A stretch of DNA of 64,000 nucleotides. Source: Ipomoea triloba (Eukaryota; Streptophyta; Magnoliopsida; Solanales; Convolvulaceae). The position numbers and the translations under genes were made by a program. The stretch covers positions 19,628,020 through 19,692,019 of the forward strand of contig NC_044918.1 in assembly GCF_003576645.1 (NCBI RefSeq), written 5' to 3'. Below the pieces are notes generated by a model. That model made no database searches. It saw only the letters and a program-made list of their open reading frames with translations, and was not told the origin of the DNA. The number at the start of each line of letters is the position of its first letter. Positions within the stretch are counted from its first letter, which is position 1. Shown here piece by piece: positions 1-64,000 of the stretch.

Positions 1-202
1 TCTCGAACTAACCCAAACTCGTGCTAACTAAAAGGGGATAACATTTCCGCTGCGCATAAAACTTTGTCTTCACCTCGTGAGGTATCGAACCTAAACATCC
101 TAAGTTCAATACACACGAGAGGTCGAAAAGATTTGCAAAATCTTATACAAGTCTATTCACCCCCCCTCTAGACTTGTACCCCATCCCCTTGGGACCAACA
201 AC
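1..202 (+). mobile_element. Possible 3' edge of an LTR retroelement remnant
   Basis: The window opens in sequence that is more GC-rich than the satellite that follows. It ends in a C-rich stretch and then gggaccaaca, after which the AT-rich repeat array begins. LTRs of plant Ty1-copia elements often end in a similar C-rich stretch followed by ..CAACA. No primer-binding site follows and the left part lies outside the window, so this is only a tentative call. Confidence 0.3.
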
Positions 203-3200
203 ATTTATCTTTTATTACTGGTCACTAACAGGTAATTACACCGTGATGAACTAAATTGACATGTTTATACACCTAATTGCAACATTAAAAATTTTGAGAG
301 CCTAATTGATTTTTCAGGTAATGTTCAATGGCCTATTTCACACATTTTATGCAAAAAGAGTGACATTTACATTTACCTGTTATTACAGGTCATAACAGGT
401 AATTATGCCTTGATTATTAAACAGGTATATTTATGTACCAAATTGCAACTTTAAATAGTTTGAAAGCCTAATTGATGCCTATTTGACACATTTTATGCAA
501 AAAAAGAGACATTTAAATTTACCTGGTATTACAGGTAACTAACAGATAATTACACATGATAAACTAAATTGATAAGTTTATGTACCTAATTGCGACTTTA
601 AAAAGTTCGAGGCCTAATTGATTTTTCTGGTACAGTTTGATGGCTTATTAGACACATTTTTTGCTAAAAATGTGACATTTACATTTACCCGTTATTACAT
701 GTCACTACCAGATAATTATGCGTTGATAAATTAAATTGGTATGTTAATGTACCAAATTGCAACTTTAAATAGTTTGAAAGCATAATTGATGCCTATTTGA
801 CACATTTTATGCAAAAAAAAAAAGACATTTTAATTTACCTGGTATTAGAGGTCACTAACAGGTAATTATGTCCTGATGAACTAAATTGACATGTTTATGT
901 ACGTAATTGCAACATTAAAAACTTTGAGGGCCTAATTGATTTGTCAGGTACAATTTGATGGCATATTAGCCACATTTTTTCTAAAAAATAGTGACATTTA
1001 CATTTACCTGTTATTACAGGTCACTAACTGGTAATTATGCCTTGATGAAACTAAATTGGCATTCTATGTACCCAATTGCAATTTTAAATAGTTTGAAAGC
1101 CTAATTGATGTCTATTTGACACATTTTATGCAAAAAAAAAATGACATTTAAATTTACCTGTTATATCAGGTCACTAACATGTAATTATGCCTTAAAAAAC
1201 TAAATTGACATGTTTATGTACCTAATTGCAATTTTAAAAGGTTTGAGTGCCTAATTGATTTTTCAGGTTTGAGTGCCTAATTATGCCTATTAGACACATT
1301 TTTTGTTAAAAAAAATGACATTTACATTTACATGTTATTACAGGTCTTTAACAAGTAATTATGCCTTGATAAACTAAATTGATAACAAGTAATTATGCCT
1401 TGTTAGTAATTATGCCTTGATAAACAGGTAATTATGCATTGATTATTAAACTGGTATGTTTATGTACCAAATTGCAACTTTAAATAGTTTGAAAGCCTAA
1501 TTGATGCCTATTTGACACATTTTATGCAAAAAAAAAAAACATTTAAATTACCTGGTATTACAGGTAACTAACAGATAATTACACATGATGAACTAAATTG
1601 ATATGTTTATGTACCTAATTGCGACTTTAAAAAGTTTGAGGGCTTAATTAATTTTTCAGGTAAAGTTTGATGACCTATTAGACACATTTTATGCTAAAAA
1701 AGTGACATTTACATTTATTGTTATTACAATTTACTAACAAGTAATCATGCCTTGATTAATTAAATCGGTATGTTTATGTACCAAATTGCAACTTTAAATA
1801 GTTTGACAACCTAATTGATGCCTATTTGACACAATTTATGCAAAAAAAGTGACATTTAAATTAACTGGTATTACAGGTCAGCAACAGGTAATTACGTCTT
1901 GATAAACTAAATTGATATTTTTATGTACCTAATTGCGACTTTAAAAAGTTTGAGGCATAATTTATTTTTTTAGTACAGTTTGATGGCTTATTAGACACAA
2001 GTTTTGCTAAAAATGTAACATTTACATTTATCCGTTATTACAGGTCACTACTAGGTAATTATGCCTTGATAAATTAAATTGGTATGTCAATGTACCAAAT
2101 TGCAACTTTAAATAGTTTGAAAGCCTAATTGATGCCTATTTGACACATTTTATGCAAAAAAAAAAAGTGACATTTTAATTTACCTGGTATTAGAGGTCAC
2201 TAACAGGTAATTATGTCCTGATGAACTAAATTGACATGTTTATTTACGTAATTGCAACATTAAAAAGTTTGAGGCCTAATTGATTTGTCAGGTACTGTTT
2301 GATGGCATATTAGCCACATTTTTTCTAAAAAAATTGACATTTACATTTACTTGTTATTACAGGTCACTAACAGATAATTATGCGTTGATGAACTAAATTG
2401 GCATTCTATGTACCCAATTGCAACTTTAAATAGTTTGAAAGCCTAATTGATGTCTATTTGACACATTTTATGAAAAAAAATGACATTTAAATTTACATGT
2501 TTTTACAGATCACTAACATTTAATTATGCCTTAAAAAACTAAATTGACATGTTTATGTACCTTAATTATGCCTTAAAAAACTAAATTGACATGTTTATGT
2601 ACCTAATTGCAATTTTAAAAGGTTTGAGTGCCTAATTGATTTTTTAGATAAAGTTCGATGGTCTACTTGACACATTTTATGCAGAAAAAATGACATTTAC
2701 ATTTATCTGGTATTACAGGTCACTAACAGGTAATTATGCTTTGATAAACTAAATTGACATGTTTATGTACCTAATTGCAACATTAAAAAGTTTGAGAGCC
2801 TAATTGATTTTTTTGGTACAGTTTGATTGCCTATTCAACACATTTTTTGCTAAAAAAGACACATTTACATTTACCTGTTATTACATGTCACTAACAGGTA
2901 ATTATGCATTGATAAACTAAATTGGCATNTTACCTGTTATTACATGTCACTAACAGGTAATTATGCATTGATAAACTAAATTGGCATGTTTATGTACCAA
3001 ATTGCAACTTTAAATAGTTTGAAAGCCTAATTGATGCCTATTTGACAGATTTTATGCAAAAAAAAAAAAAGTGACATTTAAATTAACCTGGTATTACAGG
3101 TCAGCAACAGGTAATTACGCCTTGATAAACTAAATTGATATGTTTACGTACCTAATTGCGACTTTAAAAAGTTTGAGGGCTTAATTGATGTACCTAATTG

Positions 3201-4675
3201 CGACTTTAAAAAGTTTGAGGGCTTAATTGATTTTTCTAATTGCGACTTTAAAAAGTTTGAGGGCTTAATTGATTTTTCAGGTACAGTTTGATGGCCTATT
3301 AGACACATTTTATGCTAAAAAAGTGACATTTACATTTACCTGTTATTACAGGTCACTAATAGGTAATTATGTCTTGATTAATTAAATTGGTATGTTTATG
3401 TACCAAATTGCAACTTTAATAGTTTGACAACCTAATTGACGCCTATTTGACACAATTTATGCAAAAAAAAGTGACATTTAAATTTACCTGGTATTACAGG
3501 TCAGCAACAGGTAATTACGCCTTGATAAACTAAATTGATATGTTTATGTACCTAATTGCGACTTTAAAAAGTTTGAGGCCTAATTGATTTTTTTGGTACA
3601 GTTTGATGGCCTATTAGACAAATTTTTTGCTAAAAATGTGACATTTACATTTACCTGTTATTACAGGTCACTACCAGGTAATTATGCGTTGATGAATTAA
3701 ATTGGTATGTTAATGTACCAAATTGCAACTTTAAATAGTTTGAAAGCCTAATTGATGCCTATTTGACACATTTTATGCAAAAAAAGTGACATTTTAATTT
3801 ACCTTGTATTATAGGTCACTAACAGGTAATTATGTCTTGATAAACTAAATTGACATATTTATGTACCTAATTGCAACATTAAAAAGTTTGAGGGCGTAAT
3901 TGATTTTTCAGGTACAGTTTGATGGCATATTAGCCACATTTTTTCTAAAAAAAAGTGACATTTACATTTACCTGTTATTACATGTCACTAACTGGTAATA
4001 ATGCCTTGATGAACTAAATTGGCATTCTATCTACCCAATTGCAACTTTAAATAGTTTGAAAGCCTAATTGATGTCTATTTGACACATTTTATGTAAAAAA
4101 AATGACATTTAAATTTACCTATTATTACAGGTCACTAACATGTAATTATGCCTTAAAAACTAAATTAACATGTTTATGTACCTAATTGCAATTTTAAAAA
4201 GTTTGAATGCCTATTGATTTTTTAGATAAAGTTCGATGGTCTACTTGACACATTCGATGGTCACTAACAGGTAATTATGCCTTAATAAACTAAATTGAAA
4301 TGTTTATGTACCTAATTGCGACATTAAAAAGTTTGAGAGCCTAATTGATTTTTCAGGTACAGTTTGATGGCCTATTAGACACATTTTTTGCTAAAAAAGT
4401 GACATTTACATTTACCTGGTATTACAGGTCACTAGCAGGTAATTACACATGATGAACTAAATTGATATGTTTATGTACCTAATTGCGACTTTAAAAAGTT
4501 TGAGGGCTTAATTGATTTTTCAGGTACAGTTTGATGGCATATTAGACACATTTTATGCTAAAAAAGTGACATTTAAATTTTCTTGTTATTACAGGTCACT
4601 AACAAATAATTATGCCTTGATTAATTAAATCGGTATGTTTATGTACCGAATTTCAACTTTAAATAGTTTGAAAGC
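203..4675. repeat. AT-rich satellite array with alternating ~150/~167-bp monomers
   Basis: Tandem degenerate units carry the landmarks ggtcactaacaggtaatta, ctaaattgacatgtttatg, cctaattgcaacttt and gacatttacatttacctg. Two monomer types alternate. One has 'accaaattgcaactttaaatagtttgaaagcc' features (broken here for length: accaaattgcaac / tttaaatagtttgaaagcc) and a poly-A run after ttttatgc. The other has gtacctaattgcgac, then agtttgagggcctaatt and a tcaggtacagtttgatgg block. A pair repeats about every 310-330 bp. Copies differ by point changes and small indels, and partial units (for example near 1380-1440 and 3180-3260) show local re-duplication. No coding potential is visible. Confidence 0.9.
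2871..2987. other. Assembly join: single N flanked by a 58-bp exact duplication
   Basis: The 58 bases at 2871-2928 are repeated exactly at 2930-2987, separated by one N at 2929. This is the pattern of a contig join or collapsed gap inside a tandem array rather than a biological duplication. The true array length is therefore uncertain. Confidence 0.75.
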
Positions 4676-4677
4676 CG

Positions 4678-4733
4678 ACTTCTCCGGCGAAGGAAAAGCA
4701 ACCCAGCCTTCTTCTTCGCAGGAGAAGGCAAAC

Positions 4734-4775
<42 letters not shown>

Positions 4776-5040
4776 TCACCTTCTCCGGTGAAGGAGAAGA
4801 CCACCATTTTGGTCACCTTCTCACAAGGTGACAAACATGGTGGCCTTCTCCTTCGTCGGAGAAGGTGACCTGTGACCATATATATATTTTTTAAGTGGTT
4901 GCCTTCTCCTTCGCCGGAGAAGGTGACCATATATATATTTATTTTAAATGGTTGTCTTCTCCGGCGAAGGAGAAGGCAACACATCAATAATAATTATTTT
5001 TTTTAAAATTGTTGCCTTCTCCGGCGAAGGAGAAGGCGAC
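4678..5040. repeat. Cluster of CCTTCTCC/GGAGAAGG hairpin motifs
   Basis: About eight copies of a 22-bp near-palindrome lie within 360 bp. The core is CCTTCTCC, a 6-nt loop (ggcgaa or ttcgcc), then GGAGAAGG, which folds into an 8-bp perfect stem. Copies occur in both orientations, near 4679, 4708, 4779, 4843, 4902, 4953 and 5013, with a shortened one near 4816. Short AT runs separate them. The first copy begins exactly where the satellite ends. Its open frames are artefacts of the repeat. Confidence 0.8.
4737..4773. repeat. (TA)n microsatellite
   Basis: An uninterrupted TA dinucleotide run lies inside the hairpin cluster; shorter ATATATAT runs follow at 4879 and 4929. Confidence 0.95.
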
Positions 5041-5250
5041 CAAAATGGTTGCCTTATCATGCGGTCGGAATCATTTTAATTTTTTTCTTTATAATACTCA
5101 TTTGAGAAATGTCAAATGCGTTTAATGTGCGTATATGAAAAAAGTAAAACGCATTTGGCAAACATAATTTTTACAGTATATTTTTGTCAAATTTGTAGAA
5201 AAGTTATATTTTTGGTCTCTTAGGTTATGATTTATAATATTTTAGTCAAT

Positions 5251-5382
<132 letters not shown>

Positions 5383-5425
5383 ATGTCAGATTTAACCAAC
5401 GATTTCCATCTGAACGAACGAGGTT
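5383..5425 (-). pseudogene. 43-bp shard of the NLR gene
   Basis: The 43 bases after the poly-C run are identical to 18925-18967, inside the LRR-side coding part of the second NLR gene, and then diverge abruptly. This is either a relic of a third gene copy or a misjoined read end; the adjacent N and poly-C favour caution. Confidence 0.7.
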
Positions 5426-5582
5426 ATAATCTGCTATTTAGTTAATTCAAAAGATTCTATGAGCGATTATTGGTAAAATCTACTAATACAATCTACCTAC
5501 TATATACTAATAGCTTACCAATTTTTCATTTTTTATTTTTTATTTTGAAGACAATTGCTTACCAATTAATCTGCTAACTACT

Positions 5583-6215
5583 AATTCTCAAACTAAATCT
5601 TTTTTTTTTTTGAAAACCAAAGGAAAGATCATATATTAATGAGGAAGTAAATCAGAGATACAAGCAGGAGGGGTAGTCACTCACGAACCAATGACAGACA
5701 AAGAATCAGTTGCCCTAGCAAGAGTTTGAGCCACATGATTCGCTGACCTTCGGATATGACAAACAGAAACGTTTCTAATATCCATAGCAATATGACGACA
5801 TTGCTTAACAATAGCACCAACATACGACAAGTCTAAAGAAGCATAATTAAAAGCAAAACAAAAGTTTGAACAATCTGTTTCAAAAATTACATTATTATGA
5901 CCCGAGCTCTTGAGCCAAGTGAAAGCTTCCTTTACCGCCATTGCCTCAGCAAGATAAGGATCATTCCCGCAATTCAAATGACCAGTAACCGCCGAAACAA
6001 AATGCCCATGATGATCACGAAGTACTGCTCCATAACCAGCCCCATCTCCAAAAATTGCTGCATCCACATTACATTTAAGCTTGTGAGTTGGTGGTGGCAT
6101 CCAATTACTAGCGGCAGTAGTATCACAAACCACAAAACTTGGCAATAAGCTTTGCTTCCACGTAGAACAGTACAACTCCACATGCCTATATAGCCCAGCC
6201 AATTCTCAAACTAAA
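5583..6215 (-). mobile_element. 5'-truncated LINE insertion with 15-bp TSD
   Basis: The 15-bp sequence aattctcaaactaaa occurs at 5583-5597 and again at 6201-6215. Between them, on the minus strand, lies a retrotransposon RNase H reading frame followed by non-coding DNA and a 3' poly(A) of 12 (seen as T at 5600-5611). Long variable TSD, 3' poly(A) and 5' truncation are the hallmarks of target-primed non-LTR insertion. The insertion point is about 80 bp beyond the stop codon of the first NLR-PP2 gene, so it may lie in that gene's 3' UTR. Confidence 0.9.
5681..6200 (-). pseudogene. LINE RNase H (RVT_3-type) C-terminal fragment
   Basis: The frame is open from the truncation point to a stop at 5681, about 172 codons, with no ATG at its upstream edge. 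It reads as a plant LINE RNase H: a WMPPPTHKLKCNVDAA block with the first Asp, GYGAVLRD, an AEAMAVKEA block with the Glu, and ETDC with the second Asp. The usual last Asp in the N-x-VAD-x-LAR block is Gln here (NHVAQTLAR), so the domain is probably inactive. Reverse transcriptase and endonuclease are absent, removed by the 5' truncation. Confidence 0.85.
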
Positions 6216-6292
6216 CTAAACCTATATGAGAAAGAGAAAGTTCCTAATACAATTTAAGTGGGTGTTATCCCATAAATTTTCTTCCTCATCAA

Positions 6293-6873
6293 TCAGCTAG
6301 GTCGAACCTCAATGCCTTTGACAATGAGACCAGACTTCCAAGTCGCGATTGTATTCCAAAGTCGCATTTCGACCTCACCTTCATTTGTTGAACTAATGTA
6401 AAAATCTCCGAGCTTAATCTCCATCCACCCATCAAGGCGACGGTTCGGAAACCGGCCAGGGCCTTTAGAAAACCTTCTTTTTGTTAAAAATACTTGACAA
6501 CGTTGATTCTCACTAAAACTTCTTTTATTCTTGATGTATCTCACGTATGTGAATGCTCTATCGAGCTGGCGATGGTAGGGCTTCCATTCAAGTTTGAAAA
6601 TAAGGTATGCAGAGTAAGAAGTGTTTTCGTGCAGGCGCCTGGTGTCCAACTTTCCTTTGATCTCGAGCCAGGAAACGGCCAGAAGTACTACAACCTCATG
6701 TCTGCACACGTTGTAAAGGGGAATTGTACTATATACAATTCTTTTACAAAAATCGGTCAAATTAGAGAACAAAAATGAGAGATTAATGCATACCCGGAGT
6801 CCCAAGTCCAACTCCAATACTGAGGATTGTCCTCGTGTGGGATGTAGAGACTTCTTGCTTCGAGGAAAACACT
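6293..6873 (-). other. PP2 (Nictaba-like) domain exons of NLR copy 1
   Basis: There are two exons, 6873-6794 (80 nt) and 6701-6293 (409 nt). The acceptor ATGCAG|AGTG and donor TCCGG|GTATGC bound the first; GTGCAG|ACATG opens the second. Phase is conserved (codon split GG|A, giving Gly). PP2 domains bind chito-oligosaccharide or N-glycan ligands in studied members. No F-box, the usual partner of plant PP2 domains, precedes it. Confidence 0.75.
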
Positions 6874-9829
6874 CTGCATGCATATATAGCAAAAGATTTG
6901 CAGATTTGCTTTTACAGTTGGTCAAGTTCGATCACAAGAGGTAGAATAATATATATAATAAAACGGAAATAATTAAAAAGCTTATTAAGGGTAGGTGGAT
7001 GGAATCACCATTTTTCTATCTTCTGCTAACGAGTGACAGAGAGGGAGAGAGACCTGAGTGAGTGTACATAACTTTTGATCTTCATCTATTTCAGCATACA
7101 AAATAGGAATAAAGGTGGAATTATTTAAAGTATGTAGGAAATAAAATGCCACATTTTGGAAAATAAGAAATCAAACCAATTACTGCAAGCTAAGGGAGAG
7201 AGAGACCTGCTTGAGTGTGAAATGCAAATTCTCCTTTCCACTCACGCTGCTCTTTTTCAATCATCCTGGCAGATTTCACAAGGGAAGCATGGCAATGCTC
7301 CAACTGAACTGACTTCAGATTATTAAGGTTTTCAATCCAACTTGGCATCGCTTCTAACTCAAAGCAATTTCTCAATACTAAGCGCTCAAGGACTTGGAAT
7401 GTATACTCACCATCATCAGCCAGCTCCCATTGCTTCAATTCCATAACAGAAATTAGCAAAACCTTCAATTGAGGGAACCCCCTCTCTACACTTAGTTTCC
7501 ACTCTTGTCCCACACAGGCATGATTCTTGAGTTTTAGCACCTCAAGATTGGGCAACATACTGATAACGTTCATAGCTTCCCACGGAATGAGAGTTTTTGC
7601 AAAGGTAATCTCCTTGAGGTTTTGTGGAAAAGTACTGGACTGCAGTTCTATAGGACGATAGGTGCCCTGAACTTTTAGCTTCTCCAGCTTTTTTAAGCAG
7701 TTAAGATCATCTAAACAACGGTGGGATATGCATCCTTGGGCGATTATTCCCAACTCCTTAACATTTGGAATCCTCGAAAGCACTTGCTTTGTGCACTGAA
7801 CACATTGCAACCAGTACATTGTTTGCAGATTTACTTGAGCCACTTCTGGAGTATACATTGGAATTAGCTGATGGTATAACTGAAGGTGCCTTAATTGTGG
7901 TAACTCCCATATTCCACAAGGTAGCTTACAGACACCATTGATATCCTCACGAATAACAAGTGTTTGCAGATTCCGATTCCTGCTCACTGGTATGGAAGTG
8001 AGCAGCCGGTTTGAGGCTAAAGCTAGATATCTGAGAAGAACTACTTCTATAATATCTGAAGGTATACTTCCATTGTAGTCAACTAAAGTTAAGTCCAGCA
8101 CTCTTAACATCTTAAAAGAGTAGGCTGTCATCTGAGCAATTTTGGTTAGAGAATTTAAATCCCAATCAGAAACATCCCATTGAGGATCATTCCATTTACG
8201 CATATCAAAGCATAAAATGGAACGGGATTTTTTCAAAGCAGGTAAGTGAAGAGAATCCTGAGATGCTATTTTAAGACTTAACCAACGATTTTCATCTGAT
8301 TCAATAGAGTAACCATATTTACTGCTGCACAGAAGTTTCTCTGTTTTAGCCTTGCTTGCACACAGCTCATGCAATAGGTCATGCATCTTACATGTTTCAA
8401 CTTTTCCATTACTGCTTCGCTCACTTACCATAATCAGGCTTCTATTCATAAGCTCCTTCAAATAACCTTCACCTGATTCTTCTAACGTCTCTTCACTCTC
8501 ATTTTTTTCTTTTATGAATCCCTCGGCAATCCATAACCTAATCAACTTTTTAATTCCAATCTCACTATCTTCAGGATAAGCTCCTAAATATAGAAAACAA
8601 CTCTTCAAATGGCAAGGTAAGTTATTGTAACTCAGACTGAGTATTCTGGAAATTTGTTCAGACTGCTTTTTATTCACCAATGAGTTTAAGGTTGATTCAA
8701 CACTCTCCCACTCATGTACTGCCCTATTGGCGGATAGATGTCCTGCTACCACCACAACTGTAAGTGGTAATCCTCTACAATTCTCAACAATTTTCCTCCC
8801 TATCCTTTCAAATTCTTTGTTCAAACTTTCTCTACCCAAAAACTTTTGACAAAATAGAGTCCAACTTTCAACAAAATTTAAAAAGCGCATGTCATGTAAA
8901 TTATCAGAACAAGCATATTTAGATACCTCTTCGAGTCGAGTAGTCAACAGTATTTGACTGCCAGTGTTTTCAACCTCACTTGGAAAGCATCCCTTCACAT
9001 CATCCCATGCGCCTTTAGTCCATATGTCGTCCACAATAATTAGATATCTGTGGCCCAGTAAACTTTTGCGCAGTAGGTCTGCTAGCTCCCCATCGTTCAT
9101 AGTGCTAATGTCATCGCGCATTGGCATGACGGAACGACACAGTTGAAGGAGCACTAGCCTCTTATTATGCTCTTGAGACATGGTTGCCCAACCACAACGG
9201 TTCTTGAAGCGAAGCTTGACTGCAGAATCATTAGCAAGTTTTCTTGCAAATGTCGTCTTGCCAATACCGACAAGGGACATAACTTGCAATGGTTTATTCG
9301 AGGATACAAGCTTTTTCTTCAACTCCTTGAATTCTTCGGTTTGCCCTACCATGGTCACGTCTTCAGATTTTGAAGCATGTTGGGAGGATGATGAACTCTC
9401 CTCTGGATGTTGAGTTGGCAAACCTTTTGCTGTTCGTGCCTTAATCATCAGGATCAGACGTTCAACATCTTTAAGTAGGCGCCTCAAGGTTACATCCAGC
9501 ATCTGATGACGAATCTCTACTAGCTCTGCTTCAATGTCAGATTCTGCTTCGAGAGCTAGTCTAAATTGTGTCATCATTGGACCATCATCCACTACTAGCT
9601 CTGCTTCAATGTCAGATTCTGCTTCCAAAGTTACTCCTCCAATTTTTGCAATCAGCTCCTCAAAATTGTGGGCTTTCTTCTCAGATTGGTCAAGCAAGGT
9701 TTGCAAAGAGGCAAGCTTTTCGCCAAGAGAGTGGATAAGTTGTTTGTCATATAGAATGAGACGGGGATTGGGTTGGAGGAACTCAAGCTCTAGTGTTCGC
9801 ATCAAAGAAGTTAATGCAACACAAGCCAT
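6293..9829 (-). CDS. CC-NLR with C-terminal PP2/Nictaba-like domain, copy 1
   Basis: Predicted intracellular immune receptor of the R1/late-blight-like CNL class fused to a phloem-protein-2 lectin-type domain. Inferred exons are 9829-7207, 7085-7009, 6873-6794 and 6701-6293, 1062 aa in total; all junctions keep frame. Exon 1 has an N-terminal helical domain (about 1-140), then an NB-ARC with GIGKTT (188-193), RYLIIVDDIW (261-270), ILLTTR (293-298), CRGLPL (351-356) and MHD (482-484), then LRRs to about 874. The linker exon encodes 26 residues starting DEDQ and ending DRKM. The last two exons encode the PP2 fold: SVFLEARSLYIPH, QYWSW, SWLEIKGKLDTR, YSAYLIFKL, DGWMEIKLGDFY and IEVRPS. The P-loop lacks three residues present in copy 2. 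If the first donor is not used, the NLR stops at 7190 (879 aa) and the PP2 exons have no visible own start. Confidence 0.7.
9517..9625 (-). repeat. 75-bp in-frame duplication in the NLR copy 1 N-terminus
   Basis: 34 identical bases occur at 9517-9550 and 9592-9625, offset 75 bp. The protein therefore reads LEAESDIEAELV twice (residues 68-79 and 93-104). Copy 2 has the block once, so copy 1 gained 25 residues in the coiled-coil region. Confidence 0.9.
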
Positions 9830-9940
9830 GACTCACTCTTAGCTTCTACAAACTATAATTAATTATATATTTCTGTATGTGTATTGCAGGAACTCAATCT
9901 CGCTCTAAGCTGTGGAGAATGAGATATTGGCTTTGGAGTG

Positions 9941-9948
9941 TATTTATA
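9941..9948 (-). promoter_or_regulatory. TATA box of NLR copy 1
   Basis: On the minus strand the sequence reads TATAAATA, about 112 bp upstream of the ATG at 9829, within AT-rich DNA. It has the usual plant TATA sequence and a reasonable spacing for a short 5' leader. Confidence 0.6.
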
Positions 9949-9949
9949 A

Positions 9950-10470
9950 AGACTGAACACACAACTGCAAAATAAATTTGTTGCTCAAACTTGTCGACAC
10001 AAAGTGGACTCGCAAAAAATTAAATTCCAATTCAGCCATTTTTTAAAGATAAATGCAGTTGACATTTTTTTAGCACGTTTAGCACTCATCATAATCAATA
10101 ATAATAAAGGAAAATGATAGTTTTAGTCTATCAATTATACACATTGTATACTCGGTTCATGAATTATTACCATATACATATTTTCCATTTTAATCAGTTA
10201 TTTGACTTGGTTAAAAATCAATGTTTAGTTAATAAGCTTTTTGTAACTCCAAAGACCAAAATACTAAATTTCAAAAGGCTACTAAAACAACTTTTTCAAT
10301 TAGCCTTTTGAGAAAAGAAATTATACCAAATACTTTTCTACAATCAACTAATATTATCAATTAATTATACATTCTAACCCAATCAGCTAACAGCATCATC
10401 GGCTAATAGTCATTTACTAAACAGGGCCTTAGTCTGTTGGTAGTTTATTCTGACTTAGTCTTGTGGCTTT
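9950..10470. other. AT-rich upstream region of NLR copy 1
   Basis: No gene is visible. It holds the distal promoter of the NLR and AT-rich DNA with no recognised element until the MITE target duplication at 10471. Confidence 0.5.
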
Positions 10471-11107
10471 GTTGTAACTGGCAAATTATGCTGTGGACCC
10501 AGGTCCACCTTGCAAGGTGGACCTGGGTCCAAAACTACGTCGTTTTTGTCTCTCTTCTTCTTCTTCTTTTTTTTTTTTAAATTAGTAAACATATTGCTGA
10601 ATATAGAGTTGTTCAAAAATGTGTGAATGTAGAGGTTTCAAAGTGTGAATGTAGAGTATAGGAATCGTGAATGTACAGTCATGATTGTGTGAATGTAGAG
10701 TTGTCCAGAAATGTGTGAATGTGAAGGTTTCAAATTGTGAATATAGACTATAGAAATCGTGAATGTAGAGTTATGCATGTGTGAATCTGTAATAGATTTT
10801 AGAAGTTCTAGCAACTTGTAGCCTTGTAATGTGTGAATGTGAAGTTTTCAAGTTGTGAATATGGAGTATAGGACCTGTGAATATAGAGTTTTGAATGTGT
10901 GAATGCATAACAGTGGTAATATAGTTACTAAACATATAATCTTGTAATGTGTGAATGTAGAGTTTACAAACTGTGAATGTAGAGTATAGTGTATGTGAAT
11001 GTGGAGTTTACAAAATGTGAATGTAGAGTATAGTGTATGTGAATGTAGACCCAGGTCCACCTTGCAAGGTGGACCTGGGTCCACGGCATAACAATTGGTT
11101 GTAACTG
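10471..11107. mobile_element. Palindrome-capped MITE with 10-bp TSD
   Basis: A 617-bp element (10481-11097) lies between two copies of gttgtaactg (10471-10480 and 11098-11107). Each end has a short terminal inverted repeat (gcaaattatgctgtgg left; ccacggcataacaattg right) followed by a perfect 36-bp palindrome whose centre is CCACCTTGCAAGGTGG. The interior is a degenerate array of gtgaatgtagagt-like units. The 10-bp TSD suggests mobilisation by a Mutator-like transposase; no coding region is present. Confidence 0.85.
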
Positions 11108-11726
11108 ATTCCCTCTTAATAAATTTTTAAAAAATATATAAAAAAAAAAATCTCTGCGGGAGGGATACGGTTGAGAAAAGCCCAAAAAAAAACTTCATTT
11201 TTCACAATTTAAATTGGTACATTTTGAGAATTAATTTCTCATCCAATCACTATCTATTTTGAACGTAAAATATATCAAATTAACATACATCTCACATAGA
11301 AGAATTTTAATACACTTTAACCCGATCTAAATCATAAGTGAATCACACTGAAAACTATACCACAAAATTACCCCTTTAAATGACCATTTATCTAACTTTT
11401 CCAACAATCAATCCATAATTGTTGAGAGTTAATTTGACTTGGATTTACCCTGGCGTTGACAACATGTTTTTTTATTTGACAAAGTGGATCATACACGCAA
11501 CAGTTATTGAAGAAGAAAATAATAGCTAATTTTTTTTTAATTTTAAAAACCAAATATTTTACACTTTGCAAGTTTGCATAATGTAAATTTATAATATAGG
11601 AGTTGACGGATCTTCTTAAGATGAGATTCTACAATAAATTAGTCCCATCAAGTAGAATTAATATTAATATATAAATACTAAACATTAATAAGTTATGGTG
11701 CAAAAATAAACAATGCAATAATATAT
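11108..11726. other. AT-rich intergenic DNA
   Basis: No coding region, RNA gene or bounded element was recognised. Confidence 0.5.
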
Positions 11727-11957
11727 AGGGTTGTTTTGGATCAAATCGAAATTTAGATGCATGTGCCATGTGCACATATTATAAAAGATTAGAGCAAATT
11801 AACAATTCATTGTTTAAAAACAGCTCAGGACTTTTCAAAAAAAAAAAAAATACAGCTCATGAAATGAAGATGATGATGAAGGAAAATTAACAATTCATTA
11901 TTTAAATTAAATACACTTAATACAGTTATACACAGCTCATGAAATTTTAAATAAAAC

Positions 11958-12017
<60 letters not shown>

Positions 12018-12156
12018 TAGGTTTGTTTTGGATAAAATCAAAATTTAGATGCATGTACCATGTGCACATATTATCAAAGATTAGGGCAAATTAGCAATTC
12101 ATTGTTTAAATACATGCTGCTCATTACTTTTCAAAAAGAAAAATACAGCTCATGAA

Positions 12157-12218
<62 letters not shown>

Positions 12219-12831
12219 TGACAGGATAATTGGGTACCCGACCCGAAACCACTGGCAGGATCCAAAAAGCAAGACAGTTGTCGTTCAAACTACTCAAGAC
12301 ACCTCACTCCTCAGCATCAATGCTCAACGGTTCAACTCCTCAGCATTGATGCCCAACGTTCAGCTCCTCAGCATTGATGCCCAACGTTCAACTCCTCAGC
12401 ATTGATGTCCAAACGTTCAGCTCCTCAGCATTGATGTCCAACGTTCAGCTCCTCAGCATTAATGCTCCATTACTGAGCTGAAGGAAATAAAAAGGCTCAC
12501 AACGCAAAGTAGAGGCACAACACTTGAACTTAGACAAAACACATACTGAACTCATTTGTACACTGAGCACTGCACTCAAACATTGTACTATCATAACATT
12601 CAAATAATATATCCGGTAACACTTTATTACCGTCAATAATAATAAAAGGTTTGTTTTGGATCAAAACAAAATTTAGATGTTGAACCAAAAAAAAAAAATC
12701 AAAATTTAGATGCGTGTGCCATGTGCACATATTATCAAAGATTAGGGCAAATTAACAATTCATTGTTTAAATACACGCAGCTCATGACTTTTCAAAAAGA
12801 AAACTACAGCTCATGAAATTTTAAATAAAAC

Positions 12832-12884
<53 letters not shown>

Positions 12885-13000
12885 TAATAATAAAAAGGTT
12901 TGTTTTGGATCAAATCAAAATTTAGATGCGTTTGCCATGCATGTGCACATATTATCAAAGATTAGAGCAAACTAACAATTTTATAGCTCATTTTAAATTG
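11727..13000. repeat. Four degenerate tandem units each ending in (AAT)n
   Basis: Units start with aggtttgttttggatcaaa near 11727, 12017, 12647 and 12896. They contain atgtgcacatattatcaaag and tacagctcatgaaat, and the first three run into AAT microsatellites at 11959-12016, 12160-12218 and 12832-12892. The second unit is split by an insertion at 12219-12635. The fourth is incomplete. Confidence 0.85.
12219..12635. mobile_element. Probable solo LTR or TRIM inside an AAT tract
   Basis: This 417-bp foreign segment starts TGACAGG and ends CCGTCA (TG..CA boundaries) and interrupts an AAT microsatellite, so the target duplication cannot be fixed exactly. It contains six 28-bp tandem copies of ctcctcagcattgatgcc-type sequence (12307-12466) and a TATA-like aataaaaagg. 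The boundaries and single copy fit a solo LTR, but no internal domain confirms it. Confidence 0.5.
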
Positions 13001-13510
13001 CTAGTATGGTGTACAATTTATTTGGATATGAGCTTATTAAATTTTATGCATAATTGTTCATAATTAAAGCATGTGTTACGTTCCATCTCAACCAAAAGCC
13101 TTCAAATCCATGACCTTTTGCATAGCTCTGATACCAAATTAAAGCATGTGCTCCATCGCAACTAAAAGTCTAAACTGATAGTTGGACTGCACATATTATA
13201 TTTGTGCTCACATTCACTAGCATAATTCTATGTTCTCTAACCGATAAAAAACTGATAGGACTTGATAATTCCCCCTCTTAGCATTAGGAGTTTTAACTAC
13301 ACCGTGTTTTTATAAGTTACCATCATATAATTGGTTAAAATTAAATCGCTTGGGATCCACAATAGTTAATTTTATAAGTTACCATCAATTAAGCGATTTC
13401 CATCTGATGTGGTTGAATTCAACCCACAATAATGCGATACTATTGATGGCGCGGCGTTTTTTAAAAGAAAAAAAGAATTATAGCTTTTCATAATAATAGT
13501 ATATAATCTA
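13000..13510. other. AT-rich DNA with a retroelement PBS-like scrap
   Basis: No gene is visible. gctctgatacca at 13127-13138 is the complement of a copia-type primer-binding site and suggests an old minus-strand retroelement remnant. Confidence 0.4.
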
Positions 13511-13512
13511 TA

Positions 13513-15080
13513 TCTATACCTATACTATATATAAAAGTAAAATTCTCCTATTTCATTTCCCGCCCAAACTTTTGTAGTCAGTTAATTAAATATTTTATGG
13601 CTAAAGTGTCATCTAGCACCATGAACTATATCCAATTATTCATGCCGCACACTGAACTTTCATATCGTATAAATCGAGCCACAAACCAAAAAAATAAATT
13701 CACCTAGAACTTTTAGCAGGTTTCCCTTTCTTCCTGCTGACATGACGCATGTTTCCAACTGATGTGGCATTTCTTTTAACCTTATGTTGTCCATGTAAGC
13801 ATTTATATATTAAAAATAAAAATTAAAAAAAAACAACAAAAGACAAAAACAAAAACCGAAGACCAAAAAAAAGCATTTCTATAAATTTGGAAAATTGAAA
13901 AAATACTAAAACAAAAAATTAGTCAAAAAACATAAATTCTGAAAAAAAAAATTTGAAACATCGGAATTGCAAAATTGAAAAGTATACATTATGAAAATAA
14001 AGATAAGAAAATTTTGGTTATTTTAATATAATAATTTTGTTTTTTTTTTTTAAATTTTAAATATGTAAGCGCTTACATGGAGAATATAAGGTTAAGAGAA
14101 ATGCCACATCAGACGCCATGTCAGCAGGAAGATAGGGAACCTACTAAAAGTTCTAGGCGAAATTTTTTTGTTGGTTTGTGGCTTGATATATGCGATATGA
14201 AAGTTCAGGATGCGGCATGAATAATCAAATATAGTTCATGGTGCTAGATTACACTTTAGCCATATTTTATTGACTAAATAATTAGTAAAGCTTATTTGGT
14301 AATTATAAGAAAAATAATTTATTAATTATTATTTACACCAATAATAATTCGAATACTTATATATACTTCTATATATATACTACTATTAATAAAAATAAAA
14401 TAATCATTTGTGAAATTCCCGCCCAAACAATAGTAAAGATAAAATGAAAAAGAAAAACCGATATTACTAATTGATTAAAAAAATATAAAAAGATCTTAAT
14501 CTATACTATACATAAAGTAAAATCCTCCTATTTCAATTCCCACACAAACTTTTGTAGTCAATTAATTAAATATTTTATTGGTCAAATAATTAATAAAGCT
14601 TATTTGATAAGAAAATGTAAAATAAAATTAACTAATATATATTAATTAGTAATATTGTTTTTATATTCACGTATCAATACTATTAATAAAAGCAAAATCC
14701 TCCCCATCAACTTTCCCGCACAAACTAATATTATTAATTAATTGGTAAAAAATTAATAAAGTTTCATTGGTAACAAAATTTTATTTACCAAATTTTGAGA
14801 ATAAATAAACCATTATAATTTTTAAATAATGGAAACAAATTCTGCGTAATTTTATAAGAAAAAAAATATTTATTAAAATTATTTACACCAATAATAATTC
14901 GAATACTTATCTATACTACTATTAATAAAATTAAAATCATCATTTGTGAAATTTCTGCCCAAACAATAGTAAAGATAAAATGGGAAAGAAAAGTTGAGTA
15001 ATAATAATTACCGAATAATTATTATGGTAATTAAGCTAAGCATGGGTTATTGAATTTATTTTTATAATAATTATAATTAA
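13513..15080. repeat. Five tandem copies of an AT-rich 120-235-bp unit
   Basis: Units begin near 13525, 14379, 14502, 14678 and 14913 with ctatactat..aataaaagtaaaatcctcc-type sequence. They share cccgcccaaact, then gtagtcaattaattaaat and taataaagcttatttgg. The first copy is split by the fold-back element at 13599-14261. The family was not identified. Confidence 0.75.
13590..14270. mobile_element. Mutator-like fold-back MITE with 9-bp TSD
   Basis: The element is 663 bp (13599-14261), with inverted arms of roughly 210 bp starting GGCTAAAGTGTCATCTAGC. Target duplication atattttat lies at 13590-13598 and 14262-14270. The paralogous unit at 14500-14640 has the same target uninterrupted (atattttat at 14570-14578), an empty site that confirms the boundaries. 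TSD length and long TIRs fit a MULE-type non-autonomous element. Confidence 0.9.
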
Positions 15081-16155
15081 ATTATTTCTCATTTTTCCTA
15101 TATTTATTTTAGTAATAATATAATTACATAAGTCATATTAGATATTGATCTTTTTAAGATAATTGTAGACAATCAAGCCATATATTATTCAATTAATTGG
15201 AGTAATGCTTTTGTACTAATCATATAATCAAATAAATGTACACTTTCAATATTAGAATTTTTGTAATTTTATCTTTATTTTTATTATCTAAATATATAAT
15301 AAAAAAATTTATTTGTGTATCGCATGAGTAATTGGACAATTATTTGCTTTAATTCAAGCAAGGAAAACATCAGAAAACATAATCAATCCAACCAATTTCA
15401 TCAATTGTGCAATATAATATTCGATGTTATAATTCATATAATTATATATCGATCCAAATATTCTTAAAATATTATAACAAACGGGCGAAAATATTAGTAA
15501 TAATAATAATAATGCACGTGGCATGTAAGGCAACCCTAACTTGTTCAGGTAAAAATAAGTTATTGTATTGCTAGAGGACTTTTATAAGTAAAAAACATTA
15601 GAAAAACAAATTTGTCTATCATCCAATAACAAAATTATTGTAAATAAATAGATGTGTATATGCCAATGACGGGAGTGGGTTCGAGTAGTTATGAACAGAT
15701 ATTACATTGTAACAGATTTGTATCTCTGATATATATTGGGTTAAGCAATGAATAATAATAAACATTTATGATTTTCTCTCTTACTATGTTATAAGTTGTT
15801 ATATCTAATTAATAATTATCTATTGCACACTATTTATGTGAGGAAACATCTCAATTTACAATTAAAAAAATCATTTTAAACCAAAACTAATTATTGTTTC
15901 AATTTGATAAGAATTTTTACATTGAGCATTAATTTTGAGAACATATTATTTTCACTACGTGACGAAACATATGTAAATATGTGTGTGTGTTTTTTTTTAA
16001 AAAGATCAAGTAAAGAAGAAAAACAATACCTCATAATTATAATGTAAAAATGTAATTTAACAAAATAATTTGAACCAAATACGATTATATAAATATGTTA
16101 ATTGTATTATAGATAACTTGAATTGGACGCTCTGTAAAGTAAAGAAAGTTGGTAG
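15081..16155. other. AT-rich intergenic DNA
   Basis: No coding region or bounded element was recognised in about 1 kb. Confidence 0.5.
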
Positions 16156-16675
16156 GAATAATTTTGAGTTAATTCCAGTAATGGTCCTCCGACTATGTTA
16201 ATTTTTTAAAATTAGTCCCCGACTTTTAATTTGGACAATTTAGGTCCCTTGACTTTCAAATTCTTTCCAATGTTGGTCCTTTCGTCAAATTTTGGTTAAA
16301 TTGAGGTCAAATGAAGAGGTAAAATTGTCCGTTCACATGCTTAGTGTATTATTACTCGTATTTCTCCTATCCTATACGCTGTATATATGAATATAATCTC
16401 AGTCGAAGTCTCAACCGAAGTCATATAATCTCATTTGATGTCTCTTCAACTGATATTATATTCATATATATAGCGTATAGGACAGAAGAAATACGAGTAT
16501 ATAAGTGAACGGACAATTTTACCCCTTTATTTGACCTCAATTTAACCAAAATTTGACGAAATGACCAACATTGAAAAGAATTTGAAAGTCAATGGATCTA
16601 AATTGTCCAAATTAACTAATTTTGGAAAATCAACATAGTCGGAGGACTATTGCTGGAATTAACTCGAATAATTTT
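16156..16675. mobile_element. Mutator-like fold-back MITE with 10-bp TSD
   Basis: The 500-bp element at 16166-16665 starts gagttaattccagtaatgg and ends with the inverted counterpart; arms of about 170 bp pair almost throughout. The 10-bp duplication gaataatttt is at 16156-16165 and 16666-16675. It ends 45 bp beyond the stop codon of the second NLR-PP2 gene, so that gene's 3' UTR may run into it. Confidence 0.92.
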
Positions 16676-16719
16676 GGTTTGGGTTTCATCATAACAATAA
16701 ATTAACTTAAAATTGTTCC

Positions 16720-17281
16720 TCATATAGGTCGAACCTCAATACCCCTAACAATAAGGCCAGACTTCCAATCTGGTTCAGTGTTCCAGAGCCTCATTTGGAC
16801 CTCACCTTCATTTCCGGAACTAACATAAAAATCTCCCAGCTTAATCTCCATCCAACCATCCGGGCGACAATCTGGGAACTGGCCAGGGTCTCCAGAATAC
16901 TTAGATTTTTCTAAAAACACCTGACAACGTCGATTCTCACCGTAATTTCCCTTGTCATTGAGATACTTTACACAAGCGACTGCCGTCTCGAGGCGTTCTG
17001 ACAGCGGGTCAAGCTTGAAAACTAAGTATGCAGAGTAACAAGTGATTTTGCTTAGGCAGCCGGTGTCCACCGTTCCTGTGATCTCAAGCCAGCATACGTT
17101 CACAAGTTCTGCAACCTCATGTCTGCATATGTAGAATTATATTATTGTAAACCGGTCCAATCAAAACTCAAATTAGAGGGTCAAGTGGAAAGATTACTTA
17201 CCCGGAGTCCCTAGTCCACATCCAATACCGACGACTGTTCACGTGTGGGATGTATAGACTTCTTGCATCAAGGAATACACT
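16720..17281 (-). other. PP2 (Nictaba-like) domain exons of NLR copy 2
   Basis: Exon 17281-17202 is 80 nt, the same length as in copy 1; exon 17122-16720 is 403 nt. The intron between them has a consensus donor (GTAAGT). The conserved W residues of the PP2 core (RYWMW, VCWLEI, DGWMEI, LWNTEPDWKSG) are all present, so the fold is probably intact. Confidence 0.78.
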
Positions 17282-20200
17282 CTGCACAACAAAACATTTC
17301 CAAAATTGCTTTTGCTTTTGGTCAAAACTCAAAATCACGCCACAATATATATATATATAATGAGTGACTGGGTGAGTCTCCCTTGGAGACTGTCTTACTG
17401 GACTGACTCATAAGACACATCTGATCAAATTCAGATGAAAAATGTAATACTAATGAAGAAAAAAATTATCCTTTTTATAAAAAAAAAATTGAGAAAATAA
17501 AAAGTTCAAGGTGGAATCACCATTTTTATATCTTTCTCGTTCTTTTGCTCATCGAAGATTTCATCAATCTGTTCCGCATCATTACTCTTCTGATCCTCTT
17601 TGATCTCCTCTCCCTGGCTATTGTTTTGATCTTCATCTTGGAATAAAGAATATATACAGTATATTTTTATAAGGGAATGTAGGATACAACTTAGAGTACT
17701 CAGATCATTTTGGAAAACTCGGCCCACCAATTAAACTGTGTGGACCATATTATATTCAGAGAAAGTATAGCATTCAGTATAAGAAATTATAATCTAAACA
17801 GCACTACGTGTACAATGCCTTACTGCAACTAAGGTAGATAGTAGATTAAATGAGTGAGAGGGATTGAGAGATGAGACCTGATTGAGTGTAGAATTCAAGA
17901 ATATTAAATGCGCATTCTTCTCCGCAGCACTCACGTTGCTCTTTTTCAATCATCCTGGCAGAAGTCACAAGGGAAGCATGGCAATGCTCCAACTGAACTG
18001 ACTTCAAATTACTAAGGTTTTCAATCCAACTTGGCATCTCTTTCAACTCAAAGCAATTTCTCAATACCAAGCGCTCAAGCTTTGGGAAAGGATGATCATC
18101 ATCAACATCATCCGCCAGCTCCCAATGCTTCAAATCCATAACAGAAATGAGCAAAAGCTTCAATTCAGGGAAGCCCCTCTCCACAGTTAGTTTCCACTCT
18201 TGTCCCACACAGGCATGGTTCTTAAGTTTTAGCACCTCAAGCTTGGGCAGCATACTGATAATGTTCATAGCTTCCCAGGGCATTACAGTTTTTGCAAAAG
18301 TAATGTTCTTGAGGCTTTGTGGAAGAGTATAAGGCTGCAGTTTTACAGGACAATAGCTGCCCTGAACTTTTAGCTTCTCCAGCTTATTTAAGCAGCTAAG
18401 ATTATCCAAGAAGCAATGATGGCATCTACATCCTTGGGCAAGTATTCCCAACTCTTTAACATTTGGAATCCTCAAAAGCACTTGCTCCTCTGTGCACTGT
18501 AAGCATTTCAACCAATACATTGTTTGCAGATTTAGTTGAGCCTCTTCTGGAGTATACATTGGAATTAGCTGGTGGTATAACTCAAGGTGCCTTAACTGTG
18601 GCAACTCCCATATTCCGCGAGGTAGCTTACGGACACCACTGATATCTTCACAAATAATAAGTGTTTGCAGATTCCAATTCCTCCACACCCGTATGGAGGT
18701 CAGCAGCCGGGTTGAGGCTAAAGCTAGGTATCTAAGAAGAACTATATCGGAAGGTATACTTCCAACATAGTCAAGTGCAGTTAAGTCCAACACTCTTACC
18801 ATCTTAAAACACTCGGCTCTCATCTTAACATAGTTGACTCGCAAATACCGATCACGCCTATCAAAGCATAAAATGGAACGAGATTTCTTGGAAGTAATGC
18901 TCAAATGATGAAGTTGAGATACCAATGTCAGATTTAACCAACGATTTCCATCTGAACGAACGAGGTTGTTATACTTATCATCATGTCCACTGCTGTCTCT
19001 AGTACACAGAAGTTTCTCTGTTTTAGCCTTGCTTGCACACAGCTCATGTAATAGATCATGCATCTTACATGTTTTAACTTTGCCATTACTGCCTCGCCCA
19101 CTTATCATAATCAGGCTTCTATTGATGAGATCCTTCAAATACTTTTTGCCTGTTCTTTCTAGCGTGGTCGTCTCTTCTTCTTCTATGAATCCCTCAGCAA
19201 TCCATAACCTAATAACCCTTTTAATTTCAATCTCACTATCTTCAGGGAATACTCCTAAATACAAAAAACAACTCTTCAAATGGCAAGGCAAGTTGTTGTA
19301 ACTCAAATTCAGTATTCTGGAAAAGTGTTGATACAGATCTAAATTCACCAATGAGTTTAAGGTTGATTCAACACTCTTCCACTCATCCACAGCCATCTTG
19401 GCAGATAGATGTCCTGCTAACACCACAATTGTGAGCGGTAATCCTCGACAATTCTCAACAATCTTCCTCCCTATCGTTTCAAAGTCTTTGTTCAAACACC
19501 ATTGGATTTTCACACAAAATAAATTCCAACTTTCATCACAATCTAAAAAACGCATCTTATAACATAACTTACTGGAACAGGCATAGCTAGCTACCTCTTG
19601 GAGCCGAGCAGTCAATAGTATTCGACTGCTAGTCCCGTGCTCAGGAAAATATGTTTGGATATTATCCCATGCATCAGTGCTCCATATGTCATCCACAACA
19701 ATGAGATATCTCCGTCCCTTTAAACTTTTTTGCAGTTGTTCCGCTAGCTGATCATCGGTCCGAGTTTTAAAGTCATCGCGCATTACTGGCATCACAGAAC
19801 AACAAAGATCAAGGAGCACTTGCCTCTTATTGTGCTCTTCAGTTATGGTTACCCACCCGCAACAGTCGAAATAAGATCTCACTGCACAATCATGAAAAAT
19901 TCTTCTAGCAAAAGTTGTTTTCCCAATACCTCCCATACCAACCACCGCCATAACTTTTCGCGGTTCATTATTCGACAATGGAAGGAGCAGATCTTTGAAC
20001 TCCTCGAATTCTTTGTAGTGCCCTACCATTGTGTCCTCAAATTTTGAAGTGTAGTGTTGCGAGGACGATGATTGGCTGCCAGGTGATGATGATAGACTCC
20101 CCAAATGTTGAATTTTTTGGAAATCTTTAGCAAGGTCATGATTGTGGGCGTTCTTAGTCATCTCCATCAGTTGTTCAACGTCTTCAAGTACGCCACTTAA

Positions 20201-20470
20201 GGTTCGATCCATTGTCTGCAGACGACGAATCCCTGCTACCTCTGCTTCAATGTCATATTCTGCTTTCGAAACTACTCGTCTAATTTTTGCTATCAGATCC
20301 TCGCAATTGTCAGCTTTCTTCTCCGATTCCTCAAGAAACATCTGAAGAAAGCCAAGCTTTTCGTGGAGAGACTTGATATGTTCTCTATTTTTTAGAGCTA
20401 GACGTGGATTGGATTGCAGGAACTCAAGTTCTATCGTCCGCATCAATGAAGTTACAGCCACACAAGCCAT
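16720..20470 (-). CDS. CC-NLR with C-terminal PP2/Nictaba-like domain, copy 2
   Basis: Paralogue of the gene at 6293-9829, same strand and exon structure. Inferred exons are 20470-17878, 17636-17521, 17281-17202 and 17122-16720, 1063 aa with every junction in frame. The NB-ARC motifs are complete: GMGGIGKTT (178-186), RYLIVVDDIW (254-263), ILLTAR (284-289), GLPL (343-346) and MHD (470-472). LRRs follow to about 864. The linker exon is 39 residues, strongly acidic and Gln-rich (DEDQNN..EKDIKM). The PP2 part begins SVFLDARSLYIPH and RYWMW, then NVCWLEITGTVDTG, YSAYLVFKL, DGWMEIKLGDFY and IEVRPI. Splice sites include CAATCAG|GTCTCA, TCCGG|GTAAGT and ATGCAG|ACATG; the weakest is the linker donor AAAATG|GTGATT, conserved in both copies. 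Without the first splice, the NLR alone would stop at 17846 (874 aa). Confidence 0.72.
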
Positions 20471-20937
20471 CCCTCTTTTCCAAAATCAATTATGAAGAAG
20501 AAGATGGTGATGATTAGTTCATCTTTATTAGGCTACATAAAAAATAGAAGAATTAAATTATTTGCCAGTGGCCTACCACCATGGACCTTACTATCAAATC
20601 AAATAATGTGCATTTATTATATAAATAATGTATTTTTAATATATTAAAAAATATATTGTATTTAAAAAAATACATTATTTAAATATTAAAAGTACATTAT
20701 TTTGTATAATATACATTCAGTAATGAATAATATATTTTTAATATATTAAAAATATATTTTTTATTATAATCCATATAATATTATGTGAATCATGATTCAC
20801 ACAATAATTTATTAGGCCCATGGGGCCTAGCCTAACTCAAAGGTTAAGCACCTCTGGCTTTTTGCACTAGGAAATGCACTACTCAGTACTCACTTACTCA
20901 AGTAGTAATAATTTTTGGGAAAATATTATATCTACTT
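20471..20937. other. Upstream region of NLR copy 2
   Basis: AT-rich DNA that should contain the promoter. I see no clear TATA box at the usual distance and no other feature. Confidence 0.4.
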
Positions 20938-21428
20938 TAATAGGGCGTTTGGTTGGAGGTAATTTGGATTTCATTTTCACCTAATTTCAAAGACAATTGA
21001 ATTCTTTAGTTTGGTTGGAAGGTAATTGCAATTCCCTCATTTTCATGGAATTAGAATCTCATGGTTTTTTCTGAAATTTTAATTCCGTGGATTTTAGAAA
21101 GAAAAAAAAAATAGAAAGTCCTAAGACAAAATTACCCCTCCCTTTTTTTAACCTAAAACTAATGTCTCACCTTCACATATAGATGTAACGTGTATTATTC
21201 TTAGACTACTATCAACAAAGAACGCCGTTCCTAAACAATATAATCATTCTAGGCCAACTTTAATCAAGTATGTTTTCTAATACTCTCAAGTATTTAAATT
21301 TGATGTGTATATAGGCATATAGCATATTTGCCTAAATTTTGAAGAATAAAATTTTGAATTTCATATGTTATATTTTTTGGGTGTTTGAATATGCAAATGG
21401 GTCCAAGAGATACTTGTCATATAAGATG

Positions 21429-21468
<40 letters not shown>

Positions 21469-21659
21469 GGCATTTTGGACTTTATACTACTTATTCCGTT
21501 TCAGTATACCAAACATTGAAATTGAAATTCCCAGTAATTTTATTCTTTCAAATCAAACACGGGAATTTAAATTCCACTTTATTCTCACGTTATTCTTTTC
21601 ACATGGAATTACCATTCTTTTTTCACATAATTCCTCCCCTCCAACCAAACACCCCGTAA
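20938..21659. mobile_element. Tourist/PIF-Harbinger-like MITE with TAA TSD
   Basis: The 716-bp element at 20941-21656 has ends tagggcgtttggttggagg and (inverse) cggggtgtttggttggagg, flanked by TAA at 20938-20940 and 21657-21659. A 3-bp TAA target and a G-rich GTTTGGTT terminus fit Tourist-type elements. The interior contains an AAT microsatellite (21429-21467) and no gene. Confidence 0.8.
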
Positions 21660-22420
21660 TTTTCTACTCTCAATTTTTATTCTCATACACACAAAATCTT
21701 GATGTAGACACTTGTATTAGACCTAAATGAAAAAATAGCTTATCAGTATCCGCTGCATCGGAGAGTAAATTTAAGGAGTAAAATTTGAGAGTTTATGTAG
21801 TAGAACTCTAATTTTAAAAAAATTTGACTTTTTATCACATTTAATCATGGTGTACCGACTTGTTAGAATTTTACTTTTAATTTGTTACGTATTACTATTT
21901 AATATAAAATTTTGGTATGTTTTTTTAATAACAATAAAATCTATTTATTTTCGCAACACTGAGATGCTTGTACAAAAATATGTAAATTATTAAAAGAATT
22001 TAATTATGCAACTTTGACTTTGTTAGACGTACATTATCCGATGAGACATTTCTTTTTATTTATGTTGTAAATATTGTTGATAAACTTTATGAATTCCGTG
22101 ATGATCTTGTATTATCTAGTGCTATTTTATGTATTAAATCAAAATTCTTAGAATATTATAGAAATATTCATTTAACTTATTTGAATGTTTAGAATTAGTT
22201 GTTCTTAAAAACTAAAATTATATTAAAAGTTAATTCCATTTTTTGTCTTGGTTCGGGGATAAGCAATCTACGAATATGGAAAAAGAAGATTTCATATTGT
22301 GCTACTAGGATTCGCTGCACAGGAAAGATTTTAATTTTTAACCACTACAAAATAATTGACACTAAAGTTGTAAGCATAAATAGTTTAACCAGTCAATTAT
22401 CCAGCAAAAAATCTCGAATA
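21660..22420. other. AT-rich DNA downstream of the OPR-like gene
   Basis: Nothing recognisable apart from the likely 3' UTR and terminator region of the minus-strand gene that ends at 22421. Confidence 0.4.
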
Positions 22421-24487
<2,067 letters not shown>

Positions 24488-24613
24488 GGTACCGGTTGTT
24501 TCCGGCGATCGAATGTGAAGAGAATATTTAGCCGGTGGTTCGCGGCGGAGAGATTAAGGAAAGCGTGTTTGAGAATTGAGTCGATTGAGGAAACGCTGAA
24601 TGTGTATTTATCG

Positions 24614-24620
24614 TTTTATA
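24614..24620 (-). promoter_or_regulatory. TATA box of the OPR-like gene
   Basis: Minus strand TATAAAA, 127 bp upstream of the ATG at 24487. Confidence 0.65.
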
Positions 24621-24649
24621 GAGGAGGAGAATATGGTCGGTAAGACGAT

Positions 24650-26589
24650 ATTGACACGACATTCTCATTTCACAACAAAAAGTAACGCTTTTATTATTGG
24701 CCTTTGATGATAAAAGGTCGGAATTGGGGTAATTCCTGCATGGTTGTCACATGTTATTTAATGCAGTACCGCTTTTGTGTTTGACTTTTCTTCGGAAAAT
24801 TTGGGCGGAAAATGGAGAAAGGAAAGTTGAATATTGACTCGGACCGGTCACCAGGCTCACTTTATTTTATTTTTAGAGATAATGATCAATTAGCTCCCTC
24901 TATTACTCAAAAATATTCAATTAGCACCCTGAAATCAAAAAACATTCAAGTAACTACTTCAACCTTTTAAAAAATTTAATTTTTTATTTTTGGTAGGTGT
25001 ATATGGGTAACAAACTAACAATTTTAAAATATTTTTAAAAAGTAAATTTTAAAAAATAATTATTTAAATTCAAATAATTGAAAAGGAATTTGTTAGGTTC
25101 GTAGCGGTTGTGAATGCGATTGTCACTGTGTATTCGTTGTTCGAAGTCTGGAGCTTCGGTTTGGGAGATTTCCAGAGGCGCAACCGTATTCCCTGAAGTC
25201 ATCTAGCTAGGTCTGGTTCGATTTCGGCCACGATCAGGTCCTCCTTCTTTGACTCTATTTCACACGCTGTTTTTCGTTTCCAGTTTGAAGCAATGTGAAC
25301 AAAGTGCGCCGTAGTCTTCTGCTTGCTGTAGGTGTTTGCGTACATGTCACTGTCGGCGGCAGCAGTCAGGACGGCGTTCGCCCGGACGCTGCAGGTTACG
25401 TGGTATATTTGTCTAAAATATTATTATAGCATAATGTACAAAAAAACTTAATGGAGAAAACATACATAAATGAGAGGTATAATCTTCATTCACATTTATT
25501 ATGTTTTTAGATATGATGACCAACTTAAGTATAGAAATGCATCAATAATGAAACAATATGAGAAAGAAAAATAAGAAAGTTGATGATGCAAATTTAAGAG
25601 CCAAGGTGTATATTATTTTTATTTTTTATTTTTTGAAAACAGCCCAGGTGTATATTGGTGATAGAATTTATGTTGATGAGTTGCAAGACTCTCATATATT
25701 GGAGTAAATATAAATCACCAAACTCAAAACTAAAATCATCGTATATATATCATCATTGAGCTATTACACTATGTAGCATTAATTACAATTCAAATCACAT
25801 AGCATCCATAACAAAAGAGTTTAAACCAAATCCCTAAAAATGAATCTAGCTACTCATGTTTGGAATTGAAATGAAAACATGCATTAATTGAAATGAAACA
25901 CATTGCAAGAACAATTGAAATAAGAAAATGCAAAGAAAGTAAGAAAAACTTAACTTTGAGCAAGAACAATGAAAGATGAAATATGACAATTGTAATTGTA
26001 TTAGTTACAAGCTGAAATGATCTTCAATTCTTCATCAAATGTGGATTGATTACAAAAGGAAATGTTTTGAGATGTTTTCTCAAAAAAAAAAAAACAAACT
26101 TATACTAGAGAGAGAATCTAAAAATGAAAAGTCGTCTAAAAATAATTGCAAACACACACACATATATAAAAGGATATATAAGGGTTGACTTTGGACCACG
26201 ACGTACTGGGTAATGCGTGCCAAGCTCGGAACTAAACTGGCCTCGTTATTCTAGGGGGTTGCTTGGGGCTAAACAACCTAAACTAGCTTGGCGGCCATGG
26301 CTAATTCTTTTGGGAGTTATACTCCATAGGTTTTCAATTTATATTCCTTCATTTATTACTCCCTGATATGACAAGTAATAATAAATTATTTTCATCATGT
26401 AGATCTTGAAAAAAATATTTATATCAACATTTTGACTGAGAGAATAAATCGGATGTACAATTTGAGAGTGCAAGTAGTATTTTTCTTTTTTTATTCCGTA
26501 TATCACTTGAGAATTTTAACCATAGAACCAATAGCCTTTTGATAAAAAAAATTTATTAATTTGATATAAAAATTACCCTTATAATCAAG

Positions 26590-26636
<47 letters not shown>

Positions 26637-26683
26637 CATATTAATCTACAGTTGGGGGCTTGTTATGCATCAATATCGAAACA
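24650..26683. other. Intergenic region, no gene seen
   Basis: Mostly AT-rich. A more GC-rich block at about 25090-25400 stands out but has no convincing reading frame or recognised family. A (TA)n microsatellite lies at 26591-26628. Confidence 0.5.
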
Positions 26684-27026
26684 TTGGATAGCAATAGTTA
26701 TTGTGTGGACCGTGGTCCACATAGCTGTGTGGAGCACGTTTTGAAAACGACGTCATTTTGCGTATTTTTTTCAAGTGACACACTGCAACATACATTTTTA
26801 GAACTCATAATGTATATTATTCTAAAGCATAATGAATATTATTCTAACTCATAAAGTATATTATTTTACCCCAGAAGTTTCATTATTCTAACACATATTA
26901 TTCTAACACATAAAGTATATTATTCTAACACATAGAGTAGATTATTCTAACTCATAAAATTCAACTACTTCATTTTGGACCATGGTCTACACATATGCGT
27001 GGACCATAATTTGCCTTTGGATAGTA
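26684..27026. mobile_element. Palindrome-capped MITE, AT-repeat subtype
   Basis: The 323-bp element at 26694-27016 is flanked by ttggatagca (26684-26693) and ttggatagta (27017-27026), 9 of 10 identical. The caps are gtggaccgtggtccac on the left and ccatggtctacacatatgcg then tggaccataatttgcc on the right. The interior is repeated acataaagtatattattct. It is the same design as 10481-11097 with a different interior. Confidence 0.75.
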
Positions 27027-28115
27027 ACTATTCAAAACAAACAGTGTCATATATCACTGCTAAAATCTAAAGTACAATAATTGGGAGAAAAGATGGAAGC
27101 TTTACAACAAATAAAAGCTATGGATGATTGAATTCCATTACCTTTGGTACCAAAATTAAAGTATAACTGGAAAGAGGAATGATCCCACATCACGAAACGT
27201 AGACCAGAAGTTTGGTCCCAATTAATGTGTAAAATTAGATTGTATTTACCACATCATATTGCAATGGCTATCAAAGTATACATGTACAGAATTACAGAAA
27301 ATTAAAGATTTATTAGGTTTAGGAAGTGTTTGAATGAAAGATTTGGAACCGACTTTTAATAATTTGTTGGTTGTAAATTGGTTCTTTTGAATGCTACATT
27401 CTTGAGTTTGGTCATTCATATCGTTACTGATATGACCTCACATTAGTTTTGTAAAAAATTGTAGAATAGTACGTAGTAATTATTATTTATTAATTAAATG
27501 TAATTAATGGATTTTCCTACATATTACACTATTCATTTTAGATGGTCTCCCTTAAATTGGTGTACCTATATGTTAATAAAGAATGCATTGATTTCTAAAG
27601 AATATTTCTTTGATTTACGGTAAAGCTTGCAACCGTTATCTGATATGTTTTTTTACTGAAGCTCGTCTTGTGACAATAACAAATTTACACCAGGCAAGAA
27701 ATAATTTGGAACCTTATAATTATTATACTGACTACGTACTCAACCAACCTAGCTCTGACCACCAAGGTAGTAAAAATATATACAAATTAAAATTTTGTAC
27801 AAAAAAATTTACCACATTGGCCCAATTTTAAGGGTTTCAATCACTTTAAAGAAATTTTAAAAGTAATTCCTGAAGTGGTTGCAAAGCCAACCCCAATACA
27901 TCAAGCTTTAATGCAAAATAAAGCCGAACCACGTACTCTTGAATTTGATGTGTGGTCTGAAGTCTCAAATGCATCAATGTTTCAGTTTTAACTTTGCATA
28001 AACCACGTTATTCTCCGTAGGTAGGTATTCAATTGTGCTAATTTATGACGCATATTTTAGTTAATTCTGACTATAAAATTGCTTTAACATTACTTAAATT
28101 GACTAATTATATGAT
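27027..28115. other. Intergenic DNA left of the copia element
   Basis: No gene is supported; short open frames have no recognisable domain. Confidence 0.45.
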
Positions 28116-28120
28116 TCTTT

Positions 28121-28456
28121 TGAAAGGTTTTGTCTAATAAGGAGATGAAAGGTTTTGTCCAATAAAAGTCCAAACCTGTCATTTTCATTTGGGAGACAAA
28201 CCATTTGTGGTACAAACAACTGTAGGAAGACATTTGGGATTTCTGCTGCATTGATGGTCTGCAGCTATTTAAGGACCTCAACCTCTCACTGCTCAAACAT
28301 TCAGTCTCATACACCATCCAGAGAGTATAGAGTAAAAGTGAGGGAAAAATACAGTTCACTCAAGCAAAGGCAGCACTCAACACAGTTCATTCAGGCAACA
28401 ACAAACACCAACTATGGCTGGAGGTTAGATCCTATATTATTCAGTTTTAATTTACA
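28121..28456 (+). repeat. 5' LTR of the copia element
   Basis: 336 bp, TG..CA ends. It has a short internal duplication of its first 25 bp and a TATA-like ctatttaagg near 28264. It also carries an ATG at 28414 that may be the polyprotein start. Confidence 0.95.
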
Positions 28457-31400
28457 GTTGGTATCAGAGCAAAATATAATCTCTGCCTAGTTGATTAGTT
28501 TGTTTATGTATGCATTGTTTTGAATATTATTATTCTGTTAAATGCATACATATATTTATGCCTTGCATTTTTTTCCGAATATGTACATATATATCTAGAT
28601 TTCATATGTGTATATACCTACATAAAAATTTATCCAAATTTTTTTTTGGAAAATATTATTAGTGATTTTTCGAAATATAAAGGAAATATAATTTCAAAAT
28701 AAATTTATAAAGAATAAACATACTGCCTTACTACTTGTTCGCTGGAGAATCAGTCTCCATTCGGTGGCGAAGTCAGAAATGCCAAAGCTGGGTTACCGGC
28801 GGTGGCGTTATCACTGCTTCTTTTTTTTAGGCGACGCCGGCGACAGAGCTTCGAGTTGCAGCGACCAAAAGCAGCGGACGGCGGGCGACGGTGAAGCTGG
28901 GTTCGGCGGATGGCGATGGCGAGGAATGGGCTCCGGCCAGTTTCTCTTCATCTCCATCCGGTTGCCGCTACCGTCTTCCTCTTTCCGATTGCTTCGGTCT
29001 CCATTCTTTTTTTCGACTCTTTGTTCGCTGGCTGCGCAAGGGAGCTAATTGATACAGAAGTTAAATACGCTAGGTTTGGCTTGGTTTGGCTGCTAAGTTT
29101 AAATAAGGATGATTATTATTTTTTTGGGCCTAATGGAATGGGATTAATAATATGGGCTTGGGCTAGCTTAAAATTATAATAGTCTATGGTTATGGGCTTG
29201 AGCCTATTTTGATGGATCAAAGAAAATTATTGAACTATTGAAGAAGAATGATAAAGGGAAATTGTATTAGTTTGGGTTTGGCCCAATTCGGCCAAGCCCA
29301 TTATACTTAAAAAAAAAAATATATATATATAATTGGGCCCATTTAGATTGTTTAAGTCATTTGGACATGCTTTAACTTTTGGGCTCACTATAATTATATA
29401 TGGGCCTATTTTATTCTTGGGCTTGTTTAAGTATTTTCCTACATCATATTTGGACTTCTTTTATCTTTAATTGTTCAATTTAATTCCTCATTAAATTATT
29501 ATTCAATTTTGAGCAAATATTGAGTTCTACATTTGCTATATGAATTTTTAATTTTGAGGATTATATTAAATTGTTTAAGTATTGCAATTTAATTATAAAG
29601 TATGAGTTAATAATATGCATAATCTGAGCATGCTATTTGTATTTGTTGCAATAATTATTTGATTGTTATAATTATGCCTTTAGAAAAGCATGTTAATTAG
29701 GATGAATTTAGAGCCTTCTAGGTCTGAATTAAATGTTTATTATGCATGATATAGTGCTTTTTAGGTGAATTTAGAGCCTTTAAGGATATATTGAGCATAT
29801 TATTACTCTTCGGTTGTGTCTATTTAAGGGCACATTAAAGAATCACAAAGATAGTTCACCCTATTAAAAGCCTTATCCATAGGTGAACCGACAATCTTAT
29901 AGAACTCTCAAACGATTTTACTTCAAACATGAGAACACATGAATTAGGGAAGTTTCTTGGGGAGGAATACTAGTTCTATGGCCCTGGCTTAAAACGCCTT
30001 GCTGGCTGAAACTGTCATAGTGCCTTCAGCCATATTGCTACTAGTCCCCTTGCGACGCTACTCTGTCTAAGGAGTTGGTTTTTAAAGGAGCCTTAGCACC
30101 TACCAACTTTCCTGGGAGTATACCTAAGGATTGTCTATCATGATTTGGTTCAATTTGTTTGTTAGGATTTTCTTGCCAATGTGATAATATTTAATTTTGG
30201 TCGATTAAAGAGTAGCCACAGCATTTTCAATTTACCAAAATTACATCTTAAGTTTTACTCACATAAAGTTAAGGCAAGAATATTGTGGTTAACTCTGCGT
30301 AATATGATAAAATTTCGCCCACAGGCAATTTTGTTGTATTTGTAGTGTTAATTAGGATGAAATACGAAACTATGATCATAATTTACCCACAGGGATTATG
30401 TATCGGCATATAGTTTGGTAGTTTTGTCATTAAGGGTGGTAAATCAAATAAAAATCGTACTCATTCTATTTCCACCATTCAGTCTTGATAGATTCATTGT
30501 GCGTAAAAATTTAGCCCACAGGCAATTTTTATGGCATACGAGTCTATCTTTTGCATAATTTACATTGGTAACAATATGCACTTTATTCTCTCTCTCTATA
30601 TATTTTTGCCTCGAAAAATTATAACCAAGCATTCATTGTTACTCTTTACAGCAACTCTACCCGTCACTCAAACCATAACTATTGATGTTCCTTTGCTTAA
30701 CGACGATAATCACAAAGAGTGGAAAGATGCTATTCTCCTACATTTGGGATTATTAGAGTTAGATTACGCTGTTCTGAATGAGGAACCCTCCGAGGTTACT
30801 GCAGAAAGCACTGACGAAGCCAAGCAGCTTCGTGCACGATGGGAGAGATCCAATCGGTTATGTGTGCACCTCATTAAGTCAAAAATTTCGAGAGAAATTC
30901 GTGGTTCCATTGAGGAAATTCAGAAAACCAAGCCTCTGCTCAAGGCCATTGATGATCAATTTGTTGACTCAAAGAAATCATCGGCAAGTACTCTAATAAT
31001 GCGATTTATCAACCTTCGTCTTACCACTGTTAAGGGCACGCGTAAACACATCATGCAAGTAAGGGATATTGCAGCTCAACTAAAGAAGCTGGAAATCATT
31101 TTACCAGATACCTTTGTGGTGCATTTTGCACTTAATACCCTTCCTCAAGAATATAGCCCCTTTAAGATTTCTTACAACACACATAAAGTAGATTGGTCTA
31201 TCAATGAGTTGATAACCATGTGTGCGCAAGAAGAACAAAGGCTTATGACTGAGATTGGGGAAAACGCTCTAATGGCCACAACAAAGTATAAAAGAAAATC
31301 TGGAAAGTCCAAGGGATCCACCGTAGCAGCTAAGGGCAAACTGCCCCCAAAAGTTGACATTAAGAAGATACAGAAGTGTTTCTTTTGTAAAAAGAAGGGA

Positions 31401-34400
31401 CACATGAAGAAGGACTGTATCAAATTCAAGAAGTGGATGTCCCAAAAAGGTAATGTTTCCTCTTCTTTTGTATGTTTTGAATCCAATATGTCAGAAGTTA
31501 ATACTAATTCTTGGTGGATTGACTCTGGTTCAACAATCCACATTGCAAACTCCTTGCAGGCTATGACAAATCTGAGACAGCCAACGGGAACTGAGTGTAG
31601 CATCTTTTCTGGAAACAAGATTGCATCACCTGTAGAAGCTGTCGGAGTTTGTACTTTAGTTTTGAATAATGGTTTCGTTTTGACGCTAGATAAGACATTT
31701 TATGTTCCTAGTTTCTCTAGGAACTTAATTTCAGTTTCTAGACTTGTACCCTTTGGATTTAAATTTGAATTTAATGCCAAGTATTTCAAGTTATTTCAGA
31801 ATTCTACTTGTATTGGCACTGGTACATTATCTGATGGTCTTTATCGTCTTAACTTAAAGAATGTTTCAATTTATAATTCTTTACATGTTCAAAACGGCAC
31901 TAAACGATGCAGTATTAACGAAAATTCCTCAATATTATGGCATCGGAGATTAGGTCATATCTCCCTTGAGCGTATTAAAAGATTAGTAAAGGATGGAGTA
32001 CTTTCTACTCTAGACTATACTGATTTTGAGACTTGCATTGACTGCATTAAGGGTAAGCAGACAAACAAGTCAAAGAAAGGTGCCAATAGAAGTTCAACAT
32101 TGTTGGAAATTATTCATACTGACATATGTTGTCCTGATATGGACATGCATGGTCAGAAATATTTCATCACCTTCATTGATGACTTCTCAAGATTTACCTA
32201 TGTGTATTTACTTCATAATAAGCATGAAGCATTGGATGCCTTTAAATTATTTAAAGCTGAAGTTGAAAACCAATGCAAGAGGCAAATACAAATAGTTAGA
32301 TCAGATAGAGGTGGTGAATATTATGGTAGATACACTGAAAATGGACAAGCACCAGGTCCGTTTGCTAAATTTCTTCAAGAACATGGGATTGTTGCCCAAT
32401 ACACCATGCCTGGATCTCCGGATCAAAACGGTGTTGCTGAAAGAAGAAATCGGACTCTTTTGGATATGGTGCGGAGTATGCTGATAAACTCCACACTTCC
32501 AAAATCACTGTGGACTGAAGCACTTAAGACGGCAACGTATATATTAAACCGTGTTCCTTCCAAGGCTGTCCCTAAGACACCTTTTGAGCTATTCAAAGGT
32601 TGGAAACCGAGTTTGCATCATATGCGTATTTGGGGATGTCCGTCTGAGGTGAGAATATACAATCCACAAGAAAAGAAACTTGACCCGAGGACAATTAGTG
32701 CTTTCTTTATTGGATATGCACAATCTTCTAAGGGTTATAGGTTTTATTGTCCATCACATACTACTAGGATAGTGGAATCAAGGAATGCTAAGTTTCTTGA
32801 AGATGACTTGATTAGTGGGAGAGATCGATTTAAGAACTTAGTTCCTACTTTTGATCATATCGACTCTCACCCTTCTACGTCATCTAATGGAGTTGTACTT
32901 ATACGCAGTGTTCCTTCATTAACACCCGCGGTTATACAACCCACCATTGACATTCCACAAGTTGCTGAAACTCAACAATTTCAGGATTTACAGCAAGTTC
33001 CTGAACCGATACAGACTGAACCAATTCAAGAACTACCCTTAGTTCCTGAAGAAGTAGTTGCCCCGCAACCTTCTCAAGGTATCGGTGGTCCAACATTAAG
33101 ACGGTCCACTCGGATAAGACGTTCAGCATTACCTAGTTATTATGAATCGTATCTACAAGAATCTGACATTGGAGCTGAAAATGATCCTGAAACTTTTTCA
33201 CAAGCCACGAATTGTGAACATTCTGATTTGTGGTTAGAAGCCATGAAAGATGAAATGAATTCCATGAAGAGTAATGGAGTTTGGGATCTTGTTGAGTTAC
33301 CTAATGGGGCCAAGGCTATTTCTTGTAAATGGGTTTTTAAAACCAAAAGAGATTCATTAGGTAACATTGAAAGATACAAGGCCAGACTCGTTGCTAAGGG
33401 ATTTACTCAAAAAGAAGGAATCGATTACAAGGAGACTTTTTCTCCTGTATCAAAGAAAGATTCTCTCCGAATTATCTTGGCTTTAGTTGCACATTTTAAT
33501 CTTGAATTGCAACAAATGGATGTGAAAACTGCCTTTCTTAATGGTGATCTAGAAGAGGAAGTTTATATGAAACAACCTGAAGGATTCTCTTCTAAAGATG
33601 GTGAAAATTTAGTATGCAAGCTTAAGAAATCCATATATGGCTTAAAACAAGCCTCCCGCCAATGGTACATTAAGTTCGATGGGGTTATTTCTTCATTTGG
33701 TTTTGTTGAGAATCCCTCTGATCATTGTATATACCATAAGGTGAGTGGGAGCAAAATTTGTTTTCTAGTTTTATACGTGGATGATATCTTGCTTGCCGCT
33801 AATGATATGGGGATGCTTCGTGACGTGAAACAATTCCTTTCTAAGAACTTTGATATGAAAGACATGGGTAATGCATCTTATGTCATTGGCATAAAGATTC
33901 ATAGGGATAGATCTCGGGGCATACTGGGTCTATCGCAAGAAACCTATATAAACAAAGTTTTAGAAAGATTTCAGATGAAAAATTGTTCACCAAATGTTGC
34001 TCCAATAGCAAAAGGAGATAAATTCAATATGGATCAATGCCCTAAGAGTGACCTGGAGAAAGAATCCATGGAGACTATTCCATATGCTGAAGCAGTTGGG
34101 TGCCTTGGATACATTCAAGTATGCACGAGACCAGACATTGCTTTTGCTGTTGGAATGCTAGGACGATATTTGCATAATCCAGGTATGGACCACTGGAGAG
34201 CTGTAAAAAGAGTTTTAAGGTACCTCAAAGGTACTAAAGATTACAAGCTTGGATTTAGGCAGACAGATAACTTGGATGTTATTGGATATTCTGATGCGGA
34301 CTTTGCTGGCTGTGTTGATTCTCGAAAATCGACTTCTGGGTACGTGTTTATCATGGCTGGTGGGGCTATCTCATGGAGAAGTGTTAAACAATCTTTAATA

Positions 34401-34754
34401 ACTACTTCTACTATGGAAGCCGAGTTCGTTTCTTGTTTCGAAGCTACTTCGCAAGGTGTGTGGCTTAAGAATTTCATCTCTGGGCTTAGAATTATGGATT
34501 CTATATCTAAGCCGTTAAAAATCTATTGTGACAACTCAGCTGCAGTCTTCCTAACTAAGAACGACAAAAGTGGGAGTCGAAGCAAACACATCGACATCAA
34601 GTTCTTAGCTATTAGGGAGCGTGTTAAAAGAGAAATTGTGGTCATTGAGCACATTAGTACTGAGTTGATGATAGCAGATCCCTTGACTAAAGGCATGCCT
34701 CCATTTAAATTCAAGGATCTTGTTGAAAAGATGGGACTTTCGCCCAATTTGTAA
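28414..34754 (+). CDS. Copia gag-pol polyprotein (spliced model)
   Basis: Retrotransposon polyprotein: gag, protease, integrase, reverse transcriptase, RNase H. The frame from ATG 30531 to 34754 is open (1407 codons), but its first 40 residues are hydrophobic and unlike gag. A better start is the LTR ATG at 28414: exon 28414-28423 joins acceptor 30651|30652 in frame, giving MAGATLPVTQ.. as gag N-terminus. Unspliced, that ATG meets a stop after four codons. Domains (numbered from 30531): gag UBN2-like 50-250; zinc knuckle CFFCKKKGHMKKDC near 283; protease WWIDSGSTIHI near 328; GAG-pre-integrase LWHRRLGH near 469; integrase core with DDFSRF, SDRGGEY and SPDQNGVAERRNRT; RT with YVDDILLA near 1082; RNase H YSDADFAG near 1252. 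No frameshift or stop breaks it. Confidence 0.9.
28457..30650 (+). other. Long copia leader, probable intron, with GC-rich insert
   Basis: After the PBS there is about 2.2 kb without a conserved reading frame. Positions 28750-29050 are markedly GC-rich (many ggcg and cggcg blocks) in an otherwise AT-rich leader, as if a piece of host gene or another element had been captured. Downstream, cccacagg recurs three times (about 30320, 30390, 30515). The leader ends at a good splice acceptor, actctttacag at 30641-30651. Confidence 0.55.
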
Positions 34755-35025
34755 TTTGTATACATTCAGTTTTAATGAAATTCTTTTGCATTCAGAAAAT
34801 TTTCTCATTTTTTGTGTACACTTTAAATTCATTGAGAAAATATTTAGGTTGGATTTGAAATAAACATATGGTTTATTTTCATTAAGTTTTTCTTGTTTCC
34901 TAATTAAGTACTTGAAAGCAGTTTGCATTTGATCATAATGGATATTACTCGCACTAATGAAAACATATCATTATGGTTGGTGTTATTCTATTCTTTAAGT
35001 TTAATGTTTGCACCAAGTGGGAGAA

Positions 35026-35361
35026 TGAAAGGTTTTGTCTAATAAGGAGATGAAAGGTTTTGTCCAATAAAAGTCCAAACCTGTCATTTTCATTTGGGAG
35101 ACAAACCATTTGTGGTACAAACAACTGTAGGAAGACATTTGGGATTTCTGCTGCATTGATGGTCTGCAGCTATTTAAGGACCTCAACCTCTCACTGCTCA
35201 AACATTCAGTCTCATACACCATCCAGAGAGTATAGAGTAAAAGTGAGGGAAAAATACAGTTCACTCAAGCAAAGGCAGCACTCAACACAGTTCATTCAGG
35301 CAACAACAAACACCAACTATGGCTGGAGGTTAGATCCTATATTATTCAGTTTTAATTTACA
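35026..35361 (+). repeat. 3' LTR of the copia element
   Basis: Identical to the 5' LTR over 336 bp by direct reading. Confidence 0.95.
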
Positions 35362-35366
35362 TCTTT

Positions 35367-36300
35367 GAGTATGAAGAAGCAAGTTTGGGAACATATCATG
35401 GTTTGAAGGCAAAAAGGGTTACATCAAGGACAATTTGAACTCAAATTGGTAAAAATAGGATGAAAGCGGGATAAGGAACATGTCAGGAAAGGTGTCACGT
35501 TGGTGATACATAACATAATAGGTACTTTAGAACGTGGTCCCTGCTATCACGAAGCATATCACACACGTGAGGAGTTTTGTGAGAGCAACTTCAGAATGCA
35601 AATTCTGCTATCATGTTTGGTGTCACGTTTGTGAGAGCTTTCATGAGAGGCGACTTCAGAGAGTGAATCATAGCCTTCACGAGGCCTATCACGCTCGTGA
35701 GAGGTCTTGTGACATGTCTAATATGAGAGTATATATATATAGGAAAAGTTAGAGTTAGACATTATTTTACCCCAACTCTTAGAATCCTATATTTAAACTC
35801 TACAAATCTTATATCTAAATTTAACTTTTTTATTTTTTTGTGGTCATACATTTTCATGTCTAGAATCTTGAAAGCTAGGTACTACGTTAACTCATCGGTC
35901 TTTCCTTATTGAAGCTGCCATTGGCACCAGCCCAATCTTCAGTTTGCGAAGCATCTTGGTGGGAGAGGAGCTTTTAGCGAACGGGATGGGGAGATAGGTG
36001 GGGAAGGGAAGAAAGACTCCATTCTGAAATTCACCTTAGTTGTAGGAAAAAATTATTTTAAGAGGAAACTAGAAAATTCATGGTTAATGAAAAATAAATT
36101 TTTGTAGCCCAAAAATCAATAACAAATAATTCGTGAAATAAACACATAACATGCTTCTCATTTATCAAGAAAAAAAAGGATGTATTTTCCTACGCGCTTT
36201 TGAAGAATTGAAATCGTAATTAAAAGGTAGGCAGATATTATTTGTGGCTCTGAAACCAACTGTTAACAAATAATTCACATAAGCCCTGTTTGGTAAATGG
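35367..36300. other. Intergenic DNA right of the copia element
   Basis: 35520-35710 holds short imperfect repeats around tcacg..cgtgag, an inverted motif. No gene was seen. Confidence 0.45.
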
Positions 36301-36301
36301 G

Positions 36302-36560
36302 GTAAATTATGCCATGGACTCGGATTCCCATTGCAAGGTGGACCTAGGTTCATATTCACAATTTAAAAATTCTATGTTCATAAGTTTAGAATTCTATATT
36401 CACAATTTTAAATCTCAATATACAAAATTATATTACTTAATATTCACAAATTTTGAACTCTATATTCACAATTTTGTTATATATATTTAAAAACTGTGTT
36501 ATACTATTGAATATAGAGTTTTGGAATTGTGAACATAGAGTTCTGAACAGTAATATCCCA
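36302..36560. mobile_element. Degraded palindrome-capped MITE (left end)
   Basis: It starts aaattatgccatggactcgg followed by a decayed cap (attgcaaggtggacctagg) and then repeats of attctatattcacaatttt and its inverse gaatatagagtttt. No matching right cap is visible, so this copy is truncated or heavily mutated. Confidence 0.65.
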
Positions 36561-36740
36561 AATTAAAGTTAAGGATCAGAGCATATATAAAGAAATCAGG
36601 GGTAGATGTTTTTAATGAATTATTAGGTGAATAGAGTTATTTTTGAACATAAGTTGTAACATGTAGAGATTTTTAACCCAATTCAAGTTAAATCCTATTT
36701 TATTGGGTAGTGTACCTTTCAGGTAAAAGGTTAAATTCTA

Positions 36741-37594
36741 TAAGGCCACGTTTGGTTCGCGGAAAAATATTTGAAGGGAAGTGGAAGTTAAACTCCGTGG
36801 AAAAGTAGTTATCAGGAAGATAAATTCTGTTGTTTGGTTGGTGGAAAAGAAATTGCTGGGAAGATAAATTTTGTTGTTTGGTTGGAAGTAAAAGTATATG
36901 GGAATAATGAGTATAAAGACATATATGCCCTTGTGTATTAATAATGATAATAAAATTAATATTTCTTAATAATATTGTTTAATTAGTTTAAAAATAATAA
37001 TAATATTGTTTAATTTGGGGACAAATATTTGGGCCTTTTTTGGGCCAATTTTTAATTTTAATTTTATTTTTTTGCAATATTTTGGGCCTTTTTTAAAGCA
37101 AAATTTAGGGAAATTTTAGGTTTTATTTTTCATCCCAAACCCGTCCTCATCCTGTGTGCCGTGTGCGTATGTGAGCTGCGTCGAAGAATCAGCAGAGCCA
37201 GAGAGGCGGCGACCGGCGAGGGGAGGCAGTGAGCCGCGGAGGCGGGCGCGGCAAGGTGAAGGCAGAGCCGCCGGGGCAGCGGCGGCGACCGGCGAGGGCA
37301 TCGGCAGCGACCGGCAAGCTTCCAGTTTCCAGTTTGGTGGGGAAGAAGAAGAAGAAACGGGAGAAGAGGAAGAAAATCGAAGGGCAAAATAGTCTTGTCA
37401 GGTTAATTTTTGTTCCCAACTGTGATGGAAAATAAAATCCCAGCTCCTACCTCCGATTTTATTTTCCTGCAAAATGAGGAACCCACTTCCCATTGGAATA
37501 AAAGTTCCAATCAACCAAACATTGGAAAAGTGCAATTTCTTTGATATGAAGGAACCCACGGAAGTGTACTTCCAGCAAACTAAACATGGCCTAA
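36741..37594. mobile_element. Harbinger-like MITE carrying a GC-rich core
   Basis: The 848-bp element at 36744-37591 has ends ggccacgtttggttcgc and the inverse of ggccatgtttagtttgc, flanked by TAA at 36741-36743 and 37592-37594. The AT-rich arms enclose a very GC-rich core at about 37138-37390 (many ggcggcg and cggcgag blocks) that looks like captured exon or promoter DNA. No open frame there has a recognised domain. Confidence 0.75.
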
Positions 37595-37599
37595 GAGTG

Positions 37600-37920
37600 T
37601 TTTTTTACCATTTTAAAAAGAGTGTAAGTGTGATTAGGACAGAGAAAATGGGAGAAAAAAAAACAAATCTATTTTAAAAAAAAAAGTATTGTGAGGCGCG
37701 CCTAACGCGCCCAAAGGGGCGCATGCACTACACGCGCCCGCTACGGGCGAAACATGCACAAGAGAGGTTGCTTCCTCGAAATGGATGTCCGCAAACACTG
37801 TTTTAAGAGCCCTAAATTGCATAATGAACTAAATTTTCTCTCACCAACATTCTCTCTCTTCCATGAGACTATCTTCCGCTCAAAAATCATGAAAAGAATA
37901 CTGATGTAGTTGCTCTAAGA
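37600..37920. repeat. GC-hairpin repeat, copy 1 of 3
   Basis: This segment combines a gtgtgattaggacagagaaaatggg block, an A-run, and GC-rich inverted blocks (gaggcgcgcctaacgcgcc). It is related to 40660-40900 and 40980-41270. Confidence 0.6.
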
Positions 37921-38970
37921 ACAATTTCAAAATACACTAGGTTTGGACAACAAAATTATGCAATAGATGATTTCCCTATCATGCACCCTATTGTAATCAT
38001 TTCTAACTATTATTCTTGTGAATCTATACGGTATTTGAAATAGAGTTTTTTGAAGGCTAGATACCGAGATTTTGCAATTCAAGTCATGTCTTCTCAATTT
38101 GCTTTATTCTCCTTTTATTGATGTTTTGTGCTATTCCTTTTACTACTTGGATTTATGATGGCTTTAATCGTTGTTCTTTGTGATTGTGAAATCCATTATT
38201 TTGATTTAAGATTTTTGCCAAATAATTTAGTCAATTCTTGTCAACATATAACTTATGCAATATCTTGATCCTTGACATTTTATTAGCTTGGATATCTCCC
38301 ACATTATTTCTTTATCTTTGTGAAGATATCAACAAACTACTTTTGAGAAGCTAAGTAATACATGAGAAATCACAAATGTTTTTTGTTTAATTTTTTTCCC
38401 TTATATTATCCGGTATCTTCATACACAGTACACAAAAGCCATCTTTTCTATCTTCATAATTGTATTAACTATTAACAGTCTATTTATTAATTGTACTATG
38501 GTTTTAGACTTACTTTTAAACTAATATTTTATATGTGCGATTCGCAAAAATATATGTCCAATATTAATATTCCATGTTAAAATTTTAGTTATATTAAAAT
38601 ATTTTTTAATACTAGTATGTGTATTTAAATACATAATAAGCCTCAATTCAAGTTATATTACTGGTTTATGTCCAACTTTTTTGTTAATTGTTTTGTGCAT
38701 TATGCTATAAAAGTTGGTACTACACAATTTTTTAGACAAAAATATTTCTACCGTTATAACTTATGTCATCTTTTACATTTTTTTTTGTCCAAAAAATTGT
38801 GTAGTACAACCACTATTGCAAAAATCGCCGCCTAGGCGCTGGATGGACGCTAGTCTACAGCCCGACTAGCGTCTAGCGTCTACTGCAACCATGAATACAA
38901 CTTTTATAGTATAATGTATAAAAAATTAACCAAAAAAAAAAAAACAGACATAAATTAGAGATATAACATG
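37921..38970. other. AT-rich intergenic DNA
   Basis: No gene was recognised. A small inverted pair (ttttttagacaaaaat near 38730 and the reverse near 38790) may be a minor fold-back. Confidence 0.4.
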
Positions 38971-39740
38971 TGTTGGTTTTATCAACGATAGAGTCGATCG
39001 GTGCATGTGCCAACACTACCGGAAAATAACTAAGGGGTTTATGAAGCAGTGTCTTAGCCTCTCTTCTATTTCGAATTACTTAACCTTTTTCAAGGTCCCT
39101 ATTTATACAAGGAGGGAATCCCCATTTGGTAACCATAATCTACCATAAATAACATGATTTCTTGCCCTATTACATTTGATGGGATTTTCTAAAGTCTTTG
39201 ATCTACTTTCCTTGCAGCGCCCATGAAATCCGCGATTGATCTTCACCATCTTAGTCCGAGTTCCCCTACGTTCCGATTGCCTAATCCGCCCAGCCCTTTC
39301 ACTCGCCACGCCTGGGACGGGCTTCCGACTTTTTCCATTCTTGCTTACTCGGACTTGCTCGTCATGCCCTCGTGGTTCATGATGCCAACAAGGGTAGTCA
39401 ATACAATGTATCCAAACTGTCTTGATGAAAGCAACATTGCAGTCCGTCCTTCGATCTCCGTTGACCTATGCGCTCGTTCGAGAGTCAGTGAGTCTGACTT
39501 CCTCTTAGTCGTCTGGTCCGACTTCATCTTCTTCCTTATCCGCTGTCTTATTTGGAACACTTGGCTCAACCCATGTCACCTTAGCCTTCCTAGCTCGCCA
39601 AGTGATTCAACTCTCGATTGACTAACCCCTTCCTTGTCCAAGCCGACCCCTATTACGGGTCAATCTTCTTTAAATTTGACCCTGCAGCCTCAGTCGGTCG
39701 TCCCCTTACTTTTGAGTACTAAATAATACCTTCTCACTCA
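38971..39740 (-). mobile_element. Possible LTR-retroelement fragment
   Basis: The minus strand carries TATAAATAGGG (39092-39102) followed by unique moderately GC-rich DNA, which resembles an LTR promoter and leader. TGTTGG at 38971 and CCAACA at 39385-39390 could be LTR ends, but no target duplication or internal domain supports this. Confidence 0.3.
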
Positions 39741-40009
39741 TCGACCTGGATTGAGGCTTATTATACGTTTAGATTTAGATATACGGAAAATCAACTTTAA
39801 TATTCGGTATGTTTCATGTTTGGAAAATCGTCGCAGTACGATGTTTAGGTTGAATCCAGTTGAGCAGGTTGGCCCGCATGCATTATATTAATTTTCATGG
39901 TGGCATGAAACTGTGTACTAGGCCCAGGTCACGTGAAAACAATAATTATATTTTGAATCAAAATTCTATCTTACAAAAAGCATCTAATACATGTTAATAT
40001 TATTATTAT

Positions 40010-40430
40010 TATTATTATGGCAAATTATGCCGTGGACCCAGGTCCACCTTGCAAGGTGGACCTGGGTCCAATACGACGCTGTTTCACTATTTTTTTTAAA
40101 AAAAAAAATTACTAAACATATAACCCTGAAATGTATGAATGTGGAGGTTTTAAATTGTGAATATAGAGTTTTGAATGTGTGAATGCATAACAGTGGTATT
40201 ATAGTTAATAAACATATAGCCCTGTAATGTGTGAATGTGGAGTTTTCAAATTGTGAATATGGAGTATAGGGTCTGTGAATATAATTTGTGTTCTGTTGTG
40301 ATGAGGAGCCGTTAACGTTGTTAATTTTTTAAATTTTTTTTTCTAAAAAAAATTGTGAAACGGCGTCATATTGGACCAGGTCCACCTTGCAAGGTGGACC
40401 TGGGTCCACGGCATAACAAGTGTATTATTT
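40010..40430. mobile_element. Palindrome-capped MITE, close relative of 10481-11097
   Basis: The element (about 40020-40421) has ends gcaaattatgccgtggacc and ccacggcataacaagtg, each followed inward by the CCACCTTGCAAGGTGG-centred palindrome. The interior is gtgaatatagagt-like repeats. The flanks tattattat and tattatttt are a probable 9-bp target duplication (8 of 9). Confidence 0.85.
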
Positions 40431-40659
40431 TTTTTTTTTAGGTAAATAACAAGTGTATGTATTATTATTAACTCTATTACAATGCAATATATATTTATAC
40501 ATGTTCTTTTAATAAGGTTTGAACATGTGACCTTCGATTTGAGAGAGTCACAGAAGTTGCATTGAGCTACAAGTTACTTGGCCATGTTAAATTTTAATAT
40601 ACTATAATATCAATTTCTTTTTTATTTAATGACGTTAACAATCAAATTATAAGTTCCTT

Positions 40660-41270
40660 TTGTGTAAAATTTTGGTGTGGTTTTTGAAGAGTTTCTGTAA
40701 GTGTGGTTATGAAAGAGAAAATATGGGTAGAGGGAAAAAAGAAAGGGAAAAAATAAAACAAAATTAAAAAACTGAAAAAAAAAATATTATTTATGTGCTC
40801 GATCTACGCCGCCCCACGAACGTGAGGCGCAGTTATTCTGTCATCCGGTGGGGCTGACAAAATTTCCTCCTTGCAGGAGAAAAACACCCCCTAAACTTCA
40901 TCTTCACATTTGTTAAAAAAGTCACCTCCAAGTTTTTATTGTTCTAAAAACTCACAAATGGGGATAGCGTAAAAGCATCTTAGTAGTGAGGTTATTTTGC
41001 GATTTTTTAGGAGTTTTTTTGTATGTGTGATTAGAAAAGAGAGAAAATGGGAGGGAAAGAAAAAAAAATAAAATAAATATGATTTAAAAAAAATAGAGAT
41101 GTTAGGTGCGCTGCGCGTGCAGTGCACGCGCCCGAGTGGGCGCCTGCGGTGCGCCGAATGCAAACCATTTTCTAAACTTTTGCACTGTTTCAAAACACCA
41201 CCCTTGTAGATGATTCCCTTCTTTCTCTCTCCCCCTTTCTCTTTCCTCCATGTCATTCAATACTATTCTA
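40660..41270. repeat. GC-hairpin repeats, copies 2 and 3
   Basis: There are two more copies (about 40660-40900 and 40980-41270) of the unit at 37600-37920: gtgtg(g/a)ttat or attag, agagaaaat, a purine run, then GC-rich inverted blocks such as gcgctgcgcgtgcagtgcac. Element boundaries are not resolved. Confidence 0.6.
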
Positions 41271-41633
41271 AAAATCCACTATTATCCATTGATGGTGATA
41301 CTCTTACTAAATTATGATACAAATTTATTTTGATGTATTATGAGTTCATTTTTTAGACAAAGATCCATCACGTAAGATAGATATTTCTGAGCACAATATA
41401 ATTTTTCACATGACACACCACTAGACAAAGCAATTTCTATTCAAATCAACTTTGGATTTTTATTTTTGTCTACATATACAATTGATAGAACACCAATAGA
41501 CAGCAATTTCTTTTTTTTTTGAAGATAAATAGACAGCAATTTCTAATCACATCAAATCCTAATCAAACGAATCATGTTAGAAATTTTATTTAAAAAAAAT
41601 ATATAATATGAATTATTTCATTGTATAGTCTAT

Positions 41634-41640
41634 TATATAA
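41634..41640 (+). promoter_or_regulatory. Candidate TATA box of the BAHD gene
   Basis: TATATAA lies 72 bp upstream of the ATG at 41712, within AT-rich DNA, so a chance match is possible. Confidence 0.45.
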
Positions 41641-41711
41641 TATACAAGAACACCCTAGTCTAGCAATCTCAGCTCTGTCGTCCTTAGAACTTAGATCAGA
41701 AGAAGAAGATA

Positions 41712-43453
41712 ATGGTGTGGGTGAAGGCATCTCACGTTATAAAACCATGTGAGGATACTCCAAACGTTGTTATGCCTTCCTCTGACTGCGACGAAATATA
41801 TTCTCTTACGCATAATCCCATTATATGCTTCTATCGATCTGGGAATCCATCCATTCATACTTTAAAACATTCACTGAGCAGGGCCCTTTCCATATTTTAC
41901 CCCTTTGCAGGCCGTCTCCGCTGGCTTGACGGCGGCCGTACCGAGATTCACTGCAACGCCGAGGGAGCGCTGTTGCTGGAAGCTGAATCGGACACCAGGG
42001 TCGACGATTACGCCCGCCGGGACTTCTTACCGACGCCAGAGCTCCGACGGCTGATCCCCGCCGTGGATTACGCCAACACCCCGCTTCAAAACCGGCCTCT
42101 CCTACTCGCCCAATTAACGCGCTTTTCTTGTGGAGGCCTTGGCTTCGGTTTCGCAGTTTGCCAGGCTGTTGTGGACGGCGAAAGCACCTTCCGCTTTATT
42201 AGCACATGGGCGAGAATCGCACGAGGAGAAGAGCCGGATGTATATCCCTTTCTCGACCGAAGAATCCTACAACTCCAGCACCGCCCGCCCGCCGCACAAG
42301 CGGTGGATATCAACCAGACCCAGTTCGTCCCGCCACCGCTAATCATCGGCAGGTGCTGTAACGTTTCCTTGTGTTATTATTATTAGGATTATTATCAATA
42401 ATAATAAATTAAGTATTTTATGTGGTGCAAACTATTTAGGTAGTCGGTTACCTGTAGGGACGTAGGACTATAGATAGACCCTAGTCCCTGCGCAGGTTCA
42501 CGCAATACACCATCTAAATTACTGAGCCTAAGGTGACTTCATAAGCCGCCTGTGAGCCTCTTCTCAACATACATCTCGATCACAATAACCAAAGTATTAA
42601 ATTAAAGGTGACTTCATAAGCCGCCTGTGAGCCTCTTCTCAACATACATCTCGATCACAATAATCAAAGTATTAAATTATGGCGGGAAGTTAGTAGATCC
42701 GTTTTCAATTACCACATGTTAACTGTTCAATGTGGTTTACATGCTTACAGGTCCGACAACCTAGAAGAGCGGAAAAAGGAAACCAGTCCCTTGATGTTGA
42801 AATTGAGTAAAGAAAACATCCAAAAATTGAAGGACACGGCAAACAAAGATGCGAAAATGGGCCGCACGTATAGTAGATTCGAGGTGGTGGTGGCGCATAT
42901 TTGGAGGTGTGCAACCATGGCCCGAGGAAACCTTCCGGAGCAGCCCACAAATGCATATATCACAGTCGAATTTCGTAATAGGTTGAAACCCCCATTACCG
43001 ATGAACTATTTTGGGAAAGCGATTTTACGCTTAGCAGCAACTGCCACCGCTGGGGAGTTGCAGAAGAACCCGCTGGGCTATGCTGTTAGTAGAATAAGGC
43101 AAGCAATTGACAAAGCCACAAGCGAGTATCTGAGTTTGAACTTAGCGTTCTACAAACAGCTTAAAGACATAAGCTCGTATAGATTATCCGGTAACACAGC
43201 TTTATGTGGAAACCCTAATTTCAGGTTCACATCCTGGATAAACCTCCCGCTCTCTGGTATGGATTTCGGATGGGGGAAAGAGATTTACACGGGGCCTGGA
43301 GCAATAAAAGGTGATGGTATGTGTTTTATTATCCCTAGTAATGAGGACGATGGGTCGTTGAAGGTGATATTTGGCTTGCAGAAAGAGTACATAGAAGCAT
43401 TTGAAAATTTATTCTACTCTGGGAGTGTATTTACTTTTAGTTCAAATCTTTAA
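41712..43453 (+). CDS. BAHD acyltransferase with altered HxxxD motif
   Basis: Member of the plant CoA-dependent BAHD acyltransferases (hydroxycinnamoyl/spermidine-transferase-like; substrate not predictable). Exons are 41712-42352 and 42751-43453, 447 aa, the usual family length. Donor ATCGGCAG|GTGCTG and acceptor GCTTACAG|GTCCG join in frame (LIIGR-SDNLEER). The N-terminus MVWVKASHVIKP, FYPFAGRL near residue 67 and the C-terminal structural motif DFGWG are conserved. At the catalytic position the protein reads CQAVVDG, so the general-base His of HxxxD is Gln while Asp remains. The rest is intact with no stop, so either a recent loss of activity or a non-catalytic role is likely. Confidence 0.88.
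42530..42679 (+). repeat. 75-bp tandem duplication in the BAHD intron
   Basis: Positions 42530-42604 and 42605-42679 are near-identical copies (one visible difference, aaccaaag versus aatcaaag), suggesting a recent slippage duplication. Confidence 0.9.
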
Positions 43454-44371
43454 TTTTATCCTGTTTTAGTATTTTACTTTTAAAAATGTTCCCCCTTGGG
43501 CACTTGTAGTTAGAGGATGAGGTAAATAGCTTATGCACCCTCAGCTCCTAGTCAGTCCTCATGTTGATTCTGCAATGTTGTTAGTAGAATATAATCCAAC
43601 TTCATCCTCCCTTCTAGATTGGTGATTCTAAGTTATCAGAATTTACCACTTAGAGCTAGCTAACTTTGTGGGACTATCTATCTCTATCTTTTTTCCTCGT
43701 TCTTTGATGTGGGGAGGATTTCGGTATTAGTGGTCGCAATAGTAGTCAATAGGAGATTCAGAGCTTGAGTTTGTGGGTCTTCTGGGTGATATAGTGTCGA
43801 AGAGTATTAAAATACACATAAATATTTTAAGGTGAGGATAGGGGTGAGGTGGGGGTTGAGGGCCAGGGCCCCCTACCCCTAAGGTGGCTCCGTCCTGTGT
43901 AGTGTGTACATTTTAAATTTTTTTGCATTTTTACCGATCCCTGAAATCATTGCAAAGCCAAAATAAAGTGCAAAAAGCACGTTTAGCGTCCCAATCGTAG
44001 AAACTTACCTTTTAAAATTGCCAAGACAATTATTGAATTTGCTTCGCTAGAGGATATGAAGAAAATTTGCATCTAAGAAATTTTTATTTCTACTTTACAT
44101 CCCTTAAAAACGCCACACAAAAGTGAGACATTACATAGATCATATATCCATCAACCATCTTTAGCCATAATGGCACGGTTATGGCATCAAAGATCTCTAA
44201 ACTATGACCTCCATTATCCTATCTGATCATACACGATGGCTAAACATAGCTTTATTACAATTCCATATCACTTTCTTTCATTTAATTGAAAGAGCTATTG
44301 ATTCTAAAGGGAAACAAAACTGAAAAAATATTTTATTCTTGGTGACGAAAGTACCAACCGAAGCACTTGTG
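43454..44371. other. Intergenic DNA
   Basis: 3' flank of the BAHD gene and unremarkable DNA; no gene recognised. Confidence 0.45.
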
Positions 44372-45759
44372 TTAGTACCTGAGAAGAGATCGCAAGCGCA
44401 ATGGGCGTGGTGGTGATGCCATCTTTGGTGCTGCTGATGGTTGCTTTGATGCTAGTGGCGGCGATTGTGATACCAACTTTGGAGTAGAAATTGGTTGTTG
44501 TGATGGTACAAACTTTGGAGTTGAAGGTGTTGGCTGCGAGACTTGTTTTTGTGTTGATGATGGTGGTTGTGACACTTTTTTTGGTGTTGGCAATAGTGAT
44601 TGTGACACCTTTTGGGGAGTTTTTGACACTTGCTTTGGTGTTGGTGGGGATGGTTTTTGTGATGTTGGTTTGGGTGTTTGTGGTTGTGAAACTAACTTTG
44701 GTGCACCTACCTGTGATCTTTGGTTTGTTGGCTCTGATTGTTGGGATCCTGACTTTTGTCGGTGAAATATTTTTGGTTCTCCCAATATTACCTTTGGTTG
44801 TTGTGATGCTAACTTTAGTGTAGGTGACTTTTGTAGGTGAAATATTTTTAGTTCTCCCAATATTACCTTTGGTTGTTGTGATGCTGGTGTAGGTGACTTT
44901 TGTCGGTGAAATATTTTTGGTTCTCCCACTATTACCTTTGGTTGTTGTGATGCTAACTTTGGTGTAGGTGACTTTTGTCGGTGAAATATTTTTGGTTCTC
45001 CCAATATTACCTGTTTTGGTTGTTGTGATTCTAACTTTGGTGTAGACGATGGTGGATTTGATGCCAACTTTGAGGATTCTTTTGATGCTAGCTTTAATGT
45101 AGGTAATGACGGTTGTGATCCCAACTTTGGTGATGGTGATGGTGGTTGTGATGTCGAATTTGCCGTTTTTAGTGATGGTTGTAATGCTAACTTTGGTGTG
45201 GGTGATGATGGTTGTGATGCCAACTTTGGTGTGGGTGAAGGTGGTTGTGATGCCAACTTTGGTTTGGGCGATGATACCTGTGTTGCTAACTTTGGTGCTG
45301 GTGATGGTGGTTGTGATGTCGACTTTGCCGTTTTTAGTGATTGTTGTGATGCCAACTTCGGTGTGGGCGATGGTGGTTGTGAAGCCAACTTTGGTTGTCC
45401 GAGTTTTGATGCTAGCTTTGATGTAGGCAATGATTTCTGTGATCCCAACTTTGCTGTTGACAATAGTGATTCTGATCCCAACTTTAATGCCGTTGGTGGG
45501 AATTTTGTTGGTATCTTTCGTGCTAGTGGTAGTGGTTGTGATGCTACCTTCGGTGTTGCCGTGTTGGTGATGGTGGTTGCGATCTCGACTTTGGTGTTGG
45601 CAACCGTGAATATGATCTCAATTCCGGTGCAGACTTAGGCGATTTTCTTGTTGCCAACAACTTTGGTGCTGACCGTGGTAAATGGGGAACAGCTAAGGAA
45701 ATGTTGAAAATCATCATGGAAATGAGAATAGTAGTTACCATGATCTTGGAAATCTCCAT
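44372..45759 (-). pseudogene. Frameshifted proline-rich cell-wall protein related to HyPRPs
   Basis: The start at 45759 (MEISKIMVTTILISMMIFNI.. signal peptide) matches the starts of the two HyPRP genes at 48816 and 53435. The frame stops after about 70 residues. An 8-base excess near 45549-45566 (ccaacacggcaacaccg where ccaacaccg would fit the repeat) restores the reading when discounted, and the second frame then runs open to 44372, about 390 more codons of SPTPKLASQPP-type repeats. These include four longer units with VI(L/V)GEPKIFHRQKS. The 8-cysteine domain of HyPRPs is missing. A transcript could splice around the shift, so this may be an active repetitive proline-rich protein. Confidence 0.6.
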
Positions 45760-46860
45760 TATTCCGTACATGTATGTACAACTACTTATTATATTTTTTT
45801 ACCTAATGCAAATGTATTTACAATTACTTCATCTCATTCTCACTCAGATCAGATGCCCTTTTATACTAATGGTTGATACAAGTTTTGTGGAGATTATATT
45901 TTCAATTATCCGTAAATGGTGCATCTTGACTTGGTTCGAAGTCTCCATCCACTATTTTATAACAGAAGTAACAGTTCCAAATTTTTTCCCTATTTTAATT
46001 TGCATAAAAATTTCGATGACACATTAAATATAATTTTGAATAGAATGTCAACATTACCCACTTAAGGGTAGGTATAAATTAAGCATTTTGTTGCTTTAAT
46101 ATATTATTTGGTGTCTTTGTTTAATAAACTTATTAAGATTTAAAAAAAAAAAGTGGTAGAGGTGTAAAAACGATATCTTTCTTTATTTTCATCTTCATCA
46201 GTTTGTCTTAAAGTTTGTTTTAGCTTCAATCGGTTGCACCCTCGAGCATCCCTCTCTTTATTTTGATTGCAATCTCTTGCCGGCATCTGTTCAGTCGGCC
46301 CTTTTGTATGACTGTAGGGGTTTCGCCACCCCAAGACTCTTTTTAAATTAATCCATTCTTCTTTTTTTTAAATAAAAAAAAAAAGAGATACTCATATATT
46401 AAGAATTTAGCAAAGTGATTTTAAAAATTTTAGTACAAAAATTTAATATGACTATGATTTTTAGAGGATTAATTAATTAAAAATGAAGATTATATTATGG
46501 AAGAACAATAATACTCAGTAGTAGATTAATGTACAAAAGTCGAAAAAGAATGGTTGGAGAAAAATTTAAGTATGTGTTATTCTTATATGCTTAATGCATT
46601 CAATTCTTCCACATAGATATAGATGAATGTCTAATGGTATGACTACACATTTATATTTATATATTATAAGAAATATGAATCGTATTACATCCCGTTGCTA
46701 TTGGCGCATATGCAACCTTGGAATTAATATTCCAAAAGTTCATAGATCTAGCCATCTCAAAATTATTGGTGATTATTCGTAGCTCTGGATTAATACAACT
46801 ACAATAAGGTTAGAGGTTTAACTCTTTCCAAAGATATTGTATCAAGTTGAAGATTTTTAA
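45760..46860. other. Intergenic DNA
   Basis: AT-rich; upstream region of the degenerate proline-rich gene. No other feature seen. Confidence 0.4.
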
Positions 46861-46866
46861 ATTATC

Positions 46867-47140
46867 TTGGCTTGGAGGAAACCGGCGAATGATTGGATGG
46901 TGCTTAATGTCAATGGATGCGTCAAAGCTAGCTGTGACGTGTCTGGCTTTGGTGGAGCTCTACGAGACGATCAATGGAACTGGTGTGGTGGTTCATGGGG
47001 AGGAGTTGGAGGACAAGTCCTACTGAGGTACGTGGAAAGTGTGGCCATCCGGCCTCAAGTGAACTTGGAACAAAGGTATTTGTAAAGTCATTGTTCAGAG
47101 CGATTCCAATGACGTTGTAGCTAGTGTGGATAGAACCTAT
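46867..47140 (+). pseudogene. Decayed LINE RNase H fragment
   Basis: The first 70 codons have no ATG start and read WRKPANDWMVLNVNG.. and GFGGALRDDQWNW, matching the first Asp region (Asp replaced by Asn) and the GxGxVLRD block of LINE RNase H. After a frame change near 47030, similarity appears to continue (KVIVQSDSNDVVASVD). No TSD or poly(A) was found. This is a different, older relic than the one at 5583-6215. Confidence 0.6.
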
Positions 47141-48390
47141 ATTGTAACAATGTATGTTGTACGATCCTATTATTCCTTAGATAAATTTTACAAGGAAATC
47201 GATTTTAAGGGTTTTAATTTCATTCTAACCTATTTTGTTTATTGAATCGTCAACATAACATAAGTTGCTTATGCCATTATAACTAGTAACGAATGAGCTT
47301 AGGCCAACTAGCTAGGCTCGAGTTTGTTCTGCAAAAAAATTAATCATTGAACTTTAGATATTAGACTTATTTTTCAAATTATTGAACTACATTATAAGTA
47401 CATTATGTGAAACTATTATTGCATTGAGTGTCATATCCCTACCCAATCTCTTTTAGCCAAAAGGAAATTTAGGAATTCTAATTTCTAATCTATTTTATAC
47501 ATTGTATCATCAAAATCTAATTTTATACTTAGCTTATTCCTAACATAGCATGCTTATGCCATGATGACTTGTTTCAATGGGCTTGATGTGGCACTCCCTA
47601 ATTGGCTCTGAGCTAACCATTGTTTTTCAACTACCCAGGCTAGCCCATATCTTCAATGCCACAGGTGTAGGTTAAGTTGCATAGTTAAGGTAACCGACAT
47701 TGTTCCTAACTAGTTAGGGCTGGCCTATGCATGTCTTATTACCATAGGCATAAGTCAACTAACTTTCGAGTTATTAGATTAACTTAATCAATTACATTAT
47801 TTTCTTAAAAAAATCAATTACATTATTTTTTTTAATATTCTCACTGAGACTCATCATATCCATGACTTCTCATATGAGAGAGTTACTTTGTGTCATTAGA
47901 CATCATTCACAATCAATTATATTTTTTTTTTAATATAACTAACCATATTACATTATAGTATATTAATTATATTATTTAAAAATTAAAACTATTATTAGTC
48001 CTAAATGTCCTCTGATCTTAAGGTTTGAGAAGTTTGTACTTCTAAAAAAACTCCCAAGAGAAAATTCCAAAGGGGGGAGATTTTCCATAGAGCATCATCC
48101 TCCGGTCCAATCTTGTTTAGCCAAAAGGGCATGGTTATGACATTCATGATCTCTAAACCCCACCGCCCATCATCCCATGTGATCGATCAAACATTAAGGT
48201 TAAACACTTGGACGTTTTGAGATCTGATATAGCTTGGATATGATTTTTTTTTGTCCCTTCAATTTCATCTCATTTTACATACTTCGCTGAACTAAAAAAA
48301 AAAGATAGTAATTATGATGGGGAAACAATTAGCTTAGATTGAGAACATATTTTATTTGTAGTGTTTACAGGGAGAAGGGGAGTAGTTGAG
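47141..48390. other. Intergenic DNA
   Basis: No gene or bounded element recognised; contains the 3' flank of the HyPRP gene. Confidence 0.45.
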
Positions 48391-48816
48391 TTATTTTTTG
48401 GGGCAAGCGTAGCCAGGAGGAGCTTCCATTCCGCAGGTCTGAATGAGCTCAAGTGCCACTGGCATTAAAACACTCATATTTAGCATCCTAAAGGTAAAAG
48501 TTTGGCAGAAGCAAAACGCAGCTTCTATCCCCATAAGCCCTCCCAGAATTGGGCAGCATTGATCAATTACAGGGTCGCCAATTCGGATGTGAACCAATCC
48601 TCCTAAAAGATCCACGCATGCCCCTAGCTTCATTGTGCCTATGGGGCAATTCTTTGGTGCCGGAGACGGTGGTTCTGGCATCGGAGTCAGTGCTGGAGAC
48701 GGTGATGGTGGAGCCCAGTTCAGCCGCGGTAATTGCCATAAGGGAAGGGCTGAGGAAATGTTGAAAAGCATGGAAATGAGAATTATAGCTATTATGAGCT
48801 TCTTGGAAGTCTCCAT
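48391..48816 (-). CDS. Hybrid proline-rich protein with 8-cysteine domain (short form)
   Basis: Secreted cell-wall protein of the HyPRP (pEARLI1/DC2.15-like) family, 141 aa, single exon. A signal peptide (METSKKLIIAIILISMLFNI..) is followed by a short proline-rich linker (PPSPSPALTPMPEPPSPAPK), then the 8CM domain from CPIGTMKLGACVDLL through CCPILGGL and CFCQTF to CGMEAPPGYACPKK. All eight Cys in the C..C..CC..CxC..C..C spacing are present. The domain resembles lipid-transfer proteins. Its linker is much shorter than that of the relative at 52638-53435. Confidence 0.93.
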   Translation of the reverse strand: METSKKLIIAIILISMLFNISSALPLWQLPRLNWAPPSPSPALTPMPEPPSPAPKNCPIGTMKLGACVDLLGGLVHIRIGDPVIDQCCPILGGLMGIEAAFCFCQTFTFRMLNMSVLMPVALELIQTCGMEAPPGYACPKK

Positions 48817-49630
48817 TTATGGTTAAGTTTGATATGTTGGATTTGGAGCGTGACAGTACAGAAAGGGTACAGATCAGAGTGATTATGATATTCACCACGA
48901 TGGACTCAAACAGCTCTGCAAATTAAATGCATGCACGTATAGTATGAGTATGACTACGTTACTTGATCACCTCATTATTCTTGAATTGGCTGCATGGCTT
49001 TTAATACTAATGATTGGAACCAAAATTTGTGGCGATCGATAATGAACATCCTGCAGTTTTAAGAGGATAGTCAATGATCCATAATTGGCGCATCTTTCTA
49101 GCTAATTGAGTTCTTGACTTGTTTGCTAGTCAGCATGAGTTAGTTAGTTGAGTTGAGGAGATAGTCAATGATAGCAGTACTTGGTGGATTAAATCAATTT
49201 ACTTTTTAAAATATCCAGATTAATATATCTGTTGCAGAATATGGCAAAATTGCCAAATGATGACAATGGAGTTAATTGAATTGGGAATCAGGCTTAATAA
49301 CAAAAACTTGTGTGTGACGGGTCGGGTCAAACTGAAATGTAATACTTATACCAGCTAATGCAATACTAAATCATGAACAAAGTATTACATTTCATCTTGA
49401 TTTGACCCGTCTCACGTATAAATTAAAGGTCCATGTAACGGACTCACTCACACAAATTTGGCCCTTAAATACTTAAATTCGCAAAAAAGAAAAAAAAATG
49501 TTTGAACATCTTTCTTAGAGGTGATTTGTAAATGCCATTTTAAATTCTCTAATGATTACTTGAAGATTACTTGTTGGGACATCGATTCCAAACTTGGGCT
49601 GTGAATCAACCCAAAGCAATTGTAATGCAC
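48817..49630. other. Upstream region with a small fold-back
   Basis: 49313-49346 and 49381-49416 form inverted arms (gacgggtcgggtcaaactg / tgatttgacccgtctc), a short MITE-like fold-back. No gene. Confidence 0.5.
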
Positions 49631-49639
49631 TAGAGTCAA

Positions 49640-50190
49640 ATTTTATTGTGGTCCATGGGTCATATAGGTAGCAGCGTGGATTATGATATAGGTATAATTA
49701 TACTTCAATTCATTTGGCAATATTGTTTTATTTTTCAGTTTTATTTTTCACACACATGCATTAGTTTTATTATAGCAATACAAAATGTATCATTTAATTC
49801 TACTACAATTTCATTTGACAATATACATTATTATTGCATGAACTCTATTTTTTGTTTCATTTTCTACCCACAATAGTTTAATTATAGTAATACTGAAGTA
49901 TTATTTTAATTACACTCCAGGTTCATTTGACAAATATATGTTATTATATTACTATTTATTTTAGTTTCATTTTCCACTCACCAGTTTTCATTATAACAAT
50001 ACTAAATTATCATTTTAATTGTACTATAATTTTATTGACAATATACGTTATTGAATGACCTTTACTTTTTATTTTCATTTTTTACACACTAATTTTATTA
50101 TAACAACATTAAAGTATCATTTTAATTTTACTATAATTTTATTTAATGATCATGGTCCACACAACGTTGTGTAAACCATGGTCGATGATA
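49640..50190 (-). mobile_element. Palindrome-capped MITE, tandem-interior subtype
   Basis: The interior has about five ~100-bp units (tttcatttgacaatatac, then tttcattttctaccca, then attatagtaatac). The right end carries catggtccacacaacgttgt and its inverse; the left end has ttgtggtccatgggtcat. The same units occur in inverse orientation at 57554-58140. Boundaries are approximate and no TSD was fixed. Confidence 0.65.
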
Positions 50191-52637
50191 TAAATACAGG
50201 AAGTAAAAACCAATTACAGGGTAAAAGAGTGGCCCTAGCTATGTATTTTCCGATCTTGACTAACCTCCAAGAGGTACCTGTAAAAGGCCAACACACACCT
50301 CTGTGGATGGGGATCAGTTCCGAACCCTCTAGATTGCCTTTAGAGACCGTTTGATATTTTTTTCATTAATTAGACTCTTGAAAATTTTTATTCACACAAT
50401 TTTGAAAGACTTCATATACTCTAAATTGATTTTTTTTAGTACTACTGACTTCGCAAAAAAAAAAAAAAATCAATACCCCCACTAAGTTCAAACCTTTTAT
50501 ATGCTCTAAATTGATTGCCACCTAAACTTTAAAAGTTTAATTTGGATTGGTGAATACCTCCAAACTTTAAAACTTTATAAAAATCTTTAAAACTTTATAA
50601 ACCTCAAGTTTAAGTACACCCTCAGTTAGAAATTAAATTTGGCATTTTAATAACAATTGGAAAGTTAAATTTACATAAAAAATAACTGAGTGATTAAATT
50701 TATACTATAATTATAATATAAATTAATGGATCAAAATTGTCATTTTCATTGTTAGTTTTTTATGATAGACACTGAAATGATGTGATTATTGAAGGGGCAA
50801 AAACAAAAATGTTCATGTGCTCCAATTTGGGAAGGGACCGCAATATATATACTTTTTGAGTTTCTTTTTTCAATCCCTTTCTTAAAATTAGTGTAATATG
50901 ATATGAAATATCATCACTGTAAAACTAAAATGGCATATTCATTCCTCGCTAGTGTGACGAATTTGTAACGTTTTTTGTTACATTCAAAGGTTGAAAGTCA
51001 AAGATATGATTTTCTACTTAAAATCACGAAGGAATATGATTAGACTATTTTTTTTTTATTTTTTTTTAGAACATGATTAGACTATATTTATATTGATGAT
51101 TTTGAGATGCGGTTAAAGGACTGTAATATGGTTTTTTATAATTTATGGATTACGTTGCAGCTTGTAATATAGCAAGTTGTAAGAAGAAAGAAACAAGTTT
51201 AATTTAGTGACACTATTGCATTGCTCAATTGAAATAAATAAAACAAATAAAATTAACATTAACAATACACATGAAATAAAATTACCATCAATAAATTGCT
51301 GTTCAAATAAACCCAAAGATACATAATTAATTTCAATCCACACTGTAGAGAAAGAGATACTAAGGCGTGGGTGGGTGGGGAGGAGGGGGGGTGGGTGGGA
51401 GTGGAATCATAAAGAAAGAAATCATAGGCTCGACATCCTTTCATGTCAATCCATCAAATCTACAGCTTAGACCCTGCAATAATATAAAAAATAAAAATAA
51501 AAACAAATAATGAGCCAAATTATATATTATAAAAAGAAAAATAAAAAGAAATTGAAAGTGATAGTGAAAGGCCATTGATTCATGTACAATGGAAACAAAT
51601 ACATTTAATTACCTTGTACTATATGAAACCTATTATTCATCATTTAGTCATCTGTATATTTTGTCTTCTTTTAAAATGGCATCATGTTTGCATGCAACTT
51701 GCACAGCTGTTCTTTTTGGCACAAAGTTTATATAGGACTACTTTAGTGAGTAGTAAATTAAATATCTATAATGCGTATTAATTAGTTAACTTTAAAAAAA
51801 AAAATTAAGCGAGTTTGACTCACAACCAGACCGCTTTTAAACTACTAAGTTGTCTCAATTTGTTGAACCCCTAATATTAGAAATGTCTCCCCATAAGTAT
51901 CTAAACTAGAGGTCATTATCAGGCTGGGTTCTATAGTTAATACATTAAACATGATATGGGATGTCCTGCTTAATGTTGCACCTAACATTTTTCTTTAAAG
52001 TTACTCCTTTTATCCCAAGTTTGCTATCTAGTTTACTAATGATATTAATTTAAGGAAACTAGAGAAAATTACTTAATTCTTACTTTTTCCTCATAAAGGA
52101 CCACATTATATTGTATTTCAAGAAAAACAAAAACTACACAAATGATGACAATACAAAAAATTAACTACACTTTTAGCAAAATGGGCATGAGGGTTAATGC
52201 AATATATAAAGTGAAATTGATGTTCACTAAATTTGTGAGATCTGTATAGTAACTCTCTGCAAAACAAGGTAAATGAATCACAATTACTACAATTAACATA
52301 TTATATACTTGCCGTATGCAATTAACATATTATGTACCATTAATTTATTTATAGGTATATAATATATTAACTGAATATACTGTAGCTATGGAATCAGGAC
52401 CTTAATTTATAATTTGCTTATGAATCCTGCATGGACTAGGGTGCAGTCTGATTTATTTCCAAATAAAAGACATGATGAGCATGCATTGTGGGGTTAGATA
52501 TATATATATATATATATATATGTCACGAGATTGCATAGAAAAACACGTACGAGAATAATCCAACGTAGTACGTAATAATGTTATTTTGAGGGAATGAAAG
52601 AAAAATGGGTGGACTTAATTAACCTTATTAGGTGGTT
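50191..52637. other. AT-rich intergenic DNA
   Basis: About 2.4 kb with no supported gene. It has homopolymer A/T runs and a TA run near 52498-52520. Confidence 0.5.
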
Positions 52638-53435
52638 TTAGACAGCGCAAGTGTATCCAGGAGGAGGAGTCTTGCCGCAGGTGACAAGGAGCTGAAGAGC
52701 GAGCGGAACGTAAATGCTGAGGTTGAGAGCCTTAATCTTCAAGGTTGTGCACAAGCAAGCCGCGGCTTCTAGCTCAACGAGGCCTTTAAGGATGGGGCAG
52801 CATTCATTCACGGCCGGGTCGCCGAGTCCGACGTGGACTAGCCCGCCGAGAAGGTCTACGCAGGCCCCGAGCTTCAGGGTGTCAATGGGGCAGGTCGCCG
52901 CCGCTGGTGGGCAGGGCTTGGCCGGGCCGGATGGTGGCTTAGTGATCGGAGGAATCACCGGAGGCAAAGTGATTGGAGGGATGGTAACTGGGGGTTTCAC
53001 CACCGGCGGGAGGGTGATCGGAGGGACGGTGACTGGGGGTTTGACGACCGGCGGGAGGGTGATCGGAGGGACGGTGACTGGAGGTTTGACGACCGGCGGG
53101 AGGGTGATCGGAGGGACGGTCACCGGGGGCTTGACCACCGGCGGGAGGGTGATCGGCGGGACGGTAACGGGGGGTTTAACCACCGGTGGGAGGGTGATCG
53201 GCGGCACGGTGACCGGAGGTTTAACCACCGGTGGGAGGGTGATTGGTGGCACGGTGACCGGAGGTTTAACGACCGGTGGGAGGGTGATCGGCGGCACGGT
53301 GACCGGAGGTTTAGGCGTGGGCTTTTTGGGCTTGTGAATCGGCTTTCCGCAGGTGCCACAGCCCAAAATGGGAGTGGCGGAGGAAATGAAGAGCATGGAG
53401 ATGAGAAGAAGAGCTGTTACCTTAGAGACCTCCAT
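52638..53435 (-). CDS. Hybrid proline-rich protein with eight 15-residue repeats
   Basis: Secreted HyPRP, 265 aa, single exon. I start it at 53435 rather than at an upstream in-frame ATG (53549) because MEVSKVTALLLISMLF is a clean signal peptide matching the family, and a TATA box lies between the two. After the mature N-terminus (CGTCGKPIHKPKKPTPK), residues 42-161 are eight copies of KPPVTVPPITLPPVV, the last slightly diverged. The 8CM domain then runs from CPIDTLKLGACVDLL to GYTCAV with all eight Cys. Strong local GC-richness contrasts with the flanks. It probably contributes to a proline-rich wall matrix. Confidence 0.93.
   Translation of the reverse strand: MEVSKVTALLLISMLFISSATPILGCGTCGKPIHKPKKPTPKPPVTVPPITLPPVVKPPVTVPPITLPPVVKPPVTVPPITLPPVVKPPVTVPPITLPPVVKPPVTVPPITLPPVVKPPVTVPPITLPPVVKPPVTVPPITLPPVVKPPVTIPPITLPPVIPPITKPPSGPAKPCPPAAATCPIDTLKLGACVDLLGGLVHVGLGDPAVNECCPILKGLVELEAAACLCTTLKIKALNLSIYVPLALQLLVTCGKTPPPGYTCAV
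52953..53312 (-). repeat. 45-bp coding tandem repeat (8 copies)
   Basis: Eight 45-bp units encode the 15-residue repeat. Codon-third differences between units are grouped, implying stepwise unit duplication. Confidence 0.9.
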
Positions 53436-53497
53436 GGTTAAGTGATGAAGAAGGAAGGAAGAGAGAATTGCAGAGATTGTGCAGATAGGGTGAGGAG

Positions 53498-53504
53498 TTA
53501 TATA
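53498..53504 (-). promoter_or_regulatory. TATA box of the HyPRP gene
   Basis: Minus strand TATATAA, 63 bp upstream of the chosen ATG (53435). Confidence 0.7.
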
Positions 53505-53559
53505 GAACAGTGAGCTGAGTCGGTGAGTGTGAGTACAGAAAACAAACAAAATGCCCTAA

Positions 53560-55070
53560 AAGCAATGCATGTGAGTTATGAATAAGGGCTCTATGGACTG
53601 AATAGGAGATGCCAATTTTTGCTAGTTGTCAACTTAATCTTTTATAAGTTTCTACTTAAACTCATTATATGGTCCCAGTTAATTTGGAAAAAGTGGTGAG
53701 TGGATGAATAAAATTTTTAATCACAACAGTTATTAGAAAGTTTGGATCGGACTAAATTAGATTTTAACACTTCTTTGAAGGTTATGTTGGAGAGTTAACT
53801 ATATAGTCTCCAAAGAAATGTTACGTTATTCTTCCTCTATATATCCACCGTATCCACAATAGAGATTTACAACATTTCAACACAAAGGTTGAAAGAATTC
53901 CTCAACTAAGAGACTTAATATAAAATTAAACTAAATCTTTTATTTGAGCTTGAAGTAAGTCTCTTAGAAATTCTGATTGTGGCATATGTAGCTTTTCAAA
54001 ATGTTTGATCAAATTTCTTTGTTACTTCACTATGTGTGTTCATCTTGAGCATTCCATCTATTTATAGTTGAATTTCAAATTTGTCTAGGCAAACAAATTC
54101 GATTCACTGGCTTGGCTAGCTATTATAACAAAGTTAGAGTAAAAGCATCAAGTTAAGTCCATCTAGATGCATGCTCATTACATTAAAAAAAAAATTACCA
54201 TTGTAATTTTTACCTATATTTTGTAAATATTTATTTGGTGATTTTTTATATATGGGTTTATATTAAAGTAAAAAAAATATTAAATTGGATTAATTTTTAA
54301 TTTGTCAATTATCATTGTTATTTTGCCAAGTTATGATGTATCACTATTGTAAACTAATCAAAATTGTCAATATATTAAAGAAAATTTCATGATATGACCG
54401 AACAATTATAATCAATTAATATAAATAATCGTATCAATGGTCAATCAAGTGCAGTGCAATTTTTTTAAGGTTTATGTGTAAATATATATATAATGTCGAG
54501 TTGCATGGTATAATAATTACTTTATAAGATTTATGTGATTTTACCTTTATTTTGATCAAATAATTTGAAGCAACACTGGAGTCCATAATCAAGCATCATT
54601 TGTGTTTGATGCCAAAGCCAAGCCTAGTGCATTGAGGTTTCGCTGCATACCAATTACCAAGGCTACGCTGAGGTCGTAGCCAAACTGAAGCTAAGGTCAT
54701 CCTAGCTTGCCATGCGCCAACTCCATGCAAAAGCCGAAGCCATGTCCTGCCTGAGCTAAAATCGAGGTTGCTCGTGTTGCGTGCCAAATTCCATGTTGAG
54801 GCAAGGCCACGTCGTGCAAGAACTGAAGGCAAGGTTGAGGTTTTGCCCAATCATTATACATGGACCACTAGCCGATTCATTTTTAGTATATATATTGAAT
54901 GTGTATGTTTAGTATATTAAATGTTTATTGTTTAATTTGAATATTTAGGTATACTACTTAACAATGAATCTTTAATACATTAATAATGAACCTTCGTTAT
55001 ATTGTAGTCCACAATATAATTTACATGTTGTGTCGTGCTCAAGTTGAGGCGGCGGCAATGTTGTGGCCGA
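53560..55070. other. Intergenic DNA
   Basis: No supported gene. 54590-54850 is less AT-rich and contains imperfect gccaagcc/gaagccaag-like repeats without a recognised product. Confidence 0.45.
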
Positions 55071-55072
55071 TG

Positions 55073-55290
55073 GGCAAATTATACCGTAGACCATGGTCTA
55101 CTTTACATTGTGGACCCTTGTGCAAAAAATATGTTGCAGTACCTAGGTACAAAAAATATGTTACAGACTTATCGTGTACTTCCTATCATTTTTTGCAAAT
55201 TGTAATGATAGGAAGTGCACTGTGAAGAGAGATTTTAGCACCAAAGTAGTGTTCGGTCCACCTTTTGCTTAATTTAGCTCCAAAGTAGTG
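55073..55290. mobile_element. Partial palindrome-capped MITE
   Basis: Left end gcaaattataccgtagacc, then atggtctactttacattgtg. The right part has ggtccaccttttgcttaattt but no matching terminal repeat. Probably truncated; boundary on the right is approximate. Confidence 0.5.
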
Positions 55291-56120
55291 CACTGCCAAG
55301 AGGGTCCTGTTTCATTCTATTTATTACCAATTATTATATAAAATTATAAACTGAATATATATCTTTCAAAAAAAATTTTGAATATATACTGCAGTAGATT
55401 TTATGCTAGAAAAGGGTTTTCAAAAATAAAAAGAAGAAATGAAAAGGAATTTTTTTTAAAAAAAATGCCAAGTCATCGTCCACGTCAACATGCAACCTGC
55501 TAGATGGGGCGTTAACCTGCTATTAGGTGAAATTGCATACATTTTGAGTGTTGAGTGGCCTAATTGAACTTTTTTTTCGTCAGTGGCCAAATTACACTTT
55601 CACATTTCGTTCAGTGGCCAATTTGAACATTATTCCTATCCAATATATATTGTTACACAAAGTCACTTGTTTGATTCATCTCATTACAACATCACACCAC
55701 TTGTGATATACATTGCATTGTAACACAATACCACTTGTAATTGTCTTCTACTCATGATACTACAAAGCCTTAGTCTACTCAACCATCTTCTGACTGACTG
55801 ACTAACCAGTCCGACCGACCGACTGACTAAGTGTCCTTCTACTTGTTCACCATATACGTATTCATCGCGTAGTCATGAGTCCCGGTCGGTCCAATACCAA
55901 TCTGTTTAAAGTTTTTAGAAATAAGAGTTGGAATCTACATTGTATTAGTAAATATATAAATATTGACACATAAGAATCTCAGTTGTAAGGTATCCCATAA
56001 CTAATGATTTGCAGAACTATTATATCATAAACTTCTTAGGGATCCAAACTACTACAGACCATTAGCAATAATACAACAGAAATAGTAATAAAATTTTATT
56101 TTATTTTTTAATTTTAATGT
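55291..56120. other. Intergenic DNA with MITE-like scrap
   Basis: 55480-55630 contains gtcagtggccaaattac / cagtggccaatttgaac and gttaacctgctattagg blocks, typical of short plant MITEs, with unclear ends. No gene. Confidence 0.4.
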
Positions 56121-56126
56121 GCAAGT

Positions 56127-56591
56127 TGCAGCTTGATTTATTTCCGTAAATTTGTTGTTTCTGAAGAATACAATAGGCATAAATCAAGAAGGACTGAAAC
56201 GAACTGCGTATACGAGTTGATTTTCACGTGCATGCCCTTCTCAAAATCGTGCACCTAATGTGACATGTCAGCCGAGAATGAGAGTTATTCTAATTAAAAA
56301 TATTTAAAAGGATTGTTATGATTAGTTAGTATTCATAAATGTTTTAATTATATTGAAGTGCAGCTTGATTTATTTCCGTAAATTTGTTGTTTCTGAAGAA
56401 TACAATAGGCATAAATCAAGCACTGAAACGTAACTGCTATACTAGTCGACTTTCACGTGCATGCCCTTCTCAAAATCATGCACCTAATGTGACATGTCAC
56501 TATGTTAGCCGAGAATGAGAGTTATTCTAATTATAATTTTTAAAAGGATAGTTATGATTAGTTAGTATTAATAAATGTTTTAATTATATTG
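56127..56591. repeat. ~232-bp direct tandem duplication
   Basis: gcagcttgatttatttccg starts at 56128 and again at 56360. The copies share aatacaataggcataaatc, ttttcacgtgcatgccc-type and gccgagaatgagagttatt blocks with a few indels. Each copy has a CACGTG E-box/G-box core (tttcacgtgcatg). Confidence 0.9.
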
Positions 56592-57553
56592 AGTATTCAT
56601 CGGTTTGAGAGTTGTAAGCATATTTATTGTATTAATTTTTTAAAAATAAAACGTGTTCAAATATTTATTGGTATGAAAATGGCAACAATACCCACAGTAT
56701 CAAGTAAAAAAAAATATACTTACATACCTTTGATTTATGAGAAAGCACTGTTATCCAAAGGTGCAACAATGTTGTACTATACATAATTGACGGACTAAAA
56801 TTAAGAAGGCCAATAGACAATTTCCCATTAAAAAATGGACTTGCATAAAATTTTGAAGTTATCAAACCAACTGTTCGACCAACTTGGTTGGGGTACGATT
56901 GCCTCCAAAAAACTTATATGGTTGTGGCATATTTCAATTAATTGACTAATTCATTGAGATTTACAGTAATTTAATATAACTCCGTTTTGTTGATAGTTAC
57001 ATGGTACAAGGTTTGATTTTTACTAAATAGAGGTCTCAGTTGGTTCCTGAGTGAGATTGTGGACAATGACATAATATTGAGTCCTGACAATCGCAGTGTG
57101 AGAGTTACATACATCTAATGTAGTTGACTTCTCACTTAATGGGTCGCTAAATCACTGTGCAATTGCCATCCACTATCTTGTCGAGGCGGCGTGTGGTGAC
57201 GTTATTAGGATGAGAAAATTTTGCTTTTTGTGGGGAAGTTATGAAATTTAGCGATATTTTTTTTTTATCTTACATTACTTTCAACATAATTTTATAACTC
57301 GGTTCCATCATATTATTAAAAAAAATAATTATAAAAAACCCCAACAACAACTGACCAGTTTCACATGTTACTTAGCATCATCACGAATTTAGTGGTCTGA
57401 TAGATCTATGAGAAGCTACAAACTGTTATATTTTGTCACATAATTTTGGAAATATTCAGATTCTGGAAATTATGCATGGATCTTTTCCCAAAATCCATGA
57501 AAAGAAAATATTTTTTCCTTTAGATTACTTTTGTTGCTAGGACTTACCACTGT
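56592..57553. other. AT-rich intergenic DNA
   Basis: No feature recognised. Confidence 0.4.
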
Positions 57554-58140
57554 TGTTATACAGTGGAACATGGTTCACATGATCGTCGAATGAAACCGTA
57601 GAATTAAAATATACTTTATTGTTACTATAATGAAACTAGTGTATGTGGAAAATGAAACTAAAAAACAGAGCGCATTATTATCAAATGAAACTGTATTATA
57701 ATTAAAATGATACTTTAGTATTGATATAATGAAACTACTGTTACATGGAAAATGAAACTACTGTTACGTGGAAAATGAAACTAAAATTCTGAAACATACA
57801 ATAACATATATTGTCAAATGACCTGAAATGCAATTAAAATAATACTTCAACATTACTATAATTAGATTAGTGTGTGTGATCACAAGTGAGGGGAGGACCC
57901 TCTAGTGTGTGTAGAAAATGAAACAAAAAATAGAGCTCAACCAATAATGTATATTATTAAATGAAACTATAGTAAAATTTAAAATGATACTTTAGTATAG
58001 CTATAATAAAACTAATGTGGAAGAAAAATGAAACTACAAAACATAACAATATTGTCAAATTAAACTGAAATGTAATTAAAATGATACATACTTTATAATT
58101 CACGCTGCTACATAAATCATGATCCACAGTAAAATTGGGC
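57554..58140 (+). mobile_element. Palindrome-capped MITE, tandem-interior subtype
   Basis: About five ~100-bp units (caaatgaaactgtattataa, attaaaatgatactttagta, tggaaaatgaaacta) lie between ttatacagtggaacatggtt and aaatcatgatccacagtaaa. It is the inverse-orientation relative of 49640-50190. Ends are approximate. Confidence 0.65.
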
Positions 58141-59670
58141 GCTTTGCCATAGACGGGGCAAAAATGATGACAGCCCATGAATGATTAGACAAAAAGCATG
58201 CAAATAATATGCATTTATTAACAACTTTAAGGATTGCATTATTTCAAGGATAAAAATGGTTTGGAAAAGCATAGGCGCAGTGAAATGCTAGTTTTCCATT
58301 ATTGTCTGATTGTAGGGTGTTGAATCACATGCGCAAAAAGATATGATGCACCCAAGATTCGTTCACTTTGGATGCTTTTAAAGATATTATGCGTTACGGA
58401 GAATCACCTTCTTCTTTTTTTCTTTCTTTTTAACCAAAAAAAAAAAAAAAGGAATTCAGATATGGAAATGTGATGTTTGGTGGGACTTATTATTACTAGA
58501 TATTGGACAGTATATTAAATAATGATAATTTGAGCGATGTATGTTTTAATTTATTTGAAATGTATAAATTTTATTTTACGAGTTAATTTAAAAAAGTTAA
58601 AGTTTAACACTATTTTTTTTTATTCAAAAGCTGCTTTGAATGATATAACTTTTAAGTTTTAAGTTATATATGAATGTGGAACAAATTAAACTCAACTGTA
58701 GTACTCAAGAATACAAAGTATCAATTTAAGATCTAGGTCGGATATAATCAAAATATCACTTTTCATTTCTGACATTAGGTTGCATTAACGGGTAACAAGA
58801 AATGGTAGAAGTGTAGAACCCCTAATAAAACATCATTATATTATTATTTACATTTCAATTTATATAAATTAAATAATCAAATTTTAATATAAATTGCTAT
58901 AAAAATTCCTTCTGATATTAATTAGTTAATCGGAAAAATGGTTAAAGAAAAATATTTATAAATACACATGTGTACCCTTTGTTTTTTTTATATTGTATTT
59001 TTCTCACATGCTTCATATCCTGCATTTCCTTGTATTGTTTTTCATTTTCACGCAACCTAGGATGTTGTTATTGTTATTGTTGTTATTTTGAAATGGGACA
59101 TTAGAGGAGTAACTACATGATATGAAAATAATCTTAAAACTTATGTCCTTATTCCACTTACAAATTTCATTTAAAAACAATCTTGAAATTAAATATATTA
59201 CTCTACTCGGGCAAAACAAACAAATTTCACACATCTCTGGTATTTTTATTTTATTTTATTTTTTGTTATCAAACATCAATTAATTATTGAACTTTTGCAA
59301 TCTCATAGTTTTAAAAAGAATTTATATTATATTTGAATCTACCTAATAATATTTATCTATAGATTATATTGATGGTGAGAACTCAAATGAAAGGTATGTA
59401 GGATCAAAATAGGACAACCAAAAGTGCAAGGTGTACTCACATAAAATAAGTGAAATGAAAGTGGGGATCGGATAGTCACAACTCAAAAAGAAAAAAAAAA
59501 ATACAGAGAGAATTGAGTCTATCCAATACTCTCTTTGTCCTATTTTCTTTGCTACAAATATTATTCATGGATGAAATCAAATCTCTTTTTTTTTTTTTTC
59601 CTTTGTTTTCATTAACAAATATTTATAAATTTGAAATTTAATAAAACCTTTTAAATATAGGAGATTGATC
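58141..59670. other. AT-rich intergenic DNA
   Basis: No gene recognised; several A and T homopolymers. Confidence 0.45.
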
Positions 59671-59674
59671 TGAT

Positions 59675-60235
59675 CCATCCATATGGTGAGGTTCCTATGA
59701 GAACTAACCCCCATGAGTTAATGAGAATCAATCTCATCCATTAACAAAATAGATTTATGGATGAGATTAATTGGGGATTAAAAATGCGCGTGTGCATATT
59801 AGGCATTATGATGTGTGCATAATAGATTTATGGATGAGATTAATTGAGGATTAAAAATGTGCGTGTGCATATTAGGCATTATGATGTGTGCATAATAATA
59901 ATTATATATATGGTAAGGTTCTTATGAGAACTAACCCCCTATGAGTCAATGAGAACCAATCTCATCCATTAACAAAATAGATTTATGGATGAGATTAATT
60001 GGTGATTAAAAACAATGTGTGTGTGCATATTAGGCATTATGATGTGTGCATATTAAGCATGTGTTGTGTGCAACATAAGGACATGCTTAATATGCACATA
60101 TCATAATGCCTAATAAGTCACAGACATTTTTAATCTATCAATTAATCTCATCCATAAATCTATTTTTTAATGAATGAAATTAGTTTCATGGACTCATGGG
60201 GTGATTAGTTTTCATATGATCTCGAATCTATATAT
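59675..60235. repeat. Nested direct and inverted repeats (fold-back element)
   Basis: A unit with gagaactaaccccc, caatctcatccattaacaaa and tttatggatgagattaattg occurs at about 59680-59800 and 59910-60050, with a partial copy at 59823-59900. An inverse copy is at about 60060-60225. This suggests a MITE with TIRs that has undergone internal duplication. Confidence 0.65.
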
Positions 60236-60949
60236 AGAGAGCGAATGATGTTGAGAAATTAGCAAATTAAAGAAAGATAGGATGAAAATAGAGAAGCAAA
60301 AGTGCAAGGCCATGTGTACTCACACAAATGAAAAAAACTAAAATTGATATTTTCAAAAAAAAAAAAATAATAATAAAATGAGAGTGGGGGATGGTCACAA
60401 CTCAAAAGCCATGGATTTGGCCCCAATCCGTGAAGGGGATGCAGCTAGCAAGCAATGCATGTTGTCTTTGAGGCTGTATTATTTTGTAGTTTTGCGCATC
60501 CGTGAGTCTGCTTCCTCATCTTGATGTGATTGGTCGGGTAAATTAAAATTTTGAAGACATGCAATAATTTAAATATTTTCCTTTTTTGAAAACAATTATT
60601 GCCATCTATGAATTATGATGCACACAAATTTTTAAAAAGTATTTTTGTATTTCAGACACATATCACATACGAAATTCATTACATTGATCTACTCCGTAAT
60701 AAATAAAAAGTTTTACTTAAGACTTGTTTATTCTTCTTTTGGTAAATAGAGTATATACAATGACATTTTTACCTTTTGTTCTTAAATTTGATTTTTTCTA
60801 TCTTTAGTTTTTTTTTTTACTTAAAATAAACATTTCACTTTTAGTTCAAAATGCCCTTAAATGTGTTAAGAGTAAAGTTCAACAAAATTTTCATAAAATA
60901 AGGGCTTTTTAGGCATTTAAAACTAAAAATAGAAAATGTTTTAATAAAT
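60236..60949. other. AT-rich intergenic DNA
   Basis: No feature recognised. Confidence 0.4.
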
Positions 60950-60951
60950 TA

Positions 60952-61332
60952 ATACACAATTTAGTCCTCAACTATAGTGATTTTTCTCGATTTAGTCCTA
61001 AATGACCAGTGTGCTTAATTAGGTCATCAAATTCGATAATTTTATCCAATTGAGTCCTCGGCTGTTAGAATCAATGACTAAATCGAGAAAAATCACTATA
61101 GTCGAGGATTAAATTATATTGGATAAAATCACTATAGTCGAAGATTAACTTGGATAAAATTACTATAGTCGAGAATTAAATTGGGTATGAATAGAGGTGA
61201 AATTACCAAGCTATTTTAACAAATGACTCAATTGAGTAAAATCATCAAAGTCGAGAACCTAATTAAGCACAAAAAGTCATTTAGGACTAAATCGAGAAAA
61301 ATCATTATAATCAATAACTAAATTGGGTATTA
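60952..61332. mobile_element. TIR/fold-back MITE
   Basis: The ends are tacacaatttagtcctcaac and the inverse of taactaaattgggta. Inner inverted blocks gatttttctcgatttagtcc and ggactaaatcgagaaaaatc continue the arms. Internal atcactatagtcgag repeats occur three times. Flanking ttaa on both sides may be a short target duplication, but this is unclear in AT-rich DNA. Confidence 0.65.
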
Positions 61333-63583
61333 ATGTTGAGAATTAAAAGTAGAATGAACAAATAAAAATCAACATTCAAAAATAAATATATTGTTAAAAA
61401 TTAAATAAGTGTAAAAATTAGACTTCGAGCGATAATGTAATGCCCAAAATAGGTTACAATGTAAACCTATAGATTTTCCGTTGTAAAATTTGACTAAATC
61501 ATTAAGACTATATAGCTTGAGTTGTTGCAATATAGGTTCAAGTAATAGTACAAGATTAAGCATCCATATCAATATATCATGGATTACTCAACGCAATATA
61601 TAGAAGTTGGAAGATGATATATTTATTACGTCAGCATATAACAGGAGTTGATTACTGGCAAGACTTTCTATAGCAAGACTTCCGACACGTACAACATGAC
61701 TTTTAAAGTTGTAGAAGTTTTAGGGCAACACGATTTATCCAAACAGCAAAGCTAGACCAACAGCAGAGGATTGCTAGCATGCAATAGAGGATTCTACAGT
61801 AGTAGAGAATCCTAATTAAGTAGCAAAGGTTTTAATAAATAGTACAACTTATTATGAGCAAAGAAGAATGATAAGTAGGCCAGGAGTGATGCATTTGGAA
61901 AATGAAACACTTTGCGAATCAAGTTTCTCTTAGCATAGTTAGGGAAGTTGTTTCTGACGATAAGAAATGACTTACCATTCCATTGAACTTTGTTGTAAAC
62001 GCTTCTATTTATAATTAATTAATGAATTAACTTCTTTCTGCTAGTTTTGGATGTTGACACGTAGGTCAAGGAAGATACTTGCCCCTTGCCCAATCAAGTA
62101 AAGTTGCTTTGGAAAGATAGAGAAAATGCTAAATTTTATAAACTTGCACACAATGGCTGGATACAAGTCTACACTTGACAAATTAAAATATTGCAAGTTG
62201 CTAAGTTCGAGTTTGTCTCACTCCACCGGAAAAATATGAAATCTAAAATGGGAGTGATGTTGAAGAAGAAAGCATGAGATACATAAGAGATAATGTCAAG
62301 GGCATTCAAGCATTAATAGTATTCTTCAAGATCAAGATCTAGTCACTCAAAAACTCAAAAAGCTTCAAGTTGACACAATTTACTTAAAAGAGTCTTTCAG
62401 TTGGAGAAAAATCAACTCTAAGTTGATCTTTGTTGTGCGTACATCTTTACACATGGATGTTAGTTGAAAGAGTAAGAGTAGCAAACTCGTGAAATTTAAT
62501 GTTGCGAAAACCTTATTAGTAAACTGTGCTAACTTTGTGATTAAAGCACAAATTTATTTTTCACTTGTAATTTGTGAGGTGAACAAGATTATATTACTAG
62601 TGAAATCCCTACTAGCGCTCCGAGCAATTATATATACTATACTATTTTTCTACCCCTTCAATACTCGATTTATGGTAAATGGATACTTCTGTTTGGGCAA
62701 AAAGTAAATCCCACTTTGATTAAAAATATAATAAATAAAAAAATTAACCACTTGCATCACATATGAGCCACACAATAGGTAGGAATTTAATGAGCTTCAC
62801 TCTAGACCACAAAAAGTTTTTGTGCAAAAGACATAGCACATTAAATAGTTATCTTGTCCTATGTAAATATGGCCTAAAGTAAGAAATTGTGGAGGAAGAT
62901 GAATGCATGAATGCAGTAAAGTCTAAGCCGGTGGCTCCAATGAATGAAATTGCATGGCTCCAATTCAACAATTGAGATTTACAGGGTCATGTCCCTGTGG
63001 CTGCAGTTGCTTCATTTTTACCATGTCAGATCGATCATAAGTGCATCCAACTGCAGCATCTACATACTATGCATATGCATGTTGAGAATAAGAGAATCTC
63101 TTATCATAGTACCCTTGGGAATATGCAATGCGACAATGCATGTCACATGGACTTGCAGCAAAAAAATGGAGGAAACAAAGATGTGAGAAAAAAGAAAATG
63201 TTTGCAAATGCCAAAAATAATAATTACTATGCAATTATAAATTTATACGAAATAGTGGTATCAATCCTTCAAAAAGGAACCAGAACTGTCACCTTATAAA
63301 AAAAATTTAAAAAGTCAATAATGCTTTTATTCACAATTGAAAGATTAGAATCATTATTTGATATAAATATAGGAACATAATATATTATTTCCTCTATAAT
63401 CTAACAATAAATAATGTCCTAAATTGTGACAAATAATCATAACAAGATCTAAATTAATAAATCATATTCAAAAAGATTTCACTAACATCCTTCACCATCT
63501 AACATGGCAATAATACTCTTGTATTCATAGGTCACTGTGAATTCACTAATAGCAATAAGGCTCAAATATACCACCAAATTACA
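61333..63583. other. Intergenic DNA, unidentified
   Basis: About 2.2 kb with no supported gene. 61560-62640 is less AT-rich and unique in this window and might be an old retroelement LTR or leader, but no PBS, TSD or coding domain is visible. Confidence 0.4.
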
Positions 63584-63878
63584 TGTGAAACTGCAATTGT
63601 TATACCATGGACCAGGGTTTATATTGCATCGTGAACCCTGATACAAAAATTGTGTACCTTCAATTAACACATTTTGTACCTACAGTTAATAGTTTATGTA
63701 ATGTAAACAAATAACTTGATAATTGCTGACACATAATATGATAGCTACATGTACATATGTTGTCAACTGCATGTACATAATGTGCTAACTACATATACAG
63801 AATCTGAATGTTATTTTTGAACTAGAGTCTACAATGCAAAGTAGACCCTAATCCATGGTATAATTTGCTGTAAAACAG
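63584..63878. mobile_element. Palindrome-capped MITE with degenerate 10-bp TSD
   Basis: The 275-bp element at 63594-63868 has ends caattgttataccatgg and ccatggtataatttgctg. Flanks tgtgaaactg and tgtaaaacag match at 8 of 10. The interior has repeated acatgtacataatgtgctaa-like units. Confidence 0.75.
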
Positions 63879-64000
63879 GGCAAATTATGTTATGGACCCA
63901 GGTTCACCTTGTAAGGTGGACTCGATCTGGTCTATGTTAACAATTTTAGAACTCTATGTTCATAATTTTTGAACTCTATGTATGTTCACGTACAATTGTA
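63879..64000. mobile_element. Palindrome-capped MITE, cut by the window end
   Basis: It starts ggcaaattatgttatggacc with a decayed cap (caggttcaccttgtaaggtg), then aactctatgttcataattt repeats. It belongs to the same subtype as 36302-36560 and directly abuts the previous element. Confidence 0.7.

Follow-up and report, generated by a model that had tools for sequence, protein, structure and literature searches.

A tandem pair of NLR genes in Ipomoea triloba is predicted to splice through a short linker exon into a C-terminal PP2 domain of the Nictaba lectin type. We found the pair in a 64,000-nucleotide stretch of contig NC_044918.1 (the window), within which a tblastn search with both proteins (E 1e-3) detected no further NLR or PP2 copy. 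We propose that they are NRC-related (R1-like) CC-NB-LRRs of the sensor type whose lectin is an effector bait, a reading to which we give roughly an even chance. What is established at the level of predicted genes is the architecture, the fact that it recurs across Ipomoea models, and the selection on its PP2 part; the folds of the lectin and the NLR are established at that of a structural model.

Both genes have an NLR exon, a linker exon, and two PP2 exons (Table 1), as an earlier interpretation made from the letters of the DNA (the sequence-only reading) had proposed. On the minus strand, a GT donor lies shortly 5′ of the NLR stop codon in both genes; the linker opens with GATGAAGATCAA across a phase-1 junction and ends in AAAATG directly before GTGATT; and the two PP2 exons follow in matching phases, the first having the same length in both paralogues. 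All six introns have GT-AG borders. Joining the frames gave coding sequences of 3189 nt (gene 1) and 3192 nt (gene 2), each with a single stop, and yielded the anticipated products of 1062 and 1063 aa.

Table 1. Exons of the two NLR-PP2 genes and a putative intron of the public gene 1 model, by position in the window.
Feature	Position	Strand	Description
Gene 1 exon 1	7207..9829	-	CC-NB-ARC-LRR, residues 1-874 (Pfam, joined frame)
Gene 1 linker exon	7009..7085	-	26 aa, net charge -2, ATG at end
Gene 1 PP2 exon a	6794..6873	-	80 nt; enters in phase 0, leaves in phase 2
Gene 1 PP2 exon b, including stop	6293..6701	-	Pfam, joined frame
Gene 1 88-nt GT-AG stretch	7846..7933	-	Apparently an intron in public model P0034
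Gene 2 exon 1	17878..20470	-	CC-NB-ARC-LRR, residues 1-864; P-loop GMGGIGKTT intact
Gene 2 linker exon	17521..17636	-	39 aa, acidic with a net charge of -10; two acceptors in tandem
Gene 2 PP2 exon a	17202..17281	-	80 nt
Gene 2 PP2 exon b, including stop	16720..17122	-	Pfam, joined frame

A profile search of the NLR, linker, and PP2 frames, a check that had been suggested at the outset, found NB-ARC, WH_DRP, and PP2 in both genes. The Pfam E values were 3.8e-52 (gene 1) and 4.9e-54 (gene 2) for NB-ARC and 7.5e-29 and 7e-26 for PP2, with the winged-helix domain WH_DRP located in the first exon of each gene, and all three matches were far over the curated cut-offs of Pfam. The same scan showed no F-box in these frames, in agreement with what had been claimed for the PP2 exons, and the public I. 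triloba protein P0001 is also free of an F-box mark. LRRs produced only matches below the Pfam cut-off in the two genes and no mark in P0001; the LRR mark PF23598 is present in 27 of the 29 Ipomoea matches of the PP2-region search described below, and the structural model of P0001 aligned with NRC2 across 941 columns, which together we took to indicate LRRs.

The solved NLRs nearest to the NLR part by sequence are NRC3 and NRC2, NRC3 being the best among the 20 solved sequences listed (4.1e-113), and Rpi-amr1h, which is NRC dependent, was among the matches listed in the whole-protein search with gene 1. By sequence, the genes thus lie close to the NRC superclade, a network whose sensors are characterized by a degenerate N-terminal MADA motif and reliance on an NRC helper. 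The nearest solved relative of the PP2 part is tobacco Nictaba (8ad2; 1.6e-36). An AlphaFold2 model of P0001 built with 24 sequences (mean pLDDT 71.7, pTM 0.66) predicted a disordered linker at residues 862-900 (pLDDT <50), followed by a separate beta domain at residues 901-1061 with weak loops at 984-991 and 1002-1007. In a Foldseek comparison of this model with the PDB, NRC3 (4.4e-54) and NRC2 (4.8e-52) came out on top, and the beta domain matched the Nictaba fold (8ad2; E 5.6e-17, target TM-score 0.85).

The extra domain is in frame after splicing in both genes when the exons are joined; P0001 agrees with this, but a second public I. triloba model, P0034, does not. P0001, at 1061 aa, differs from the joined gene 2 product by two residues only: its exon 1 part is identical to gene 2, all three gene 2 introns are present, and the discrepancy is due to a tandem acceptor, with P0001 using position 17630, 6 nt downstream of 17636, to give DQ instead of DEDQ. 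Its label, isoform X2, may mean that several transcripts were predicted or that transcript evidence exists. P0034 equals gene 1 over the first 632 residues and ends within the LRR at 636 aa, without PP2; its last four residues and its early end would be explained by removal of the 88-nt intron listed in Table 1. The P-loop of gene 1 is shortened to VGIGKTT, lacking three residues that are present in all 11 other fused members checked, including gene 2, and the pattern GxGGxGKT is found in gene 2 but not in gene 1. With its P-loop damaged and its public model devoid of PP2, we doubt that gene 1 encodes a working receptor; it may be decaying or working without nucleotide binding. For the same reasons, only gene 2 is well supported, being the credible candidate for a working copy.

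Each locus could conceivably hold two transcription units, an NLR ending at the stop at 7190 or 17846 and a short Nictaba-like gene with the linker as its 5′ UTR and the ATG at the linker end as its start, although we consider this very improbable. The claim that the PP2 exons have no start of their own was nearly right, except that the last codon of the linker is an in-frame ATG, at the same place where Solanaceae single-domain relatives start (M-SVW/SAW). I. triloba also has the PP2-only public proteins P0144 and P0150 (175 and 187 aa), and the absence of PP2 from P0034 would fit as well. However, the ATG is only partly kept among the fused members, being replaced by a T codon in P0003 (KT/S, the slash marking the junction), P0015, and P0017 (both LT/S), and the codon is read through in P0001 and in further models from I. 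nil, I. triloba, I. batatas, and I. trifida, for which reasons we rejected a separate PP2 gene starting from the linker ATG as the main reading. Moreover, the NLR stop and the linker lie just 104 nt apart in gene 1 and 209 nt apart in gene 2, and all eight short Ipomoea proteins tested lie in the fused PP2 clade.

The fusion could also be partial, with retention of intron 1 or 2 giving PP2-less NLRs and splicing switching the bait; this is compatible with the bait reading, and we view it as possible, if on the improbable side. The intron 1-retained frames reach a stop (ending ...GLSLP and ...GLISQSLSLI), as does the intron 2-retained frame of gene 2 (ending ...VIPP), but some stop is expected from any retained intron. 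The tandem acceptor at the gene 2 linker and four public proteins that end in a linker-like tail (P0039, P0040, P0042, and P0045) point in the same direction, and splicing may regulate the bait.

Between the paralogues, identity is 85% in PP2 exon a and 74% in PP2 exon b, and 51%, 56%, and 65% in the introns; the linker exon (63%) shows no conservation beyond that of the introns. For this single gene pair, dN/dS of the PP2 part was 0.38 (bootstrap 95% interval, 0.24-0.61), with none of 2000 bootstraps reaching at least 1, and the two NLR halves had values of 0.47 and 0.55, with intervals overlapping that of PP2. The PP2 codons are under purifying selection. Separately, the synonymous distance falls to 0.23-0.29 at codons 533-847, making this part of the LRR a candidate for gene conversion.

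The same architecture is found in relatives, as the sequence-only reading had suggested be sought: NLR-PP2 occurs in public models from four species, I. nil, I. triloba, I. batatas, and I. trifida, which supports its view of a tandem NLR pair ending in a PP2/Nictaba domain. When the PP2 part was searched against proteins of NLR length only, 33 matches were obtained from 160 candidates, 29 of them Ipomoea proteins annotated as LOV1 or as late blight resistance homologues and the other four not NLRs by their Pfam marks. NB-ARC and PP2 marks occur together in 13 of the 29; the remaining 16 have no NB-ARC, and most of these come from I. batatas, measure 589-840 aa, and look 5′-truncated. In the whole-protein search with gene 1, PP2 was present in 13 of the best 120 of 180 matches, all from Ipomoea, and this search provided P0035 and P0036 as two more NB-ARC/PP2 proteins beyond the 13.

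A PP2 tree of 45 rows placed the 30 Ipomoea rows (22 fused and 8 short, P0145 among the latter being counted as Ipomoea by its tree position) in one group with a support of 100/99. Of the 18 I. batatas/I. trifida rows in the sugar-site alignment, 10 entered this tree and the 33-row tree used below. The group adjoins ten single-domain Nictaba types of other asterids (89/69) and is separate from the five rows that carry an F-box PP2 name or mark; with no F-box in the frames either, we rejected an origin from F-box PP2s. All eight short rows fall within the fused clade, and four of them (P0143, P0146, P0147, and P0148) have an NLR end and the linker at their N terminus and look like partial gene models. 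The PP2 search, limited in reach (55 matches from 79 candidates), showed no Ipomoea-named protein that demonstrably falls outside the fused group, with P0155, P0169, P0170, and most matches of unstated source being off the tree.

An NLR tree of 32 rows, made by a quick method with long-branch warnings and including 20 chosen rows without PP2, placed 12 fused rows in a group of 17 together with five rows lacking PP2. Because of these five rows, the tree requires three changes, and we rejected a single fusion with its descendants as a strict clade. Of the five, P0041 has an end resembling the unspliced frame, so its lack of PP2 is tentative, and in P0039, P0040, P0042, and P0045 the NLR is followed by a PDEDHV-, PDYHHV-, or PDYHYY-like tail, a pattern that matched 42 of the 106 proteins scanned; tobacco P0062 ends in GCEDEDHISQSFGGS. 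Since PP2-less relatives carry such linker-like tails, the linker is probably a former terminal exon of the NLR, a suggestive reading only, and the alternative that it was a former lectin 5′ UTR is less likely. This suggests that PP2 was added behind the linker and was lost or never gained in the PP2-less branch; in four close relatives the protein stops shortly after the NLR, so PP2 would be dispensable or would never have arrived there.

NLR and PP2 identities were correlated across 66 pairs (r 0.64; as high in 0 of 9999 permutations). P0035 and P0036 show 75-85% identity to gene 2 and P0004 in the NLR but no more than 52-54% in the PP2 part. AU tests on 17 rows, in sets picked after the trees were seen, did not reject a clade of P0004, P0035, and P0036 (p 0.20) and weakly rejected one that also held gene 2 (p 0.03), a pattern that is suggestive of a PP2 swap between NLR paralogues. 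In a broader scenario, the Nictaba-type lineage of Ipomoea was captured by NLRs, with all 30 Ipomoea rows of the PP2 tree being one clade of fused and fusion-derived genes, Trp15 changed repeatedly after capture, and PP2 modules were exchanged between NLR paralogues, turning a once glycan-binding defence lectin into an evolving effector bait; we hold this only tentatively and would not bet on it.

In Nictaba, the residues contacting GlcNAc are Trp15, Asp148, and, through their backbone, Ala40 and Trp41; Trp15 forms a hydrogen bond to GlcNAc O3, and Thr14, Tyr21, Val39, Lys149, and Trp151 line the pocket, according to the review from which our list of site residues is taken (PMC12355970). A further source reports that Trp15 and Trp22 matter in Nictaba mutants, places Glu145 in the site by modelling, and states that retained Trp residues do not predict specificity (PMC5767604). 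In both I. triloba genes, Trp15 is replaced by His and Thr14 by Pro, while Trp22, Trp41, and Trp151 are present. We aligned the sites across 38 Ipomoea rows and 14 others, leaving out P0001 (its PP2 is the same as that of gene 2), P0009, P0019, P0030, and P0033 (not NLRs by Pfam marks), and P0031 and P0032 (partial PP2). Trp15 is retained in 12 of 30 fused rows and absent from 18, versus 13 of 14 non-Ipomoea relatives. On the 33-row tree, site 15 has three W/not-W changes, with gain and loss not told apart.

These patterns bear on whether the lectin senses a glycan or glycoprotein directly, e.g., O-GlcNAc-modified or N-glycan-bearing proteins in the cytosol or nucleus, making the NLR glycan triggered. 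Such a sensor would be in keeping with the Nictaba fold retained in the Foldseek comparison, with the conservation of Trp22 (38/38 Ipomoea rows), Trp41 (33/38), and Trp151 (31/38), and with the fused rows that have Trp15, in which glycan binding may therefore persist. However, His occupies site 15 in both genes, and Glu145 is replaced by N, S, or H in all 38 Ipomoea rows (E in 13 of the 14 others and D in one), so we judge direct glycan sensing unlikely. The fold is kept but a main GlcNAc contact is not, a pattern that an effector bait or a changed ligand explains more easily, and the Trp15 change favours these over chitin-type glycan sensing; as Trp retention does not predict specificity (PMC5767604), the loss is an argument rather than proof. 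The glycan- or phloem-related function first proposed is accordingly less supported: the PP2 part groups with single-domain Nictaba proteins and not with F-box PP2s, and its Trp15 is His. A PP2 tail that tunes localization, stability, or oligomerization instead of acting as bait appears more unlikely still. Nictaba is nucleocytoplasmic according to a review and a dimer according to the title of a cited work, and the linker is modelled as disordered, all of which would suit such a tail, but the variable sugar-pocket residues and the strongly divergent PP2 of P0035 and P0036 look more like recognition than housekeeping.

Under the bait reading, the transcript would run by splicing through the linker exon into the lectin, which would hang on a flexible linker and, as bait, lure a pathogen effector directed against Nictaba-like defence lectins. 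Effector binding would free the NB-ARC domain, which would then signal via NRC-type helpers. That Trp15 of the sugar pocket is often changed suggests that GlcNAc binding may not be what has preserved the lectin, but rather its surface or a different ligand.

The kind of fusion is already known: Sarris et al. 2016 (PMC4759884) list PP2 as an NLR integrated domain in S. bicolor, T. cacao, and Z. mays, and it is named among previously reported integrated domains (PMC6709784). The proteins of Sarris et al. are likewise NB-ARC proteins with a noncanonical Pfam PP2 and are known here as entries in that list, whereas the Ipomoea genes combine an NRC-related NLR with a Nictaba-type C-terminal PP2 in multiple copies, and Ipomoea does not occur in the main text of that paper. 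Nictaba (PDB 8ad2), the closest solved PP2 relative by sequence and fold, is a single-domain protein, but the Ipomoea lectin is fused to an NLR and has His in place of Trp15. Similarly, no solved NLR came out nearer in sequence or fold than the helpers NRC2 and NRC3, but among the matches listed their solved chains have no lectin, and the Ipomoea genes have a linker and lectin after the LRR. Brassicaceae TIR-PP2 proteins (PMC12856790) are also defence-related fusions of PP2 with an immune module, with TIR instead of CC-NB-LRR, as far as described in that source. Grass NLR-jacalin fusions (PMC4759884) also join an NLR to a lectin domain and are conserved across a plant family, but their lectin is of the jacalin type and their lineage is different from that of Ipomoea. 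PP2, phloem, and lectin do not occur in the main text of an NBS survey of four Ipomoea species (PMC9434374), and titles and abstract openings in the open-access literature searched yielded no description of Ipomoea NLR-PP2 fusions. The Ipomoea family is an expanded one, and together with its changed sugar site it looks undescribed in the literature searched.

If true, the bait reading would name a natural bait, that is, a defence lectin probably attacked by some pathogen of the sweet potato family, and would do so in a multicopy family of Ipomoea, near a crop. The siblings differ in the sugar-binding Trp, in the presence of PP2, and in the state of the P-loop (intact or broken), a variety that opens the question of decoy versus glycan sensor to direct testing. 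In that case, the known make-up of the NRC network would also broaden to take in sensors with an integrated domain at their C terminus.

When the two minus-strand tandem NLR-PP2 paralogues, gene 1 and gene 2, were compared in sliding windows, the synonymous distance was 0.23-0.26 across LRR codons 598-847 (gene 1 numbering) and 0.29-1.14 in the remaining windows. The low values look as if gene conversion had acted on this LRR stretch.

Other features of the window are listed in the table. The LINE-like insertion lies approximately 80-90 bp beyond the gene 1 stop and is flanked on both sides by 15-bp target-site duplications (5583-5597 and 6201-6215). Nearby, positions 5252-5370 consist of a run of 118 C and one N, and the adjoining 5371-5440 contains a 43-bp segment that is a 100% match to gene 2 at 18925-18967. 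Together, they look like a gap-filling artefact with a scrap of NLR sequence.

Features in the window
Feature	Position	Details
Tandem-repeat (satellite-like) block, large	201-4676	Numerous self-matches, ~68-94% (window self-comparison)
LINE-like insertion, truncated	5598-6200	RNase H-like RVT_3 domain and poly-A
Copia-type retrotransposon	28121-35361	1407-aa frame between two 336-bp repeats
Transferase (PF02458) frames, two side by side	41712-43453	One domain half each
Hydrophobic-seed/LTP-type frame, first of two	48391-48816	
Hydrophobic-seed/LTP-type frame, second of two	52638-53549	Includes extensin-like part

The frame of the Copia-type element runs without interruption (30531-34754), and its two bounding repeats, 100% identical to each other, are presumably LTRs from a recent insertion. 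The paired Transferase frames are probably a single gene with an intron.
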